Below, one piece after another: positions 1 through 64,000 of a stretch of DNA of 64,000 nucleotides. The notes below the pieces were generated by a model, which saw nothing but the letters and a program-made list of their open reading frames with translations, was not told the DNA's origin and did no database searches. The position numbers and the translations under genes were made by a program. The stretch lies in contig NZ_CP060711.1 in the NCBI RefSeq assembly GCF_014395425.1, positions 1,922,001 to 1,986,000 of the forward strand, read 5' to 3'. Numbering within the stretch: position 1 is the stretch's first letter; each line of letters starts with the position of its first letter. Source of the DNA: Thermomonas brevis (GTDB lineage: Bacteria; Pseudomonadota; Gammaproteobacteria; Xanthomonadales; Xanthomonadaceae).

Positions 1-1975
1 GCACCTGCGAATCCCACAGCCCGGTGCCGACGAACATCGCCGGATACGCCTTGGCTTCGAGGTTGTCGTAGGGCGAATAGGTGGCGATGTAGTCGTAGAA
101 CGTCTTCTGCTCCGGGTTGCCCCACTCGTCGTATTCGTTGGTGGTCAGCGGGATCGACGGGTCGAGCATCGTCGTCACCACGTCCACGAACGGCACCTGC
201 GACAGGATCACGCGGTACTTGTCCGGCGCCATGTTGGCGATCGCGCCCATCAGCAGGCCGCCGGCGCTGCCGCCGTGCGCGGCCACGCGGTCCGGCGCGG
301 CGTAGCCTTCCTTCACCAGGAAATCCGTCACGTCGATGAAGTCGGTGAAGGTGTTCTTCTTCTTCAGCAGCTTGCCGTCCTCGTACCACCTGCGGCCCAT
401 TTCCTGGCCGCCGCGGATGTGGGCGATGGCATAGGCCATGCCGCGATCCAGCAGGCTGACCGCGGTGACCGAGAAGCCCGGATCCATCGACGCGCCGTAG
501 CTGCCGTAGCCGTACTGCAGCAGCGCGGCCTTGCCGTTCTTCTCGAAGCCTTTCCTGTAGACGATGGACACCGGGATACTGGTGCCGTCGCGCGCGGTCG
601 CCCACAGGCGCTCGGTGACGTAGTTCGACGGATCAAAGCCGCCCAGCACCGGCTGGCGCTTGAGCAGGCGGCGCTCGCCGGTGGTCACGTTCAGCTCGTA
701 CACCGTGGCCGGCGTGGTCATCGAGGTGTAGCCGTAGCGCACCCAGTCGGTGTCCGGCTCGCTGTTGACGTCCAGGCCCATCGAATAGGCGGACTCGTCG
801 GCCTGGATGTACTCCTCGCCATCGGGCTTCAGCAGGCGCACGCGCTCCAGTCCGCCGGAGCGCTCGGCCACGGCGGTGAAGCCGTCGAACAGCTCGAAGC
901 CTTCGATGAACACGTCGTCGCGATGGGCGACCCAGTCCTTCCAGTCCTTGCGCGAAGTCGCGCCGTCGGCGGCGGTGACCAGCTTGAAGTTGGTCGCCGC
1001 ATCGGCATTCGTGCGGATCACCCAGCGCCCGCCGAAATGGTCGGCGTCGTACTCCACGTCGCGCGCGCGCTTCGCCAGCACGGTGAACTCGCGCGGATCG
1101 GCGGCCGGCGCGTAGCGCAGTTCGTCGGAAACCGTGCTGCTCACGCCGATGACGATGTAGCGCTCGTCGCGGGTGCGGTCGATGCCCATGTAGAAGCTGT
1201 CGTCGGCTTCCTCGTAGACGACCGGGTCGTCCTTCGGGTCGGTGCCGAGCACGTGCTTCTTCACCCGCACGGTGAGCAGGGTCTCCGGGTCGTTCTCGAC
1301 GTAGAACAGGGTCTTGTTGTCGTCCGCCCAGACCAGGTTGGGCGAGACGCCGGCGATGGTTTCCGGATACGCCTGCCCGGTGGCGAGGTCGCGGAAGCGG
1401 ATGGTGTACTGGCGGCGGCCGTTGTCGTCGTCGGCGTAGGCGAGCTGCCGGTTGTCCGGGCTGACCTCGAAGTCGCCCACGCTGTAGTAGTCCTTGCCCG
1501 CGGCCAGCGCGTTGACGTCCAGTAGCACGTCCTCGCCGGCGAAGTCGCCCGCCGCGTTGGCCTGCTGGATCGACAGCGCGTCGATGCCCGGGCCGTCCTT
1601 GCGGCGCGCGTGGATCGGGTAGTCCTTGCCGGTCTCGAAGCGCGAGTAGTACCAGTACCCGCGATCGCGGTAGGGCACGCTGGCGTCGTCCTGCTTGATG
1701 CGCGCCACGATCTCGTCGTAGAGCTTGTCCTGCACCGGTTTGGTCGGCGCCAGCACGGCGTCGGCGTAGGCGTTCTCGGCCATCAGGTAGCCGAGCATCG
1801 CGGCGTCCTTGCGGCTGTCGTCGCGCAGCCAGTAGTACTCGTCCTGGCGCTCGGCGCCGAACGGCGCCTTGACCACGTGCGTCTTCTTGTCCGCGTCGGG
1901 CGGCGTGGGCGGGGTCTGGGCGTTGGCGAGGCTGCTCATGAGGAAGAGACCGGCGATCAGGACGTGGGAGTTCAT
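1..1975 (-). CDS. ptrB: Oligopeptidase B-like S9A serine peptidase (3' end outside window)
   Basis: 658 residues are visible and the C-terminus, including the catalytic His, lies beyond the left edge. The N-terminus is a signal peptide (about 20 residues, ending LANAQ), so the enzyme is probably periplasmic. It then matches the S9A propeller start of oligopeptidase B (the DEYYWLRDDSR segment near residues 37-47). The nucleophile Ser is in GGSAGG at about residue 570. The family cleaves short peptides after basic residues. The start at 1975 was chosen because it gives the complete signal peptide; a second Met twelve codons on would truncate it. It lies downstream of, and in the same direction as, a second S9A gene, separated by hairpin-rich DNA, so the two are probably transcribed separately. 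OpdB rather than POP is inferred from the propeller N-terminus and GGSAGG; confidence in the family is high. Confidence 0.88.
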   Translation of the reverse strand, partial: MNSHVLIAGLFLMSSLANAQTPPTPPDADKKTHVVKAPFGAERQDEYYWLRDDSRKDAAMLGYLMAENAYADAVLAPTKPVQDKLYDEIVARIKQDDASVPYRDRGYWYYSRFETGKDYPIHARRKDGPGIDALSIQQANAAGDFAGEDVLLDVNALAAGKDYYSVGDFEVSPDNRQLAYADDDNGRRQYTIRFRDLATGQAYPETIAGVSPNLVWADDNKTLFYVENDPETLLTVRVKKHVLGTDPKDDPVVYEEADDSFYMGIDRTRDERYIVIGVSSTVSDELRYAPAADPREFTVLAKRARDVEYDADHFGGRWVIRTNADAATNFKLVTAADGATSRKDWKDWVAHRDDVFIEGFELFDGFTAVAERSGGLERVRLLKPDGEEYIQADESAYSMGLDVNSEPDTDWVRYGYTSMTTPATVYELNVTTGERRLLKRQPVLGGFDPSNYVTERLWATARDGTSIPVSIVYRKGFEKNGKAALLQYGYGSYGASMDPGFSVTAVSLLDRGMAYAIAHIRGGQEMGRRWYEDGKLLKKKNTFTDFIDVTDFLVKEGYAAPDRVAAHGGSAGGLLMGAIANMAPDKYRVILSQVPFVDVVTTMLDPSIPLTTNEYDEWGNPEQKTFYDYIATYSPYDNLEAKAYPAMFVGTGLWDSQV

Positions 1976-2040
1976 GGATGGGGCTCCGCGAAGCGGATTG
2001 CAATCGGTCCGTTCACCGCGGGTGACGGGAACGCTTTGGC

Positions 2041-2190
2041 TCCCTCCCTTTCGCACAGCGAAGGGGAGGGTTGGGGAGGGATGCTTCTGGTGCGCGTCAA
2101 CGCGAGAGCACCCCCTCCCGACCTCCCCCTTGCGCTGCGCGCAAAGGGAAGGAGAGCAGCTGCCCCTGCCTCCGCAGGGGAGGAGACGAA
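2041..2190. repeat. Intergenic hairpin cluster between the two S9 peptidase genes
   Basis: This gap holds three short inverted repeats rich in CCCTCCC/GGGAGGG. An 11-bp stem at 2044-2054/2058-2068 (one G-T mismatch, 3-nt loop) is followed by a stem around 2122-2151 centred on CTTGCGC/GCGCAAAG and by a GCCCCTGC/GCAGGGG hairpin at about 2161-2180. They probably act as the transcription terminator of the upstream prolyl oligopeptidase gene. They resemble the REP-like palindromes common between genes in xanthomonads. No long T-run follows, so a repeat element is as likely as a classical terminator. Confidence 0.55.
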
Positions 2191-2192
2191 CA

Positions 2193-4295
2193 TCACTTCG
2201 TCAGCTGGTTCCACAGGAAGGTGTAAGCCAGCGCGTTCATGTGCGCCGCCTGCGCGTTGTTGGCCGCGCCGCCGTGGCCGCCCTCGATGTTCTCGTAGTA
2301 GCGCACGTCCTTATCGGCGGCTTCCATCTTCGCCATCATCTTGCGCGCGTGGCCGGGATGGACGCGGTCGTCCTTGGTCGAGGTGGTGAACAGCGTCGCC
2401 GGATAGGTCTTGTTCGCGTCGAACAGGTGGTACGGCGAGAAGGTCTGGATGAACGACCAGTCGCTGGTGTCAGGGTCGCCGTACTCGGCCATCCACGAGG
2501 CGCCCGCCAGCAGGTGGCTGTAGCGCTTCATGTCCAGCAGCGGCACCTGCACCACGATCGCGCCGAACTTCTCCGGATATTGCGTGAGCATGTTGCCCAT
2601 CAGCAGGCCGCCGTTGCTGCCGCCCATGGTGCCCAAATGCTGCGGCGAGGTGATCTTGCGCGCCACTAGGTCGTCGGCGATCGCGGCGAAGTCCTCGTAG
2701 GCCTTGTGGCGGTTGGCCTTGAGCGCGGCCTGGTGCCAGCGCGGGCCGTATTCGCCGCCGCCGCGGATGTTGGCCAGCGCGTACACGCCGCCCTTTTCCA
2801 GCCAGGCCTTGCCGATGCTGCCGGAATAGGCCGGCGTCATCGACACCTCGAAGCCGCCGTAGCCGTACAGCAGGGTCGGCGCCTTGCCGTCGAACGCCAG
2901 GTCCTTCGGGCGGACCAGGAAGTACGGCACCTTGGTGCCGTCCTTGCTGGCGGCGAAGTGCTGCTCGATCACGTCCTTGCTGCCGTCGAAGAACACCGGG
3001 TTGGACTTCAGCACCTCGGGCTTTTGTCCGATCTCGGCGATCGACAGCGTGGTCGGGCTGAGGAAGTCGGTGGCGGTCAGCCACACCGCGTTGCTGTCGT
3101 CGGCATCCACGGCGCCCACGCCAATGGTGCCGATGGTCGACGCGCCGACGAAGGCCGACTTCGCCCAGCCGTCCTTGCCCGGCGTGAGCACGATCAGGCG
3201 GTTCTTGACGTCCTCCATCACGTTGAGGACGAGGTGATCCTTCGTCCACGTGGAGCCGGCCAGCGCGGCGTTGTCGGTCGGTTCGAACAGCGCGGTGAAG
3301 TCGCGCTTGCCGGCCATGAAGTCGTTGAAGTCCGTCGCGATCAGCGAGCCCGGCTTCCATGTCTTGCCGCCGGCTTCATACGGTTCGCGCAGCTCCAGCA
3401 CCAGCCAGTCCTTGTGCACGCCCTTCTGCGCGCTGTTCGGCGCGTCGACCTTGGTCAGGCTGCCGTCCGCGTTCCGCAGGTACAGCTCGTCGTTGTAGAA
3501 GGCGATGGTGCGGTTGACGAAGTCGCGCTGGTAGCCCGGCGTGTGGTCGCGGCCGGCGGCGATGTACATGTCGCCCGGCTTGCCTTCGTACACGGTCTTC
3601 GCCGACGCCAGCGGCGTGCCGCGCTTCCATTCCTTGACGATGTTGGGATAGCCGGAGCTGGTCAGCGTGCCGGGGCCGAAGTCGGTGAACACGTAGACCG
3701 TGTCCTCGTCGATCCACGACAGCCCGCCCTTGGCTTCCGGACGGAAGAAGCCGTCCTGCACGAACTGCTTGGTGGCCAGGTCGAACTCGCGGGTGACGTC
3801 GGCGTCGGAGCCGCCGGGCGACAGCGCGATCAGGCAGCGCTGGTACTTCGGCCGCAGGCAGTCGGCGCCGTGCCAGACCCACTTCGCGCCCTCGGCCTTG
3901 TTCAGCGCGTCGAGGTCGAGCGCGGTTTCCCACCTCGGTTCCGGCTTGCGGTATTCGGCCAGGGTGGTGCGGCGCCACAGGCCGCGTTCGTGCTGCTTGT
4001 CCTTCCAGAAGTTGTAGTAGTACTCGCCGATCTTCTCGACGCTGGGAATCTTGGCGTCGGAATCGAGGACCGCGCGGATCTGCGCCTCCAGCGTCTTGAA
4101 CGCCGGCGTGCCGGCGATCTCGGCTTCCGCCTTGGCGTTGCGCGCCTTCACCCAGTCCAGCGCCTTGTCGCCCTGCACGTCTTCCAGCCAGGCGTAGGGA
4201 TCGCCGTCGGGCGCGTTCTGCGCGGAGACGGCGCCGGTGAGGGCAAGGCCGGCAGCGACACTCATCGCTTGGCAGACAGTGGACAACTGGGACAT
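2193..4295 (-). CDS. Prolyl oligopeptidase family protein (S9A), exported
   Basis: A 700-residue serine peptidase cleaving proline-containing peptides, with a signal peptide (about residues 1-27, ending GAVSAQNA) indicating a periplasmic location. The N-terminal propeller begins with DGDPYAWLEDVQG, the usual POP start. The catalytic Ser is in GTMGGSNGGLLMG (about residue 560), the Asp in TKDDRVHPGHARKM and the His in EGGHGGAANN. Length fits the family (about 690-720). I use the ATG at 4295 rather than an in-frame GTG at 4331 because GGAG lies just upstream and the signal peptide then begins directly. It is a neighbour, not a close duplicate, of the oligopeptidase B gene. All catalytic residues are present. 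Confidence 0.93.
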   Translation of the reverse strand: MSQLSTVCQAMSVAAGLALTGAVSAQNAPDGDPYAWLEDVQGDKALDWVKARNAKAEAEIAGTPAFKTLEAQIRAVLDSDAKIPSVEKIGEYYYNFWKDKQHERGLWRRTTLAEYRKPEPRWETALDLDALNKAEGAKWVWHGADCLRPKYQRCLIALSPGGSDADVTREFDLATKQFVQDGFFRPEAKGGLSWIDEDTVYVFTDFGPGTLTSSGYPNIVKEWKRGTPLASAKTVYEGKPGDMYIAAGRDHTPGYQRDFVNRTIAFYNDELYLRNADGSLTKVDAPNSAQKGVHKDWLVLELREPYEAGGKTWKPGSLIATDFNDFMAGKRDFTALFEPTDNAALAGSTWTKDHLVLNVMEDVKNRLIVLTPGKDGWAKSAFVGASTIGTIGVGAVDADDSNAVWLTATDFLSPTTLSIAEIGQKPEVLKSNPVFFDGSKDVIEQHFAASKDGTKVPYFLVRPKDLAFDGKAPTLLYGYGGFEVSMTPAYSGSIGKAWLEKGGVYALANIRGGGEYGPRWHQAALKANRHKAYEDFAAIADDLVARKITSPQHLGTMGGSNGGLLMGNMLTQYPEKFGAIVVQVPLLDMKRYSHLLAGASWMAEYGDPDTSDWSFIQTFSPYHLFDANKTYPATLFTTSTKDDRVHPGHARKMMAKMEAADKDVRYYENIEGGHGGAANNAQAAHMNALAYTFLWNQLTK

Positions 4296-4370
4296 GGAGG
4301 CGCTCCGTGCTGCGGTCGGGGAAACCGCCACGCTAGCACGCCCCGCCGGCGCGGGAATGGCCCGGAAGCG

Positions 4371-4640
4371 CTAGGCGCGGCGGGCCATCCGCGGGTTCGC
4401 CGCGGGGTGGCGCATCCGCCGCCGGGCCTGCGCGCGCCGCCGCCGCGGCAGGCGCAGCGCGACCGTGGGCAGCGGGAAACGGCGCAGACTCCACCACGCC
4501 GCCAGCGGCATCCCCAGCAGCCACAGCGGCAGCCAGCCCAGCCACGCGCTGGTGCCGCGCGCGGCGGGAACCAGCAGCACGGCCAGCGCGCCGAGGATCA
4601 CCAGCTGGCGCAGGCAGGAATCGAGATCGCGGTGGGTCAT
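4371..4640 (-). CDS. Small arginine-rich membrane protein
   Basis: An 89-residue protein with two hydrophobic segments (about residues 12-26 and 31-46) followed by a strongly basic tail rich in Arg and Pro. It lies downstream of the C39 ABC exporter gene in the same direction with a 64-nt gap, and could be the last gene of the peptide export locus. No family was recognised. The start was set at the ATG preceded by GGAG about 7 nt upstream. An immunity or accessory role is possible from position only. It could equally be an unrelated xanthomonad hypothetical gene, because its base composition is high-GC like the core genome. Confidence 0.5.
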   Translation of the reverse strand: MTHRDLDSCLRQLVILGALAVLLVPAARGTSAWLGWLPLWLLGMPLAAWWSLRRFPLPTVALRLPRRRRAQARRRMRHPAANPRMARRA

Positions 4641-4704
4641 GGCAGCGCTCCGTTCAGGATGGCGCGCAGGTTGCTTTGCCGCCATCTCACGGGCTGCGAC
4701 GCGC

Positions 4705-6786
4705 CTAGGCCGCGGCCTGCACCGGCTCCGGCCTGACCTCCTGCACGATCTTCCCGCCGTGCATCACCAGCACGCGATCGGCACTGGCGATGGTTTCGGG
4801 CCGATGCGCCACGATCACCTTGGTCACCTCCAACTGCTTCACCGCCGCGTTCACCAGCTGCTCGTTGCCCACGTCCAGATGGCTGGTGGCTTCGTCCAGG
4901 AACAGCAGCTTCGGCTGCCGGTACAGCGCCCGCGCCAGGATCACCCGCTGCTTCTGCCCGCCGGACAGGCTGCTGCCCATGTCGCCGATCAGGCTGTGAT
5001 AGCCCATCGGCATCGCCGCGATCTCCCCGTGGATGGCCGCCATGCGTGCCGCCTGCTCCACCCGTGCCTGATCCATCTGCGGATCGAAAAAGCTGATGTT
5101 GTCGGCAATGCTGCCGCCGAACAGCTGGTCGTCCTGCATCACCGCGCCCACGATCCGGCGGATGTTCGCCGGTCCCGCCTTGTGCAGATCCTGCCCGCCG
5201 ATGCGGATCGTGCCTTCGGTCGGCTTGAGCAGGCCCAGCAGGAGCTTGACCAGCGTGGTCTTGCCGCAGCCGGACGCGCCGACGATCGCCACCGCTTCGC
5301 CCGGTTCGATGCGCAGGTTGCAGCCCTTCAACACCCACGGCTCGCCATCGGCGTAGCGGAAGCCCAGGTTCTCCACCTCGATGGAGGAGACTTCGGGCGC
5401 GGGCAGCTCCGGCCGCAGCTCCGCGTCCTCCGGCGGCGTCAGCACGATGTCGGCCAGGCGCTCGCCGTGCAGGCGCAGCATGCGGAACTCGATGCCCTTG
5501 TCGATCAGCGCCGACATGCGCTGCGCGAACTGGTCCTTGTAGGCGAGGAACGCGATCAGCATGCCGACCGAGAACACGTTGGACAGCGCCAGCAGCGCCC
5601 CGATCCAGATCACCGCGATGCGCTCGATCCCGAATACCAACTGGCTGGCGCTGGTGAAGCCCAGCCCCAACTGCGCGATGCGCACGTCCTGGTTGACGGT
5701 ATCCACCATCAGATTGTCGTAAGTGGAGCGGCGCAGCCCCTCCGCCCCGGCCACCTTGACGCTTTGCATGCCGCGCAGCGATTCCAGCAGATGGGTCTGC
5801 TGTTTCGCCGCCGCCACCAGTTGACGCTCGGTACCGTCGCGCAGCGGCCGGTAGGCCGCCAGGCGAATGCCGGCATACAGCGCCACCGCCAGCAGGGTAA
5901 CCAGCGCCAGCTTCCAGCTGTAGACCAGCATCAGGCCGAACGTCACCACCGCCATCAGGCCGTCGATCAGCGCCTCGACGAAGCTGGTGGTCAAGGTGCG
6001 CTGGATCGCCTGCACCGAGGCCATGCGCGAAGTGATATCGCCCAGATGGCGCTTTTCGAAGAAATCCAGCGGCAACCGCAGCGCGTGCGCGAACACGTTG
6101 CCCATCCATTGCAGCCCCAATCGGGACGACAGATACACCACCGACCAGCCGCGCAGCAGGCCGATGCCGATCTGCAGCAGCAGGGCCAGCCCGAAGCCCA
6201 GTCCCAATACCGTCAGCAGGTCCTTGTCGGCGGAGACCAGCACCTGGTCCACCACCCACTGCATGAAGAACGGGGCGAGCACCACGAACACCTGCAAGGC
6301 CACCGACAGCAGCAGGATCTGCCCCAGCGCCCGCCACAGGCCGGTCACGCGTCCGGTCAGCTGGCGCACCGACACCGATGGCGAGGCCTTGCGCGGCTTG
6401 AACTCATGGCCGGGCGCCAGTTCCAGCGCCACGCCGGTGAAGTGATCGGAGACCTCGGAAAAGGCGAGCGTCTTCTCGCCGATGGCCGGGTCGAGGATCG
6501 TCACCTTCGACCGTCTGACCTTGGCCAGCACCACGAAGTGGTTGAAATCCCAATGCAGGATGCAGGGCAGTTTGAGCTTGCCCAGGTCGTCCATGTCCAG
6601 CCGCAGCGGGCGGGTCTGGAAACCCAACTGCTGGGCGACATGGATCAGCTGGTTGAGCTTGGCGCCTTTGAGGGAGAGAGGGAAACGCTGGCGTAACTCG
6701 GCCAGAGATATCCGCAGGCCGTGGGCATCGGCCACCATCGCTAGCGAGGCGAGGCCGCATTCAGCGGCTTCGGATTGGAGGGTCAT
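4705..6786 (-). CDS. C39 peptidase-containing ABC exporter (CvaB-like)
   Basis: A 693-residue inner-membrane exporter that removes double-glycine leaders and pumps the cargo. The N-terminal C39 domain has its complete triad: Cys10 in SEAAECGLASL, His83 in NHFVV and Asp99 in ILDP. A six-helix ABC membrane domain follows (about residues 150-430), then an ATPase with Walker A GASGCGKTT, signature LSGGQKQR, Walker B LLFLDEATSHLD and the H-loop His in VAHRPE. Length matches the CvaB/PCAT class. The N-terminus is short, starting only nine residues before the catalytic Cys. The gene follows the CPBP protease by 33 nt. With the HlyD-type protein upstream it would form a type I export system; the TolC partner is not in this window. 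Its expected substrates are the two GG-leader peptides at 7710-8387. Confidence 0.93.
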   Translation of the reverse strand: MTLQSEAAECGLASLAMVADAHGLRISLAELRQRFPLSLKGAKLNQLIHVAQQLGFQTRPLRLDMDDLGKLKLPCILHWDFNHFVVLAKVRRSKVTILDPAIGEKTLAFSEVSDHFTGVALELAPGHEFKPRKASPSVSVRQLTGRVTGLWRALGQILLLSVALQVFVVLAPFFMQWVVDQVLVSADKDLLTVLGLGFGLALLLQIGIGLLRGWSVVYLSSRLGLQWMGNVFAHALRLPLDFFEKRHLGDITSRMASVQAIQRTLTTSFVEALIDGLMAVVTFGLMLVYSWKLALVTLLAVALYAGIRLAAYRPLRDGTERQLVAAAKQQTHLLESLRGMQSVKVAGAEGLRRSTYDNLMVDTVNQDVRIAQLGLGFTSASQLVFGIERIAVIWIGALLALSNVFSVGMLIAFLAYKDQFAQRMSALIDKGIEFRMLRLHGERLADIVLTPPEDAELRPELPAPEVSSIEVENLGFRYADGEPWVLKGCNLRIEPGEAVAIVGASGCGKTTLVKLLLGLLKPTEGTIRIGGQDLHKAGPANIRRIVGAVMQDDQLFGGSIADNISFFDPQMDQARVEQAARMAAIHGEIAAMPMGYHSLIGDMGSSLSGGQKQRVILARALYRQPKLLFLDEATSHLDVGNEQLVNAAVKQLEVTKVIVAHRPETIASADRVLVMHGGKIVQEVRPEPVQAAA

Positions 6787-6819
6787 GCAAGCAGCATCAT
6801 AAATTTACAGAATAGGGCT

Positions 6820-7647
6820 TCAGGCGCGACCACAATTTAACTGCCTGAAGTTGTTTTTAATCATAAAAAATAAAGCAGGAGTTGATATCAGCAGCATCAT
6901 AATTTCTGGAATCCAGCTTGATAACTCCCTCAAATCAGTCGTAGATTTCATCCAGTGAAAATTAAATATATACTGAAGAATAAATGCGGAGGCGTTGAAG
7001 ATCGCATGAGTCAATGCATTCACCCAGATCGAACGATACCTAATGTAAAGAACACACAAGACTATCCCAAAAACAAGCGTACTAAGAAAATACGGCTTCT
7101 GCATGTGAAATGCAGCAAAAAGCAGTGAGTTCGCAATGACGGCCCTCATTGCCCCCCATCTGGCGGTCATTTCTCTAAGAAATAAGCCTCTGAATAAGTA
7201 CTCTTCAACGACAGGAGCAGCTATAAGCTGAGCAAATCCTATAGTTACAAATCCGAAAAATGTTTCGTGAAGATCGTATGGCGCCACATGGAATCCCCAG
7301 TATTCATGGGCGAAATCTGGATAATGCTGTGCAGCAAGATATACCTCTATAAAGTTTTCTCCATAAGAAAACATAAGAAGCAGCGCGGCGCAAATTGCCG
7401 CTACTAGGATTGATGCTGCGTTTAATCCTGCTCCTGAAATGGCCTTAAACGAAACTCCAGCTGCTCGCGCAACATGTCTTGCAAATAAAAACATTGCGCA
7501 ATATACAATTACAAGCCTGCCATTGGTCGAAATAGTCTTGTCAATAGGGAAAAGGCGGGCTATATATGATGCCGCAGTGCCTACAACTATCATGGATACG
7601 GCGATACATGAAAACAAATCAATGAATCGCATTCTGCCATTTCTCAT
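6820..7647 (-). CDS. CPBP family intramembrane metalloprotease
   Basis: A 275-residue, mostly hydrophobic protein with about eight membrane segments. The CPBP (Abi/CaaX) signature is complete: EE at 148-149 with Arg153 (EEYLFRG), His181 in LLFAAFHM and His214 in NALTHAIFNA. In Gram-positive class II bacteriocin loci such proteases serve as self-immunity proteins or process peptides. Here it sits directly between two GG-leader peptide genes and the C39 exporter, which supports such a role by context. A GGAGG ribosome site lies 4 nt before the ATG. The coding sequence is far richer in A+T than the exporter and the M16 gene, a sign of separate acquisition. Which of the two roles it plays cannot be read from sequence. 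Confidence 0.88.
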   Translation of the reverse strand: MRNGRMRFIDLFSCIAVSMIVVGTAASYIARLFPIDKTISTNGRLVIVYCAMFLFARHVARAAGVSFKAISGAGLNAASILVAAICAALLLMFSYGENFIEVYLAAQHYPDFAHEYWGFHVAPYDLHETFFGFVTIGFAQLIAAPVVEEYLFRGLFLREMTARWGAMRAVIANSLLFAAFHMQKPYFLSTLVFGIVLCVLYIRYRSIWVNALTHAIFNASAFILQYIFNFHWMKSTTDLRELSSWIPEIMMLLISTPALFFMIKNNFRQLNCGRA

Positions 7648-7664
7648 GCGCCCTCCAAGAAAAA

Positions 7665-7696
7665 CCCAATCCCGCCTATCGTCAAGCGGGACTGGG
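7665..7696 (-). terminator. Rho-independent terminator after peptide precursor B
   Basis: An 11-bp stem (7665-7675 with 7686-7696, one G-T pair, 10-nt loop) is followed on the minus strand by TTTTTCTT. It lies between the stop of peptide B (7710) and the CPBP start (7647). It would end most transcripts after the peptide genes and let a fraction read through into the CPBP and exporter genes, a common way to give more precursor than transporter. Confidence 0.75.
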
Positions 7697-7709
7697 ATAA
7701 ATGCGTGAC

Positions 7710-7871
7710 TTAGTGCGTTAAATCATAAATGGCACTACCGAGCCATGCTCCAATCTTTTCGCAGAGCTCCGCGGCATCATTAATCCTTTTTCCAAGTTCC
7801 GATTCGGGATTGTCGATGGGTTTGACTCCGCCAGCCGTCAATTTAATTTCACTTACTCCAAGTTCGCGCAT
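7710..7871 (-). CDS. Double-glycine leader peptide precursor B (bacteriocin/microcin-like)
   Basis: A 53-residue precursor too short for routine ORF calling. The leader MRELGVSEIKLTAGG has the MREL..xEI....GG pattern of class II bacteriocin and microcin V leaders. The mature part (about 38 residues) starts VKPIDNPESELG, carries a single Cys37 and a GAWLG (GxxxG) motif at 41-45, and ends AIYDLTH. It aligns without gaps to precursor A over all 53 residues. GAGGA lies about 10 nt before the ATG. The Gly pair is one residue further along than in A, so cleavage is either after AG (position 14) or GG (position 15). GxxxG motifs are typical of two-peptide bacteriocins, where they mediate helix pairing. 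Antimicrobial activity is inferred. Confidence 0.8.
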   Translation of the reverse strand: MRELGVSEIKLTAGGVKPIDNPESELGKRINDAAELCEKIGAWLGSAIYDLTH

Positions 7872-8225
7872 TTTCTGTGGTCCTCGGATAGGGTTTGATA
7901 ATTTAAATGGTTAAAATTGAGTTTCGTATATTAATTTGTGTCCAGCGATCTTGATAAGTCCTTGGGTGATCAAGCCTAGGATTTATTTCCGTAAGCCGGA
8001 AGTCATTTGAGCTGGATTCGGGTCGCTTCGCTTTAGAATGAAATCAACCGGACGGATAAAAGACACAAAAACAAAACTCATTTGCCGCAATTGGCGCAAC
8101 GCTGACAAGCCCATCCTGAACTTGTCAGCACACCCCGAGCCCAGCACGCAGATCCGTCACTTGTATGATTGGTCTGCGATCGATCATCCATGATCGGCAT
8201 ATGGCGCGGACTTAATTATATAAAG
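7872..8225. other. A+T-rich gap between the two peptide precursor genes
   Basis: This 354-bp gap holds no ORF with a plausible start and ribosome site. Visible structure: a perfect 9-bp inverted repeat GCTGACAAG/CTTGTCAGC (8101-8109, 8121-8129) with an 11-nt loop and no T-run on either side, and a perfect 7-bp repeat CGATCAT-CC-ATGATCG at 8181-8196. The region upstream of precursor B (about 7880-7990) is A+T-rich and could contain its own promoter, but no convincing -35/-10 pair was identified. Confidence 0.5.
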
Positions 8226-8387
8226 TCAATGCGTCCAATCGTAGATTTTACCGCCAAGCCAACTTCCAATCTTGTCGCACAGCTGCATAACATCATTAAT
8301 GGTTTTCCCAACTTCTGATTCGGCATTATCCACCGGCTTGAGGGCGCCGCCAATGTGGCTGATCTCACAAGCATCTAGTTCACGCAT
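8226..8387 (-). CDS. Double-glycine leader peptide precursor A (bacteriocin/microcin-like)
   Basis: A 53-residue precursor. The open frame extends 19 codons further upstream, but the ATG at 8387 is preceded by GGAGATGAAAAA and opens exactly on the leader MRELDACEISHIGG. Cleavage after GG14 by a C39 peptidase gives a 39-residue product beginning ALKPVDNAESEVG, with one Cys37 and the GxxxG motif GSWLG (41-45) before the end KIYDWTH. Shared with precursor B are the leader, KPxDNxESExGKxIND, LCxKIGxWLG and the YDxTH end. The mature part is acidic at its start and more hydrophobic/amphipathic after residue 30. The gene is 189 bp downstream of the M16 peptidase stop. Function as a secreted bacteriocin or signalling peptide is inferred from leader and export genes. 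Confidence 0.82.
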   Translation of the reverse strand: MRELDACEISHIGGALKPVDNAESEVGKTINDVMQLCDKIGSWLGGKIYDWTH

Positions 8388-8540
8388 TTTTTCATCTCCA
8401 TTGGAATAACGCAGTTCCTCTGCGCTGAAGGGAAGGGGATACACCCCAACAATTTCATAGCTCTTGAGTCAACCAACTTGCTCAATGAACGAATATGAGG
8501 ATTTGAGTGCCCGCTTGGTCAGCCGTGCGCTTTTTCATCT

Positions 8541-8563
8541 ACAGGTAGCTTGCGACTACCTGT
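8541..8563. terminator. Hairpin after the M16 peptidase gene
   Basis: A perfect 8-bp stem ACAGGTAG/CTACCTGT with a 7-nt loop lies 13 bp beyond the stop of the M16 gene. On the minus strand no strong T-run follows, so termination would be weak. It separates the adaptor/M16 genes from the peptide genes, which suggests the peptides may have their own promoter within 8388-8540. Confidence 0.5.
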
Positions 8564-8576
8564 TTGCCTTCTCCTA

Positions 8577-11324
<2,748 letters not shown>

Positions 11325-11413
11325 AGAGCTTCCTTGGGTAGATGCGCCTCGAAAGGCGCTGAGAATTCGGTTGCAAACCCTGTAGTGATTTGCAGTCGGG
11401 TTATTCATGGGAT

Positions 11414-12679
11414 TCAGTTGTTGCCGACCTTCCCCTGTAACGAATACAAAGGCTCGAACACCCATTCGATCAGCCGGCGCTTGTCCCCCAGCACATCGGC
11501 TTCCAGCAGCATTCCCGGTTTCAGCAGCTCGGCCTTGCCGTAGGCGGTGACGGTCTGCCGCGCCAACGCCACGGTGATGCGATAGAACGGTTCGCCCTGC
11601 TGTGCATTGCCGATCAGCGTGCCGAGTTCACCGGAGCTCAAGGCGCTTCGGCTGATCCGGGTCACCGTGCCCTGCTGATGGCCGAACTTCTGGTACGGGT
11701 ACGCTTGGTAACGCAGCAGCACCTTGTCGCCGGGTTCGATGAAACCGATCGCGCGGCTGGGCACCAGCAGTTCCGCTTCCAGCATTCCGTTGCCCGGAAG
11801 CAGGCTGAGCAAGGGCTGGCCTGCCTGCACGGCCTGTCCGGGCTTGACCAGCTGCGTGGCGATGACGCCGGTCACCGGCGCGCTGACTGCCAGGGCGCCG
11901 CGTGCTTCCGTTTCCACTTGCTCCTGTTCCAGCGCTGCCAGATCGCGCTGGAAGTCGGCATTGCTGGCGAGGCGTTGCCCGGGCAGCTCCTGCCGGGCCT
12001 GCTGGAGCTGGGCGAGGCTGCGGCGTGCGGTAATGGCTTGGCGCTGCATGGCTTGCACGTCGCTGACGGCCTGCAGCCATGCGGCCTCCTGTTGCTTCAC
12101 CTGCAGGGCGCTGACGTATTTGTCCGCTTGCAGCTGGCGCAGGCGCTGCAGGGTTTCGTCGGCAATCCATACCTGCCCCTGCCGGGTGGCGATTTCCTGT
12201 TCCAGCTGCGCCAGTTCGCGTCGGGCGGCGTCCAGCTGCGCCAGCAAGCCGCCGGCCTGTGCATTCAGCAGCTGGCTCTGCGCGCGGTGCGCGTCCTGCA
12301 AGCCTTGTTGGCGCCGCGCCAGCCGCTGGGCCATGGCAGCGGCGGTGTCGCCCTCGTTCACGGTGGCGCGCGGCAGGCTGACTACCGCCAGGGATTGCCC
12401 GGCACGGACTCGCCTGCCTTCCGCGCTGTCCAGCTCCGTTACCACGCCGGTGGCGGGTGCCAGGACGGTGGCCAAGCCCCTGGTGGGCACCAGTTGCCCG
12501 ACCACGGTGGAGCGGCGCGTGTAGCTGCCCAGCGTCAGGAACAGCCCGATCGCCAATGCCGCACCAGCTGCGAAGGCGGTCATGGCCCATAGCGGCAGGG
12601 GCTGGGCCAGGGAAATGCTCCCCAGCCAGCTACCGCGCTTGGCTTCCAGCGCTTCCCTGCGAAAAAGTGATTCCGACAT
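11414..12679 (-). CDS. HlyD/CvaA-type periplasmic adaptor of a peptide exporter
   Basis: A 421-residue membrane fusion protein. A single N-terminal membrane helix (about residues 29-50) is followed by a lipoyl half-motif (LAPATGVVTELDSAEGRRV), a long coiled-coil hairpin (about 110-260, Gln/Ala/Leu rich), the second lipoyl half (VSAPVTGVIATQLVKPGQAV) and a beta-barrel end. Length fits CvaA, the partner of CvaB in microcin V export. It would link the C39 ABC exporter to an outer-membrane TolC. The start at 12679 was chosen because the open frame before it has no ribosome site, although the site for the chosen start is also weak. It is divergent from the XRE regulator and probably the first gene of the locus. 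Confidence 0.88.
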   Translation of the reverse strand: MSESLFRREALEAKRGSWLGSISLAQPLPLWAMTAFAAGAALAIGLFLTLGSYTRRSTVVGQLVPTRGLATVLAPATGVVTELDSAEGRRVRAGQSLAVVSLPRATVNEGDTAAAMAQRLARRQQGLQDAHRAQSQLLNAQAGGLLAQLDAARRELAQLEQEIATRQGQVWIADETLQRLRQLQADKYVSALQVKQQEAAWLQAVSDVQAMQRQAITARRSLAQLQQARQELPGQRLASNADFQRDLAALEQEQVETEARGALAVSAPVTGVIATQLVKPGQAVQAGQPLLSLLPGNGMLEAELLVPSRAIGFIEPGDKVLLRYQAYPYQKFGHQQGTVTRISRSALSSGELGTLIGNAQQGEPFYRITVALARQTVTAYGKAELLKPGMLLEADVLGDKRRLIEWVFEPLYSLQGKVGNN

Positions 12680-12983
12680 TCCAAATTTGCATAACGTCCC
12701 CGAGCGTTTATTTGGACTGATCCGGGGATGTCCGCACAACCCTCGGGAAGGGGGAAATCCGCCTCGATTTGCCCTTTTGCTGCATCGCAGCAATCATTGT
12801 CGTCAATGATTTAGACGAATCATGCAAGCAATACTGTACGTCTCTTCGTCAATATTGCTTGCGTCCGCATTTCCGACAGCTGGCGGTCAAAGGAGTAAAG
12901 CTTCGATACTGATTGCGCTATGCTATGCGGCCTTGGTGCAGCGGTCTTGTTTCACGCCGGCTGCATCGCTGGGGTTTCATGCA
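12680..12983. promoter_or_regulatory. Divergent promoter region between HlyD-type gene and XRE regulator
   Basis: A 304-bp intergenic stretch carrying two perfect dyads. The first is AATCATTG-TCGT-CAATGATT (12792-12811, 8-bp arms). The second is GCAAGCAATA...TATTGCTTGC (12824-12833 and 12853-12862, 10-bp arms, 19-nt spacer). Both lie upstream of the XRE gene (start 12984) and of the HlyD-type gene (start 12679), so either could be an operator for the divergent XRE repressor. TTGACG on the minus strand at 12801-12806 overlaps the first dyad and could be a -35 element; no clear -10 was seen. Confidence 0.55.
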
Positions 12984-13370
12984 ATGACGACATTGGCCGG
13001 ACGAATCCGCAAGGCGCGCCTGCGCGCGGGTATATCGCAACAGCAATTGGCAGAACGGTTGAAGGTCACCCGCGGCGCGGTGGCCAACTGGGAAGGTGCC
13101 AACGGGGTGGTTCCCGCAACCGAGCGGCTCCAGCGCATCGCGCAGGAAACCGGGGTGTCATTCGAATGGTTGGCCACGGGGCGCGGCGCCTGCAAATACG
13201 AGCCGCTGCTGGACGACATTCCCGGCGTGATCGGCATGGAGCTTGTCAGCGACCATCTGGAGCTCCGGCTGCTGCATGCCTTGCGCGCGGTGCCGCGGCG
13301 CCAGCAGGGGCGGATCATCAAAACCGTCGAGGCGCATGCCGGGATTTACCTGGCGGATAATCTGGAATAA
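12984..13370 (+). CDS. XRE-family transcriptional regulator
   Basis: A 128-residue protein with a Cro/C1-type helix-turn-helix at residues 4-60. The recognition helices lie around GISQQQLAERLKVTRGAVAN, followed by WEG and the FEWLATG segment typical of this family. The C-terminal half (about 65-128) is helical and probably serves for dimerisation. The open frame begins earlier (12822), but the ATG at 12984 starts exactly on the HTH fold and the upstream stretch contains the inverted repeat, so it is promoter. It is divergent from the peptide-export locus and is the best candidate for its regulator; this is inferred from position. Confidence 0.85.
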   Translation: MTTLAGRIRKARLRAGISQQQLAERLKVTRGAVANWEGANGVVPATERLQRIAQETGVSFEWLATGRGACKYEPLLDDIPGVIGMELVSDHLELRLLHALRAVPRRQQGRIIKTVEAHAGIYLADNLE

Positions 13371-13433
13371 TTCCGTATTCGCGCACGATGCGTGTTCGTG
13401 GATTATTCGAAAATCAAATTTCCGGTCGGGAAT

Positions 13434-14330
13434 TCAATACCCCGCCGCGTCCAACGCCTTCTTCGCCTCGCTGCGGCCGATCTCGATCAGCTCCGCGCCG
13501 CGCCAGAACTCGTAGAACTGGCAGGCGTCGCGGGGAATGCGGATCAGCAGGTCCGGCGGTTCCAGCGCCATCTGCACGCGGGCGATGCGTTCCTGCATGG
13601 TGTCCAGCGCGCGCGACATCACTTCCATCAGGCCGAAGCGGTGGGTCGGGCGGGCGGTCTCTTCACTGTTGCCGAAATGCTGTTCCATCCAGCGTCCCAG
13701 CGGGTTGGTCGGGGACGCCTCGGCGACGGCGTCGACCACCCGCACCGGATCGTCGCTGCGCTGCGGCGTGCTGCCGTGGATGTCCACCGCCACCACCCGG
13801 TGCGGGCCGGCCAGCCGGGTGGCGGTGATCGGCAGCGGTGCGAGCAGGCCGCCGTCGACCAGCTCCATGCCGTCGAGGGTGAGCGGGGTGAAGATGCCGG
13901 GAATCGCGAACGAGGCGCGCAGGGCGTTCCACAGGTCGCCGTGGCGCAGCCAGACTTCGCGCTGGCGCAGCAGGTCCACCGCGACCGCGGTGAAGTCGAT
14001 CGGCAGGTCTTCGATGCGCGGTTCGCCGATGACGTCGCGCAGGGTGCGCACCAGCCGGTTGCCGGTGAACATGGCCGGGCGGCCCCAGCCGGGGTCGAGC
14101 AGGCGCAGCATCTCGTTGCGGCCGGTGCGCAGCATCCAGTCGCGCAGTTCGCCCAGCTTGCCGGCGGCGAACGCGCCGCCGACCAGCGCGCCGCAAGAGG
14201 TGCCGGCCACGGCCTCGATGCGCAGGCCGCGCTCCTGCAGGACTTCGATCACGCCGATCTGGGCCAGTCCGCGCGCGCCGCCGGCGCCCAGCGCCAGCAC
14301 CACCGACGCATCGCCCGCGCCGGCGCGCAT
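13434..14330 (-). CDS. Patatin-like phospholipase (RssA/YchK type)
   Basis: A 298-residue patatin domain protein. It has the oxyanion-hole glycine motif GAGGARG near residue 14, the nucleophile Ser in GTSCG (about residue 45) and the dyad Asp in VDGGLLAPLP (about 165). These are the residues needed for lipid acyl hydrolase activity. Length fits the bacterial RssA-like class. The ATG overlaps the stop of the WYL regulator gene (TGATG, one base shared), so translation is coupled. It is convergent with the XRE gene. Substrate unknown; probably membrane phospholipid or lysophospholipid. Confidence 0.88.
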   Translation of the reverse strand: MRAGAGDASVVLALGAGGARGLAQIGVIEVLQERGLRIEAVAGTSCGALVGGAFAAGKLGELRDWMLRTGRNEMLRLLDPGWGRPAMFTGNRLVRTLRDVIGEPRIEDLPIDFTAVAVDLLRQREVWLRHGDLWNALRASFAIPGIFTPLTLDGMELVDGGLLAPLPITATRLAGPHRVVAVDIHGSTPQRSDDPVRVVDAVAEASPTNPLGRWMEQHFGNSEETARPTHRFGLMEVMSRALDTMQERIARVQMALEPPDLLIRIPRDACQFYEFWRGAELIEIGRSEAKKALDAAGY

Positions 14331-15301
14331 CAACCGTCCCCGTAGTTGGACAGCGCCAGCTGCAGGTGCGCGCGCAGCTGCTCGCGCAGCGCCTTCGGTT
14401 CGACGATCTCGGCGTCGGCGCCGTAGTGCAGCACGTCCATCAGCAGTTCGCGCGGCACCGAGTACGGCACCTTCAGCTCGTAGCGGCCGTCGGGCAGGAA
14501 GCGGCCCTGCTGCTGCGAATGCCAGTGCTCGTCGGCCACCCAGCGCGCGGCCTTGGGGCTGAAGCGGATCGTCGCCCAGCCCTTGGGCGCGCCGGAGAAG
14601 ATGCCGTAGCTGCCGGCGAGATGCGCATTGAGGTCGTCCTCGGCCACATCGCGCGCGCCGCCGTCGACGAAGCGCGCGCCGGCGATGCGGTCGATGGAGA
14701 AGCTGCGCAGGCCCTCGCGGTCTTCGTCCCAGGCGTCCAGGTACCAATTGTCGCGGTAGTGGGTCAGGCGCTGCGGGCTGACCGTGCGGCGGGTCTTCTC
14801 GTCGGTGGAGCGGGCGCGGTAGTCGAAGGCCAGCTTGCGCCGCTCCAGCACGCTGGAGGCGACGATGCGGAACGCGTTCTCGTCCATCCGGCGGATCCGG
14901 TGCGGGATGACGCGCACCCGTTCCACCGGCCAGCGCTTGCCGCCGGAGTGGGCGTCGAGCAGCTTCTCCACCCGCTGCTGCAGCGGCGCCAGCGCGGCCG
15001 ACAGCATTCCGCCGCTGCTGCGCGCCAGCAGCTGCTGCGCGGCCAGCAGGGCGTGCAGTTCTTCCGAATTGAGCCACAGGCCGGGCAGTTCGAAGCGTTC
15101 GGCCTCGTCCTTGTCGTAGTGGAAGCCGGCCTCGCCGTCGCCGACCACCGGCGCCATCAGCGCGTCGCGCAGGAAGGCGATGTCGCGGTAGACGGTGGCG
15201 CGCGAGCAGCCCAGTTCGTCCTGCAGCCGGGCCACCGTCACCGGCCGGCGCGCGGCTTGCAGGTGGCGGTGCAGGGCGATGATGCGTTCGTAGCGGTCCA
15301 T
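14330..15301 (-). CDS. WYL-domain transcriptional regulator (YafY family)
   Basis: A 323-residue regulator. The N-terminal winged HTH (residues 1-60, with LQDELGCSRATVYRDIAFLR) is followed by a WYL domain containing the YRDNWYLDAWDEDREGLRSF core (about 195-215) and a C-terminal WCX region. Such proteins sense small ligands or nucleic acids and act as activators or repressors. It is translationally coupled to the patatin-like gene downstream. The start is the first ATG of the frame and opens directly on the HTH. Confidence 0.88.
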   Translation of the reverse strand: MDRYERIIALHRHLQAARRPVTVARLQDELGCSRATVYRDIAFLRDALMAPVVGDGEAGFHYDKDEAERFELPGLWLNSEELHALLAAQQLLARSSGGMLSAALAPLQQRVEKLLDAHSGGKRWPVERVRVIPHRIRRMDENAFRIVASSVLERRKLAFDYRARSTDEKTRRTVSPQRLTHYRDNWYLDAWDEDREGLRSFSIDRIAGARFVDGGARDVAEDDLNAHLAGSYGIFSGAPKGWATIRFSPKAARWVADEHWHSQQQGRFLPDGRYELKVPYSVPRELLMDVLHYGADAEIVEPKALREQLRAHLQLALSNYGDG

Positions 15302-15383
15302 GCCCCGATTATGCGGCAGCCGTTCACGGTCCGTGGGCGGCGGGCGCGGTTAGAATGCGGGCGGATTCCCGTTCCGGACGACC

Positions 15384-16016
15384 ATGCTGCCGCTGCTGTG
15401 GCTGGCGTTTTCCGCGCCGCCGACCGCCATCGCCCTACCGCCCCTGCCGGTGTTGCAGCCGGAGGTGGTGCAGCGCCTGATCGATCCGCCACGCTGCCTG
15501 AAGGCGCGCTGCGTGAACGGCGAGTGGTCGGTGGATGCGATGGCGGACATCCCCTCCGGCCAGCGCCGCCTGGATGCCGACGACCTGCCCGGCAGCGGCG
15601 GCCGGCTGCGCCTGCCCGACGAGCGCCGCGACTGGATGAAGGCGCAGGGCAGCAACGCCCGCGTCGGCATGCAGTACGGCGTGCAGGCGATGAAGACCCG
15701 CGACACCAGCGTGCGCGTGTCGGTGGACACCGGCTACCGCCTGCAGGGCTACGCCGACGACGGCACCGCCGGCACCGGCCCGATCCTGCGCGGGCAGGTG
15801 GAATGGAACCAGGCGCTGGGCAAGCGCGCGCGGCTGTCGCAGACCACCCGCATCGAAACCGGCCAGCACGGCGCCTACCTGCGCAACAGCCTGCTGGTGA
15901 ACGTGCAGCTGCAGCCGATGCTGACGCTGAGTTCCGGCGTGGAGATGCGCCGCGACAGCGACCTGGTCGGCCGCAACCAGACCGACGCGACGCTGAGGCT
16001 GAAATATGCGTTCTGA
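15384..16016 (+). CDS. Putative exported outer-membrane beta-barrel protein
   Basis: A 210-residue protein with a short signal peptide (residues 1-18). A Cys pair (RCLKARC, about 38-44) in the N-terminal part is followed by a region with alternating polar/hydrophobic strands and an aromatic C-terminus (LRLKYAF), which is the outer-membrane barrel insertion signal. No family was recognised. It is divergent from the WYL gene (82 bp) and convergent with the methyltransferase. The predicted outer-membrane location is inferred from strand pattern and terminal Phe. Confidence 0.6.
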   Translation: MLPLLWLAFSAPPTAIALPPLPVLQPEVVQRLIDPPRCLKARCVNGEWSVDAMADIPSGQRRLDADDLPGSGGRLRLPDERRDWMKAQGSNARVGMQYGVQAMKTRDTSVRVSVDTGYRLQGYADDGTAGTGPILRGQVEWNQALGKRARLSQTTRIETGQHGAYLRNSLLVNVQLQPMLTLSSGVEMRRDSDLVGRNQTDATLRLKYAF

Positions 16017-16078
16017 AATGGATGCGGCAGCTCGCGGAACCGTTCGGCGCGAACGGAAGACTTTCACTCATGCCAGAA

Positions 16079-17395
16079 CTAGAAAAGGGATGCTGAGCGT
16101 TCCGCCTGGGGGATCGGCCGCTTGGATTTTTTCGAATCGCTTTTCCGATCACGCTGGCTGATAGGATTGGCGATGCCCCAATGCGCGGATGCTTGGGCGA
16201 GGTTCATCCGCAAAAGCGAGGCGTCGCCTAAAGCGATTTCTTCGGAAGGTGCGGTTGGCTCGGAGCCTATTGCGGACATGATCTGCGAAGCGACTGCCCG
16301 CGCGAGCGGCGGTGGAACCGAATTTCCGATTTGCCTGGCTCCATGCCATTTCGTTTCATGGAAGCGGAACCAATCCGGAAAGCCGTGCAAACGGGCCATC
16401 TCGCGCACAGTGACGCAGCGGTTCCATTTGTAATGGATGGGGCGGGGACTCGTAAAAGCCCCACGGGCCGAATCGGTTCCTGCGCGAAGCGTGTTGCTGA
16501 CGCCATGGGGCGGAAGCTTGAAGAATCGCGAGACGGGCTCGACCTCTCCCGGCTTTGTCCGGGCGAAGCGTTCGCGCGAGACTTCGGTATGCCCGGATCG
16601 CATGCTGGAAGTGAGGATGTCCTCATCCCATTTGCGCTTGTAGCCGAACGCCCAGCCTTCGGGCGTTTCGCAACGCATGAGTTTTGAATAGTCGCTCTTG
16701 GCCGCCCGTTTCTTGGCCTTGATCTCGTCGGTGAGGATCAACTGCTCGAAACGCTCGGCGTCGGGCAGATCTTCAAGAGCCTCGGCGCAGGTCGGGGCTG
16801 TCGGTAGCTTGCCGTTCGAGCCGGGTTTCGACGTGATGTGAGCGGGGTATTCCGGTAGCTTCATGCCTCTCTTCGCGCCGAGAAGGAACAGTCGTTGCCG
16901 GTCTTGGGGCACTCCGAAATTGCATGCGTTGAGCACTTTCCAGTCTTCCAGAACGTCGTAGCCAATGCGGCCGAATTCCAGGATGATTTCGTCGAGAAAT
17001 CGTCGATGCTTGCCAATGGTGAGCCCTTTGACGTTCTCGAAAACGAAATAGTCGGCTTCCAATTCGCTCACGATTCGAACGAAATCCCTAACCAACGAAT
17101 TCCGGGGGTCGTCCATCGCGCGTTGGCCGATTAGAGAGAAGCCTTGGCAAGGAGCGCCTCCGAACACCACATCGACCGACCTTAGGCCAATGCCCGCCGC
17201 GCGCCGGATTTCGGCTCCGGTCAGGTCCGTGACAGAACGCGGAATGACGGCGCAATTCGGGAAGTTGTAAGCGTGTGCGGCCGCGTGCACGGGATCGATC
17301 TCGACGGCGGCCACGACGTCAAAGCCGGCTTGTTCGAAGCCTAGGCTCAATCCGCCAACGCCGGCGAAAAGGTCGATTCCAATTGGTCTGGTCAT
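16079..17395 (-). CDS. C5-cytosine DNA methyltransferase (type II R-M)
   Basis: A 438-residue enzyme that methylates C5 of cytosine in a specific site. Motifs are in the standard order: I DLFAGVGGLSLGF (8-20), IV GGAPCQGFS with catalytic Cys83, VI FVFENV with Glu120, VIII QDRQRLFLLG, a target-recognition region (about 205-330) and X QIGNSVPPPLARAV. The open frame runs on upstream to 18688, but that part is antisense to the Vsr and endonuclease genes; the ATG at 17395 lies seven residues before motif I. It is divergent from vsr. The lower GC of this and the next two genes compared with flanking core genes suggests horizontal acquisition. Confidence 0.93.
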   Translation of the reverse strand: MTRPIGIDLFAGVGGLSLGFEQAGFDVVAAVEIDPVHAAAHAYNFPNCAVIPRSVTDLTGAEIRRAAGIGLRSVDVVFGGAPCQGFSLIGQRAMDDPRNSLVRDFVRIVSELEADYFVFENVKGLTIGKHRRFLDEIILEFGRIGYDVLEDWKVLNACNFGVPQDRQRLFLLGAKRGMKLPEYPAHITSKPGSNGKLPTAPTCAEALEDLPDAERFEQLILTDEIKAKKRAAKSDYSKLMRCETPEGWAFGYKRKWDEDILTSSMRSGHTEVSRERFARTKPGEVEPVSRFFKLPPHGVSNTLRAGTDSARGAFTSPRPIHYKWNRCVTVREMARLHGFPDWFRFHETKWHGARQIGNSVPPPLARAVASQIMSAIGSEPTAPSEEIALGDASLLRMNLAQASAHWGIANPISQRDRKSDSKKSKRPIPQAERSASLF

Positions 17396-17430
17396 GGGGA
17401 AAGTATAGGCGGCGGTCTGGCGAAAGTCGA

Positions 17431-17444
17431 TCGGAAAATTCCGA
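17431..17444. promoter_or_regulatory. Inverted repeat in the methyltransferase/vsr divergent promoter
   Basis: TCGGAA-AA-TTCCGA, a perfect 6-bp dyad, lies midway between the divergent methyltransferase (start 17395) and vsr (start 17513). It is a candidate operator for timing of modification and restriction, possibly bound by the methyltransferase itself. No C-protein gene is present. Confidence 0.35.
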
Positions 17445-17512
17445 GATTGAAGCGGAACCTTCTGACATAAGATGCCGCTTGTCGGTCTCATGCGGCGCGA
17501 ATCGGGGTGAGG

Positions 17513-17917
17513 ATGGATAGGTTGAGTCCTGAGCGTAGAAGCTGGCTGATGTCCCGAATCCGAGGAGCGAACACCAAGCCGGAGATCCAGGTACGCTCTT
17601 TGCTGCATCGAATGGGGTACAGGTTTCGGTTGCATCGTCGCGACCTTCCGGGGACGCCGGACATCGTTCTTCCTGGAAGAAGGGTCGTGGTGTTCGTCCA
17701 TGGATGCTTCTGGCATGGACATGCCTGCAAGCGGACGAAGATGCCGAAGTCTAGAGAGGACTACTGGCTCGAAAAGATCGAAGGCAACCGACGCCGGGAT
17801 GCGAGGAAGCGGAAGGAGCTGAGGGAGCTGGGATGGAAGGTCGTGATAGTTTGGGAGTGCGAAATCAAACGGTCGGAACGGTTGGCTCGGAGAATGCGCG
17901 CTACGTTGGGCGAATGA
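17513..17917 (+). CDS. vsr: Very short patch repair endonuclease
   Basis: A 134-residue T:G mismatch endonuclease that nicks beside T-G mismatches arising from deamination of 5-methylcytosine. The Vsr signature is complete: RMSRIRGANTKPE-type N-terminus (here SRIRGANTKPEIQVRSLLH), the catalytic Asp in GTPDIVLP, and the FVHGCFWHGHACK zinc/DNA-binding segment. Length fits the family (about 135-150). ATG at 17513 is preferred to the GTG two codons earlier because GGTGAGG precedes it. It pairs functionally with the neighbouring cytosine methyltransferase. Confidence 0.95.
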   Translation: MDRLSPERRSWLMSRIRGANTKPEIQVRSLLHRMGYRFRLHRRDLPGTPDIVLPGRRVVVFVHGCFWHGHACKRTKMPKSREDYWLEKIEGNRRRDARKRKELRELGWKVVIVWECEIKRSERLARRMRATLGE

Positions 17918-17950
17918 TGTTGTGGATGGGTGGGCGATAGAGGAGGCGTT

Positions 17951-18760
17951 GTGGCAGGAAGGGCATCCAAAGCGAACAGGTATGCGGAGATCGTTTCGGC
18001 CGTATTCCGGAAACACTACCGGAAAGGAGCTACTCGGCTGAGTTTCGAACGAAGCGAATTCGCGTCCGTTGCGCGTGCCAAGGGGATCGAGCTTCCTAAG
18101 AATCTTGGCGATGCGATCTATTCGTTCAAATATCGCGTAGGGATGCCGGAGGCCATCGTCTCGACCGCGCCGGAAGGGTACGAATGGATCATTGCGGGCG
18201 CAGGTCGCGCGAAGTACGAGTTCAGGCTCGTCCGACCGTTGGACATTTCGCCGAGAAGGGACAAGATCGTCGTCAAGATCCCGGACGCCACGCCAGAAAT
18301 CATCGGAGCATACGCTCAAGGGGACGAGCAGGCGCTGCTCGCCAAAGTCCGTTATAACCGGCTCATCGACGTTTTTCTTGGGATTGCGGCTTCGTCGCTG
18401 CAGAACCACTTGCGCACAACTGTGGGTGGGATCGGTCAGATCGAGATCGACGAGCTCTATGTAGGGGTGGATCGCAACGGATGCCAGTACGTGATTCCGG
18501 TCCAAGCGAAAGGCGGAAAGGACAAGCACGGCCGGCAGCAGACGGAACAGGACATCGCGTGCTGCAAAGAGAAATTCCCTTCTTTGCGTTGCCGCCCGGT
18601 ATCCGCCCAATTCATCACGCGGAACAAGATCGCGATGTTCGAACTCGCCGAACAGAACGGAGACATCAAGATCGTCTCCGAAGAGCACTACGAGCTTGTG
18701 TCCGCCTCGGACATCACGACCGAAGATTTGGCTCTCTATTCCGGACGCAAAAGGCCTTAG
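17951..18760 (+). CDS. Probable type II restriction endonuclease of the R-M module
   Basis: A 269-residue protein with no family I can name with certainty. Evidence for an endonuclease is its place 33 bp after vsr beside a type II methyltransferase, and a segment IEIDELYVG...YVIPVQAKGGKDK (about residues 165-195). That segment looks like a PD-(D/E)XK core with Glu/Asp residues followed by a QxK in a beta-strand. The rest is mixed alpha/beta with two Cys (CC) near 206. I place the start at GTG 17951 because AGGAGG sits just before it; the frame is open from another GTG at 17930. Convergent with hemC. Cognate site unknown. Confidence 0.7.
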   Translation: MAGRASKANRYAEIVSAVFRKHYRKGATRLSFERSEFASVARAKGIELPKNLGDAIYSFKYRVGMPEAIVSTAPEGYEWIIAGAGRAKYEFRLVRPLDISPRRDKIVVKIPDATPEIIGAYAQGDEQALLAKVRYNRLIDVFLGIAASSLQNHLRTTVGGIGQIEIDELYVGVDRNGCQYVIPVQAKGGKDKHGRQQTEQDIACCKEKFPSLRCRPVSAQFITRNKIAMFELAEQNGDIKIVSEEHYELVSASDITTEDLALYSGRKRP

Positions 18761-18848
18761 TCGGATTAGGCGGTACTACCCAATCAAGAGCGATTGCGTC
18801 GTCGTCGCGAGGGAGTTCCGTACCCCCTGAACCATGTCGCCGGAACCT

Positions 18849-19760
18849 TCAGTCGTCGATCAGTCTTCGCGCGCCCTGCGCCAGCAGGGCTTCCGCCACC
18901 GCGATCCCTAGCGCCTCCGGCGCGTCGGCCGGGCCTTCCGCCTGCGCGCGCACGTGGCGGCCGTCGCGCGCGGAGCCGACCAGTCCCTGCAAGTGCAGCG
19001 TGTCGCCGTGCAGCGTCGCTAGCGCCGCCACCGGCACGTGGCAGCTGCCGTCGAGGGCGCGGTTCATCGCCCGCTCGGCGGCGACGCGGGTGCGGGTGCC
19101 GGCATCGTCCAGCGCCGCGCACAGCGACGCCACGCGCGGATCGTCGTCGCGGGTTTCGATGGCGATGGCGCCCTGTGCCGGGGCCGGCAGCCAGCGCGGC
19201 GCGTCCAGGCGGGTGCGGATGCGCGCATCGAAGCCCAGCCGCTGCAGGCCGGCGCAGGCCAGCACGATGGCGTCGTAGTCGCCGGCGTCGAGCTTCGCCA
19301 GCCGCGTGTTGACGTTGCCGCGCAGGTCGAGCAGTTCCAGGTCCGGACGCAGCGCGTGCAGCTGCGCCTGCCGGCGCAGCGAGGAGGTGCCGACGCGCGC
19401 GTTCTGCGGCAGCGCGTCGATGTCGTCGAAGCGGTTGCTGACGAAGGCGTCGGCGTGGTCGGCGCGGGCGAGGATCGCCGGCAGTGCGAAGCCCGGTTCC
19501 AGCGTCATCGGCACGTCCTTGAGCGAGTGCACCGCGCAGTCCGCTTCGCCGCGCTGCATGGCGATCTCCAGTTCCTTGAGGAACAGGCCCTTGCCGCCGA
19601 TCGCCGCCAGCGAGCGGTCGAGGATCTCGTCGCCGCGCGTGCTCAGCGGCACCAGATCGACCCGCAGGCCGGGATGCGCCGCGCGCAGCCGCTCGGCCAC
19701 GTGTTCGGTCTGCCAGAGGGCGAGCGGGCTCTTGCGGGTGGCGATGCGCAGCGTGGTCAT
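18849..19760 (-). CDS. hemC: Porphobilinogen deaminase (hydroxymethylbilane synthase)
   Basis: A 303-residue cytosolic enzyme that joins four porphobilinogens to hydroxymethylbilane in haem synthesis. The N-terminus [17 protein letters not shown] is diagnostic. The dipyrromethane cofactor Cys is in DGSCHVPVA (about residue 240), and the substrate-binding Arg/Asp stretches ([16 protein letters not shown]-type SLKDVP) are present. ATG at 19760 matches the family start; the frame is open further but that DNA contains the long inverted repeat. It lies downstream of the algR-like gene in the same direction, as in Pseudomonas and xanthomonads. Confidence 0.97.
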
Positions 19761-19805
19761 GCGCGCATTATCGCTTTTACCAGTGGTGCGCGCGGGATGG
19801 TTGTT

Positions 19806-19918
19806 GCGGCGTCGCTCCGCCCGCCGGGGTTCGAGCGCGCCACGGATGGCGCGCGGCCGCGCATCGGAGCCGGATGCGGAGCCCAAGCGGCGAACCCCGG
19901 CGGGCAGGGCGACGCCGC
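19806..19918. repeat. Long inverted repeat between algR-like gene and hemC
   Basis: The 28-nt arms 19806-19833 and 19891-19918 are complementary with two mismatches. Inside lies a perfect hairpin GCGCGCCA-CGGA-TGGCGCGC at about 19836-19855. The element fills the gap between the stop of the response regulator and hemC. It may be a REP/BIME-like unit, or an RNA structure terminating the upstream transcript or buffering hemC expression. No T-run is present. Confidence 0.6.
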
Positions 19919-19928
19919 TCGCAGTGAA

Positions 19929-20675
19929 TCAAAGATGCCGCAGCGTCTCGCGCAAATGCGACAGGCAGCGGCGGCTGATTTCCAGCGGCTCGGCGACGTC
20001 GCGCAGCACCGCCTGCATGTGACCTTCCGGCGAACGGCGCAGTTCGATGATCTGCTCGCGCGCCACCAGACAGTTGCGGTGGATGCGGATGAAGCGGTGG
20101 GCGAATTCGGTCTCCAGCGACTTCAGCGATTCCTCGATCAGGTCCTCGCCGCGCGCGTGGTGCACCACCACGTATTTCTCATCGGCCTGCAGGTAGCGGA
20201 TGTCCTCGACCGGGATCATCCGCAGGCTGCCGCGCAGCCGCGCGCACAGCTGGCTGCGCGCCTGCGCGGGCGCGGCGTCGGCCTGCCGGTTGCCGCGGCC
20301 GGCGAGGAAGGTGCGCACCTTGTCGAGCGCATCGGCGAGGCGCTCGCCGCGCACCGGCTTGACCAGGTAGTCCAGCGCCTGCGCCTCGAACGCGGACAGC
20401 GCGTGCGCGTCGAACGCGGTGCAGAACACCACCGCCGGGCGCGGGTGCAGCGCGGCCAGGTGGCGCGCGGTTTCCAGGCCGTCGATGCCGGGCATGGCGA
20501 TGTCCAGCAGCACCAGATCCGGCGCCTGCGCCACGCAGGCGGCCAGCGCCGCTTGTCCGTCGCCCGCTTCGCCCGCCACCTGCACGCCGGGTTGCGATTC
20601 CAGCAGCGCGCGCAGGCGCGCGCGGGCCAACGGCTCGTCGTCGACGATCAGCACGCGCAGCGGTGGTGCGGTCAT
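19929..20675 (-). CDS. algR: LytTR-type response regulator (AlgR-like)
   Basis: A 248-residue regulator. The receiver domain (1-120) has acidic pocket DDE at 12-14, phospho-acceptor Asp58 in VLLDIAMPG and Lys in YLVKP. A LytTR DNA-binding domain (about 145-245) has the RCLVAREQIIEL/LHRNCLV-type strands. In Pseudomonas AlgR controls alginate, type IV pili and virulence; the algR-hemC order is the same here. The partner kinase gene (algZ/fimS) is not adjacent; a carboxylesterase gene takes its place. The symbol is by similarity and synteny. Confidence 0.85.
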   Translation of the reverse strand: MTAPPLRVLIVDDEPLARARLRALLESQPGVQVAGEAGDGQAALAACVAQAPDLVLLDIAMPGIDGLETARHLAALHPRPAVVFCTAFDAHALSAFEAQALDYLVKPVRGERLADALDKVRTFLAGRGNRQADAAPAQARSQLCARLRGSLRMIPVEDIRYLQADEKYVVVHHARGEDLIEESLKSLETEFAHRFIRIHRNCLVAREQIIELRRSPEGHMQAVLRDVAEPLEISRRCLSHLRETLRHL

Positions 20676-20744
20676 GGCGCGTCGTCCCCGACTCGTTCCC
20701 GGCCCTGCGGGCGATGGTAGCCGCGCGGCGCGGCGCGCGTCACC

Positions 20745-21416
20745 TCAGCCGGCTTCGAGGCGCGCGCCCATCCAGTCGGCGAGGTCGCCGATCTCCTCGG
20801 CGCAGACCTGGTGCTGCATCGGATAGCGCCGCCACTGCGCGTCGAAGCCGAACCCGCGCATGGCCTGCATCGCGGCCTCGCCGGCGGCTGGCGGCACCAC
20901 CGGATCGAACGCGCCGTGCGCCATGAACAGCGGCTGCGACGCGGCCTGCGGCTGCAGCCGCTGCTGCGCCAGTGCCAGCGGCATCGGCAGATAGGTCGAG
21001 AGCGCGATCAGTCCCGCCAGCGGCTGCGCGCGGGCGAGACCGGCCGCCAGCGTGATCGCGCCGCCCTGCGAGAACCCGGCCAGCAGCAGGCGCTGCGGCG
21101 GAATGCCGCGTGCGGCTTCGCGTTCGATCAGCGCGTTGGTCTGCGCGACCGATTCGTCGACGCCTTCCAGGTCGGCGCGGTTGGCGAGATCGAAATCGCG
21201 GATGTCGTACCACGCCCGCATCCGCGCGCCGCCGTTGATGGTCACCGCGCGCACCGGTGCGTGCGGGAACACGAAGCGCAGCGCCGGCCATTCCCTACGC
21301 ACCAACTCCGGCACGATCGGCGCGAAGTCGTTGCCGTCCGCGCCGAGGCCGTGCAGCCACAGCACGCACCACTGCGGATCGGGGCCGGTTTCGTGTTCGA
21401 CGGTATCGAGCAGCAT
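20745..21416 (-). CDS. Phospholipase/carboxylesterase family alpha/beta hydrolase
   Basis: A 223-residue serine hydrolase of the PF02230 type. It has the VLWLHGLGADGNDF oxyanion strand at about 18-31, nucleophile Ser in LAGFSQGGA (about 115), Asp in AHGAFDPVVPP and His in YPMQHQVCAEE. This family hydrolyses short-chain esters and lysophospholipids in the cytosol. The start was set at MLLDTVEHE (21416), which fits the family N-terminus; the frame upstream has no ribosome site. Same direction as the downstream response regulator. Confidence 0.93.
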   Translation of the reverse strand: MLLDTVEHETGPDPQWCVLWLHGLGADGNDFAPIVPELVRREWPALRFVFPHAPVRAVTINGGARMRAWYDIRDFDLANRADLEGVDESVAQTNALIEREAARGIPPQRLLLAGFSQGGAITLAAGLARAQPLAGLIALSTYLPMPLALAQQRLQPQAASQPLFMAHGAFDPVVPPAAGEAAMQAMRGFGFDAQWRRYPMQHQVCAEEIGDLADWMGARLEAG

Positions 21417-21457
21417 GCGCGGTTCCAGGCGGAGGACGCCGGCATTATGCCGCGCGC

Positions 21458-21595
21458 TCAACGCCGGCCGTCGCCGCGGTGATCGAAGCGGCCCCGGTAC
21501 GCCAGACATGCGAACAGCACGAACGCGGCGCTCCAGAACGCGTGCGCGATGCGGTGAAGTGAGGTGTTGCCCATCGTCGGGATTCCCTTGGTCAT
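21458..21595 (-). CDS. 45-residue membrane protein coupled to the LTA synthase-like gene
   Basis: A small ORF whose ATG overlaps the stop of the preceding sulfatase gene (ATGA), a classic translational-coupling arrangement. One hydrophobic helix (about residues 18-33, FWSAAFVLFACLAY) is followed by a basic tail GRFDHRGDGRR. No family was recognised. The overlap with the upstream gene is the main support. It may be an accessory subunit or a chance ORF; comparison with relatives would tell. Confidence 0.45.
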   Translation of the reverse strand: MTKGIPTMGNTSLHRIAHAFWSAAFVLFACLAYRGRFDHRGDGRR

Positions 21596-23541
21596 GGCCG
21601 CATCCTGCGTGCGGCCCGGTCGAGTGCGGCCTGCGTCATCGCGCCGTCGGCGAACGCGGCGGCGGCGGTCTGGTAGGCGCTGATCGCCTGCAGCGTCAGC
21701 GCCGGATCTTCCGGCAGTTCGGGCTGCGGCTGGTCGCGCGCGAGCGCCGGCCGCAGCGTGTCCACCTTCCGGTGCGGCGAGAGCTGCACCAGCCTGCCGC
21801 CGCGCAGATAGCCCAGCAGCTGGTAGGTGCCGATCGGCGCGCGCTCGCGGCCGGGCGACTGCTGGAACACGTCGACGCCGTAGAACTGGCTGTCGTAGTC
21901 CATGCCGAGCAGGCCGAGCAGCGTCGGCGGGATGTCGATCTGGCTGGCCATGCGGTCGAAGCGCCCCGGCGCGACCTGCCCGCCGGGCGCGTAGAACCAC
22001 AGCGGGATGAGGTAGCGGAACGCCGGCAGCGCGGCGATGCCGGCGCTGGAGGCGCAGTGGTCGGCGGTGATGACGAACAGGGTGTCGTCGAACCACGGCC
22101 TGCCGCGCGCGCGGCGCAGGAAATCGCCGATCGCCCAGTCGGTGTAGGCCACCGCGCTTTCGCGCCTGCCCTGCGGCCACGGCCCGCGGCCGGCGGGGAA
22201 GGTGTAGGGGCGATGGTTCGACGTGGTCATCACGTGCGCGAAGAACGGCCTGCCGGCGGCGAAGTCGGCGTCGAACCGCTTGAGCGCCATCGTGTAGAGG
22301 TCTTCGTCGGCGACGCCCCAGACGTTTTCGTGGTGGATGTCCTTGGACGGGATTTCGGTGCGGTCGTGCACGTCGTAGCCGTTGTGGCCGAAGTAGGCGT
22401 TCATGTTGTCGAACGCGCCGTAGCCGCCGTACAGGAACTGCGCGTGGTAGCCCTTGCGGCGGAACACCTCGCCCAGCGTCGCCAGTCCCGCGTTGCGTTC
22501 GCGCTTGACGATGGATTCGCCGGGCGTGGGCGGCACCGACAGCGACAGCGCCTCCAGCCCGCGCACGGTGCGGGTGCCGGTGGCCCACAGGTCGGAGAAC
22601 AGCAGGCTGCGCGGGGTCAGCGCGTCGAGGTTCGGCGTCAGCGACTCCTTGCGGCCGTAGCTGCCGGAGAACTCGGCCGACAGGCTTTCCACGCTGATCA
22701 GCACCACGTTCATCCGCCGCTCCGGCGCGGCGTTGTGGATGTGGCGGGCGATGCCGGTGGGGCCGAAAAAGGTCGCGTCGGGCGTCGCCACCTGCGCGCG
22801 CACCTGCGCCCAGGCTTCGTCGATCGGCACGGTGCGGTAGTAGCGCGGATAGTCGAGCGAGGCGCTGCGGTAGGCGGCGAAGAACTGGTAGATGCCGTTG
22901 CCGGCCAGCTCGTTGACGTAGGTGTTGGCGGTGCGGTCCTTCATGTCGCCGCTGACCAGCCAGCCGCCCAGCAGGCTCAGCGCCAGCCATGCGCCGGCCA
23001 CCAGCGAGCGCAACGCGAAGCCGGCATCGTCGCGCCGCGGCTGCCGCCAGCGGCGGGTCGGGAAGAACATCGCCAGCGTCGCGCCCGCCAGCGCCGCCAG
23101 GATCCAACCCACCGGATACGACTCGCGGATGTTGCCGATCACCTCGGTGGTGTAGACGAGGTAGTCCACCGCGATGAAGTTGAAGCGCGCCTGGAACTCG
23201 TCCCAGAACGTCCACTCGGCGACGGCCACGAACAGCAGCGCGAACAGCAACGCCAGGCATAGCGCGCCGACCGGCAGGCGCCCGCGCCGGCGCAGCAGCC
23301 AGCCCGCCGGCAGCAGCCACAGCAGCAGCACCAGCGGCCAGGCGAAATACACGAAGGCCAGCAGGTCGTAGCCCAGCCCCACGCCGAACGCGTACAGCCA
23401 CAGCCCGGGCGAAGCCGGCACGCCGCTGCCGGCGGCGGCCAGCAGCGCCAGCCGTGTCAGGGCGGAGATCGCCAGGAAACAGGCGCCCAGCCATAGCAGC
23501 GGGCGGAAGCGGCCGAAGCGCGCGTCGGAAAACCAGGTCAT
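21592..23541 (-). CDS. LTA synthase-like sulfatase/phosphoglycerol transferase
   Basis: A 649-residue inner-membrane enzyme. Five N-terminal membrane helices (about residues 12-215) are followed by a periplasmic alkaline-phosphatase-superfamily domain. It contains NVVLISVESLSAEFSG (first metal-binding Glu), the catalytic Thr in ATGTRTVRG, and FVITADHCAS with metal Asp/His. In Gram-negatives this family transfers phosphoglycerol or related groups to periplasmic glycans or lipids. Divergent from a two-component pair (93-bp gap), which could regulate it. The substrate is inferred only at class level. Confidence 0.88.
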   Translation of the reverse strand: MTWFSDARFGRFRPLLWLGACFLAISALTRLALLAAAGSGVPASPGLWLYAFGVGLGYDLLAFVYFAWPLVLLLWLLPAGWLLRRRGRLPVGALCLALLFALLFVAVAEWTFWDEFQARFNFIAVDYLVYTTEVIGNIRESYPVGWILAALAGATLAMFFPTRRWRQPRRDDAGFALRSLVAGAWLALSLLGGWLVSGDMKDRTANTYVNELAGNGIYQFFAAYRSASLDYPRYYRTVPIDEAWAQVRAQVATPDATFFGPTGIARHIHNAAPERRMNVVLISVESLSAEFSGSYGRKESLTPNLDALTPRSLLFSDLWATGTRTVRGLEALSLSVPPTPGESIVKRERNAGLATLGEVFRRKGYHAQFLYGGYGAFDNMNAYFGHNGYDVHDRTEIPSKDIHHENVWGVADEDLYTMALKRFDADFAAGRPFFAHVMTTSNHRPYTFPAGRGPWPQGRRESAVAYTDWAIGDFLRRARGRPWFDDTLFVITADHCASSAGIAALPAFRYLIPLWFYAPGGQVAPGRFDRMASQIDIPPTLLGLLGMDYDSQFYGVDVFQQSPGRERAPIGTYQLLGYLRGGRLVQLSPHRKVDTLRPALARDQPQPELPEDPALTLQAISAYQTAAAAFADGAMTQAALDRAARRMRP

Positions 23542-23634
23542 GCGGCCAGCCTGTGGCGCGGCCGGTAAGCGCGCCTCAGCCGAATCTCAGCCGTCCGTTA
23601 ACGCCGCGCCGGCCGGCGGTGGCAGGCTATCGCC

Positions 23635-24342
23635 ATGTCCAGCCCGAACCCGCCCGGCTTGCCCGCATTGGGTCTGCGCGTCCTGCTGATCGAAGACCAG
23701 CACGACATCGCCGCCAACATCTGGGATTTCCTCGAACGGCGCGGCTACGAAATGGACCACTGCGCCGATGGCATCAGCGGCCTGGCGCGGGCGATGCGTG
23801 GCGACTTCGACGCCATCGTGCTCGACCTCGGCCTGCCGCGCATGGACGGGCTGGAACTGTGCCGCCGCCTGCGCGAGGCAGGACGCGGCGTGCCCGTGCT
23901 GATGCTGACCGCGCGCGACACCCTGGACGACAAGCTGCGCGGCTTCGCCGAAGGCGCGGACGACTACCTGGTCAAACCCTTCGCGATGCGCGAACTGGAA
24001 GCGCGCATCCGCGCGGTGCAGCGGCGCGGCCGGCCGCCGGCCGGGCGGTTGGCGCACGGCGCGCTGGCCTACGATCCGCAGGCGCTGACCGCGGAGCGCG
24101 AAGGCCGGCGCATCCCGCTGACCCGCCTGCAGGGCGCGCTGCTGGAAGCGCTGCTGCGCGACGCCCCGCGCATCGTCCCGCACGCGCGCCTGATCGAAGC
24201 CGCATGGGGCGCGGACGGCGCCGGCGCGGCGGCCCTGCAGACGCAGATCTACGAACTGCGCGCGCTGGTCGACCGGCCGTTCGCACGGGCGATGCTGCAG
24301 TCCGTGCGCGGCGTCGGCTACCGCATCGTGGAGGCGGCATGA
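23635..24342 (+). CDS. OmpR/PhoP-type response regulator
   Basis: A 235-residue regulator. The receiver domain has acidic residues ED at 20-21, phospho-acceptor Asp64 in IVLDLGLPRMDG, Thr in LMLTARD and Lys in YLVKPF. The C-terminal winged helix (about 140-233) has the family end QSVRGVGYRI. Its stop overlaps the start of the kinase gene (ATGA), so the pair is an operon with coupled translation. It is divergent from the LTA synthase-like gene, a possible target. Confidence 0.93.
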   Translation: MSSPNPPGLPALGLRVLLIEDQHDIAANIWDFLERRGYEMDHCADGISGLARAMRGDFDAIVLDLGLPRMDGLELCRRLREAGRGVPVLMLTARDTLDDKLRGFAEGADDYLVKPFAMRELEARIRAVQRRGRPPAGRLAHGALAYDPQALTAEREGRRIPLTRLQGALLEALLRDAPRIVPHARLIEAAWGADGAGAAALQTQIYELRALVDRPFARAMLQSVRGVGYRIVEAA

Positions 24343-25556
24343 ACGCTTCGACCGGGTCGGCAACCGCCAGGCGCATGCCGCTGTCGCTGCGCCACCGTTT
24401 CGCCCTGCTGGCGACGCTGCTGGGCCTGCTGCTCAGCGGGCTGGCGTCGTTCGCGCTGCTGGCGGTGGCCGACGATTACGAATACGTGTTCGCCAACGAG
24501 ATATTGAGCGGCCAGGCCGAGGACTACGGGCTTCGGCTTGCCAACCGCCTGCCGGCGCAACTGCCGCAGACCCAGCGCCTGCGCGGCTATCGCATCGACG
24601 ATCCGGCGCTGCCGCGCGTCTACGCCGGCTTCCCGCTCGGCGTGCACGAAGATCCGGACAACGAGAACGCCCATGTGGGCGTGTTCGACACCGCGGCGGG
24701 GCGGCTGGTGTTCGTCATCGACCTGGGCGACATCGAAGCGACGGAGCGCCACCTGAGCCTGCTGGTGGCGGCGATGCTCGTGCTCGGCACCGCGCTGTCC
24801 GGCTGGCTGGGCTGGCTGCTGGCCGGCATCGCGCTGCGCCCGGTGCAAGCGCTGGCCGAAGGCGTGGAAGCCCTGCCCGTGCAGCCGCAACCCACGCGGC
24901 TGGCGGCCGGCGTCAGCGACGACGACCTCGGCCGGCTGGCGCGCGCCATCGACGGCTACCAGGCCAGGCTGGTCGACGCCGACGCGCACGAGCAGGCGTT
25001 CCTGGCCGACGCCAGCCACGAACTGCGCACGCCGCTGGCGGTGATCCAGGGCGTGGCCGAAGTGCTGCAGGACGACGACACCGCATCGCTCGCGCAGCGC
25101 GCGCGCCACGCGCGGCTGGAGCGCGGCGTCGCCGAGATGCGCCGCCTGCTGGAAGCGATGCTGGCGGCGGCGCGGCGCAAGCCGTTGCAGATCGAAACCG
25201 TGGATGTCGAGCAACTGCTGCGGGAGGCGGCCGACATGGCGCTGGCCGGCAGGCCCGGGATCGCCGTGCACGTCGACGCCGAGGGCGAGCTGCAAACCGC
25301 GTCGCGCGAGGCCGTGCTGCTGATTGCGGGGCTGGCGCGCCAGCTGGTGCAGTCGCGCACCGACGGCACGCTGCATCTGGACCTGGAGCCGGAATGCCTG
25401 CTGCTGCGGATCGAGCCGGAGCAGATGGATGCCGTTAGCGCATCGATGCGCGCCGATATCGGCACCGGCTCCGCGCTGCTGGATCGCCTCGCCGCGCGGC
25501 TGGGCTGGCGGATGGCGTTCGACGCGCCCGGGCGGATTTCGATTCGCCTGCACTGA
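24339..25556 (+). CDS. Sensor histidine kinase with degenerate ATP-binding domain
   Basis: A 405-residue inner-membrane sensor. TM1 is at about 21-43, a periplasmic sensor domain at about 44-138, TM2 at 139-163, then a HAMP-like linker and a HisKA domain with His227 in ADASHELRTPLAV. The HATPase part is short (about 100 residues). Where a conserved N-box Asn is expected the sequence reads LIAGLARQLVQS, and the DxGxG box is replaced by EPEQMDAV, so canonical ATP-binding residues are not visible. Either the fold is strongly diverged or the protein acts mainly as a phosphatase or accepts phosphate from elsewhere. It ends 2 bp before the tRNA gene on the opposite strand. The true start is the ATG overlapping the regulator stop. 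Confidence 0.88.
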   Translation: MNASTGSATARRMPLSLRHRFALLATLLGLLLSGLASFALLAVADDYEYVFANEILSGQAEDYGLRLANRLPAQLPQTQRLRGYRIDDPALPRVYAGFPLGVHEDPDNENAHVGVFDTAAGRLVFVIDLGDIEATERHLSLLVAAMLVLGTALSGWLGWLLAGIALRPVQALAEGVEALPVQPQPTRLAAGVSDDDLGRLARAIDGYQARLVDADAHEQAFLADASHELRTPLAVIQGVAEVLQDDDTASLAQRARHARLERGVAEMRRLLEAMLAAARRKPLQIETVDVEQLLREAADMALAGRPGIAVHVDAEGELQTASREAVLLIAGLARQLVQSRTDGTLHLDLEPECLLLRIEPEQMDAVSASMRADIGTGSALLDRLAARLGWRMAFDAPGRISIRLH

Positions 25557-25558
25557 TC

Positions 25559-25871
25559 TGGTGGGCCCACCAGGACTCGAACCTGGAACCAAAGGATTCA
25601 CGCTGCCCGGCGCTTTCGCACCGGCGTGGACTATCTCATCACCCTCAGCCTGCGCTGGTGGGGTGCGGGAGGCTCAAGCCTGTCATCAAGGGCGCTGCAG
25701 CCCCCAGGTAGTCTCTGCACCTTCCGGCGGTGTACCGCCGGCTTGGCTCAGGATTGCCCTCGGCCGAACCGCTAGGGTTTCCCTGAATTCATCCCGTTTT
25801 TCCGCCGGCCCTTCCGGTGCCGGGGTCACCTTTCGATGAGTCCTCTGCTCTAACCATTGAGCTATAGGCCC
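25559..25871 (-). tRNA. tRNA-Ile2 (CAU anticodon) interrupted by a group I intron
   Basis: Exon 1 (25871-25836, 36 nt) carries the acceptor strand GGGCCTA, the D-arm AGCTCAATGGTTAGAGC and the anticodon stem up to ..GGACTCAT. Exon 2 (25598-25559, 40 nt) resumes AATCC, then the T-arm GGTTCGAGTCC context, acceptor TGGGCCC, discriminator A and encoded CCA. Joined, they give a complete 76-nt cloverleaf. CAU with the GGGCC acceptor is the isoleucine tRNA whose C34 is changed to lysidine, reading AUA. The interruption lies directly after the anticodon U. It is probably an essential gene, so the intron must be removed efficiently. Confidence 0.92.
25599..25835 (-). ncRNA. Group I intron (IC3-like) in tRNA-Ile2
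   Basis: A 237-nt insertion in the anticodon loop. The 5' exon ends in U and can form P1 with an internal guide GTGA (UCAU paired with GUGA, the last pair being U-G). The intron ends in G. Group I core landmarks appear in order: AATTCAGGGAAACCCTA, the joining segment GAGCCAAGCC, P7 strand in GGTGCAGAGACTA and its partner ATAGTCC near the 3' end. Short group I introns at this site in tRNA-Ile(CAU) are known from Azoarcus (about 205 nt). No ORF fits inside, so any homing function would act in trans. Confidence 0.88.
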
Positions 25872-25936
25872 GTTCCCGACATCGTAGCAACGCAGCCGGA
25901 AACGGTCATCCGCTGATTTCGGATTATCCTGATTGG

Positions 25937-26365
25937 ATGGAATCCGAATCGTGCCATGTCTGTGGTGCTGTCCTGCATGGACGCCAGCGGCGCTTCTGTT
26001 CCCGAATCTGCAAGAACCGCGATACGAATAATCGCCATCAGACTTATTCGAGTCAGCAGGAACGTGGGCTCGCGCGCAAGCTGGAGCTGGTCGAGGTCTG
26101 CGGTGGCAAGTGCAGCCGCTGCGGATACGCCCGCAACATGGCCGCCCTGTCCTGGCACCACCTCGATCCGGAACTGAAGGCGTTCAATCTCGATGTGCGC
26201 TCGCTATCCAACCGGAACCGCGATGCCATCGACGCCGAACTTCGCAAGTGCATCCTGCTGTGCGCCAACTGTCATGCCGAAGCGCACTTTCCCGAACTCG
26301 ACATGAGTTCGGTGCAACGCTTGAGGAAGAAGTCCGATCATTCTTCTGGGTTCGACATCGAATAA
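25937..26365 (+). CDS. HNH endonuclease-like zinc protein
   Basis: A 142-residue protein with an N-terminal treble-clef-like zinc ribbon (CHVCGAVLHGRQRRFCSRIC, about 6-25). It also has an HNH-type fold: CSRCGY (about 59), a His-rich strand ALSWHHLDPE (about 70-79) and LCANCHAEAHF near 110. The HH...N/H...C..CH pattern is that of HNH nucleases. It lies 65 bp from the intron-bearing tRNA and points away from it. Its last 28 bp overlap the 3' end of the GH92 gene on the opposite strand. A homing-type nuclease acting in trans on the tRNA locus is conceivable; a stand-alone HNH protein of other function is equally possible. Confidence 0.75.
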   Translation: MESESCHVCGAVLHGRQRRFCSRICKNRDTNNRHQTYSSQQERGLARKLELVEVCGGKCSRCGYARNMAALSWHHLDPELKAFNLDVRSLSNRNRDAIDAELRKCILLCANCHAEAHFPELDMSSVQRLRKKSDHSSGFDIE

Positions 26366-28686
26366 GGCGACTTCGCCTTCGCCCCCGGCCACTCGCGGTT
26401 CGGCTGCGCCTGCATGGCGAAGCGCAGTTCGCCGCCGGCCATCAGTTCCTGGTGGGTGATGTAGACGCGATTCAGCGGCTTGCCGTCGAGGGTCACGCTG
26501 CCGACGTAGCCATGCGCGTCGTCGAGGCCGTCGGCGATCACGCTGAAGCGTTTGCCGTTCGGCAGGTTGAGCGTCGCCTTGCGCACGAACGGACGGCCGA
26601 GGATGTACTGGTTGCTGCCCGGCGCGACCGGGTAGAAGCCGAGCGCGGTGAACACGTACCAGGCCGACATCTGGCCGAGGTCGTCGTTGCCGGCCAGGCC
26701 GTCGGGCGTGGGCTTGTACTGGGTGTCCATCACCTGCTTCAGCCGCGCCTGCGTGCGCCACGGCTGGCCGGCGTAGGCGTAGAGGTAGGCGACGTGGTGG
26801 CTGGGTTCGTTGCCGTGGGCGTACCAGCCGATCAGGCCGGTGATGTCCTCCATGTGCTCGAACACCTTGGGATCGACCTTGGCGTCGAATACCGCGTCGA
26901 GGCGCGCGAGCAGCTTGTCCGTTCCGCCGTGCGCGGCGGCGAGGCCGGCCACGTCCTGCGGCACGTACCACGAGTATTGCCAGGCGTTGCCCTCGGTGTA
27001 GTCGGTGCCGTAGCCGCTAGCGTCCGGATCGAACGGGGTGCGGAAGCTGCCGTCGCGCTTGCGGGCGCGCATGAAGCCGGTGTCGGGATCGAAAGCGTGC
27101 TGCCAGTTGCCTGCGCGCTGGCCGAATGCGTCGGCGACGTCCTTGCGGCCCATCGCCTGCGCCATGCGGTGGATCGTCCAGTCGTCGAAGGCGTATTCCA
27201 GCGTCTTGCTGGCGGCTTCGCCTTCCTCGTCGATCGGCACGTAGCCGAGCTGCATGTACTGGGCGATGCCGTCATACGGGCCATAGCTCGCGCTCGCCAC
27301 CATCGCATCTAGCGCTTCATTGGCGTCGAAGTCGCGGATGCCCTTCATGTATGCATCAGCAATCACCGGCACCGCGTGGTAGCCGATCATGCACCACGTC
27401 TCCAGGCCGTGGAACGCCCATACCGGCAGCACGCCGTAGGGGCTTTCGCGGCGCGAAGCGAGCAGCGAGTTGACGATGTCGCTGGTGCGCCGCTCCGGCT
27501 GCACGATGGTCAGCAGCGGGTGCAGGGCGCGGTAGGTGTCCCACAGCGAGAAGGTGGAATAGTTCGTCCAGCCCTTCGCCTGGTGCACGGCGTTGTCCGG
27601 GCCGCGATAGCGGCCGTCGCTGTCCATGAACAGGCTGGGCGCCTGCAGCGCGTGGTAGAGCGCGGTGAAGAACGCCTTGCGTTGCGGTTCAGGCGCGTCG
27701 ATCTCGGCCACGCCCAGCGCCTTTGCCCATTCTGCTTTGGCGTCGGCGCGAACGCGGTCGAAGTCGAAGCCCGGCATTTCCGCGTCGAGGTTGGCGATGG
27801 CGCCGTCCTCGCTGACCGGCGAGATCGCCAGCTTCGCCACCAGCGGCCCGCGCAGCGCGCTGCCGAAGTCGAAGCCGGCGACCAGCTGACGGCCCTCGAT
27901 CTGCGCGCGCTGCGCCGGGTCTTTCTCGCCCGGCGGCGGGAAGCCCTTGTACGGCACGTTCTGCTCGGTGTCGTGCAGCGCATGGCCGGTCATCGGCTGC
28001 GAGAAGCGCAGCGCGAAGTACAGCTGCCGGCCCGGCGCCCAGCCGCGGGTTTCGCGGAAGCCAGTGACGGTGCCGTCGGGCCGAACGCGGATGCGCGACC
28101 ACTGCACCTTGCCCGGGTAGTCGTACATCGAGGTGCGCAGGTCGAGCACGATGTGTGCCGGCTGGCTCTGCGGGAAGGCGTAGCGGTGCACGCCGACGCG
28201 CGCGCCGGCGGTGAGTTCGGCGCGGATGCCGCCGTCGGTCAGCGTCACCGCGTAGTAGCCGGGCTCGGCGGTTTCGGTGGCGTGCGAGAAGCGCGAGGTG
28301 TAGCCAGAGCCCGGCTTGTCGGGATCGCCGCGTTCGAGCTTCAACTCGCCGACGGTCGGCATCAGCAGCACGTCGCCGAGGTCGGAATGGCCGGTGCCTG
28401 AAAAGTGCGTGTGCGAGAAGCCGACGATGGTGCTGTCGGAATGCCGGTAGCCCGCCGCCCAGCCGTAGCCGTCCTTGCGGGTCTGGATGCGGGTGTCGGG
28501 GCTGAGCTGCACCATGCCGAACGGCCGCGTCGCGCCGGGGAAGGTGTGGCCTTCGCCGCCGGTGCCGATGAAGGGATCGACCGCCGCGAATGCGCGCTGG
28601 CCGGCATCGTCCCGGTCCGCCGCCGCTGCGCCCGCCGCCAGCAGCAGCGCCAGTCCCGCGAACGCCATCCGCATTCCGCTTCGCAT
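26338..28686 (-). CDS. GH92 family alpha-mannosidase, exported
   Basis: A 782-residue secreted or periplasmic glycosidase, calcium-dependent in the family, releasing terminal alpha-linked mannose from glycans. Signal peptide at residues 1-22 (ending GAAAAD). The N-terminal beta-sandwich begins [17 protein letters not shown]. The catalytic (alpha/alpha)6 domain has the family motifs HGNEPSHHV and [14 protein letters not shown]. Length fits GH92. ATG at 28686 was chosen for GGAGGTG just upstream; the longer open frame continues antisense through rpoD and is spurious. The stop overlaps the HNH gene end by 28 bp. It lies alone, so the natural substrate is unclear. Confidence 0.93.
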
Positions 28687-28750
28687 CCCGCACCTCCGGT
28701 TCCGCATTGGGAGGTCGAACGCTATCACGCGGGTGCAGAGGCAGAAATGC

Positions 28751-28832
28751 AAAACCCCGCCGGAGCGGGGTTTTGCGAGGGAAGCGCCCCTCATCCGCCT
28801 TCGGCACCTTCTCCCCGCAGGCGGGGAGAAGG
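28751..28832. terminator. Two hairpins downstream of rpoD
   Basis: AAAACCCCGC-CGGA-GCGGGGTTTT (28751-28774) is a perfect 10-bp stem flanked by A and T runs, a bidirectional rho-independent terminator. Nearer to the rpoD stop lies a second perfect 12-bp stem CCTTCTCCCCGC-AG-GCGGGGAGAAGG (28807-28832). This second sequence type is frequent between genes in xanthomonads. Confidence 0.85.
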
Positions 28833-28841
28833 GAAGGGCGG

Positions 28842-30698
<1,857 letters not shown>

Positions 30699-30799
30699 GG
30701 AGGGTGCTACCGTGTCGTGGGGATCCGCGGGCGACCGCAGAAAGAGAACCAAGCATTATACCGCCCGGCGGGGTGGCCGGCCTACCCAGCGTGGCGGGA

Positions 30800-31240
30800 T
30801 CAGGGCCGGAGCAGGAACGTGGCCGGGCCGTCGTTGACCAGGCTGACCACCATATGGGCACCGAAACGCCCGGTTTCCACCCCCGGCGGATGCAGTGCGC
30901 GGCAGATCGCGACCAGCCGGTCGAAGCCGCGTTCAGCTTCAACGGGCGGGGCGGCGGTGGTGAAGCTGGGGCGCATGCCGCTGCGGGTGTCGGCGGCCAG
31001 GGTGAACTGGCTGACCAACAGCAGGCCGCCGCCGATATCCGACAAAGAGCGGTTCATCTTGCCGGCATCGTCGCCGAAAATGCGGTAACCGAGCAGGCGT
31101 TGCGCCAGCCGCCGGAACTGCGGCTCGCCATCGCCGGGCTCCACCGCCACCAATGCAAGCAGGCCGGGGCCGATGGCGCCGACCACGGCGTCGTCGACGG
31201 TCACCTTGGCTTCGGTCACGCGCTGGATCAGGGCGAGCAT
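30800..31240 (-). CDS. dtd: D-aminoacyl-tRNA deacylase
   Basis: A 146-residue cytosolic proofreading enzyme that hydrolyses D-amino acids (and glycine on tRNA-Ala) from tRNA. The conserved active-site motifs SQFTL (about 77-81) and the NDGPATF C-terminal motif, which replaces NxGPVT, are present. The length and N-terminus ([13 protein letters not shown]) match the family exactly. It lies upstream of rpoD in the same direction with a 101-bp gap. Confidence 0.96.
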
Positions 31241-31267
31241 GGCGGCATTGTAGGAGGCGGAGCCGGC

Positions 31268-31600
31268 CTACCGCGGCGGCGCGGCCAGTTCCCGGGCATC
31301 GAGGTGGCCGTCGCGGTTGGCGTCCTGCTTGCGGAAGCGTTCGGCGAGCTGCGCCCGGTGCGCGTCGCGGGTGATGGGCTTGCCTTTGCCGCCCGGCTGC
31401 TCGGCGGGAGACAGCACGCCGTCGCGGTCGCGGTCCATGCGGTCGAAGGCGTAGCCCATCCAGTCGAGGTATTCGGGCAGCGACACCTTGCCGTCGCCGT
31501 CCGCATCCATCCGCGAAAGATAGTCGTCGGTGCGCTGCACCTGCGCATGCGCCGCCGCCGGCAAGGCCAGCGACAGCGCGAGGGCGGCGGCGAACCTCAT
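31268..31600 (-). CDS. Exported EF-hand calcium-binding protein
   Basis: A 110-residue protein with a signal peptide (residues 1-21, ending AHAQ) and three EF-hand loops: DADGDGKVSLPE, DRDRDGVLSPAE and DANRDGHLDARE. All three keep the Asp at positions 1 and 3 and the Glu at 12. Periplasmic calcium binding is predicted; a buffering or sensor role is inferred. The longer open frame is antisense noise; the ATG at 31600 opens on the signal peptide. It lies 31 bp downstream of the desaturase gene in the same direction. Confidence 0.88.
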   Translation of the reverse strand: MRFAAALALSLALPAAAHAQVQRTDDYLSRMDADGDGKVSLPEYLDWMGYAFDRMDRDRDGVLSPAEQPGGKGKPITRDAHRAQLAERFRKQDANRDGHLDARELAAPPR

Positions 31601-31631
31601 GCGCGGAGCGGGGCCTTGCGGCCCCTTCGGA

Positions 31632-32834
31632 TCAGGCCTGCACCAGCGCGTAGCCGCGCAGGCGGGCCGCGTAGTCCTGCAGCGCGCGCACGCCGCTGGC
31701 CTCGGCCTCGGCGCACCAGGCCTGCAGGCGGCGCAGGCGTTCGGCGGCGTCGTGGCTGCGGCTTTCCAGCACGTCGGCGAGGCGCTTGCGGTGCTCGACC
31801 AGCGCCTGGATGCGTGGGCGCGCATCGATCCACGCCTGCAGCTGCGCGCGCGCGTCGGGCTTGAGCCAGCGGCCGTCGTCGACCATGCCCTTGCGCAGCT
31901 TGCGCGGCAGCAGCGCGCGCAGCTTCGCGCCCGCGGCGGCGGCTTCTTCCTTCAGCGCCGGCTTCAGCACGTTGCGCTGGTAATCGGTCATCGCCTGGAA
32001 GCGGTGCGCCAGCAGCGCCTTCAGCGTTTCGGCGTCCGGCATCGCGATGTTGGGGCGCAGGTCCAGCGAGGGCGCGACGCGCAGCACCTTCGCCAGGTGC
32101 AGCTTCTCCAGCAGCCTGATCGCCGCCCAGCCGATGTCGAACTCGAAGCGGCGCAGCGCGAACTTGGCCGAGGACGGGAACGCGTGGTGGTTGTTGTGCA
32201 GTTCCTCGCCGCCCACCCACACCGCCCACGGGGTCAGGTTGGTGGCGGTGTCGGTAGTCTCGAAGTTGCGGTAGCCCCACCAGTGGCCGAGGCCGTTGAT
32301 GACGCCGGCCGCCCAGAACGGAATCCACGCCATCTGGATCGCCCACACGGCCACGCCCTTGGCGCCGAACAGCACGAAGCTCAGGACCAGCAGCAGGACC
32401 ACGCCGGCGTTGGCGAAGCGGGTGTAGAGGCGGCGCTCGATCCAGTCGTCCGGGCAGCCCTTGCCGTACTGCTCGATATCGGCGCGCGCCAGCCGCGCTT
32501 CGCGGTACATGTCGGCGCCCTTCCACAGCACGTTGCCGATGCCCTTGTGCATGGGGCTGTGCGGGTCGTCCTCGGTCTCGCACTTGGCGTGGTGCTTGCG
32601 GTGGATCGCCGCCCACTCCTTCGTGATCATCGACGTCGTCAGCCACGACCAGAAGCGGAAGAAATGCGCGACGGCCGGATGGAAATCCACGCCGCGATGC
32701 GCCTGGCTGCGATGCAGGTACAGGGTGACGGTGAAGATGGTGATCTGGGTGACGACCAGCAGGTACAGCAGCATTTCCCACCAGCCGAACTGGAGCAGGC
32801 CGCCGGCAAGGAAATCAAGGAAGGACGCGGGCAT
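31632..32834 (-). CDS. Acyl-CoA/acyl-lipid delta-9 fatty acid desaturase
   Basis: A 400-residue di-iron membrane desaturase. Histidine boxes are HRSQAH (about 42-47), HRKHH (about 79-83) and HNNHH (about 215-219), and two pairs of membrane helices are present (about 17-38 and 150-190). The C-terminal third (about 260-400) is a long helical extension rich in Ala, Arg and Lys that typical bacterial stearoyl-CoA desaturases have in shorter form. It inserts a cis double bond in saturated acyl chains, setting membrane fluidity. The start at 32834 follows the TM-rich family N-terminus. Divergent from mutM. Confidence 0.9.
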   Translation of the reverse strand: MPASFLDFLAGGLLQFGWWEMLLYLLVVTQITIFTVTLYLHRSQAHRGVDFHPAVAHFFRFWSWLTTSMITKEWAAIHRKHHAKCETEDDPHSPMHKGIGNVLWKGADMYREARLARADIEQYGKGCPDDWIERRLYTRFANAGVVLLLVLSFVLFGAKGVAVWAIQMAWIPFWAAGVINGLGHWWGYRNFETTDTATNLTPWAVWVGGEELHNNHHAFPSSAKFALRRFEFDIGWAAIRLLEKLHLAKVLRVAPSLDLRPNIAMPDAETLKALLAHRFQAMTDYQRNVLKPALKEEAAAAGAKLRALLPRKLRKGMVDDGRWLKPDARAQLQAWIDARPRIQALVEHRKRLADVLESRSHDAAERLRRLQAWCAEAEASGVRALQDYAARLRGYALVQA

Positions 32835-32913
32835 CGGGTGACTCGTGGGGGAAGGTGCGGCGTCATCATGCCACGGCATGGCTGTACGCCAGCCGGCGCG
32901 GCATCATGCGCGC

Positions 32914-33726
32914 ATGCCCGAATTGCCCGAAGTCGAAACCACCCGCCGCGGCCTGCTGCCGCACGTCGAGGGCCGCCGCGTGGAGCGCGTGCTGCTGCGC
33001 CGGCCCGACCTGCGCTGGCCGATCCCGCGCGAGGTGGAGGACCTGCTGCCGGAGCGGCGCATCGACGCGATCCGCCGGCGCGCCAAATACCTGCTGCTGG
33101 ACACCGACGCCGGCAGCGCGCTGCTGCACCTCGGCATGTCCGGCAGCCTGCGCGTGCTGCCGGAGGACACGCCGGTGCGGGCGCACGACCACGTGGACAT
33201 CGCGCTCGACAACGACCGCGTGCTGCGCTTCAACGATCCGCGCCGGTTCGGCTGCCTGCTGTGGCAGATGCCGGGCGAGACGCATCCGCTGCTGGCCGGG
33301 CTCGGGCCGGAGCCGCTGTCCGATGCGTTCGATGGGGATTACCTGTTCGACCTGAGCCGCGGCCGCAAGGCGCCGGTCAAGACCTTCCTGATGGACCAGT
33401 CGGTGGTGGTGGGCGTGGGCAACATCTACGCCGCCGAGGCGCTGTTCATGGCCGGGCTCTCGCCGCTGCGCGCGGCGGGCAAGGTGTCGCGCGAGCGCTA
33501 CGCGGCGCTGGCGGAGGCGGTGAAGTCGATCCTCGCGCACGCCATCGCGCGCGGCGGCACCACCCTGCGCGACTTCATCAGCCCGGACGGCGCGCCCGGC
33601 TATTTCGAACAGGAGCTGCTGGCCTACGGACGCGGCGGCGAACCTTGCCCGCGCTGCGGACGCGCGATGAAGCAGGCCAGCATCGGCCAGCGCGCGACGG
33701 TGTGGTGCGGGCATTGCCAGCGGTGA
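32914..33726 (+). CDS. mutM: Formamidopyrimidine-DNA glycosylase
   Basis: A 270-residue base-excision repair enzyme removing 8-oxoguanine and formamidopyrimidines. It has the catalytic N-terminal Pro2-Glu3 (MPELPEVETTRRGL), the conserved Lys in the RRRAKYLLL strand, the H2TH region VVGVGNIYAAEALF and a C-terminal zinc finger CPRCGRAM...VWCGHCQR with all four Cys. The ATG at 32914 is required because the catalytic Pro must follow Met1 directly. Followed by a large palindrome, probably its terminator. Confidence 0.97.
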   Translation: MPELPEVETTRRGLLPHVEGRRVERVLLRRPDLRWPIPREVEDLLPERRIDAIRRRAKYLLLDTDAGSALLHLGMSGSLRVLPEDTPVRAHDHVDIALDNDRVLRFNDPRRFGCLLWQMPGETHPLLAGLGPEPLSDAFDGDYLFDLSRGRKAPVKTFLMDQSVVVGVGNIYAAEALFMAGLSPLRAAGKVSRERYAALAEAVKSILAHAIARGGTTLRDFISPDGAPGYFEQELLAYGRGGEPCPRCGRAMKQASIGQRATVWCGHCQR

Positions 33727-33739
33727 AAGGGCGAGGAGT

Positions 33740-33807
33740 GAGTGGAGAGGAGTGAGGAACGAGAGGAAGCCATTCGGCTCTTGCTCACTCCTCGCTCCTC
33801 TCCACTC
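33740..33807. repeat. 19-bp-arm palindrome of the GAGTGAG type (copy 1)
   Basis: The arms 33740-33758 and 33789-33807 pair over 19 bp with a single G-T pair and a 30-nt loop. The left arm is almost all purine. It lies after mutM and before the ECF sigma gene. A related purine/pyrimidine palindrome occurs at 44794-44832. It could serve as transcription terminator or be a mobile REP-like element. Confidence 0.6.
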
Positions 33808-33860
33808 GCTTCCCGCATTCGCTATAGTCCGGCCTTCCCCCGAGCCGCCCGTTGGTCGCG

Positions 33861-34442
33861 ATGCCCCTTGATGGCGACATCACCGTCCTGCTGGACGCCG
33901 CGCGCGATGGCGATCGCGGCGCGCTCGACCGCGTGCTCTCCGCGCTGTACCAGGAACTGCACGGGATGGCGCGCCGGCAGCTGGCCGGGCAGCAGCACGG
34001 GCACACGCTCGACGCCACCGCGCTGGTGCACGAGGCGTACCTCAAGCTGGTCGGGCGCGGCAACGGCAGCGCGCAGTTCGACGACCGCGCGCATTTCTTC
34101 GCCTACGCGGCGTCGGCGATGCGTTCGGTGATCGTGGACTACGCGCGCCAGCGGCTGGCGCAGAAGCGCGGCGGCGACCTGCACCGGGTCACCGAGCTGC
34201 CGGAGAACATCGAGGGCGGGCTCAGCCTCGACGAGGACATGCTGGGGCTGGACACCGCGTTGAACCGGCTCACCGCCGTCGATCCGCGCCTGACCCAGGT
34301 GGTGGAGCTGCGCTATTTCGCCGGATTGTCGGAGCTGGAAATCGCGGCGCTGCTGCAGCGTTCCGAACGCAGCGTGCGCCGCGACTGGCAGAAGGCGCGG
34401 ATGTTCCTGCTGGCCTCGCTGAAGGAACCGGCGGACGGCTGA
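33861..34442 (+). CDS. ECF-type RNA polymerase sigma factor (TIGR02999-like)
   Basis: A 193-residue sigma factor. Region 2 is at about residues 20-95 (LVHEAYLKLVGRG and FFAYAASAMRSVIVDYARQR), and region 4 at about 135-185 has LSELEIAALLQRSERSVRRDW. This is the group usually encoded just before a membrane Ser/Thr kinase with TPR repeats, as is the case here (30-bp gap). Activity is therefore probably controlled by phosphorylation rather than an anti-sigma factor. ATG 33861 was preferred over a TTG three codons upstream. Confidence 0.9.
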   Translation: MPLDGDITVLLDAARDGDRGALDRVLSALYQELHGMARRQLAGQQHGHTLDATALVHEAYLKLVGRGNGSAQFDDRAHFFAYAASAMRSVIVDYARQRLAQKRGGDLHRVTELPENIEGGLSLDEDMLGLDTALNRLTAVDPRLTQVVELRYFAGLSELEIAALLQRSERSVRRDWQKARMFLLASLKEPADG

Positions 34443-34472
34443 CCGCGAGGTCGGGCGAACGCGGCGGCCCGC

Positions 34473-37277
<2,805 letters not shown>

Positions 37278-37284
37278 AAAAGGA

Positions 37285-37307
37285 AACGCCGGCACGGGGC
37301 CGGCGTT
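37285..37307. terminator. Bidirectional terminator between kinase and M13 peptidase genes
   Basis: The 9-bp stem AACGCCGGC/GCCGGCGTT with a 5-nt loop extends by GGA/TCC with one mismatch, and lies between two convergent stops (37277 and 37333). A runs on the left side and TTCC on the right make it usable from either side. Confidence 0.75.
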
Positions 37308-37332
37308 CCCTGGCGTCGCGGGCGAGCGCGGC

Positions 37333-39447
37333 TTACCAGATCTTCACCCGGTCCTCGGGCTTGAGGAACAGCTTCTGGCCTTCGGCCACCTTGAAGGTGT
37401 CGTACCACGCGTCGATGTTGCGCACGGTCAGCGCGCGCCACTGGCCGGGGGCGTGCTCGTTGCCGACCACTTGCGCGCGCAGCGCGGCGTCGCGCATCTT
37501 GCTGCGCCAGGCCTGGGCGAAGGCGAGGAAGAAGCGCTCGTCGCCGCTCAGGCCGTCGATCACCGGCGCGTCCTTGCCGCCCAGCGACTTGTGGTAGGCC
37601 ACGTAGGCGGCCTGCAGGCCGGACACGTCGGCGATGTTCTCGCCCAGCGTCTGCTTGCCGTTGATGTGCAGGCCCGGCAGCGCCTCGTAGCCGTCGTACT
37701 GCGCGGCCAGCCGGTCGGCGGCGGCCTTGAAGTGGGCGGCATCCTCCGGCGTCCACCAGTTGTGCAGGCGGCCCTGCGCGTCGAACTCGGCGCCCAGGTT
37801 GTCGAAGCCGTGGCTGATCTCGTGGCCGATCACCGCGCCGATCGCGCCGTAGTTGGCGGCCGCGTCGGCCTTGGGATCGAAGAACGGCGCTTCCAGGATC
37901 GCGGCGGGGAAGTTCATCGCGTTCTGCAGGGGCAGGTTCACCGCGTTGACCGTCTGCGGCGTCATCCACCATTCCTTGCGGTCCGGCGCCTTGCCGAGCT
38001 TGGCCAGCTGGTGGCGGTATTCGGCCTGGCCGGCGCGCAGCGCATTGCCCAGCGCGTCGTCGGCCTTCACTTCCAGCGAGGAATAGTCGCGCCAGCTGTC
38101 CGGATAGCCGACGCCGACCAGCATGGTTTCGGCCTTCTGCTTGGCCAGCTTCTTGGTTTCCGGCGTCATCCACTCCAGCTTGTCCACGCCGTCGCGGAAC
38201 GCGGCGAGGATGTTGTTCACCATCGCCTCGACCTGCGCCTTCGACGAGGCCGGGAAGTACTGCTTCACGTACAGCTGGCCGATGGCGTCGCCCAGCGCGC
38301 CGTCGGTGGCGGCCAGCGCGCGCTTCCAGCGGTTGCGCTGCTGGGTGGTGCCGGACAGCTGGGTGCCGTAGAAGCCGAAGCGCAGGTCGGCGTAGGCCTT
38401 GGGCAGCAGCGCGGCGCTGTGGTTGATCGCGTGGAAGCGCAGGTAGTCCTTCCAGGTCTGCAGCGGCTCGCTGGCGACCAGCGCGGACAGCTTCCTGATC
38501 GCATCCGGCTGCCAGGTCACCAGCGACGGCTGGCCGGACAGCTGCGCGGCGTCGAAGAACGCCGGCCAGTCGATGCCCGGCGCCTGCTTGCCGAAGTCGG
38601 CGATCGGCCACGGGTTGTTGGCCTTGTGGATGTCCTGGGTGTCCACCACGCTGGCCTGCGCCTTGGCGATCTTCATTTCGAGGTCGAAGACCGCCTGCGC
38701 CTTCTTGTCGGCGTCGGCGTCGCCGGCCTGCTTGAGCAGCGCGGCGATGTAGGCCTTGTAGGCGTCGCGGTTCTTCGCCATGTCCTTGTCGGCGGACAGG
38801 TAGTACTCGCGGTCGGGCATGCCCAGGCCGCCCTGCAGCAGGTAGCCGGTGTTTTTGTCCGGCGAGTCGAGGCCGGCGGCCACGAACAGGCCCAACAGGT
38901 TCTCGGTGTAGTAGTTGGTGGCGTTGACCGGATCGACGTCGGCGCGCAGCGCGCCGCCGAGGTAGGCCGACAGCGCCTTGCCGTCGCCGATGCCCGCTAC
39001 CGCGTCCAGCGTCGGCTGCAGCGGGGCCAGCCCGCGCGATTCGATGCCGGCCTCGTCCATGTAGGCGGCGTAGTAGTCGGCGATCTTGCGCTCGTTGCTG
39101 CCGGCGGCCGGGTTGTTCTTCTGCAGGCCCTGCACCAGGTCGGACAGGCGCTTCTCGGCGGTCTGGAACACGGTGTAGAACACGCCGGTGCTGGCGCGGT
39201 CGGCGGGGATCTCGGTGGTCTTCTGCCAGTTGCCGTTGGCGTAGGCGTAGAAGTCGTCGCCCGGCTGCACCGACTTGTCGATGCCGGCCAGGTCGATGCC
39301 GACGGTGGGCGCCGCCGCCGGGGCGGGCGCGGCGGCTTCGGCCTTCGGCGCGTCGCCGGCGGACGGCTTGCAGGCGGTCAGGGAGACGCCAATGGCGCAC
39401 AGCAGCGCCAGAGCGAGCGGGGTGCGGCGAACGGAAGCGGTGTTCAT
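37333..39447 (-). CDS. M13 family zinc endopeptidase, lipoprotein (PepO/neprilysin-like)
   Basis: A 704-residue metallopeptidase. An N-terminal lipobox LTAC (about residues 22-25) predicts lipid anchoring, followed by a low-complexity Ala/Pro linker. The zinc site is complete: HEISH in IGAVIGHEISHGFD (about 530), the third ligand Glu in GENIADVSG, and the C-terminal FKPED/EDRVKIW typical of the family. It degrades oligopeptides in the periplasm or at the surface. Convergent with the kinase gene. Nothing appears missing. Confidence 0.94.
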   Translation of the reverse strand: MNTASVRRTPLALALLCAIGVSLTACKPSAGDAPKAEAAAPAPAAAPTVGIDLAGIDKSVQPGDDFYAYANGNWQKTTEIPADRASTGVFYTVFQTAEKRLSDLVQGLQKNNPAAGSNERKIADYYAAYMDEAGIESRGLAPLQPTLDAVAGIGDGKALSAYLGGALRADVDPVNATNYYTENLLGLFVAAGLDSPDKNTGYLLQGGLGMPDREYYLSADKDMAKNRDAYKAYIAALLKQAGDADADKKAQAVFDLEMKIAKAQASVVDTQDIHKANNPWPIADFGKQAPGIDWPAFFDAAQLSGQPSLVTWQPDAIRKLSALVASEPLQTWKDYLRFHAINHSAALLPKAYADLRFGFYGTQLSGTTQQRNRWKRALAATDGALGDAIGQLYVKQYFPASSKAQVEAMVNNILAAFRDGVDKLEWMTPETKKLAKQKAETMLVGVGYPDSWRDYSSLEVKADDALGNALRAGQAEYRHQLAKLGKAPDRKEWWMTPQTVNAVNLPLQNAMNFPAAILEAPFFDPKADAAANYGAIGAVIGHEISHGFDNLGAEFDAQGRLHNWWTPEDAAHFKAAADRLAAQYDGYEALPGLHINGKQTLGENIADVSGLQAAYVAYHKSLGGKDAPVIDGLSGDERFFLAFAQAWRSKMRDAALRAQVVGNEHAPGQWRALTVRNIDAWYDTFKVAEGQKLFLKPEDRVKIW

Positions 39448-39535
39448 GCGGAGTCGGTCCGGTGGAAAGGCCGGCCTATCCTGCGCCGATCGGCGCCCGC
39501 GGCAAGTGCAGGAAGTCAGACCGCCGGACAGACGA

Positions 39536-39556
39536 ACGCCGGCGCATGGCCGGCGT
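39536..39556 (-). terminator. Terminator hairpin after the MFS symporter gene
   Basis: A perfect 8-bp stem ACGCCGGC/GCCGGCGT with a 5-nt loop lies 28 bp beyond the MFS stop. It is followed on the minus strand by TCGTCTGTCC, a weak T-rich stretch. Confidence 0.6.
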
Positions 39557-39583
39557 CCGCTGCATCCGCGTGGGGGCGGGGCG

Positions 39584-41248
39584 TTACTGGGTGATGTCCA
39601 CGTCCTTGGTCTCGCGCAGGAACAGCGAGCCGATCACGAAGGTCATCAGCGCGATCACGATCGGGTACCACAGGCCGTAGTAGATGTTGCCGGTGGCGGC
39701 GACCAGGGCGAAGGCGATGGTCGGCAGGAAGCCGCCGAACCAGCCGTTGCCGATGTGGTAAGGCAGCGACATCGAGGTGTAGCGGATGCGGGTGGGAAAC
39801 AGCTCCACCAGCCACGCCGCGATCGGCCCGTAGACCATCGTCACGTAGATCACCAGCACGGTCAGGATCAGCACCACCATCGGTTTGTCCACGCGCGCCG
39901 GATCGGCCTTCTCCGGATAGCCGGCACCGGTCAGCGCCGCCTTCAGTTCGCCGCCGAACGCGTCCGCCCTGGCCTTGGCTTCGTCCTTGCCCAGGCCCGC
40001 GCCTTCGTAGCCGTCCACCGCCGTCGCGCCGACGGTGACCCGCGCCACGCTGCCGGCCGGCGCGGCTTCCACGGCGTAGGGCACGCCCGCCTTGGCCAGC
40101 GCGGTGGTGGCGATGTCGCAGGAGCTGGTGAACTTCTTCTTGCCGACCGGATCGAACTGGAACGAGCAGGTGGCCGGGTCCGCGTGCACCACGGTGGGGC
40201 TGGTGGCGGCGGCTTCCTCGATGGCCGGGTTGGCGTAGTGGGTCAGCGCCCTGAACAGCGGGAAGTAGGTCAGCGCGGCGATCAGGCAGCCGGCCATGAC
40301 GATCCTCTTGCGGCCGATCCGGTCCGACAGCCAGCCGAAGAACAGGAAGAACGGCGTGCCCAGCGCCAGCGCGGCGGCGATCATCAGCCAGGTGGTGGTG
40401 TTGTCCACCTTCAGCGTCTGCGACAGGAAGTACATCGCGTAGAACTGGCCGGCGTACCAGACCACGGCTTGGCCGGCGGTGGCGCCGAGCAGGGCCAGCA
40501 GCACGATCTTGCCGTTCTTCGAGAAGAAGCTCTCGGTGATCGGCGCCTTCGAGGTCTTGCCCTCGGCCTTCATCTGCTGGAACAGCGGCGACTCGTGCAG
40601 CTGCATGCGGATCCACACCGACACGCCCAGCAGCACGATGGAGAGCAGGAACGGCACCCGCCAGCCCCAGTCGTCGAACGCCTCCTTGCCCAGCATCGTC
40701 TGGCAGCCCAGGATCACCAGCAGCGACAGGAACAGGCCCACCGTGGCGGTGGTCTGGATGAAGCTGGTGTACAGGCCGCGCTTGCCGTGCGGCGCGTGCT
40801 CGGCCACGTAGGTGGCGGCGCCGCCGTACTCGCCGCCCAGCGCCAGGCCTTGCAGCAGCCGCAGCGCGATCAGGATCGCCGGCGCGGCGAAGCCGATGCT
40901 GGCGTAGCTGGGCAGCAGGCCCACGCAGAACGTGGACAGGCCCATGATCACGATGGTGACCAGGAAGGTGTACTTGCGCCCGATCATATCGCCGAGCCGG
41001 CCGAACACGATCGCGCCGAACGGCCGCACCGCGAAGCCGGCGGCGAACGCCAGCAGCGCGAAGATCAATGCGCTGGTGTCGTTGAGGCCGCTGAAGTACT
41101 GCTTGGCGATGATCGCGGCGAGCGAGCCGTAGAGGTAGAAGTCGTACCACTCGAACACGGTGCCGAGGCTGGAGGCGAAGATGACCTTCTTGTGGCCCTG
41201 GGTGAGCGCGCTGGCGTGGGCCGCGCCGGTGGCGGAAATGCTGGACAT
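39584..41248 (-). CDS. MFS transporter, metabolite:H+ symporter family
   Basis: A 554-residue inner-membrane symporter with twelve predicted helices. The MHS signature is seen in FEWYDFYLYGSLA (about 31-43), the RPFGAIVFGRLGDMIGRK loop (about 78-95) and LSDRIGRKR after helix 8. Most members (ProP, ShiA, KgtP) are 430-450 residues; this one has an extra soluble insertion of roughly 100 residues around positions 335-440 with two Cys. RBS GGGAG lies upstream. The gene is 11 bp after the DcaP-like porin, suggesting that the pair takes up the same organic acid across both membranes. Confidence 0.9.
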   Translation of the reverse strand: MSSISATGAAHASALTQGHKKVIFASSLGTVFEWYDFYLYGSLAAIIAKQYFSGLNDTSALIFALLAFAAGFAVRPFGAIVFGRLGDMIGRKYTFLVTIVIMGLSTFCVGLLPSYASIGFAAPAILIALRLLQGLALGGEYGGAATYVAEHAPHGKRGLYTSFIQTTATVGLFLSLLVILGCQTMLGKEAFDDWGWRVPFLLSIVLLGVSVWIRMQLHESPLFQQMKAEGKTSKAPITESFFSKNGKIVLLALLGATAGQAVVWYAGQFYAMYFLSQTLKVDNTTTWLMIAAALALGTPFFLFFGWLSDRIGRKRIVMAGCLIAALTYFPLFRALTHYANPAIEEAAATSPTVVHADPATCSFQFDPVGKKKFTSSCDIATTALAKAGVPYAVEAAPAGSVARVTVGATAVDGYEGAGLGKDEAKARADAFGGELKAALTGAGYPEKADPARVDKPMVVLILTVLVIYVTMVYGPIAAWLVELFPTRIRYTSMSLPYHIGNGWFGGFLPTIAFALVAATGNIYYGLWYPIVIALMTFVIGSLFLRETKDVDITQ

Positions 41249-41259
41249 GCGGTTCTCCC

Positions 41260-42639
41260 TCAGAAGCTGTACTTGATAGTGGCGTGCAGCCGGCGCAGAT
41301 CGCCGTCGGCGCCGCTTTCGAGTTCGCGGTTGCCCCAGATCAGTTCGGCGCCCACGTCGAGCTTCGGGAACGGCGAATAGATCAGGTTGGCGTGGATCGA
41401 CTGCGCGGATTTCGTGACCCCGAAGCCGGTCCAGCCGGTTTCGTTGTCGAGCTGCGCGCGCGAGAGCATCAGGCTGCCGCGCAGCTTCGGATCGAACACG
41501 TGCCGCCAGGCCACGAAGCCGGCCAGCACGCCGGTCGATTCGATGTCGCCGCCGGCCGCGTCCAGCGTGCCGTCCGGGCCCAGCGCGAAGCCGACGTAGC
41601 GGCCGATGCCGGTGCCGCCGGTGAGCATGTAGCGGAGGTCGTCGCTGGCGCCGAGGTTGACCTTGCCGGACACGCTCAGGCCGTAGCCGTTGCCGCTGGC
41701 GTGCGAGGTCGCGGTGTCCATGCGCAGCTGGCGGGCGATGCCGGCGACGCTGAAGTGGCCCCAGCTGCCCTTGCTGGTCCAGCGCGCGGTGATATCCGGC
41801 AGATTGCCGTCGTCGCTGGTGGTGCGCGCGGTGCCGCGATACGCCGACACCACCGTCTGCGGATTCTCCAGCGACACCGCCCACGGCCCGCTGCTGTAGC
41901 GCAGCTGGGTCTGGCGCACGAACACCGTGCCCTCGGTCGGGCCGACGAAATCCACCGCGTCCGGCAGCGCCGCCACGTCCTGGAAGTTCGACCAGGTCTG
42001 GCCGGCCAGCCACTTGTCCCAGCTCACGTAGGCCTGGCGCAACGTCACGCCGTGGGTGTTGGTGGAGGCCTGGTTGCCGAGGTTGCCCATGCCGCCGCCG
42101 AACAGGTCGAACTCCAGGTAGGCGCGCGCCTTGTGGCCCTGCACCTCGCCGTCGCTGGCGAACCAGAAGCGCGAGAACTGCGCGTGGGTGTCGAGGTCGG
42201 TGCGCGATTCGTCCGCGCCGCCCACCGGGATCGCGCTGGGCAGGTAGAACATGCGGCCGGCGCTGCCGTCGGCGATCTCGCCGGCGTTGGTGCTGGTCGC
42301 CATCGCATCGACCTTGATGAAGCCGCCGAAGCTGAAGCGCGTGTCCGGATTGCCCGCTGTGAGGATCGGCGTCGACTGGAGCTTCGGCTTGCCGTCGGCC
42401 TGCGCCACCTGCACCGCGTCGAGCTTCGCCTGCGCCTGTTCGATCGAACCCTGCTGCTGCGCCAGCGCGTCCTGCTGCCGCTGCTGTGCGCCCAGCAGCG
42501 CCTGCACCTGCGCTTCGAGCTGGACGATGCGGGCTTCCAGCTCTTTCTCTTTCGCGGTCTGCGCGAAGGCCATGCCGGGCAGCAGCAGCGCCGCCACGAT
42601 CGCAAGCGCCAGCGGCCTGCGGAGATTGCGTGCGTCCAT
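41260..42639 (-). CDS. DcaP-like trimeric outer-membrane porin
   Basis: A 459-residue porin. A signal peptide (1-26, ending AFAQ) is followed by an N-terminal coiled coil of about 50 residues ([19 protein letters not shown]) and a 16-strand-type barrel ending in aromatic IKYSF. DcaP-type porins import dicarboxylates and related acids. GGAGGGGAACG precedes the ATG at 42639. The gene is upstream of the MFS symporter and divergent from acs; the shared promoter gap contains a perfect dyad, so carbon-source control is likely. Confidence 0.88.
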
Positions 42640-42707
42640 CGTTCCCCTCCCAGAGATCAGTGCACCGGCCGAGCGTGCGGCGGCCGGCGGCGCGCGCCTA
42701 TTCGCCA

Positions 42708-42737
42708 TTGGTCGAAGTTGGCGCCGCATTCGACCAA
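42708..42737. promoter_or_regulatory. Perfect inverted repeat in the dcaP-like/acs divergent promoter
   Basis: TTGGTCGAA and TTCGACCAA (42708-42716, 42729-42737) are exact inverted copies with a 12-nt spacer, in the 187-bp gap between the porin gene (start 42639) and acs (start 42827). This is a good operator candidate for a dimeric regulator. The nearby CrbR-like regulator and the Crp-like regulator are both possible binders. Confidence 0.6.
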
Positions 42738-42826
42738 GGTCTAAGCCGCTTGCTGCGTCGCAACAGCGCGGATGCGGCACACTTGGAACGGGCGGTGCGG
42801 CCGCGACGAACCAGGGAGAAAACAAG

Positions 42827-44770
<1,944 letters not shown>

Positions 44771-44793
44771 AGAGCGAGAAGCGAGTGGAGAAA

Positions 44794-44832
44794 AGTGAGA
44801 AGTGAGCGAGAGCATTTTCCTCACTTCTCACT
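44794..44832. repeat. Palindrome of the GAGTGAG type (copy 2)
   Basis: Perfect 13-bp arms AGTGAGAAGTGAG and CTCACTTCTCACT surround a 13-nt loop; imperfect pairing extends outward to about 44770-44850. It lies between acs and the LuxR-type regulator gene and shares the CGAGTGGAGA/AGTGAG composition with 33740-33807. It is probably a terminator for acs or a scattered repeat. Confidence 0.6.
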
Positions 44833-44856
44833 CCTCCTCGCTCACTTCTGGCCTTT

Positions 44857-45528
44857 ATGACCACGCTCCTCATCGCCGACGACCACCCCCTATTCCGCGA
44901 GGCGCTGCGCGGCGTGGCCCTGCGCCTGCTGCCCGACGCGCGGATCCGCGAGGCCGAGAGCGCCAACGCGCTGTACGCGCTGGTGGACGCCGAGCCCGAC
45001 GCCGATCTGCTGCTGCTCGACCTCAACATGCCCGGCGTGCAGGGCTATTCCGCGCTGGTGCACCTGCGCGCCGCACATCCGCAGCTGCCGGTGGTGATGG
45101 TGTCCGCGCGCGAGGAGCCGGAGATCATGCGCCGCGCGCTGGACCACGGCGCGATGGGCTTCATCCCGAAATCCTCCGACGCCGCCATCCTCGCCGCCGC
45201 GCTGCGGCAGGTGCTCGATGGCGAACGCTGGATTCCCGAGGCCGCGCTCGGCGCCAGCCCGATGGCCGACGAGGAGCGCGCCATCGCCGCCCGCATCCGC
45301 GAACTCACCCCGCAGCAGTTCCGCGTGCTGCAGATGCTCGGCGCCGGCCTGCTCAACAAGCAGATCGGCTACGAGCTGGGCGTCTCGGAAGCCACCATCA
45401 AGGCCCACATGAGCGCGATCCTGCGCAAGCTGGGCGCGTCCAACCGCACCCAGGCGATCCTGCTGGCCGGGCGATTGCTGGTCGATCCGGGCAGCGCGGT
45501 GGCGCCGGGCGAGGACGAGCCCGGCTGA
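44857..45528 (+). CDS. crbR: NarL/LuxR-type response regulator (CrbR-like)
   Basis: A 223-residue regulator. The receiver domain has ADDHP at the start, phospho-acceptor Asp55 in LLLLDLNMPG and Lys in FIPKSSD. The C-terminal GerE-type HTH (about 145-210) has LTPQQFRVLQML, LLNKQIGYELGVSEATIKAH and ILRKLGASNRTQA. It lies 86 bp after acs; the symporter-fused kinase CrbS is encoded 1 kb further on the opposite strand. In Vibrio and Pseudomonas CrbR activates acs. The symbol is by context plus family. Confidence 0.85.
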   Translation: MTTLLIADDHPLFREALRGVALRLLPDARIREAESANALYALVDAEPDADLLLLDLNMPGVQGYSALVHLRAAHPQLPVVMVSAREEPEIMRRALDHGAMGFIPKSSDAAILAAALRQVLDGERWIPEAALGASPMADEERAIAARIRELTPQQFRVLQMLGAGLLNKQIGYELGVSEATIKAHMSAILRKLGASNRTQAILLAGRLLVDPGSAVAPGEDEPG

Positions 45529-45738
45529 GCGTGCGCGGCTTCGTTCGTTGATGCCCGGTTGCCGTCGCGGCGCGCGAAGTCAAGTGAAATCGCCACTGGC
45601 CTTGCATCCGCTGCAACGCCTGAATAACCGCATCGGCCGCGCGTGATCCGGCCGAACGGTTTGGGCGACAGGGACGTTGCCCATCTTCGCCCGCATGGAA
45701 CGACTGTTTGCACACCTCGGCCCGAAGCCGGGCCGGCT
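45529..45738. terminator. Convergent gap with terminator-like hairpin
   Basis: A 210-bp gap between the convergent crbR-like and Crp-like genes. No ORF is credible. A hairpin CGGCCCG-AAGC-CGGGCCG lies at 45718-45735, just beyond the Crp-like stop, and would end that transcript. Nothing else notable is seen. Confidence 0.5.
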
Positions 45739-46404
45739 TCAATCGGTGGAGCGCGGGCGCCGCGCTTTTCCGGGCTTTCCCGGCAGCGGCTTCAGCAGCG
45801 TCATCCTGTGCCCGGCGTCCTTGTGCAGGACGCCGTCCCTGACCAGCGCGCCGATCACCTTGTGCACCGTTTCCCGGCTGGCGCCGATGCGGTCGGCGAT
45901 TTCCTGCTGGGTCAGCTCGGTGGGAATGCGCGCCACGTTGCCGTCCGCAATCGCATGCGCTTCGAGCAGCGCGACCACGCGGTCGCGCACGGTGTCCAGC
46001 GCGATGCTGCGGGCCATGCGCGTGCTGTGCCTGGCCCGCGCCGCCGCCATCGCGAGCACGTGCTCGGCGAACTCCGGCTGCGCGCGCATCAGCGCCCGTG
46101 CGGCGCCGTTGTCCAGCACCAGGCACCGGGCGTCGGTCACCGCCCGCACGGACGCGGTGCGGGCGCCGCCGTCCAGCGACAGTTCGCCCAGCAGTTCGCC
46201 CGGCTCCAGCACGTTGTAGATCACTTCCCGCCCGTCGCTGGCGGTGGCGTAGACCTTCAGCCGGCCCGACAGCAGCAGGTAGAGGCCGTCCGAGGCGTCG
46301 CCTTCGTGGAACAGCACCTCGTCGGCGGCATAGCGCTGCGTCTGGCCCCGCCTGGAGATCAGGGTCCGCAGTGTCGGCGGCAGTCGCATTGGCAGGTCGA
46401 GCAT
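45739..46404 (-). CDS. Crp/Fnr-family transcriptional regulator
   Basis: A 221-residue regulator. The cyclic-nucleotide-binding-type beta-roll (about 20-120) has GELLGELSLDGGARTASVRA, the position of the phosphate-binding cassette in Crp. A dimerisation helix (about 120-150) is followed by a winged HTH with LTQQEIADRIGASRETVHKVI. The FNR iron-sulfur Cys set is absent, so it is Crp-like rather than FNR-like; the ligand is unknown. The basic C-terminal tail (KPGKARRPRST) is unusual. It follows the crbS gene by 80 bp in the same direction. Confidence 0.88.
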   Translation of the reverse strand: MLDLPMRLPPTLRTLISRRGQTQRYAADEVLFHEGDASDGLYLLLSGRLKVYATASDGREVIYNVLEPGELLGELSLDGGARTASVRAVTDARCLVLDNGAARALMRAQPEFAEHVLAMAAARARHSTRMARSIALDTVRDRVVALLEAHAIADGNVARIPTELTQQEIADRIGASRETVHKVIGALVRDGVLHKDAGHRMTLLKPLPGKPGKARRPRSTD

Positions 46405-46484
46405 CGGTCCAGTCCCTGGAGCCCCGCGCGCAGGATAGTCGAGCGCCGGAGGAACTCAACGATGCCGCGGGACGGCAGGCCGGT

Positions 46485-49400
46485 TCATTCTGCGCCCGCC
46501 GCCGCGGGGAAACCGTGCTGCGCGGCCAGGAACGCGCGCAGCGACGCCGGCTTCACCGGCTTGGTCAGCACCCGGTAGCCGCGTTCGCGCGCGGCCTGCT
46601 TCAGCGCGGCGCTGCCGTCGGCGGTGAGCAGCGCGCCGGGGACGTCGCCGCAGGCGGCGCGCAGGGCGTCCAGCGCGTCCAGGCCGTCGAGGCGGTCGTG
46701 CAGGTGATAGTCCACCAGCAACACGCCGGGCCGCCGCGCCGCCAGCGCGAGCGCGGCGTCGACGGTGCCCGCGCACAGCGCTTCGACGTTCCAGCGCTCC
46801 AGCAGCGCGCGCATGCCGGCGAGGATGTCCGGATCGTTGTCCAGGCAGAGCACGCGCAGGCCGTCGAGGCCGGACTCCGATGCCGCCGCGATGGCCGCAA
46901 CGGGCGCAGGCAGCGCCGCGGCTTCGCCGCACGGGGCGGCGATCGAGAACATCGAGCCGCGCCCGATCTCCGAGCGCGCGTCCAGCGCATGCCCGAGCAG
47001 GCGCGCGATGCGCTGGCAGATCGACAGGCCCAGGCCCATGCCGCGGCCGTCCCAGTCGAACGGCTGCTCGTAGCGGTGGAACTCGTCGTAGATCTGGCGC
47101 ATGTGGTGGGCGGGGATGCCGGGGCCGGTGTCCCAGACCTGCAACGCCACCTGCGCGCCGCGCCGGCGCGCGGCCAGCACCACCCGACCGCGCGGGGTGT
47201 AGCGCAGCGCGTTGGCGAGGAAGTTCTGCAACACCCGGCGCAGCAGGCGCGGGTCGCTGCGCACCGCCAGCGGCGGCGCGTGCACGCGGATGTCGATGCC
47301 GCGCGCCGCCGCCATCGGCGCAGCCTGCGCGGCGAGTTCGCGCAGCAGCTGGCCGGCATCCAGATCGCGGATCGTCGGCGTCAGCGCGCCGGCGTCGAGC
47401 CGCGACACGTCGAGCAGGCCGTCCAGCAGTTCCTCGGCGGCACGCAGCGAAGCGTCCACGCGCTCGGCCAAGTGCCGCTGCTGCGCGGCGTCGCCGGTTT
47501 CGCGCAGCGCGGAGGCGAACAGCCGCGCCGCGTTCAGCGGTTGCAACACGTCGTGGCTGATCGCGGTGAGGAAGCGCGCGCGGGTTTCCTGCGCGGCCTC
47601 GGCCTCGCGGGTGCGCTCGGTCACGCGCTGCTCCAGCGTCTCGTTGATCTCGCGCAGCTCGCGCTGGGCGCGCACGTGCTCGGTCACGTCGCTGTAGCTG
47701 GTGGCGTAGCCGCCGCCCGGCAGCGCCTGCCCGCGCAGCTCGATCACCTTGCCGTCGGCGCGCACGCGCACCGCCACGTGCGGCGAGCCGGCGCGCATGT
47801 AGGCCAGGCGTTTTTCGATCTGCGCGTCGATGTCGCCCTCGCCGAGTTCGCCGAGTTCGCCGCGCTCGATGTTGTAGCGGATCATGTCGGCGATCGGCCG
47901 GCCGACGTAGAGCATCCCGTCGGGATAGTCGAACAGCCGCTGGTAGCTGCGGTTCCATGCCACCAGCCGCATGTCGCGGCCGACCACGCTGACGCCCTGG
48001 TCGATGTTCTCCAGCGTGTTGGAGAGGATCTCGCGGTTGAAGCGCAGCTCCTGCCCGGCCTCGTCCAGCACCGCGACGACTTCGGCCACTTCCATGCCGG
48101 AGCCGTGCAGCGCGCTGGTCAGCACCAGCCGCGCCGAGGCCGCGCCCAGCGCGGCGGCGAGCAGGCGCTCGGTGAACTGGATCCATTGGCGGTCGGCCTG
48201 CGCGGCCGGTGCCAGCTCGCGTTGCAGCGCCTGCGCCTGCTCGGCGAAGGCGCGTTGCGCGGTGCGTTCGCCGACGATGCGCCCGGCCAGCGACAGCAGC
48301 TCGCCGACCCGCACGCTGCCCAGCCATTCGCCGCTGCCCAGGGTGCGGCGCTTGGCGTAGGGATCGAGGAAGGGCGCGGCGCGCAGGCGCTCGTCCAGGC
48401 TCGGCCGCCAGCGCATCGACACCAGCAGCAGCGCGGCCACGTTCGCCAGCAGCGAGCAGACCGTGCCGTGGGTGAGCGGGTCCCAGCCGGACAATCCGAA
48501 CAGCTGCTGCGGACGCAGCCAGGCGATGCCGAACGGGCCTGCGTCCAGCCAGCCCGGATCGAGCCAGCCGGAGCGGGTCAGCGCCGGCAGCAGCAGGGTG
48601 TAGGCCCACACCGCGAAGCCCAGCAGCAGCGCGCTCTCCGCGCCGCGCCGGCTGGCCCCGCGCCAGTACAGTCCGCCGATCAGCGGCGGCGCGAACTGCG
48701 CCATCGCCGCAAACGCCATCAGCCCGTACGCGGCCAGCTCGGTGTCGCTGGCGCTGGCGCGGTAATAGCCCCAGGCCAGCGCCGCCAGCAGCACGATGGC
48801 GGCGCGACGGATCCACAGCACGGTGGAGGCGACGTTGGCGCCGGCCAGCCCGCGGCGCAGCAGCAGCGGCATCGCCAGGTCGTTGCTGACCATCGTCGCC
48901 AGCGCCACGCTGGCCACGATCACCATGCCGGTGGCGGCGGAGAAGCCGCCGACGTAGGCCAGCAGCGCCAGCGCGCTGTGGCCGTCGGATTGCGGCAGCG
49001 CCAGCACGAAGCTGTCCGCCGGCACCGCGCCGTCGCTGCCGAAGCGGGCCACGCCGGCCACCGCGATCGGCAGCACCATCACGCTGATCGCGACCAGATA
49101 CGCGCCGAACAGCCAGCGCGCGCGGCGGATGTCGGCCACGTCCGCGCATTCCACCACCGCCACGTGGAACTGGCGCGGCAGGCAGACGATGGCGGCGAAC
49201 GCCAGCAGCGTCTGCGCGACGAAGCCGACCGGCGGCGCGTTGTCCACCAGCGCGCGGGTGGCGTCGGCCAGCGGGATCGCGCGCGCGTCCAGCCAGCCCA
49301 CCGCGAACACGCCGATCGCCACCAGCGCTACCAGCTTGACCAGCGACTCCAGCGCCACCGCCAGCATCAGGCCGGGGCGGTGCTCGGTGGCGTCGACCTG

Positions 49401-49931
49401 GCGCGTACCGAACAGGATCGCGAACAGCGCCATCAGCGCCGCCACGTACAGCGCCGGGTCGCCCCACGCCGGCGACTGCGCGCCGCGCCCGCCGAGCACG
49501 TCCAGGCTGATCGCCACCGCCTTGAACTGCAGCGCGAGGTAGGGCACCGCTGCGATCAGCGCGATGATCGCCACCAGTGCGGCCATCTGCTGCGAGCGGC
49601 CGTAGCGCGCGCCGAGGAAGTCGGCGATCGACACCGTGCTCTGCGATTGCGCGATCAGCGCCAGCCGCTCCAGGATGCGCCAGCCGAACAGCAGGAACAG
49701 CAGCGGCCCGAGATAGATCGGCAGGTAGCCCAGGCCCTGCCGCGCGGCGGTGCCGACCGCGCCGTAGAACGTCCACGACGAGCAGTACACCGCCAGCGCC
49801 AGGCTGTAGACCAGCGGGCGCAGGCGGCGGCTCTGCGGATACAGCGGATGGCGGTCGCCGAGCCAGGCCACGCCGAACAGCAGCGCGGCATAGCCCACCG
49901 ATACCAGCAGCAGCGCCCAGCCCGGCAGCAT
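46485..49931 (-). CDS. crbS: Hybrid histidine kinase fused to a sodium/solute symporter (CrbS-like)
   Basis: A 1148-residue inner-membrane sensor. Residues 1 to about 500 form an SLC5-type sodium/solute symporter of about 13 helices. A linker and a PAS-like domain follow (about 600-740, with NTLENIDQGVSVV). Then come a HisKA domain with the H-box FLTAISHDVLQPLNAARL, a HATPase domain with N-box LQNFLANALRYTPRG and DTGPGIPAHH, and a C-terminal receiver with LLVDYHLHD. This is the architecture of CrbS, which senses acetate or its flux and signals to CrbR to switch on acs. It follows the HD-GYP gene by 15 bp, so both may share a transcript. Confidence 0.93.
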   Translation of the reverse strand: MLPGWALLLVSVGYAALLFGVAWLGDRHPLYPQSRRLRPLVYSLALAVYCSSWTFYGAVGTAARQGLGYLPIYLGPLLFLLFGWRILERLALIAQSQSTVSIADFLGARYGRSQQMAALVAIIALIAAVPYLALQFKAVAISLDVLGGRGAQSPAWGDPALYVAALMALFAILFGTRQVDATEHRPGLMLAVALESLVKLVALVAIGVFAVGWLDARAIPLADATRALVDNAPPVGFVAQTLLAFAAIVCLPRQFHVAVVECADVADIRRARWLFGAYLVAISVMVLPIAVAGVARFGSDGAVPADSFVLALPQSDGHSALALLAYVGGFSAATGMVIVASVALATMVSNDLAMPLLLRRGLAGANVASTVLWIRRAAIVLLAALAWGYYRASASDTELAAYGLMAFAAMAQFAPPLIGGLYWRGASRRGAESALLLGFAVWAYTLLLPALTRSGWLDPGWLDAGPFGIAWLRPQQLFGLSGWDPLTHGTVCSLLANVAALLLVSMRWRPSLDERLRAAPFLDPYAKRRTLGSGEWLGSVRVGELLSLAGRIVGERTAQRAFAEQAQALQRELAPAAQADRQWIQFTERLLAAALGAASARLVLTSALHGSGMEVAEVVAVLDEAGQELRFNREILSNTLENIDQGVSVVGRDMRLVAWNRSYQRLFDYPDGMLYVGRPIADMIRYNIERGELGELGEGDIDAQIEKRLAYMRAGSPHVAVRVRADGKVIELRGQALPGGGYATSYSDVTEHVRAQRELREINETLEQRVTERTREAEAAQETRARFLTAISHDVLQPLNAARLFASALRETGDAAQQRHLAERVDASLRAAEELLDGLLDVSRLDAGALTPTIRDLDAGQLLRELAAQAAPMAAARGIDIRVHAPPLAVRSDPRLLRRVLQNFLANALRYTPRGRVVLAARRRGAQVALQVWDTGPGIPAHHMRQIYDEFHRYEQPFDWDGRGMGLGLSICQRIARLLGHALDARSEIGRGSMFSIAAPCGEAAALPAPVAAIAAASESGLDGLRVLCLDNDPDILAGMRALLERWNVEALCAGTVDAALALAARRPGVLLVDYHLHDRLDGLDALDALRAACGDVPGALLTADGSAALKQAARERGYRVLTKPVKPASLRAFLAAQHGFPAAAGAE

Positions 49932-49946
49932 GCCCGCGCCCCGCCG

Positions 49947-51044
49947 TCAGGCCGCGTCCAGCGGGTGGAAGCGCGCGTGGATGCGGCGCCAGTCGTCGAA
50001 GCAGCGCTCGGCCGCCGCCACGCACTGCGGGTCGAACTGGCCGCCGCTGTTGTCGCGCAGGTAGGCCATGCCCTCGTCCAGCGTCCAGGCGCGCTTGTAC
50101 GGCCGCGGATTGGTCAGCGCGTCGAACACGTCGGCCACCGCCACGATCCGGCCGGCCAGCGGGATCGCCTCGCCGACCAGGCCGCGCGGGTAGCCGCCGC
50201 CATCCCAGCGTTCGTGGTGGCAGGCGATGACGTCGTGCAGCAGCCCGGCGTAGCGTTCGTTGGCGAGGCCGAACTCGCGCATCATCGTCCCGATCATCTC
50301 GCTGCCCTTCTGCACGTGCGATTTGGCGATTTCGTATTCGTCCGCGTCCAGCTTCCCGGGCTTTTGCAGGATGTGGTCCGGGATCGCGATCTTGCCGATG
50401 TCGTGCAGGCCGGCGAACTGGAACAGGAACTCGACATCCTCGTCGCTGTGGCCCAGCCGCTCCGGCAGCGCCATCGCGATCGAGCGGGTGTAGTGGGCGA
50501 CGCGGTCGAGGTGGCCGGCGGTTTCCTCGTCGCGATGGCGGCCCAGCTCGCGCGCCAGCGCCATCGCGCTGCGCAGCGCGCGGGTGGCGGACAGCGCGTG
50601 CGACACCAGCGACGAGATCAGCCCGGCGTAGCTGTCGAGCCGCAGGGTGACGTCGTTGCGGAAATGGCCGGGCTGGCGCGAATCGAAGAACAGGAAGCCC
50701 AGCAGTTCGCCCTGCGCGTACAGCGGGCAGGTGTAGCTGGAGCGGTAGCCGGCCGCCAGGATCCGCCGGGTATGTTCGCTGGGCGAACCGGCCAGCGAGG
50801 CCAGGTCGTCGATGATCCGGCTGCGGCCGTCCTCGTGCAGACGCCGCAGCGAAGGCACCTCCGCCAGCGGCACCTGGTAGCGCTCCAGCGGCGATTGCCC
50901 GTCGGAACTGTGGACGAAGGTGCTGAGCTGGCCGCTGTCGGCGTGGTACAGCGCGATGCCGATGCGGCCGATGTCGCCGACATGGCCCCGGATCTGCGCG
51001 TGGATGTCCGCGATCTTCCTGCTCAGCGTGTCGTCCTGCATCAT
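49947..51044 (-). CDS. GAF-HD-GYP domain protein, probable c-di-GMP phosphodiesterase
   Basis: A 365-residue protein. The N-terminal GAF-like sensor (about 20-165) is followed by an HD-GYP domain (about 175-345). This contains the metal site HDIGKIAIPDHIL, the second His pair ACHHERWDGGGYP and the GYP motif itself (GGGYPRGL), needed for hydrolysis of c-di-GMP to GMP. No membrane segment, so cytosolic. GGAGGG precedes ATG ATG at 51042-51044; the upstream open frame is antisense noise. It lies in a row with the SDR gene upstream and crbS downstream. Confidence 0.93.
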   Translation of the reverse strand: MMQDDTLSRKIADIHAQIRGHVGDIGRIGIALYHADSGQLSTFVHSSDGQSPLERYQVPLAEVPSLRRLHEDGRSRIIDDLASLAGSPSEHTRRILAAGYRSSYTCPLYAQGELLGFLFFDSRQPGHFRNDVTLRLDSYAGLISSLVSHALSATRALRSAMALARELGRHRDEETAGHLDRVAHYTRSIAMALPERLGHSDEDVEFLFQFAGLHDIGKIAIPDHILQKPGKLDADEYEIAKSHVQKGSEMIGTMMREFGLANERYAGLLHDVIACHHERWDGGGYPRGLVGEAIPLAGRIVAVADVFDALTNPRPYKRAWTLDEGMAYLRDNSGGQFDPQCVAAAERCFDDWRRIHARFHPLDAA

Positions 51045-51079
51045 CCGCCCTCCCCGGAACGGCCGCTGCGCGGCAATGG

Positions 51080-51859
51080 TCAGAAACCGTAGCGCAGGAA
51101 GCCGCCGTCCACCGCGATGCACTCGCCGGTGACGTAGCCCGACGCCGGCAGGCACAGGAAGGCGACCGCGGCGGCCACTTCCTCCGGCTCGCCGATGCGG
51201 CCCATCGGCGTGCGCAGCAGCACTTCGTCCAGATAGTCGGGATCGGCCAGCTTGCCGCTGGTGCGGCGGGTGCGGATGTACCACGGCGCGACGGCATTCA
51301 CGCGGATGCCGTCCTCGGCCCACTCGACCGCCAGGTTGCGGGTCATCTGGTGCAGCGCCGCCTTGCTCATGCCGTAGGGCGCGCCGCTGCGCACGTGGGT
51401 GATGCCGGAGACGCTGCCGACGTTGACGATGCTCGACGCCGCGTGCTTCGACAGCAGCGGATGCGCCAGCCGGCACAGCTCGAAGGCGGAGAACAGGTTG
51501 GTTTCGAAGATGCCGCGCCACTGGTCCTCGCCGTAGTCCAGCGCGGGGCGCGTCACGTTGCCGCCGGCGTTGTTGACCAGGAGGTGCAGCCCGCCCTGGT
51601 CCTTGGCCCAGTCGAGGATCTCGGCGCGCTGTTCGTCGTCGGTGACGTCGGCCGGCAGCGCCAGCACCGGGTCTTCCGGGCCGGGGAACTCGTCCTCCAG
51701 CTCGGCGCGCGCGGCCTCCAGCAGTTCGGCGTCGCGCGCCACCATCAGCACCTGCGCGCCGAAGCCGAGCAGCTCGCGGCAGATCGCCAGACCGATTCCT
51801 GCGCTGGCGCCGGTGACCAGCGCGCGTTGTCCCGACAGGTTCCAGCGGGGCGAATGCAT
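51080..51859 (-). CDS. SDR-family oxidoreductase (tropinone reductase-like)
   Basis: A 259-residue Rossmann-fold dehydrogenase. Cofactor motif TGASAGIG is at about 16-23 with Arg in MVARD favouring NADP(H), structural NNAGG at about 92, the catalytic Ser in IVNVGSVSG and Tyr/Lys in YGMSK (about 160), and the C-terminal [11 protein letters not shown]. Classical SDR length. The substrate is not predictable. The ATG at 51859 opens 15 residues before the cofactor motif. Divergent from a small lipoprotein gene. Confidence 0.92.
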
Positions 51860-51920
51860 CGGCGACTCTCCATCCGGACGACCGGCGTAGGATAGGGCAC
51901 GGCCCGCATCGGAGACCGCC

Positions 51921-52145
51921 ATGCGCCGGAAAACCCCGCTGCTTTCCCTCGCCGCAAGCCTGTGCCTGCTCGTCGCGTGCAGCGCGCCATCGCCGCCGGA
52001 TCCGGAGCAGCCGCCGAAACCGAAGGCGGCGGCATCCACCGTCGCCGCCGCCAACGCCTACAAGAACGCGGCGCGCGACGCGGTGGATGCGACCCGGACG
52101 CAGGCCGCCGAACAGGCGCGCGCGGCGAACGAGGCCGCGCGATAG
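51921..52145 (+). CDS. Small alanine-rich lipoprotein
   Basis: A 74-residue protein with a lipoprotein signal peptide (lipobox LVAC, Cys20), then a proline-rich linker ([15 protein letters not shown]) and an Ala-rich helical tail suited to coiled-coil formation. Probably anchored in the outer membrane. No family recognised; similar short alanine-rich lipoproteins are widespread in xanthomonads. Convergent with sppA. Confidence 0.7.
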
Positions 52146-52183
52146 GAAGATGCGCGCGCGGCGCGAACGCCGCCGCTACGGGC

Positions 52184-54082
52184 TCAGCGCGGCTCGCAGA
52201 AGCAGTACGCCAGCGCCTTGGTCCGCCCGCGGCCGCGCCCTTCCAGCGCGTCCTGCACGAAGCGCAGCGGCGCGTCCTGCGCCAGCGCGTGCGCGCGGCT
52301 GGCCAGCAGCAGTTCGCCTACGCCGGTATGCAGCAGGCCGAGGCCGGCGCGGCTGCGCATCAGCCCGGCCAGCAGCTGCGACAGCGGCACCGCGCTGTCT
52401 TCGAGGTAGCGGGTCTGCCACTGCTCGGGCTTGCCCAGCTTGGCGCGCGCGGCGGCATCGGCCACTGCGTCCTTCAGGCCCCCGAACGCATCGACCAGCC
52501 CGCGCTCCTTCGCCTGCGCGCCGCTCCACACGCGGCCCTGCGCCACCGCGTCGATCTGCTCCACGGTCTTGCCGCGCGCCTGCGCCACCTTGCCGGTGAA
52601 GTCGCGGTAGCCCTTGTCGATCATCGCCTGCACGGTGGCCGCCACGCCCGGGTCGAGCGGGCGGGTGACGTCGAACGCGCCGGCGTACCTGGTGGTGGCG
52701 ACGCCGTCGGTGCGCACGCCCAGCTTGCCGAGGGTGCGGTCGATGGTGGGGATCAGGCCGTAGATGCCGATCGACCCGGTGATGGTGGACGGATCGGCGT
52801 AGATGCGGTCGGCGTTCATGCTGATCCAGTAGCCACCGGAGGCGGCCACGTCGCCCATCGACACCACCACCGGCTTGCCGGCGGCCTTCAGCGCGGCGAC
52901 CTCGCGGCGGATCTGCTCGGAGGCGAACACTTCGCCGCCCGGCGAGTTGACCCGCAGCACCACCGCCTTCACGTCGTCGTCGCCGCGCGCCTGGCGCAGC
53001 AGGGCGGAGGTGGATTCGCCGCCGATCCGGCCGGGCGCGGCGGTGCCGCCGGCGATCTCGCCCTCGGCCACCACCACCGCGACCTGCGGGCGGATGTCGG
53101 CCTGCGGCAGCGCGCCGTCGAGGTGCTGCAGGTAGGTGTCCAGCGCGACCTGGCGGAAGCCGCCCTCGGCGTTGTCGTCGGCCACGCCGCGCTCGGCCAG
53201 CAGGTTGTCCACGTCCTCGCGGGTCTTCAGGCCGGTGACCAGCTTCTGCCGCAGCGCGAGCTGGGCCATGTCGCCGCGGGCGGCGGCCACCTGTTCCGGC
53301 AGCGTGTTGGCGTCGTTCTCCAGCGCGGCCGGGTCGAGGCCGCGCGCCTTGCCGACGTCGGCCAGCATGCGCTTCCACAGGTCGCCCATCCAGAACAGGT
53401 CGGCCTCCTTCGAGGCGGGCGAAGCGGCGTCGAGGATGTAGGGCTCGGCGGCCGACTTGTACTGGCCGACCTTGAACAGGTGCATGTCGATGCCGAGCTT
53501 GTCCTGCAGCGCCTCGCGGTAGTACTGCCGGTACGAGGCCAGGCCGTCCAGGCTCACGCCGCCCGGCGACATCGGGTCGAGGTAGATCTCGCTGGCCTGC
53601 GCGGCCAGCAGGTACTGGCCCTGCTCGTAGCTGTCGCCGTAGGCCACCACCTGCTTGCCCGCCGCGCGCACTGCGGCCAGCGCCGCCGCCACGTCGCGCA
53701 GCGAGGCGAAGCCGCTGGGCTGCAGGTCGTCGAGGTACAGCGCCACGCGTTCGATGCGCTTGTCGGTACGGGCCGATTCCAGCGCGCGCAGGGCGTCGCG
53801 CAGGCGGACTTCGCGGCAGTCGCGGCTGTCGGTGGCGCGCGCCAGGTTGCGGCTGAAGGCGTCGCAGCTGTACTGCTCCACCAGCCGGCCTTCGGGCGCG
53901 AACACCAGGGTCGAGCGCTGCTCCAGCGGCGCCAGCTTGCCGCCGCCGAACATCGCCACCAGCACGATCACCAGCACCAGCAGGAACAGCAGGTTGAACA
54001 CCAGCCGGCGGGTGAAGTTGATCGCGTCCCAGGTGCCGACCACCAGGCGGGCGATGGGGCCGCGACGGCGCGGTTCGTTCAT
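52184..54082 (-). CDS. sppA: Signal peptide peptidase SppA, 67K type
   Basis: A 632-residue inner-membrane serine protease that degrades cleaved signal peptides. One N-terminal membrane helix (about 28-48) is followed by two ClpP-like domains. The catalytic Lys lies in the first (around GKQVVAYGDSYEQGQYLLA) and the Ser in the second (GDVAASGGYWIS, about 410), preceded by the conserved LRVNSPGGEVFASE. Length matches the long E. coli-type enzyme. The ATG at 54082 has GGAG upstream and starts before the membrane helix. Confidence 0.95.
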   Translation of the reverse strand: MNEPRRRGPIARLVVGTWDAINFTRRLVFNLLFLLVLVIVLVAMFGGGKLAPLEQRSTLVFAPEGRLVEQYSCDAFSRNLARATDSRDCREVRLRDALRALESARTDKRIERVALYLDDLQPSGFASLRDVAAALAAVRAAGKQVVAYGDSYEQGQYLLAAQASEIYLDPMSPGGVSLDGLASYRQYYREALQDKLGIDMHLFKVGQYKSAAEPYILDAASPASKEADLFWMGDLWKRMLADVGKARGLDPAALENDANTLPEQVAAARGDMAQLALRQKLVTGLKTREDVDNLLAERGVADDNAEGGFRQVALDTYLQHLDGALPQADIRPQVAVVVAEGEIAGGTAAPGRIGGESTSALLRQARGDDDVKAVVLRVNSPGGEVFASEQIRREVAALKAAGKPVVVSMGDVAASGGYWISMNADRIYADPSTITGSIGIYGLIPTIDRTLGKLGVRTDGVATTRYAGAFDVTRPLDPGVAATVQAMIDKGYRDFTGKVAQARGKTVEQIDAVAQGRVWSGAQAKERGLVDAFGGLKDAVADAAARAKLGKPEQWQTRYLEDSAVPLSQLLAGLMRSRAGLGLLHTGVGELLLASRAHALAQDAPLRFVQDALEGRGRGRTKALAYCFCEPR

Positions 54083-54191
54083 GGAGGGCTCCGGTGGAAC
54101 GGATGGAACGGGGAAGAGGATTCGTCGTCTCCCCGAAAACGGGAAGGACGGCAAGTTCGAAGATGGATGCTAACGGGCCGGCGTCAAGGCT

Positions 54192-55592
54192 TCATGCGCA
54201 ATCGGTCACGGTGACGGATGGCGACGGAGCGGGCGCCGGCATCGGCAGGCGCGCGCTGCTGCGCAGGAAGCGCCGGCACAGCAGCACCGCCGCCACGGTC
54301 AGCCCGGCGGTCAGGCCCAGCCACATCCCCGGCGCGCCCCAGCCCAAGCCGAGGCCCAGCCCGGCGCCGACCGGCATGCCGATGCCCCAGTACGCCAGCG
54401 CCGCCAGCCACATCGGCGCGCGGGTGTCCTTCAGCCCGCGCAGCGCGCCGGCGGAGACCACCTGGATGCCGTCCGGGAACTGGAACAGCGCCGCGTACAG
54501 CAGCAGGCTGCCGGCCAGCGCGATCACCGCCGCGTCGGTGCTGTACAGCCCGGCGATGGCGTGGTGGCCGAACAGCATCACCAGCGCCGACAGCGCCTGC
54601 GTGCCCAGCGCCAGCGCGAAGCCGGCGAACGCCGCGCGGCGCAGCCCGGCGCGGTCGCCGCGGCCCAGCGCGTGGCCGACCCGCACGGTGGTCGCCTCGG
54701 CCACGCCGAACGGCACCATGAAGCACATCGAGGCCACGTTCAGCGCGATCTGGTGCGAAGCCACCGGCACGTCGCCCAGCCGCCCGATCAGCAGCGCGGT
54801 GGCGACGAACAGTCCGCCCTCCATCGTCACCGTCACCCCGATCGGCAACCCGGTGCGCAGCAGGTCGAGGATCACCGCCGGCTTCGGCCGCTCGAAGCGC
54901 GCGAACAGGCGCAGGTCGGCGAAGCGTTTCGCCCGCCACAGGTACAGCGCGAAGGCCAGCGCCTGCAGCCAGAACATCGCCGCCGAGGCGTAGCCCACGC
55001 CGGCCGCGCCCAGTTCGGGGAAGCCGAGCAGGCCGTTGGTCATCACATAGCCGGCCGGCGCCAGCAGCAACAGGCCGCCGAAGCCCAGCAGCATGGTCGG
55101 CATCGACCAGTGCAGGCCGTCGCTGAGGTAGCGCATGCACAGGTAGAGGGTGAAGCCCGGAATGCCCCAGCGGATCGCGTGGATGAAGGCGGTGGCGCCC
55201 GGCACGATGTCCGGTGCGATCCCCATCGGCCCCAGCGCCAGCGGGAACAGCGACATCAGCGCGAACAGCAGCACGCCCAGCGCCGCCGCCAGCCACAGCG
55301 CCTGCCGGAACAGCGGCGCGATCTCGTTGCGACGGCCCGCGCCGTCCAGCTGCGACACCGACGGCGGCAGCGCCATCAGTGTGCCCATCGGCATCATCAT
55401 CGGCAGCCAGAACAGCGCCGCGCCCACCGCCACCGAGGCCAGCGTGACGGTGCCGTGGTGGCCGGCGACCACGGTGTCGATGAAGCCGACCAGCCCGTGC
55501 GACAGGTGCCCGGCCGCCAACGGCGCGGCCAGGCGCGCGCTGTGGCGCACTTCGTCGAGGAAGCGGGGCGGGGCGGATGGAATGGCGGGCAT
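54192..55592 (-). CDS. MATE family multidrug exporter (NorM-like)
   Basis: A 466-residue inner-membrane cation/drug antiporter with twelve helices. It shows MATE features such as GFIDTVVAGHHGTVTLASVAVG in the first helices and VSAGALRGLKDTRAP in the tenth-helix region. It exports cationic toxic compounds using Na+ or H+. Two candidate starts exist (55592 and 55610), neither with a strong ribosome site; I chose the internal one because it gives the usual short cytosolic N-terminus. Upstream of sppA in the same direction (109-bp gap). Confidence 0.9.
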   Translation of the reverse strand: MPAIPSAPPRFLDEVRHSARLAAPLAAGHLSHGLVGFIDTVVAGHHGTVTLASVAVGAALFWLPMMMPMGTLMALPPSVSQLDGAGRRNEIAPLFRQALWLAAALGVLLFALMSLFPLALGPMGIAPDIVPGATAFIHAIRWGIPGFTLYLCMRYLSDGLHWSMPTMLLGFGGLLLLAPAGYVMTNGLLGFPELGAAGVGYASAAMFWLQALAFALYLWRAKRFADLRLFARFERPKPAVILDLLRTGLPIGVTVTMEGGLFVATALLIGRLGDVPVASHQIALNVASMCFMVPFGVAEATTVRVGHALGRGDRAGLRRAAFAGFALALGTQALSALVMLFGHHAIAGLYSTDAAVIALAGSLLLYAALFQFPDGIQVVSAGALRGLKDTRAPMWLAALAYWGIGMPVGAGLGLGLGWGAPGMWLGLTAGLTVAAVLLCRRFLRSSARLPMPAPAPSPSVTVTDCA

Positions 55593-55740
55593 GCAGGTAT
55601 TTCTCGCCATGCCCGCTTTGGACAGACATTCGTCTGTCAGCAGCGGCGCGGGAATGACGAAATTGGAAGAGGGATGACGATTCGCACGCTGGCGTCAGCG
55701 CGCGCGGGCTGCCATCTTACCCGGCGCCAGGAGGATGCCG

Positions 55741-56901
55741 ATGAACGACGCCACCGACAGTTCGACCGTTCCCGCCCCGCAGGGCGCCTGCCGCAACTGC
55801 GGCACGCCGCTGCTGGGCGAGCACTGCTACGCCTGCGGCCAGCCGGTGAAAGGGCTGATGCGGCCGCTGGGCAATCTGTTCGGCGACATCCTGGACAGCG
55901 TGTTCGACCTCGACCTCCGCGTGTTCCGCACCATCGGCCCGCTGTTCGCCAAGCCGGGCTTCCTGAGCCGCGAATATTTCGCTGGCCGCCAGATCCGCTA
56001 CGTCACCCCGTTCCGGCTGTTCTTCCTCCTGGCCGTGGTCACGTTCTTCGTGGCCCAGCTCACCACCGACGGGCCGAACTTCAACATCGGCGGCGAAGCG
56101 GACGGCATCGCCGCCGCCACCACCGTGTCCGAAGTGGAGAAACGCCGCGACGCCGCGCTGGCCCAACTGGCCGAGGGCAAGCAGAAGATGATCGGCACGC
56201 CCGCCGCCACCGGCATCATCGGCATGGAAGTCGGCGAACAGGCGGTGCGCGAGGAAGCCGACAGGCGCATCAAGCAGCTGCAGGGCGCGCAGGCCAAGGG
56301 CGAACCGCCGCCGGCGCCGGACAAGGACGGCAACCACGGCCTCAACTTCAAGGTCAACGGCAAACCCTGGAATGCCGAGACTAACCCGCTCGACACCTGG
56401 CTGCCCGCGTTCGGCGACCGCTGGTTCAACAAGCAGCTGGAACGCAGCAACGAGAACATCCAGCGCCTCCAGAACGACAAATCCGCGTTCAAGGACGCGG
56501 TGCTGAGCGCGGTGCCATCCACCCTGTTCGTGCTGGTGCCGATCTTCGCGCTGATGCTGAAGCTGGCCTACCTGTTCAAGCGCCGGCTGTACATGGAGCA
56601 TCTGGTAATCGCCCTGCACAGCCACGCCTTCCTGTGCCTGGACCTGCTGTTGCTGCTGCTGGTGCTCGCCTTGCAGAGCGCGGTGGCGCCGGAAGCGGGC
56701 GTGCTGCACGGGCTGCTCGGCTTGATCGAGAAGGCGCTGCTGGTGTGGATGCCGGTCTACCTGCTGCTGATGCAGAAGCGGGTGTACGGGCAGGGCTGGC
56801 CGATGACGCTGCTCAAGTACTTCGTGCTGGGCACCTGCTACACGGTGCTGCTGAGCTTCGCGATCGTCGCCAGCATGGCGATCGGCCTGGTGGCGATGTG
56901 A
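55741..56901 (+). CDS. DUF3667 membrane protein with N-terminal zinc ribbon
   Basis: A 386-residue protein. The N-terminal four-Cys zinc ribbon CRNCGTPLLGEHCYACGQ (about 18-35) is followed by a conserved amphipathic block (VFDLDLRVFRTIGPLFAKPG), one membrane helix (about 97-115), a large soluble, partly coiled insert (about 116-265), and four C-terminal helices. Matches the DUF3667 family; biochemical role unknown. AGGAGG precedes the ATG at 55741 with ideal spacing, deciding against the ATG two codons earlier. Its stop overlaps the GTG of the next gene. Confidence 0.88.
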   Translation: MNDATDSSTVPAPQGACRNCGTPLLGEHCYACGQPVKGLMRPLGNLFGDILDSVFDLDLRVFRTIGPLFAKPGFLSREYFAGRQIRYVTPFRLFFLLAVVTFFVAQLTTDGPNFNIGGEADGIAAATTVSEVEKRRDAALAQLAEGKQKMIGTPAATGIIGMEVGEQAVREEADRRIKQLQGAQAKGEPPPAPDKDGNHGLNFKVNGKPWNAETNPLDTWLPAFGDRWFNKQLERSNENIQRLQNDKSAFKDAVLSAVPSTLFVLVPIFALMLKLAYLFKRRLYMEHLVIALHSHAFLCLDLLLLLLVLALQSAVAPEAGVLHGLLGLIEKALLVWMPVYLLLMQKRVYGQGWPMTLLKYFVLGTCYTVLLSFAIVASMAIGLVAM

Positions 56902-57215
56902 GCGCGAGCGACGAGGTGATCTACGAGGTCAACCTCGACGTCGATGCCGGCATCGAGGCGGACTATCGCACCTGGCTGCACGACCACGTGGCGCGGATGC
57001 TGGCCCTGCCGGGCTTCGTCGACGCGCGCATGACCGAAGTGCTGGACCCCGCGCCCGCGCCGGGCCGCGTCGTCTTCTGCGTGCACTACCACCTGCGCGA
57101 CGAGGCGGCGTTGCAGGACTACTTCGACCGCCACGCCACCGGCATGCGCGGCGACGGCATGGCGCGCTTCGGCGACCAATTCCGCGCCAGCCGGCGGGTG
57201 CTGCGGATCGTCTGA
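56898..57215 (+). CDS. DUF4286 family protein
   Basis: A 105-residue soluble protein with a ferredoxin-like dimeric alpha/beta-barrel pattern (VIYEVNLDVDAG, then YRTWLHDHVARMLALPGFVDARM, HYHLRDEAALQDYFDRHA, ARFGDQFRASRRVLRIV), typical of DUF4286. It starts at GTG overlapping the stop of the DUF3667 gene (GTGA), so the two are co-translated. Function unknown. Confidence 0.88.
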   Translation: MSASDEVIYEVNLDVDAGIEADYRTWLHDHVARMLALPGFVDARMTEVLDPAPAPGRVVFCVHYHLRDEAALQDYFDRHATGMRGDGMARFGDQFRASRRVLRIV

Positions 57216-57263
57216 AACGCGACGGGGGCGCCTGAGCGCCCCCTCGGACAGTGCGGAACCGGA

Positions 57264-59198
57264 TTACAGATCGAAACCGAAGCCCGCGCCGGCGCTGGAT
57301 TCGCCGCTGCCGAAGCTGGCGCCGACCGAGAACGAACCGCGATCGCCGATGCGCTTGCCGTAGCCGATCGACACCGCGCCCTGCCCGCCCTGCGCGCCCA
57401 CGCCGATCGCCATCCGCCCGCGCGGGCTGTTGCCGATCGCCGCGTTCACCGCCATCTGCGTCATCGCGCTGCCCATCGCGCCGATCCGGTCGATGCGGCG
57501 GTCGGTCTGGGCGAAACGGCGGTCAGTCTGCTGCTGGAACTGGGTGAAGCTGTCGTTCCACGCGGCGAACTTCTGGTCGGTGTAGGCGTTGGCCGAGGCC
57601 AGCGTCGCGGCGGACTGCGTGTCGGTGTAGGACTTCGAGGCGGTCAGGGTGGCAGCATCGCCAGTGTTGGCGTAGGCCTGCGCCGATGCCAGCGATGCCG
57701 CAGCGCCGGCGTCGGCATGCGCGTTGGCGGAGGCCAGGGTGGCGGCGTCGCCGGCATCGGCATGCGCGTTGGCCGTGCCGACCGCGTTGTTGGCGGCGGT
57801 CAGCGCGGAATCGGCCGTGGCTTGCGCGTTGGCCGCGTTGGTCAGCGCGGTGTCGGCGGTGGCCTGCGCAGTGGCCGCATTGGTCAGCGCGGTGTCGGCG
57901 GTGGCCTGTGCAGTGGCCGCATTGGTCAGCGCGGTATCTGCGGTGGTCTGTGCGGTGGCCGCGGCGGATGCCGCACCGTCGGCGGTTGTCTGTGCAGTCG
58001 CGGCATTGGCCAGTGCGGCATCGGCGGTGACCTGCGCGGCGCCGGCGGCGGTTGCGGCGCCGGTGGCCGTGGCCTGCGCGGCATCGGCCGTGGCCTGCGC
58101 AGTGGCGGCATTGGCGTTCGCGCCCGCCACCGCGGTGTCCAGTTGGCCCTTGTTGACCGCATCGGTCGCGGCCACGCCGTTGGCGACGCCGCCGACCACG
58201 TTGCTCCCCATATTGACTACGGTGTTGTTGACGATGGTGAAGCTGGCGCCACCGCCGCCCACGGTCAGGCCGGTGAACGTGGGCGTGCCGCTGAAGCCGT
58301 AGCGGATGGTGTTGCCGCTGCGGGTGACGGTGAGGTTGTTGTTGGGATCGTCGGTCGCGAAATCCACGCTTTCGCCGTTGCTGATCGCTTCCTGGGCGCC
58401 GCCGCCGGCGCTCAGGCTCCAGCCGCTGCCGGCAATGGCGGTGTTGAGCTGGCCGACATTCACGGCGTCGGTGGCGTTGATCCCGGCGGCGAGGTTGATC
58501 AGCCTTCGCTGCAAACCGGAATTGCCGATCGAGATGACATTGGCCTGGCCGCCGTCGTTGCTGTTGTAGCCCAACGCCACCGAACCGCCACCGTTGGCCC
58601 ACGCGCTGCTGCCGAGCGCGATGTTGTTGTCGGTGCCGGTGGCGCCTGCCGCGCCTCCGAACGCGCCGCCGCAGCAGCCCTCCTCGCCGGTGCCGCCGGT
58701 GCCTGCGCTGCTGCCGTTGCCGATGGCGATATTGTTGTTGCCGCCCTTGCCGCCGGCTCCACCGAAGCCCCCCGAGTTGCCTTCGCCGCCATCGCCGCCG
58801 CGCCCTGCGCTGCTGCCTATGCCAAAGGCGAGATTGCCTGTTCCCCCGATGCCGCCGGCGCCGCCGGTGCCGCCCGAATTGCCGTATCCGCCATTCCCGC
58901 CGCTGCCGGCGGAGCTGTTCTTTCCGATGGCGACGTTGTCGGTTTCGGTGCCCTGACCACCCGCGCCTCCGCTGCCGCCGGAACCGGAGGGGCCGCCGTT
59001 GCCGTTCTTGCCGACGTTGCTTCCGGGCATGCACGCCATCGCGCCGGTGGTGGTGTCCTGCGTGCAGGGCTCGGTGGCCGTGGTGCCGCCCGCGACTTGC
59101 GCAAACGCAGGCGTGGCACCGGCCAGCAGGATCAGGGACACGGCCGCGGCCAGCGGGCGGCTTGAGGGGCGGCGGGAAGCGGGAAGCAAGCGTTGCAT
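57264..59198 (-). CDS. YadA-like trimeric autotransporter adhesin
   Basis: A 644-residue surface protein. A signal peptide (1-34, ending AFAQ) is followed by an unusual Gly-rich head (about 60-190) of repeated (S/T)GG-type loops with IAIG/FGIGSSAG YadA-head motifs, a CC pair (about 175) and a neck (INATDAVNVGQLNTA, repeated as VAATDAVNKGQLDTA). A coiled-coil stalk of 14-residue Ala/Thr repeats (ATADTALTNAATAQ) follows, ending in the C-terminal beta-barrel anchor (about 565-644, ending GFGFDL). Trimeric adhesins bind host or cell surfaces. It lies next to a two-component pair that may regulate it. The DNA of the stalk holds near-identical 42-bp repeats. Confidence 0.92.
   Translation of the reverse strand: MQRLLPASRRPSSRPLAAAVSLILLAGATPAFAQVAGGTTATEPCTQDTTTGAMACMPGSNVGKNGNGGPSGSGGSGGAGGQGTETDNVAIGKNSSAGSGGNGGYGNSGGTGGAGGIGGTGNLAFGIGSSAGRGGDGGEGNSGGFGGAGGKGGNNNIAIGNGSSAGTGGTGEEGCCGGAFGGAAGATGTDNNIALGSSAWANGGGSVALGYNSNDGGQANVISIGNSGLQRRLINLAAGINATDAVNVGQLNTAIAGSGWSLSAGGGAQEAISNGESVDFATDDPNNNLTVTRSGNTIRYGFSGTPTFTGLTVGGGGASFTIVNNTVVNMGSNVVGGVANGVAATDAVNKGQLDTAVAGANANAATAQATADAAQATATGAATAAGAAQVTADAALANAATAQTTADGAASAAATAQTTADTALTNAATAQATADTALTNAATAQATADTALTNAANAQATADSALTAANNAVGTANAHADAGDAATLASANAHADAGAAASLASAQAYANTGDAATLTASKSYTDTQSAATLASANAYTDQKFAAWNDSFTQFQQQTDRRFAQTDRRIDRIGAMGSAMTQMAVNAAIGNSPRGRMAIGVGAQGGQGAVSIGYGKRIGDRGSFSVGASFGSGESSAGAGFGFDL
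57780..58130 (-). repeat. 42-bp coding repeats of the adhesin stalk
   Basis: Tandem 42-bp units encode 14-residue stalk repeats. The units 57841-57882 and 57883-57924 differ at one base, and 57925-57966 is more diverged. Slippage here would change stalk length in 14-residue steps without breaking the frame. Confidence 0.8.
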
Positions 59199-59297
59199 GA
59201 GGAAATACCGTGGTCCGTGGATGGTGCGCGCACGCTAGTCCCGCCCGTGTCTGCGCGGTATCCACGAAATCAGGTAGCGGCTACGGATCGGTGGCTG

Positions 59298-61127
59298 TCA
59301 GGCCGCCAGCGGCATATCCAGCCGCAATTCGGTGCCGGGCGCGGCATCGCGAACCTCCAGCGATGCGCCCAGCCGCTGCACGCGCAGGCGCATGCTGGCA
59401 AACCCGGCGCCGCCGCCATCGGCCCGTGGTGACGCCATGCCCATCGGGCCGACGCCATCATCGGTTACCCGCATCCGCAGGCGTGCGCCCTCGCGCTCGA
59501 TGCGCACGTCCACGCACCGTGCGCGGCTGTGCTTGAACACGTTGGTCAGCGCTTCCTGCAGCAATCGCAGCAGATCCAGGCTGTGTGCCGGCTCCAGATG
59601 CACGCCGTCCAGTCCCTCGACTTGCCAGCGCGCGTCGATGCCGGCGGCATCGAGCAGGCGGCTGGCGCGGTGCCGCAACGGGGCGATCAATTCGGCGAGG
59701 CTTGCCTGCTCCTGCGCGGTGGTGTCGATCACCAGCCGCAGGTCGTCGCGCATCTCCTTGAGCAGCGCCACCAGGTCGGCTTTCGAGGTGTCCTCCGGCG
59801 CCTGCTGCAGGCGCGCGATCGCGCCCACCAGCGTGCCGCCGAAGCCGTCGTGCAGGTCGCGCACCAGCTGCAGGCGCTCGCCGGCGCGGCTGTGCGCCAG
59901 TTCCAGCGCGTGTTTCTGGGTCAGCATGGCCGACAGTTCGCCGGTCGCCACGGCCACTTCGCGCTGCAGCTCGGCGTTGAAGCCTTCCACCCGCCGCATC
60001 GTGGCGGCGAAGCGGTGCGCCAGCACGAAGCCAAGGCCCAGCAGCATGATGGGCGAGGCGAATGAGCCGATCATGGTATCCGCGCGCACCAGGCCGATGT
60101 AGATGGCGAAGTCGTACAGCGCGGTGAACAACGGGATGACGATGCACAGGCCCAGCACCTTCTGGTCGGTGCGGCCGTGGCGCAACGCCCAGACCATGAA
60201 CGCCGCGCTGGCTGCGTAGTGCAGGCCGATCATCGGCATGACGTAGACGTTGCGGTGCGGCCCGAACACCTGCGGCAGCGCCAGCGCCAGTGCGAACACG
60301 ACCGCGGCCACGCCCAGCAGCGCGCGCTCCGTGCGCGGCCAGCGGCGATCGGCGAAGCGCAGCAGGAAGATCAGGTAGCAGGCCGCCATCGCCATGTAGC
60401 AACCGGCCACGAACGCCTGCCAGCCGTCGGTGGTGGAAAACGGCCACGGGCTGGCCTTCACCCAGTTCAACCCGTACAGCATTCCGAACAGGCCGTTCAG
60501 CGCGTACCAGCCGTAGGTCGTGTCCTGCCGGCGCAGCAGCCAGAACAGGCCGAACACCGCCGCCAGCACCGCGCCGATGGCGGTGTCCAGCATCTGCAGG
60601 TCGAAGCGCACGCGCTTGTTGGCGCGGAACAGCGCCTGCACCTGTTCCGGATCGCCCACGGTGACGGTGCCGAACGCGGGCTGGTAGGCGACGAGGCCGG
60701 ACACGCGCACCAGCAGTTCGTTCTCGCCCGGCTTCAGCAGCGGCGCATCCAGCAGGTAGTACTGCGGCGCCACCCACGCGCGCGACAGCGGTTCCGACAG
60801 CGAGGCGCCGCGTCCGATCAGACTGCCGTTGACGTACACCGCGCCGGCCATGCAGATGTAATCGAGCAGCAGGCCGGTGGGCGCGTGCGCGTCGGCCTGC
60901 TGCCAGCGCACGCGATACCAGACCACGCCGTCGTGCTCCGGCCAGCGCGTCTGCCACTGGTCCATCAGCGTCACCGGCGTCCAGCCGGTGGCGGGCGGTG
61001 AAGCGTCGTTCCAGTGGCCGCGCACGGCTTCGGCGCGGACGAGCGTCCGCGGCGCCTGCGCGCGGGCAGGGTTGCAGGCCTGCAGGGCCAACAGCAGCAG
61101 GAGCAGGACGCCGAGCGGATTCCGCAT
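59298..61127 (-). CDS. 7TMR-DISM-type sensor histidine kinase (NarX/DesK class)
   Basis: A 609-residue sensor. A signal or lipoprotein-like N-terminus (LALQAC, about residues 13-18) precedes a beta-rich periplasmic domain (about 30-185), seven or eight membrane helices (about 190-400), a coiled coil and a HisKA_3 domain with the phospho-His in LVRDLHDGFGGTLV. The HATPase has N-box LLQEALTNVFKHS and DDGVGPMG. It forms a pair with the LuxR-type regulator whose stop overlaps its start (TGATG). Located just upstream of the adhesin gene in the same direction. Confidence 0.9.
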   Translation of the reverse strand: MRNPLGVLLLLLLALQACNPARAQAPRTLVRAEAVRGHWNDASPPATGWTPVTLMDQWQTRWPEHDGVVWYRVRWQQADAHAPTGLLLDYICMAGAVYVNGSLIGRGASLSEPLSRAWVAPQYYLLDAPLLKPGENELLVRVSGLVAYQPAFGTVTVGDPEQVQALFRANKRVRFDLQMLDTAIGAVLAAVFGLFWLLRRQDTTYGWYALNGLFGMLYGLNWVKASPWPFSTTDGWQAFVAGCYMAMAACYLIFLLRFADRRWPRTERALLGVAAVVFALALALPQVFGPHRNVYVMPMIGLHYAASAAFMVWALRHGRTDQKVLGLCIVIPLFTALYDFAIYIGLVRADTMIGSFASPIMLLGLGFVLAHRFAATMRRVEGFNAELQREVAVATGELSAMLTQKHALELAHSRAGERLQLVRDLHDGFGGTLVGAIARLQQAPEDTSKADLVALLKEMRDDLRLVIDTTAQEQASLAELIAPLRHRASRLLDAAGIDARWQVEGLDGVHLEPAHSLDLLRLLQEALTNVFKHSRARCVDVRIEREGARLRMRVTDDGVGPMGMASPRADGGGAGFASMRLRVQRLGASLEVRDAAPGTELRLDMPLAA

Positions 61128-61798
61128 CAGTGCAGCAGGCCCAGCGCCTGCGCTTCGAACACCGCCGCCGTGCGCGAGCCGACTTCCAGCTTGCGGTAGA
61201 TGTTGCGGGTATGGGTTTCGATGGTCAGCCGCGACAGCCCGGTGCTGTCGGCGATCTCGCGGTTGGACAAGCCGCGCGCCACCAGCCGCAGGATCTCGGT
61301 TTCGCGCGCGGACAGATGGATGGTCTCATCCGCGGGCGGCGGCGGTTCGGCCTGCGGCAGCAGGGCCAGCAGGCGGCGGGCGATGACCGGGTCGATGGCC
61401 GCGCCGCCGCGATGCAGGCAGCGCAGCTGCATGGCGAGTTCGATGTTCTCGGCGTGCTTGAGCAGGTAGCCGGAGGCGCCATGGCGCAGCGCGGCCAGGA
61501 TGGTGCCTTCCTCCGCCCAGCTCGACACGATCACCGCTGGCAGCGCGGGCCGGGTACGGCGCAGCCAGCCGATGAAATCCACGCCGCAGCCATCGGGCAG
61601 TTGCACGTCCACCAGGGCCAGCGCGTAGGGAACATCGCCCGTCGCCAGGCGGCGCGCATCGGCCAGCGTGCCTGCCGCGTCGATGCGCGCGTCCGCGCCC
61701 GCCACTTCCGTCAGCAGGCCGCGCAGGCGCTGCTGCGCGAAGGCGTCGTCCTCCACGATCAAGGCGGGCGCGAGCGCCACGGTGGGAAAATCGTTCAT
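61127..61798 (-). CDS. LuxR/NarL-type response regulator
   Basis: A 223-residue regulator. The receiver domain has EDD at 16-18, phospho-acceptor Asp64 in ALVDVQLPDG and Lys in YLLKHAEN. The C-terminal GerE HTH (about 155-220) has LSARETEILRLVARGLSNREIAD and TIETHTRNIYRKLEVGSR. Upstream partner of the 7TMR kinase, with overlapping stop/start codons. The pair and the adhesin are in one direction, so the adhesin gene is a plausible target, inferred. Confidence 0.92.
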   Translation of the reverse strand: MNDFPTVALAPALIVEDDAFAQQRLRGLLTEVAGADARIDAAGTLADARRLATGDVPYALALVDVQLPDGCGVDFIGWLRRTRPALPAVIVSSWAEEGTILAALRHGASGYLLKHAENIELAMQLRCLHRGGAAIDPVIARRLLALLPQAEPPPPADETIHLSARETEILRLVARGLSNREIADSTGLSRLTIETHTRNIYRKLEVGSRTAAVFEAQALGLLH

Positions 61799-61869
61799 GC
61801 GTGCCCCTGTCCCGGCGCGGCCAGTGTAGCGGCTCGCGATGGACGGCCAGGGGCCGCCGACCGCACCGC

Positions 61870-63213
61870 TCAGCGCTGCAACCGCTCCCGCAGCCAGGCG
61901 CCGCGCTGCGCGGGCGACTGCGCCAGCAGTTCGCGTCGCAGGGTGGCGCGCGCTTCCGGCGGCGTGGTCTGCGCCAGCCGGGCCAGCGCGTCGATGTCCT
62001 CGGGCGTCGCTTCGCGCAGCAGGCGCAGCAGCGGTTCGCGTTCATCGGCATCGACCTGCGCGAACAGCGCGACGATGCGCGGCCAGAATCGGCCCAGCTG
62101 CGGCCCCAGGTGCCAGCCGCGGTGGGCGTCGAACGGCAGCTGCGCGTAGCGGCTGCGCAGCGCTTCCTGTTGGTCGATGGGCAACGCGTCGAAGCGGGCG
62201 GCGGTGGCGCGCAGGGTGGCGCGCTCGGTGTCGGTCAGCGCCTGCCATTCGGTCCAGGCGCCGCGCTGCGCCGCACGCGCCTGCGGCGACAGGCGATCCC
62301 AGGCCTGCATGCGGCCGGCGATGTCGCCGTCTTCCGCGATGAGCGCGGGGGTGGCGGCGTCCAGCGGCAGGGCGTCGCTGGCTTCCGCGTGCAGCCAAGC
62401 CAGCAGCGGCAATCGAAGGGCCAACTGCAACTCGTATGGCGCGGCCAGCAGGTCGCGGTCGGGATGCAGGGCCGGATCGGCGGCGTCGAAGCGCGCCTTC
62501 GGCGCATCGGCCGGCGGCAGCGCTTCGCGCTTCACCTGGTTGCGCCATTCGTCCAACAGCTCGCGTCCGCGCGGATGCAGGAAGAAGGTCGCGGCCAGCG
62601 CCACCGCGCAGGCGGCGACGCCCAGCCACAGCCAGCGCAGGCGGCGGCGATGGGGCGGGCCGGCGTCGGTGCCGGGAGCTTGCGCCGGCGACGAGGCGTC
62701 GGCGATGGGCGCGGCTTCCGGTGGCGTGTCAGGCAATGCGTCCAGCGCGCGCTGCGCGGTGGCGCGCCACGCGCGCCAGACGTCCACGTCCGGCTGGCCG
62801 AGCGGGGTGCGCGGCAGGGCGTCGCGGATCCGCTGCTGGTAGGCGTCGATGCCGATGCCCAGCGCGGCCGCCGCGTCGGCGTCCTCCAGTGCGGCTACCA
62901 GATGCAGCAGGACGGCGGCCCGCACCGGCGGGGCGAGCCGGGCGACGCCGGGCAGCGGGCCCGGCGTGCCGGCGACGGTCTGCGCCATCGCCGGGACCGA
63001 CAGCAGCAGGCGCCAGTATTGCCGGGGCCACTGCGCCAGCGGCCATTGGCCGGCATCCGCGGCGAAGACCCGCGCGGCCACCGCCAGCGCGCGCCGCGCG
63101 GCGTCGGCATCGCCGGCCTGGACCTGGACCAGCAGGCGGGCGCGTCGGTCCAGGCCGCGCAGGAACGCGGCCACCGCCGCAGGTCGTGGGGATGGGGGCG
63201 TATTCGCGGTCAT
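61870..63213 (-). CDS. DUF3106-type single-pass membrane protein
   Basis: A 447-residue protein. The N-terminal cytosolic part (about 1-150) is helical, with a segment (ALGIGIDAYQQRIRDALPR) reminiscent of sigma-factor region 4. A single membrane helix (about 193-213) is followed by a periplasmic region with DUF3106-like short helical repeats (RAAQRGAWTEWQALTDTERATLRA, LPIDQQEALRSRYAQLP). In related bacteria such genes often sit with a sigma-factor gene; none is seen here. The start at 63213 is tentative, as neither it nor the next upstream Met has a ribosome site. Role unknown. Confidence 0.7.
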   Translation of the reverse strand: MTANTPPSPRPAAVAAFLRGLDRRARLLVQVQAGDADAARRALAVAARVFAADAGQWPLAQWPRQYWRLLLSVPAMAQTVAGTPGPLPGVARLAPPVRAAVLLHLVAALEDADAAAALGIGIDAYQQRIRDALPRTPLGQPDVDVWRAWRATAQRALDALPDTPPEAAPIADASSPAQAPGTDAGPPHRRRLRWLWLGVAACAVALAATFFLHPRGRELLDEWRNQVKREALPPADAPKARFDAADPALHPDRDLLAAPYELQLALRLPLLAWLHAEASDALPLDAATPALIAEDGDIAGRMQAWDRLSPQARAAQRGAWTEWQALTDTERATLRATAARFDALPIDQQEALRSRYAQLPFDAHRGWHLGPQLGRFWPRIVALFAQVDADEREPLLRLLREATPEDIDALARLAQTTPPEARATLRRELLAQSPAQRGAWLRERLQR

Positions 63214-63289
63214 GGCAGGCGGGCAGGCACGCTGCATCTTAATGAGGAAGGTCTGAACCGGTCCGCGCACAAGCCGGGCTTGGGGTGCC

Positions 63290-64000
63290 AACGGATGCTT
63301 GACAGGCCGGAACGCGCAAGCTCCGCAAGCCACCGTGCGGGCTGCGGCCTTGGCGGTTGTGCACAGCCGTGAAAAAACCGTCACATCTGCCTGTTCCACG
63401 CCCGAGGGTTGTCGGCGGGGTACCGGGTTCCACGCTCAACCGATTGATTTCAATGGAGATTGAGAGTGTGGCGGTTTTTTGTCCATCGGGGCCGGAAGTC
63501 CATTGGAACGGGACCTGCGCACCCCCTTCCCGGGCGCATGCACAGAGTTATCCACAGCAAGTGTGGATAAGGACAGTTTCCTTTTGGAAACATGAGCTTG
63601 CTGGAATTTCGTGCGCGATTTCTCAACTTTGCGCGGTAGCTGAACGGAGGCGGGGTATCCGATGGCCGCTTGACAGCCGCGTGGACGGCGGCTCCGCGAG
63701 CCGGCGGGCGGGTCGCGGGCGAACCGGTTGTGCACAGCCGGGAAAGAACCGCCCTCAACCCTGGTTCCACGATTTCGGGATGCGATCTCGCTGCCGCGTT
63801 CCACGCGCAACCTATTGATATTAAATTACTTTGCCGGCGTGGCACTTTTTTGACCATGCGCTTGGGAGCGCTGCTGGAACGGCCCTCGCGCACCCGTGCC
63901 GGCCACACATGCACAGCGTTATCCACAGGCGATGTGGATAAGGGCGATTCCCCAGCAACAACAATGCGTTGCGTCATGTTCGTGCGGGATTCGTCAGGTG
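63290..64000. repeat. Two tandem 371-bp units with DnaA-box-like sites
   Basis: Landmarks recur at exactly 371 bp: CTTGACAG (63298/63669), TTGTGCACA (63357/63728), CAACC.ATTGAT (63437/63808), TTATCCACA (63548/63919) and TGTGGATAA (63562/63933). The units are diverged but alignable without gaps, the second running to the window edge. Each holds two perfect DnaA boxes in inverted orientation 5 nt apart, one relaxed box and an A/T-rich stretch. No credible gene lies in 63214-64000. An origin-like or DnaA-titrating role is possible. Confidence 0.7.

What the first reader, a model, noticed from the sequence alone, without database searches (positions are those of the whole stretch)
7710..8387. Twin 53-residue double-glycine peptides: a likely new two-component bacteriocin or signalling pair
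Two short genes encode precursors that align end to end without gaps: same MREL..xEI leader, a Gly pair at 13-15, single Cys37, a shared LCxKIGxWLG block containing GxxxG (41-45) and a YDxTH C-terminus. A C39 exporter and HlyD-type adaptor are encoded in the same locus. GG leaders plus GxxxG are hallmarks of class IIb bacteriocins, but this mature sequence is not one I recognise. The precise mature start of B is ambiguous because its Gly pair is shifted by one.
Basis: partly seen in the sequence, partly recalled or inferred. Interest (0 to 1): 0.88.

Follow-up and report, generated by a model that had tools for sequence, protein, structure and literature searches.

The report
Imported twin bacteriocin-like peptide cassette
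Two small sister genes make peptides that this bacterium very probably cuts and exports, most likely to harm competing bacteria; they belong to a rare peptide family without a library model and sit in a resident export locus as an imported block.

Summary
In detail: two intact 53-codon genes (8226-8387 and 7710-7871, minus strand) encode gapless, 60%-identical precursors with double-glycine leaders, beside HlyD and C39-exporter genes. They evolve under protein constraint (dN/dS 0.13). They belong to a family with 57 further protein clusters, mostly metagenomic, that none of the three libraries searched models. The pair plus a CPBP membrane protein form a low-GC block (42-48%, against 66% for the exporter genes) between the M16-peptidase and C39 genes, where three relatives have only 44-72 bp. 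Many relatives' exporters carry quite different double-glycine cargo (29 of 42 loci), some weakly matching bacteriocin families. Best reading: an imported class II microcin-like bacteriocin cassette, with CPBP as candidate immunity. An obligate two-component toxin is not supported: the sisters look like paralogues, and Thalassotalea marina has one copy. The family register puts pepA cleavage after Gly-Ala, so both mature peptides would have 38 residues. The mature family is hydrophilic and almost never a glycine zipper. Killing, immunity and the need for two peptides are untested.

The parts
8226..8387 (-). pepA, 53-residue precursor; leader residues 1-15 (8387-8343), mature residues 16-53 (8342-8229) LKPVDN...YDWTH
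   Evidence: cleavage site inferred from the family register
7710..7871 (-). pepB, 53-residue precursor; leader residues 1-15 (7871-7827), mature residues 16-53 (7826-7713) VKPIDN...YDLTH
   Evidence: cleavage site inferred from the family register
7665..7696 (-). terminator-like hairpin (14 pairs, then a T run) directly after pepB, before the CPBP gene
   Evidence: pattern scan; 5 terminator-like sites found in 6800-8700 against a mean of 1.9 in shuffles
6820..7647 (-). CPBP (Rce1-like) intramembrane protein, 275 aa, EExxxR and His motifs present; candidate immunity or processing protein
   Evidence: 28% identical to the T. marina gene in the same position
6785..8568 (.). inserted low-GC cassette (pepA, pepB, CPBP): block without counterpart in the three M16-bearing relatives
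4705..6786 (-). C39-peptidase ABC exporter, 693 aa, GC 66%
8577..11321 (-). M16 (insulinase-type) metallopeptidase with signal-peptide-like start and HLLEH; nearest rows in the tree are the M16 genes beside the same exporter in three relatives
11414..12679 (-). HlyD-type adaptor (likely start 12679; the open frame reaches 12793)
12984..13370 (+). divergent XRE-type regulator gene, recurrent beside this exporter
   Evidence: scanned from 12990; homologue within the fetched stretch in 25 of 48 loci

Best explanation
A class II microcin-like bacteriocin cassette (two paralogous double-glycine peptides plus a CPBP membrane protein) has been inserted, probably by horizontal transfer, into a resident HlyD/M16/C39 exporter locus. 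Inferred working: both precursors are cut after residue 15 (Gly-Ala in pepA, Gly-Gly in pepB) by the C39 domain and exported through C39-HlyD-TolC as 38-residue peptides. Each mature peptide is largely one amphipathic helix ending in the conserved GxWLGxxIYDxTH module. They act on related competitors, presumably at the envelope, with the module for target recognition or helix packing. The CPBP protein most likely gives the producer immunity. Shown by sequence: the genes, the leader register, the constraint, the family, the low-GC insertion and the changing cargo. Inferred: cleavage, export, killing, immunity and partnership.
For: Leader register. C39 domain (Peptidase_C39 E=1.7e-35) with Cys, His and Asp in blocks conserved with T. 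marina. HlyD gene in the locus and a TolC-type gene over cut-off elsewhere in the genome. Purifying selection. T. marina has HlyD - peptide - CPBP - C39 in the same order. Relatives' exporters carry other double-glycine cargo: 29 of 42 loci, 39 ORFs in 60,471 bp, against 0 on the reverse strand of the same gaps and 1 in 349,656 strand-bases upstream, both strands counted. Of those 39 peptides, 7 match Bacteriocin_IIc, 3 MccV and 5 cerein-7B models at E<=0.01 (best E-values 2e-4, 1.1e-4, 2e-5; a peptide may match more than one). Cassette GC 42-48% against 66% for the exporter genes. All three relatives found with this M16 beside the exporter have only 44-72 bp where the cassette lies.
Against: No family model matches the peptides. 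No activity is known to me for any family member; the only hint is that UniRef names the T. marina copy 'Bacteriocin'. The mature peptides are hydrophilic (median GRAVY -0.31 against 0.67 for the cargo of the same exporter family) and mostly negative (52 of 59 rows, median -3 against -1). The mature part is conserved between distant bacteria, more than I would expect of a fast-changing toxin. The CPBP protein (275 aa) is larger than confirmed microcin immunity proteins (51-216 aa, PMC9746304, passages seen). Thirteen of 42 exporter loci show no cargo by the motif, and in nine further fetched loci HlyD and C39 lie under 300 bp apart with no room for cargo. AlphaFold models are of low confidence (mean pLDDT 65 and 62).
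Confidence: 0.62

Rival explanations
1. Obligate two-component (class IIb-type) bacteriocin: pepA and pepB pair through GxxxG and are inactive singly.
For: Two neighbouring genes, each with G41xxxG45. Ten of 42 exporter loci of relatives hold two double-glycine ORFs in the same interval. In one Alteromonadales-type locus both members of an adjacent pair end in the same C-terminal module (L115).
Against: 60% identity end to end suggests duplication, while class IIb partners usually differ (recalled). T. marina has one copy. No class IIb model matches. Whether the metagenomic members are paired could not be seen.
Confidence: 0.17
2. Exported signalling peptides (pheromone or host-directed), matured by C39 and perhaps by CPBP.
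For: Hydrophilic, mostly negative, conserved mature part. CPBP proteins process pheromones in Gram-positives (MroQ, recalled; below-cut-off model match). RaxX of Xanthomonas, exported by a C39/HlyD pair, is a signal (recalled).
Against: No sensor kinase gene recognised by eye in the ORF list of window 1-20000; a LytTR-like response-regulator frame lies at 19929-20675, some 11.5 kb from pepA. XRE homologues also stand beside exporters with other cargo. Insertion and changing cargo are typical of toxins (inference). CPBP genes accompany quite different cargo elsewhere.
Confidence: 0.13
3. Contact-dependent surface toxins of the Cdz kind, held on the producer's surface.
For: Two small double-glycine-type peptides with a type I exporter; the cdz region of Caulobacter also has a CaaX protease gene, which was dispensable (PMC5380434, passages seen).
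Against: Cdz proteins are hydrophobic glycine zippers; only 1 of 59 family rows has GxxxGxxxG and median hydropathy is negative.
Confidence: 0.04
4. Chance or decayed frames.
For: The frames are absent from the two same-genus relatives that keep the exporter.
Against: dN/dS 0.13; 57 further homologous clusters; Shine-Dalgarno-like stretches; T. marina synteny.
Confidence: 0.01

Closest known systems
Class II microcins (MccV/CvaC type with C39 exporter CvaB and adaptor CvaA)
   Same: Double-glycine (GG or GA) leader, C39 exporter and HlyD-type adaptor in the locus, TolC-type gene elsewhere, small peptide, membrane protein beside it
   Different: No match to the microcin models searched; hydrophilic helix-like mature part; two paralogous precursors; CPBP protein in place of a small immunity protein
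Class IIb two-peptide bacteriocins (lactococcin G, plantaricins)
   Same: Two neighbouring double-glycine peptides with GxxxG; CAAX/Abi genes occur in such loci (PMC10059821, passages seen)
   Different: The two here are 60% identical; no model match; single copy in T. marina
Cdz system of Caulobacter crescentus
   Same: Proteobacterial pair of small exported peptides with a type I exporter, CaaX protease gene nearby, horizontal spread (PMC5380434, passages seen)
   Different: No glycine zipper
Moraxella McbABCI bacteriocin
   Same: Adaptor, exporter, double-glycine peptide and immunity gene in one locus (PMC2761928, passages seen)
   Different: 74-residue immunity protein instead of CPBP; its peptide was not compared here
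Single-peptide locus of Thalassotalea marina
   Same: Same peptide family, same order HlyD - peptide - CPBP - C39
   Different: One peptide, no M16 gene between

Membership tests
Class II microcin-like double-glycine bacteriocin | Leader ending in GG or GA in the canonical register | tested here: met
   Residue 14 Gly in 55 of 59, residue 15 Gly/Ala/Ser in 54 of 59; 'GG or GA' from PMC9746304 (passages seen)
Class II microcin-like double-glycine bacteriocin | C39 exporter with catalytic triad | tested here: met
   Peptidase_C39 E=1.7e-35; AECGLASLAM, NHFVVL and DPA blocks conserved with T. marina; not aligned to CvaB itself, residues assigned from recall
Class II microcin-like double-glycine bacteriocin | HlyD-type adaptor and TolC | tested here: met
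   adaptor; TolC-type gene over cut-off at G000:C1:1390722
Class II microcin-like double-glycine bacteriocin | Cognate immunity protein | tested here: inconclusive
   CPBP gene inside the same inserted block; no functional test possible
Class II microcin-like double-glycine bacteriocin | Antibacterial activity | not testable with these tools
   needs culture work
Class IIb two-peptide bacteriocin | GxxxG motif in both peptides | tested here: met
   G41xxxG45 in both
Class IIb two-peptide bacteriocin | Match to a class IIb family model | tested here: not met
   0 NCBIfam and 0 Pfam families at E<=1 for either peptide
Class IIb two-peptide bacteriocin | Two different peptides, both needed | tested here: inconclusive
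   paralogues 60% identical; one copy in T. marina; activity not testable
Cdz contact-dependent glycine-zipper proteins | Extended hydrophobic GxxxGxxxG zipper | tested here: not met
   1 of 59 family rows; median hydropathy -0.31
Graspetide (as in the G016 locus) | ATP-grasp maturase beside the precursor | tested here: not met
   none of the six locus proteins scanned has an ATP-grasp family; present in L015
RaxX-type sulfated signal peptide | Tyrosine sulfotransferase gene in the locus | not tested
   none recognised by eye among the ORFs; no family search made

The most novel reading that the evidence does not exclude
The family defines a new group of Gram-negative exported peptides built around a portable C-terminal module, G-x2-[LIFV]-G-x3-[YF]-[DEN]-x2-[HN]. 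The module is joined either to a hydrophilic amphipathic helix (this family, 57 of 59 rows) or to Gly-rich, probably membrane-inserting parts (double-glycine peptides of Alteromonadales-type genomes, including both members of an adjacent pair; and a similar tail on a protein of Alteromonas alba that UniRef names 'Bacteriocin'). On this reading the module is a common target- or partner-binding tail that has moved between otherwise unrelated bacteriocins, and pepA and pepB are two variants using it.
Probability: 0.25. Interest if true: 0.68.

Novelty: new member of a known kind. Interest (0 to 1): 0.5.

Why it matters
It adds a peptide family without a library model (57 clusters besides the window's two, from several groups of proteobacteria) to the poorly known bacteriocins of Gram-negatives outside the Enterobacteriaceae. 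It also shows an exporter locus of this bacterial family working, in many genomes, as a slot with changing cargo: two-peptide bacteriocin-like pairs, a graspetide-type cassette, and this imported pair. The clean insertion gives a natural unit for a direct test of killing and of CPBP immunity in laboratory strains. The shared C-terminal module makes a testable prediction about a common receptor or partner.

Tried and rejected
Non-coding or chance frames: rejected. Cys37 as a conserved disulfide link: not supported, since Cys37 is confined to the two window peptides. CPBP as a specific partner of this peptide family: weakened, because CPBP-motif genes also sit beside other cargo in exporter loci of Alteromonadales-type genomes (4 of 13 small loci with an HlyD homologue, T. 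marina being one of the 4; one more genome, G1309). In the window's own family, 0 of 52 HlyD-C39 intervals held a CPBP-motif ORF (some intervals are too short to hold one), and tblastn with both CPBP proteins at E<=1e-3 hit none of the 60 fetched loci. Weak same-genus matches to pepA (seven genomes besides the own one) lie in frames of 589-642 aa or, in one case, run over a stop. The A2 search in the class gave three further weak matches; one, looked at, is a leader-only match to another double-glycine peptide (L109). Plasmids, viral contigs and Rfam over window 4000-14000 gave nothing; the phage collection was not searched. The family search in the neighbouring family of the order gave 0 of 167, which the tool itself calls uninformative. 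Solved structures: one match at E=0.7, taken as chance. AlphaFold gave a low-confidence helix at residues 25-52 both times, so no fold search was made. M16 as a core gene caught by accident: weakened, since the window M16 is nearer to the exporter-linked M16 of three relatives (71-75% by BLASTP) than to M16 genes elsewhere in same-genus genomes (60-64%); support in the tree is modest.

Limits of the survey: of the exporter matches in 137 genomes I fetched the 60 next-best loci after the window's own, besides G016 and G009. One search uses 42 of the 60; two of the 42 (L075, L091) have no HlyD in view because the contig ends. Of the 18 left out, 8 had no HlyD in the fetched stretch, 9 had under 300 bp between HlyD and C39, and 1 had over 5000 bp. 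The leader motif was written after looking at the cargo. The bacteriocin-family matches are weak and were not held against the curated cut-offs. The C-terminal-module matches outside the family were found by searching with the family profile, so their frequency is biased upward; the set not so chosen (A3) has 0 of 39.

Full report
What is there. The window is part of a 3.44-Mb genome in one contig (G000). On the minus strand the gene order is HlyD adaptor, M16 peptidase, pepA, pepB, CPBP membrane protein, C39 exporter; a divergent XRE-type regulator gene precedes HlyD. pepA (8226-8387) and pepB (7710-7871) each encode 53 residues, have a Shine-Dalgarno-like stretch, and align gaplessly with 32 of 53 identities. 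They differ at about 24 of 34 synonymous sites but only about 29 of 125 nonsynonymous sites (dN/dS 0.13), so both are maintained as proteins. A 14-pair terminator-like hairpin follows pepB directly, as expected if the peptides are transcribed more than the genes behind them (inference).

A peptide family. No Pfam, NCBIfam or PHROG family matches (one PHROG hit at E=0.25). Three rounds of profile search listed 4, 21 and 62 proteins, the window's own among them. I aligned 59 rows: the two window peptides and 57 hits with E up to 5e-8 (A7); P0021 and P0060-P0063, weaker, were left out. The rows are not all independent: P0032/P0034 and P0042/P0045 are the same over the family part. Named sources are Thalassotalea marina, Aureimonas altamirensis, Duganella sp. 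BJB1802 and a Rhodanobacteraceae MAG, which by recalled taxonomy span alpha-, beta- and gammaproteobacteria; most others are metagenomic. The consensus is a leader MRELxxxEIxxVSGG followed by a core ending ...PIxNPQSExGKxINDxAGxLNxFGSWLGGxIYDxTH. In genome surveys it is rare: convincing matches in the own genome only among 25 same-genus, 395 family, 369 class and 398 phylum genomes. In an Alteromonadales-type family 55 of 196 genomes had matches at E<=0.05, but only G1268, whose peptide is that of T. marina, was strong (1.5e-18). The first look of these searches limits their sensitivity.

Cleavage site. All 59 rows have Leu, Ile, Met or Phe at position 4; residue 14 is Gly in 55, and residue 15 is Gly, Ala or Ser in 54. 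pepA reads Gly13-Gly14-Ala15, so the family register puts cleavage after Gly-Ala. GA sites are accepted for class II microcins (PMC9746304, passages seen). pepB reads Gly14-Gly15. Both mature peptides would then have 38 residues.

An inserted cassette. pepA, pepB and CPBP have 42-48% GC; C39, M16 and HlyD have 66% and the window 68%. DNA similarity to three relatives that carry M16 beside the exporter (L049, L077, L078) runs to window 8577 or 8569, stops, and resumes at 6784 or 6777. In those relatives the two sides are 44-72 bp apart, in the window 1,791-1,792 bp. The window thus holds an insertion of about 1.7 kb, or the relatives a deletion; the low GC favours insertion. T. marina has HlyD - one peptide of the family - CPBP - C39 in the same order, and its CPBP is 28% identical.

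The exporter as a slot for changing cargo. In 25 same-genus genomes, two others keep the exporter. G016 carries a 46-residue double-glycine peptide, a protein with a weak SPASM-maturase match (TIGR04193, 33.9 bits, cut-off 175) and an ATP-grasp protein (RimK over Pfam's cut-off; NCBIfam maturase models below theirs). G009 carries two Gly-rich double-glycine peptides and a 114-residue protein. Across the family 137 of 390 genomes have the exporter at E<=1e-180. Of 60 loci fetched, 42 gave an interval of 300-5000 bp, and 29 of these hold at least one strict double-glycine ORF (10 hold two). That is 39 ORFs in 60,471 bp, against none on the reverse strand of the same intervals and one in 349,656 strand-bases upstream. 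Against this reading, 13 of the 42 had none by this motif, and in nine more loci HlyD and C39 lie too close for any cargo between them, so the slot is not always filled. Of the 39 peptides, 7 match Bacteriocin_IIc, 3 MccV and 5 cerein 7B at E<=0.01, all weakly; at least 24 match none of these three.

How it probably works. The C39 domain trims the leader while the peptide is exported through HlyD and TolC (gene evidence; the process is established for this exporter kind and inferred here). The mature part has an amphipathic segment (18-residue hydrophobic moment reached by 3 of 1000 shuffles for pepA and 22 of 1000 for pepB), and AlphaFold draws one helix over residues 25-52, at low confidence. 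I think antibacterial action on relatives is most likely (0.62 for the whole explanation), with CPBP as immunity. Against it stand the hydrophilic composition (median GRAVY -0.31, against 0.67 for the exporter family's cargo), the mostly negative charge (52 of 59 rows; median -3 against -1), the strong conservation, and the lack of any tested family member known to me.

Two components or one? The two peptides are paralogues of one family, and T. marina has one copy. That favours two variants of one toxin over an obligate pair. Pairs of double-glycine ORFs are nevertheless not rare in this exporter family (10 of 42 loci). Duplicated single-action and two-peptide systems cannot be told apart from sequence.

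The C-terminal module. The pattern G-x2-[LIFV]-G-x3-[YF]-[DEN]-x2-[HN] is in 57 of 59 family rows and 0 of 39 cargo peptides of the window's own exporter family. It also stands at or near the end of Gly-rich double-glycine peptides of Alteromonadales-type genomes, including both members of an adjacent pair (L115). A protein of Alteromonas alba that UniRef calls 'Bacteriocin' ends DDFGSWLGGEIYDWFNS. The search that found these used the family profile, so this is suggestive, not counted evidence. That the family of G532 is Alteromonadales-like is my inference from its holding G1268 with the T. marina peptide and HlyD.

Comparison with the known. It works like a class II microcin locus as far as parts go. 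It is not shown to be a class IIb pair, and it fails the glycine-zipper feature of Cdz proteins (PMC5380434, passages seen). CaaX proteases are said to be often present in bacteriocin clusters, and the one beside cdz proved dispensable (same paper); an Abi gene gave immunity in Latilactobacillus sakei (PMC10059821, passages seen). I also looked at passages of PMC2761928 and PMC11798529. RaxX and MroQ are recalled, not looked up. No paper of the library holds the strings GSWLGG, SWLGGKIYD, SWLGGEIYD or SWLGSAIYD; sequences printed in figures or supplements would be missed. Of the other paper searches I saw listings only, apart from the five papers named.

Noticed in passing
L015:5901-13052 (G016): Same exporter with a 46-residue double-glycine peptide, a weakly SPASM-like protein and an ATP-grasp protein: a graspetide-type cassette in the slot, plus a 463-residue protein without family match.
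   Followed up: partly
L016:5006-5916 (G009): Two Gly-rich double-glycine peptides and a 114-residue protein (candidate immunity) in the same slot; no Pfam or NCBIfam match at E<=0.01.
   Followed up: partly
window 8577-11321; L049, L077, L078: M16 metallopeptidase with a signal-peptide-like start recurs between HlyD and C39; these copies are nearer to each other than to M16 genes elsewhere in same-genus genomes. In L077 and L078 no strict double-glycine ORF lies between HlyD and C39.
   Followed up: partly
L115:1504-1840, L128, L139, L116-L118, L146: Alteromonadales-type double-glycine peptides, some in adjacent pairs, with C-terminal tails like GxxLGxxxYDxxH of the finding's family.
   Followed up: partly
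L153:6183-7616 (G1306): Array of ten short double-glycine precursors, several nearly alike (MKELN..EVQGI.GG...), behind a C39/HlyD pair.
   Followed up: no
L152 (G1163): Three HlyD and two C39 homologues within 19 kb, with four different double-glycine peptides sharing one MRELNVNEIEQVNGG leader.
   Followed up: no
window 16079-18760: Frames that read by eye as a DNA cytosine methyltransferase, a Vsr-like nuclease and a restriction-type protein; not searched.
   Followed up: no
window 2193-4331: Prolyl-oligopeptidase-like frame directly downstream of the C39 exporter (by eye); not tested for a link with the peptides.
   Followed up: no
window 18849-20675: Frames that read by eye as HemC and an AlgR-like LytTR response regulator, some 11 kb from the peptides; looks like an ordinary chromosomal pair, not searched.
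   Followed up: no
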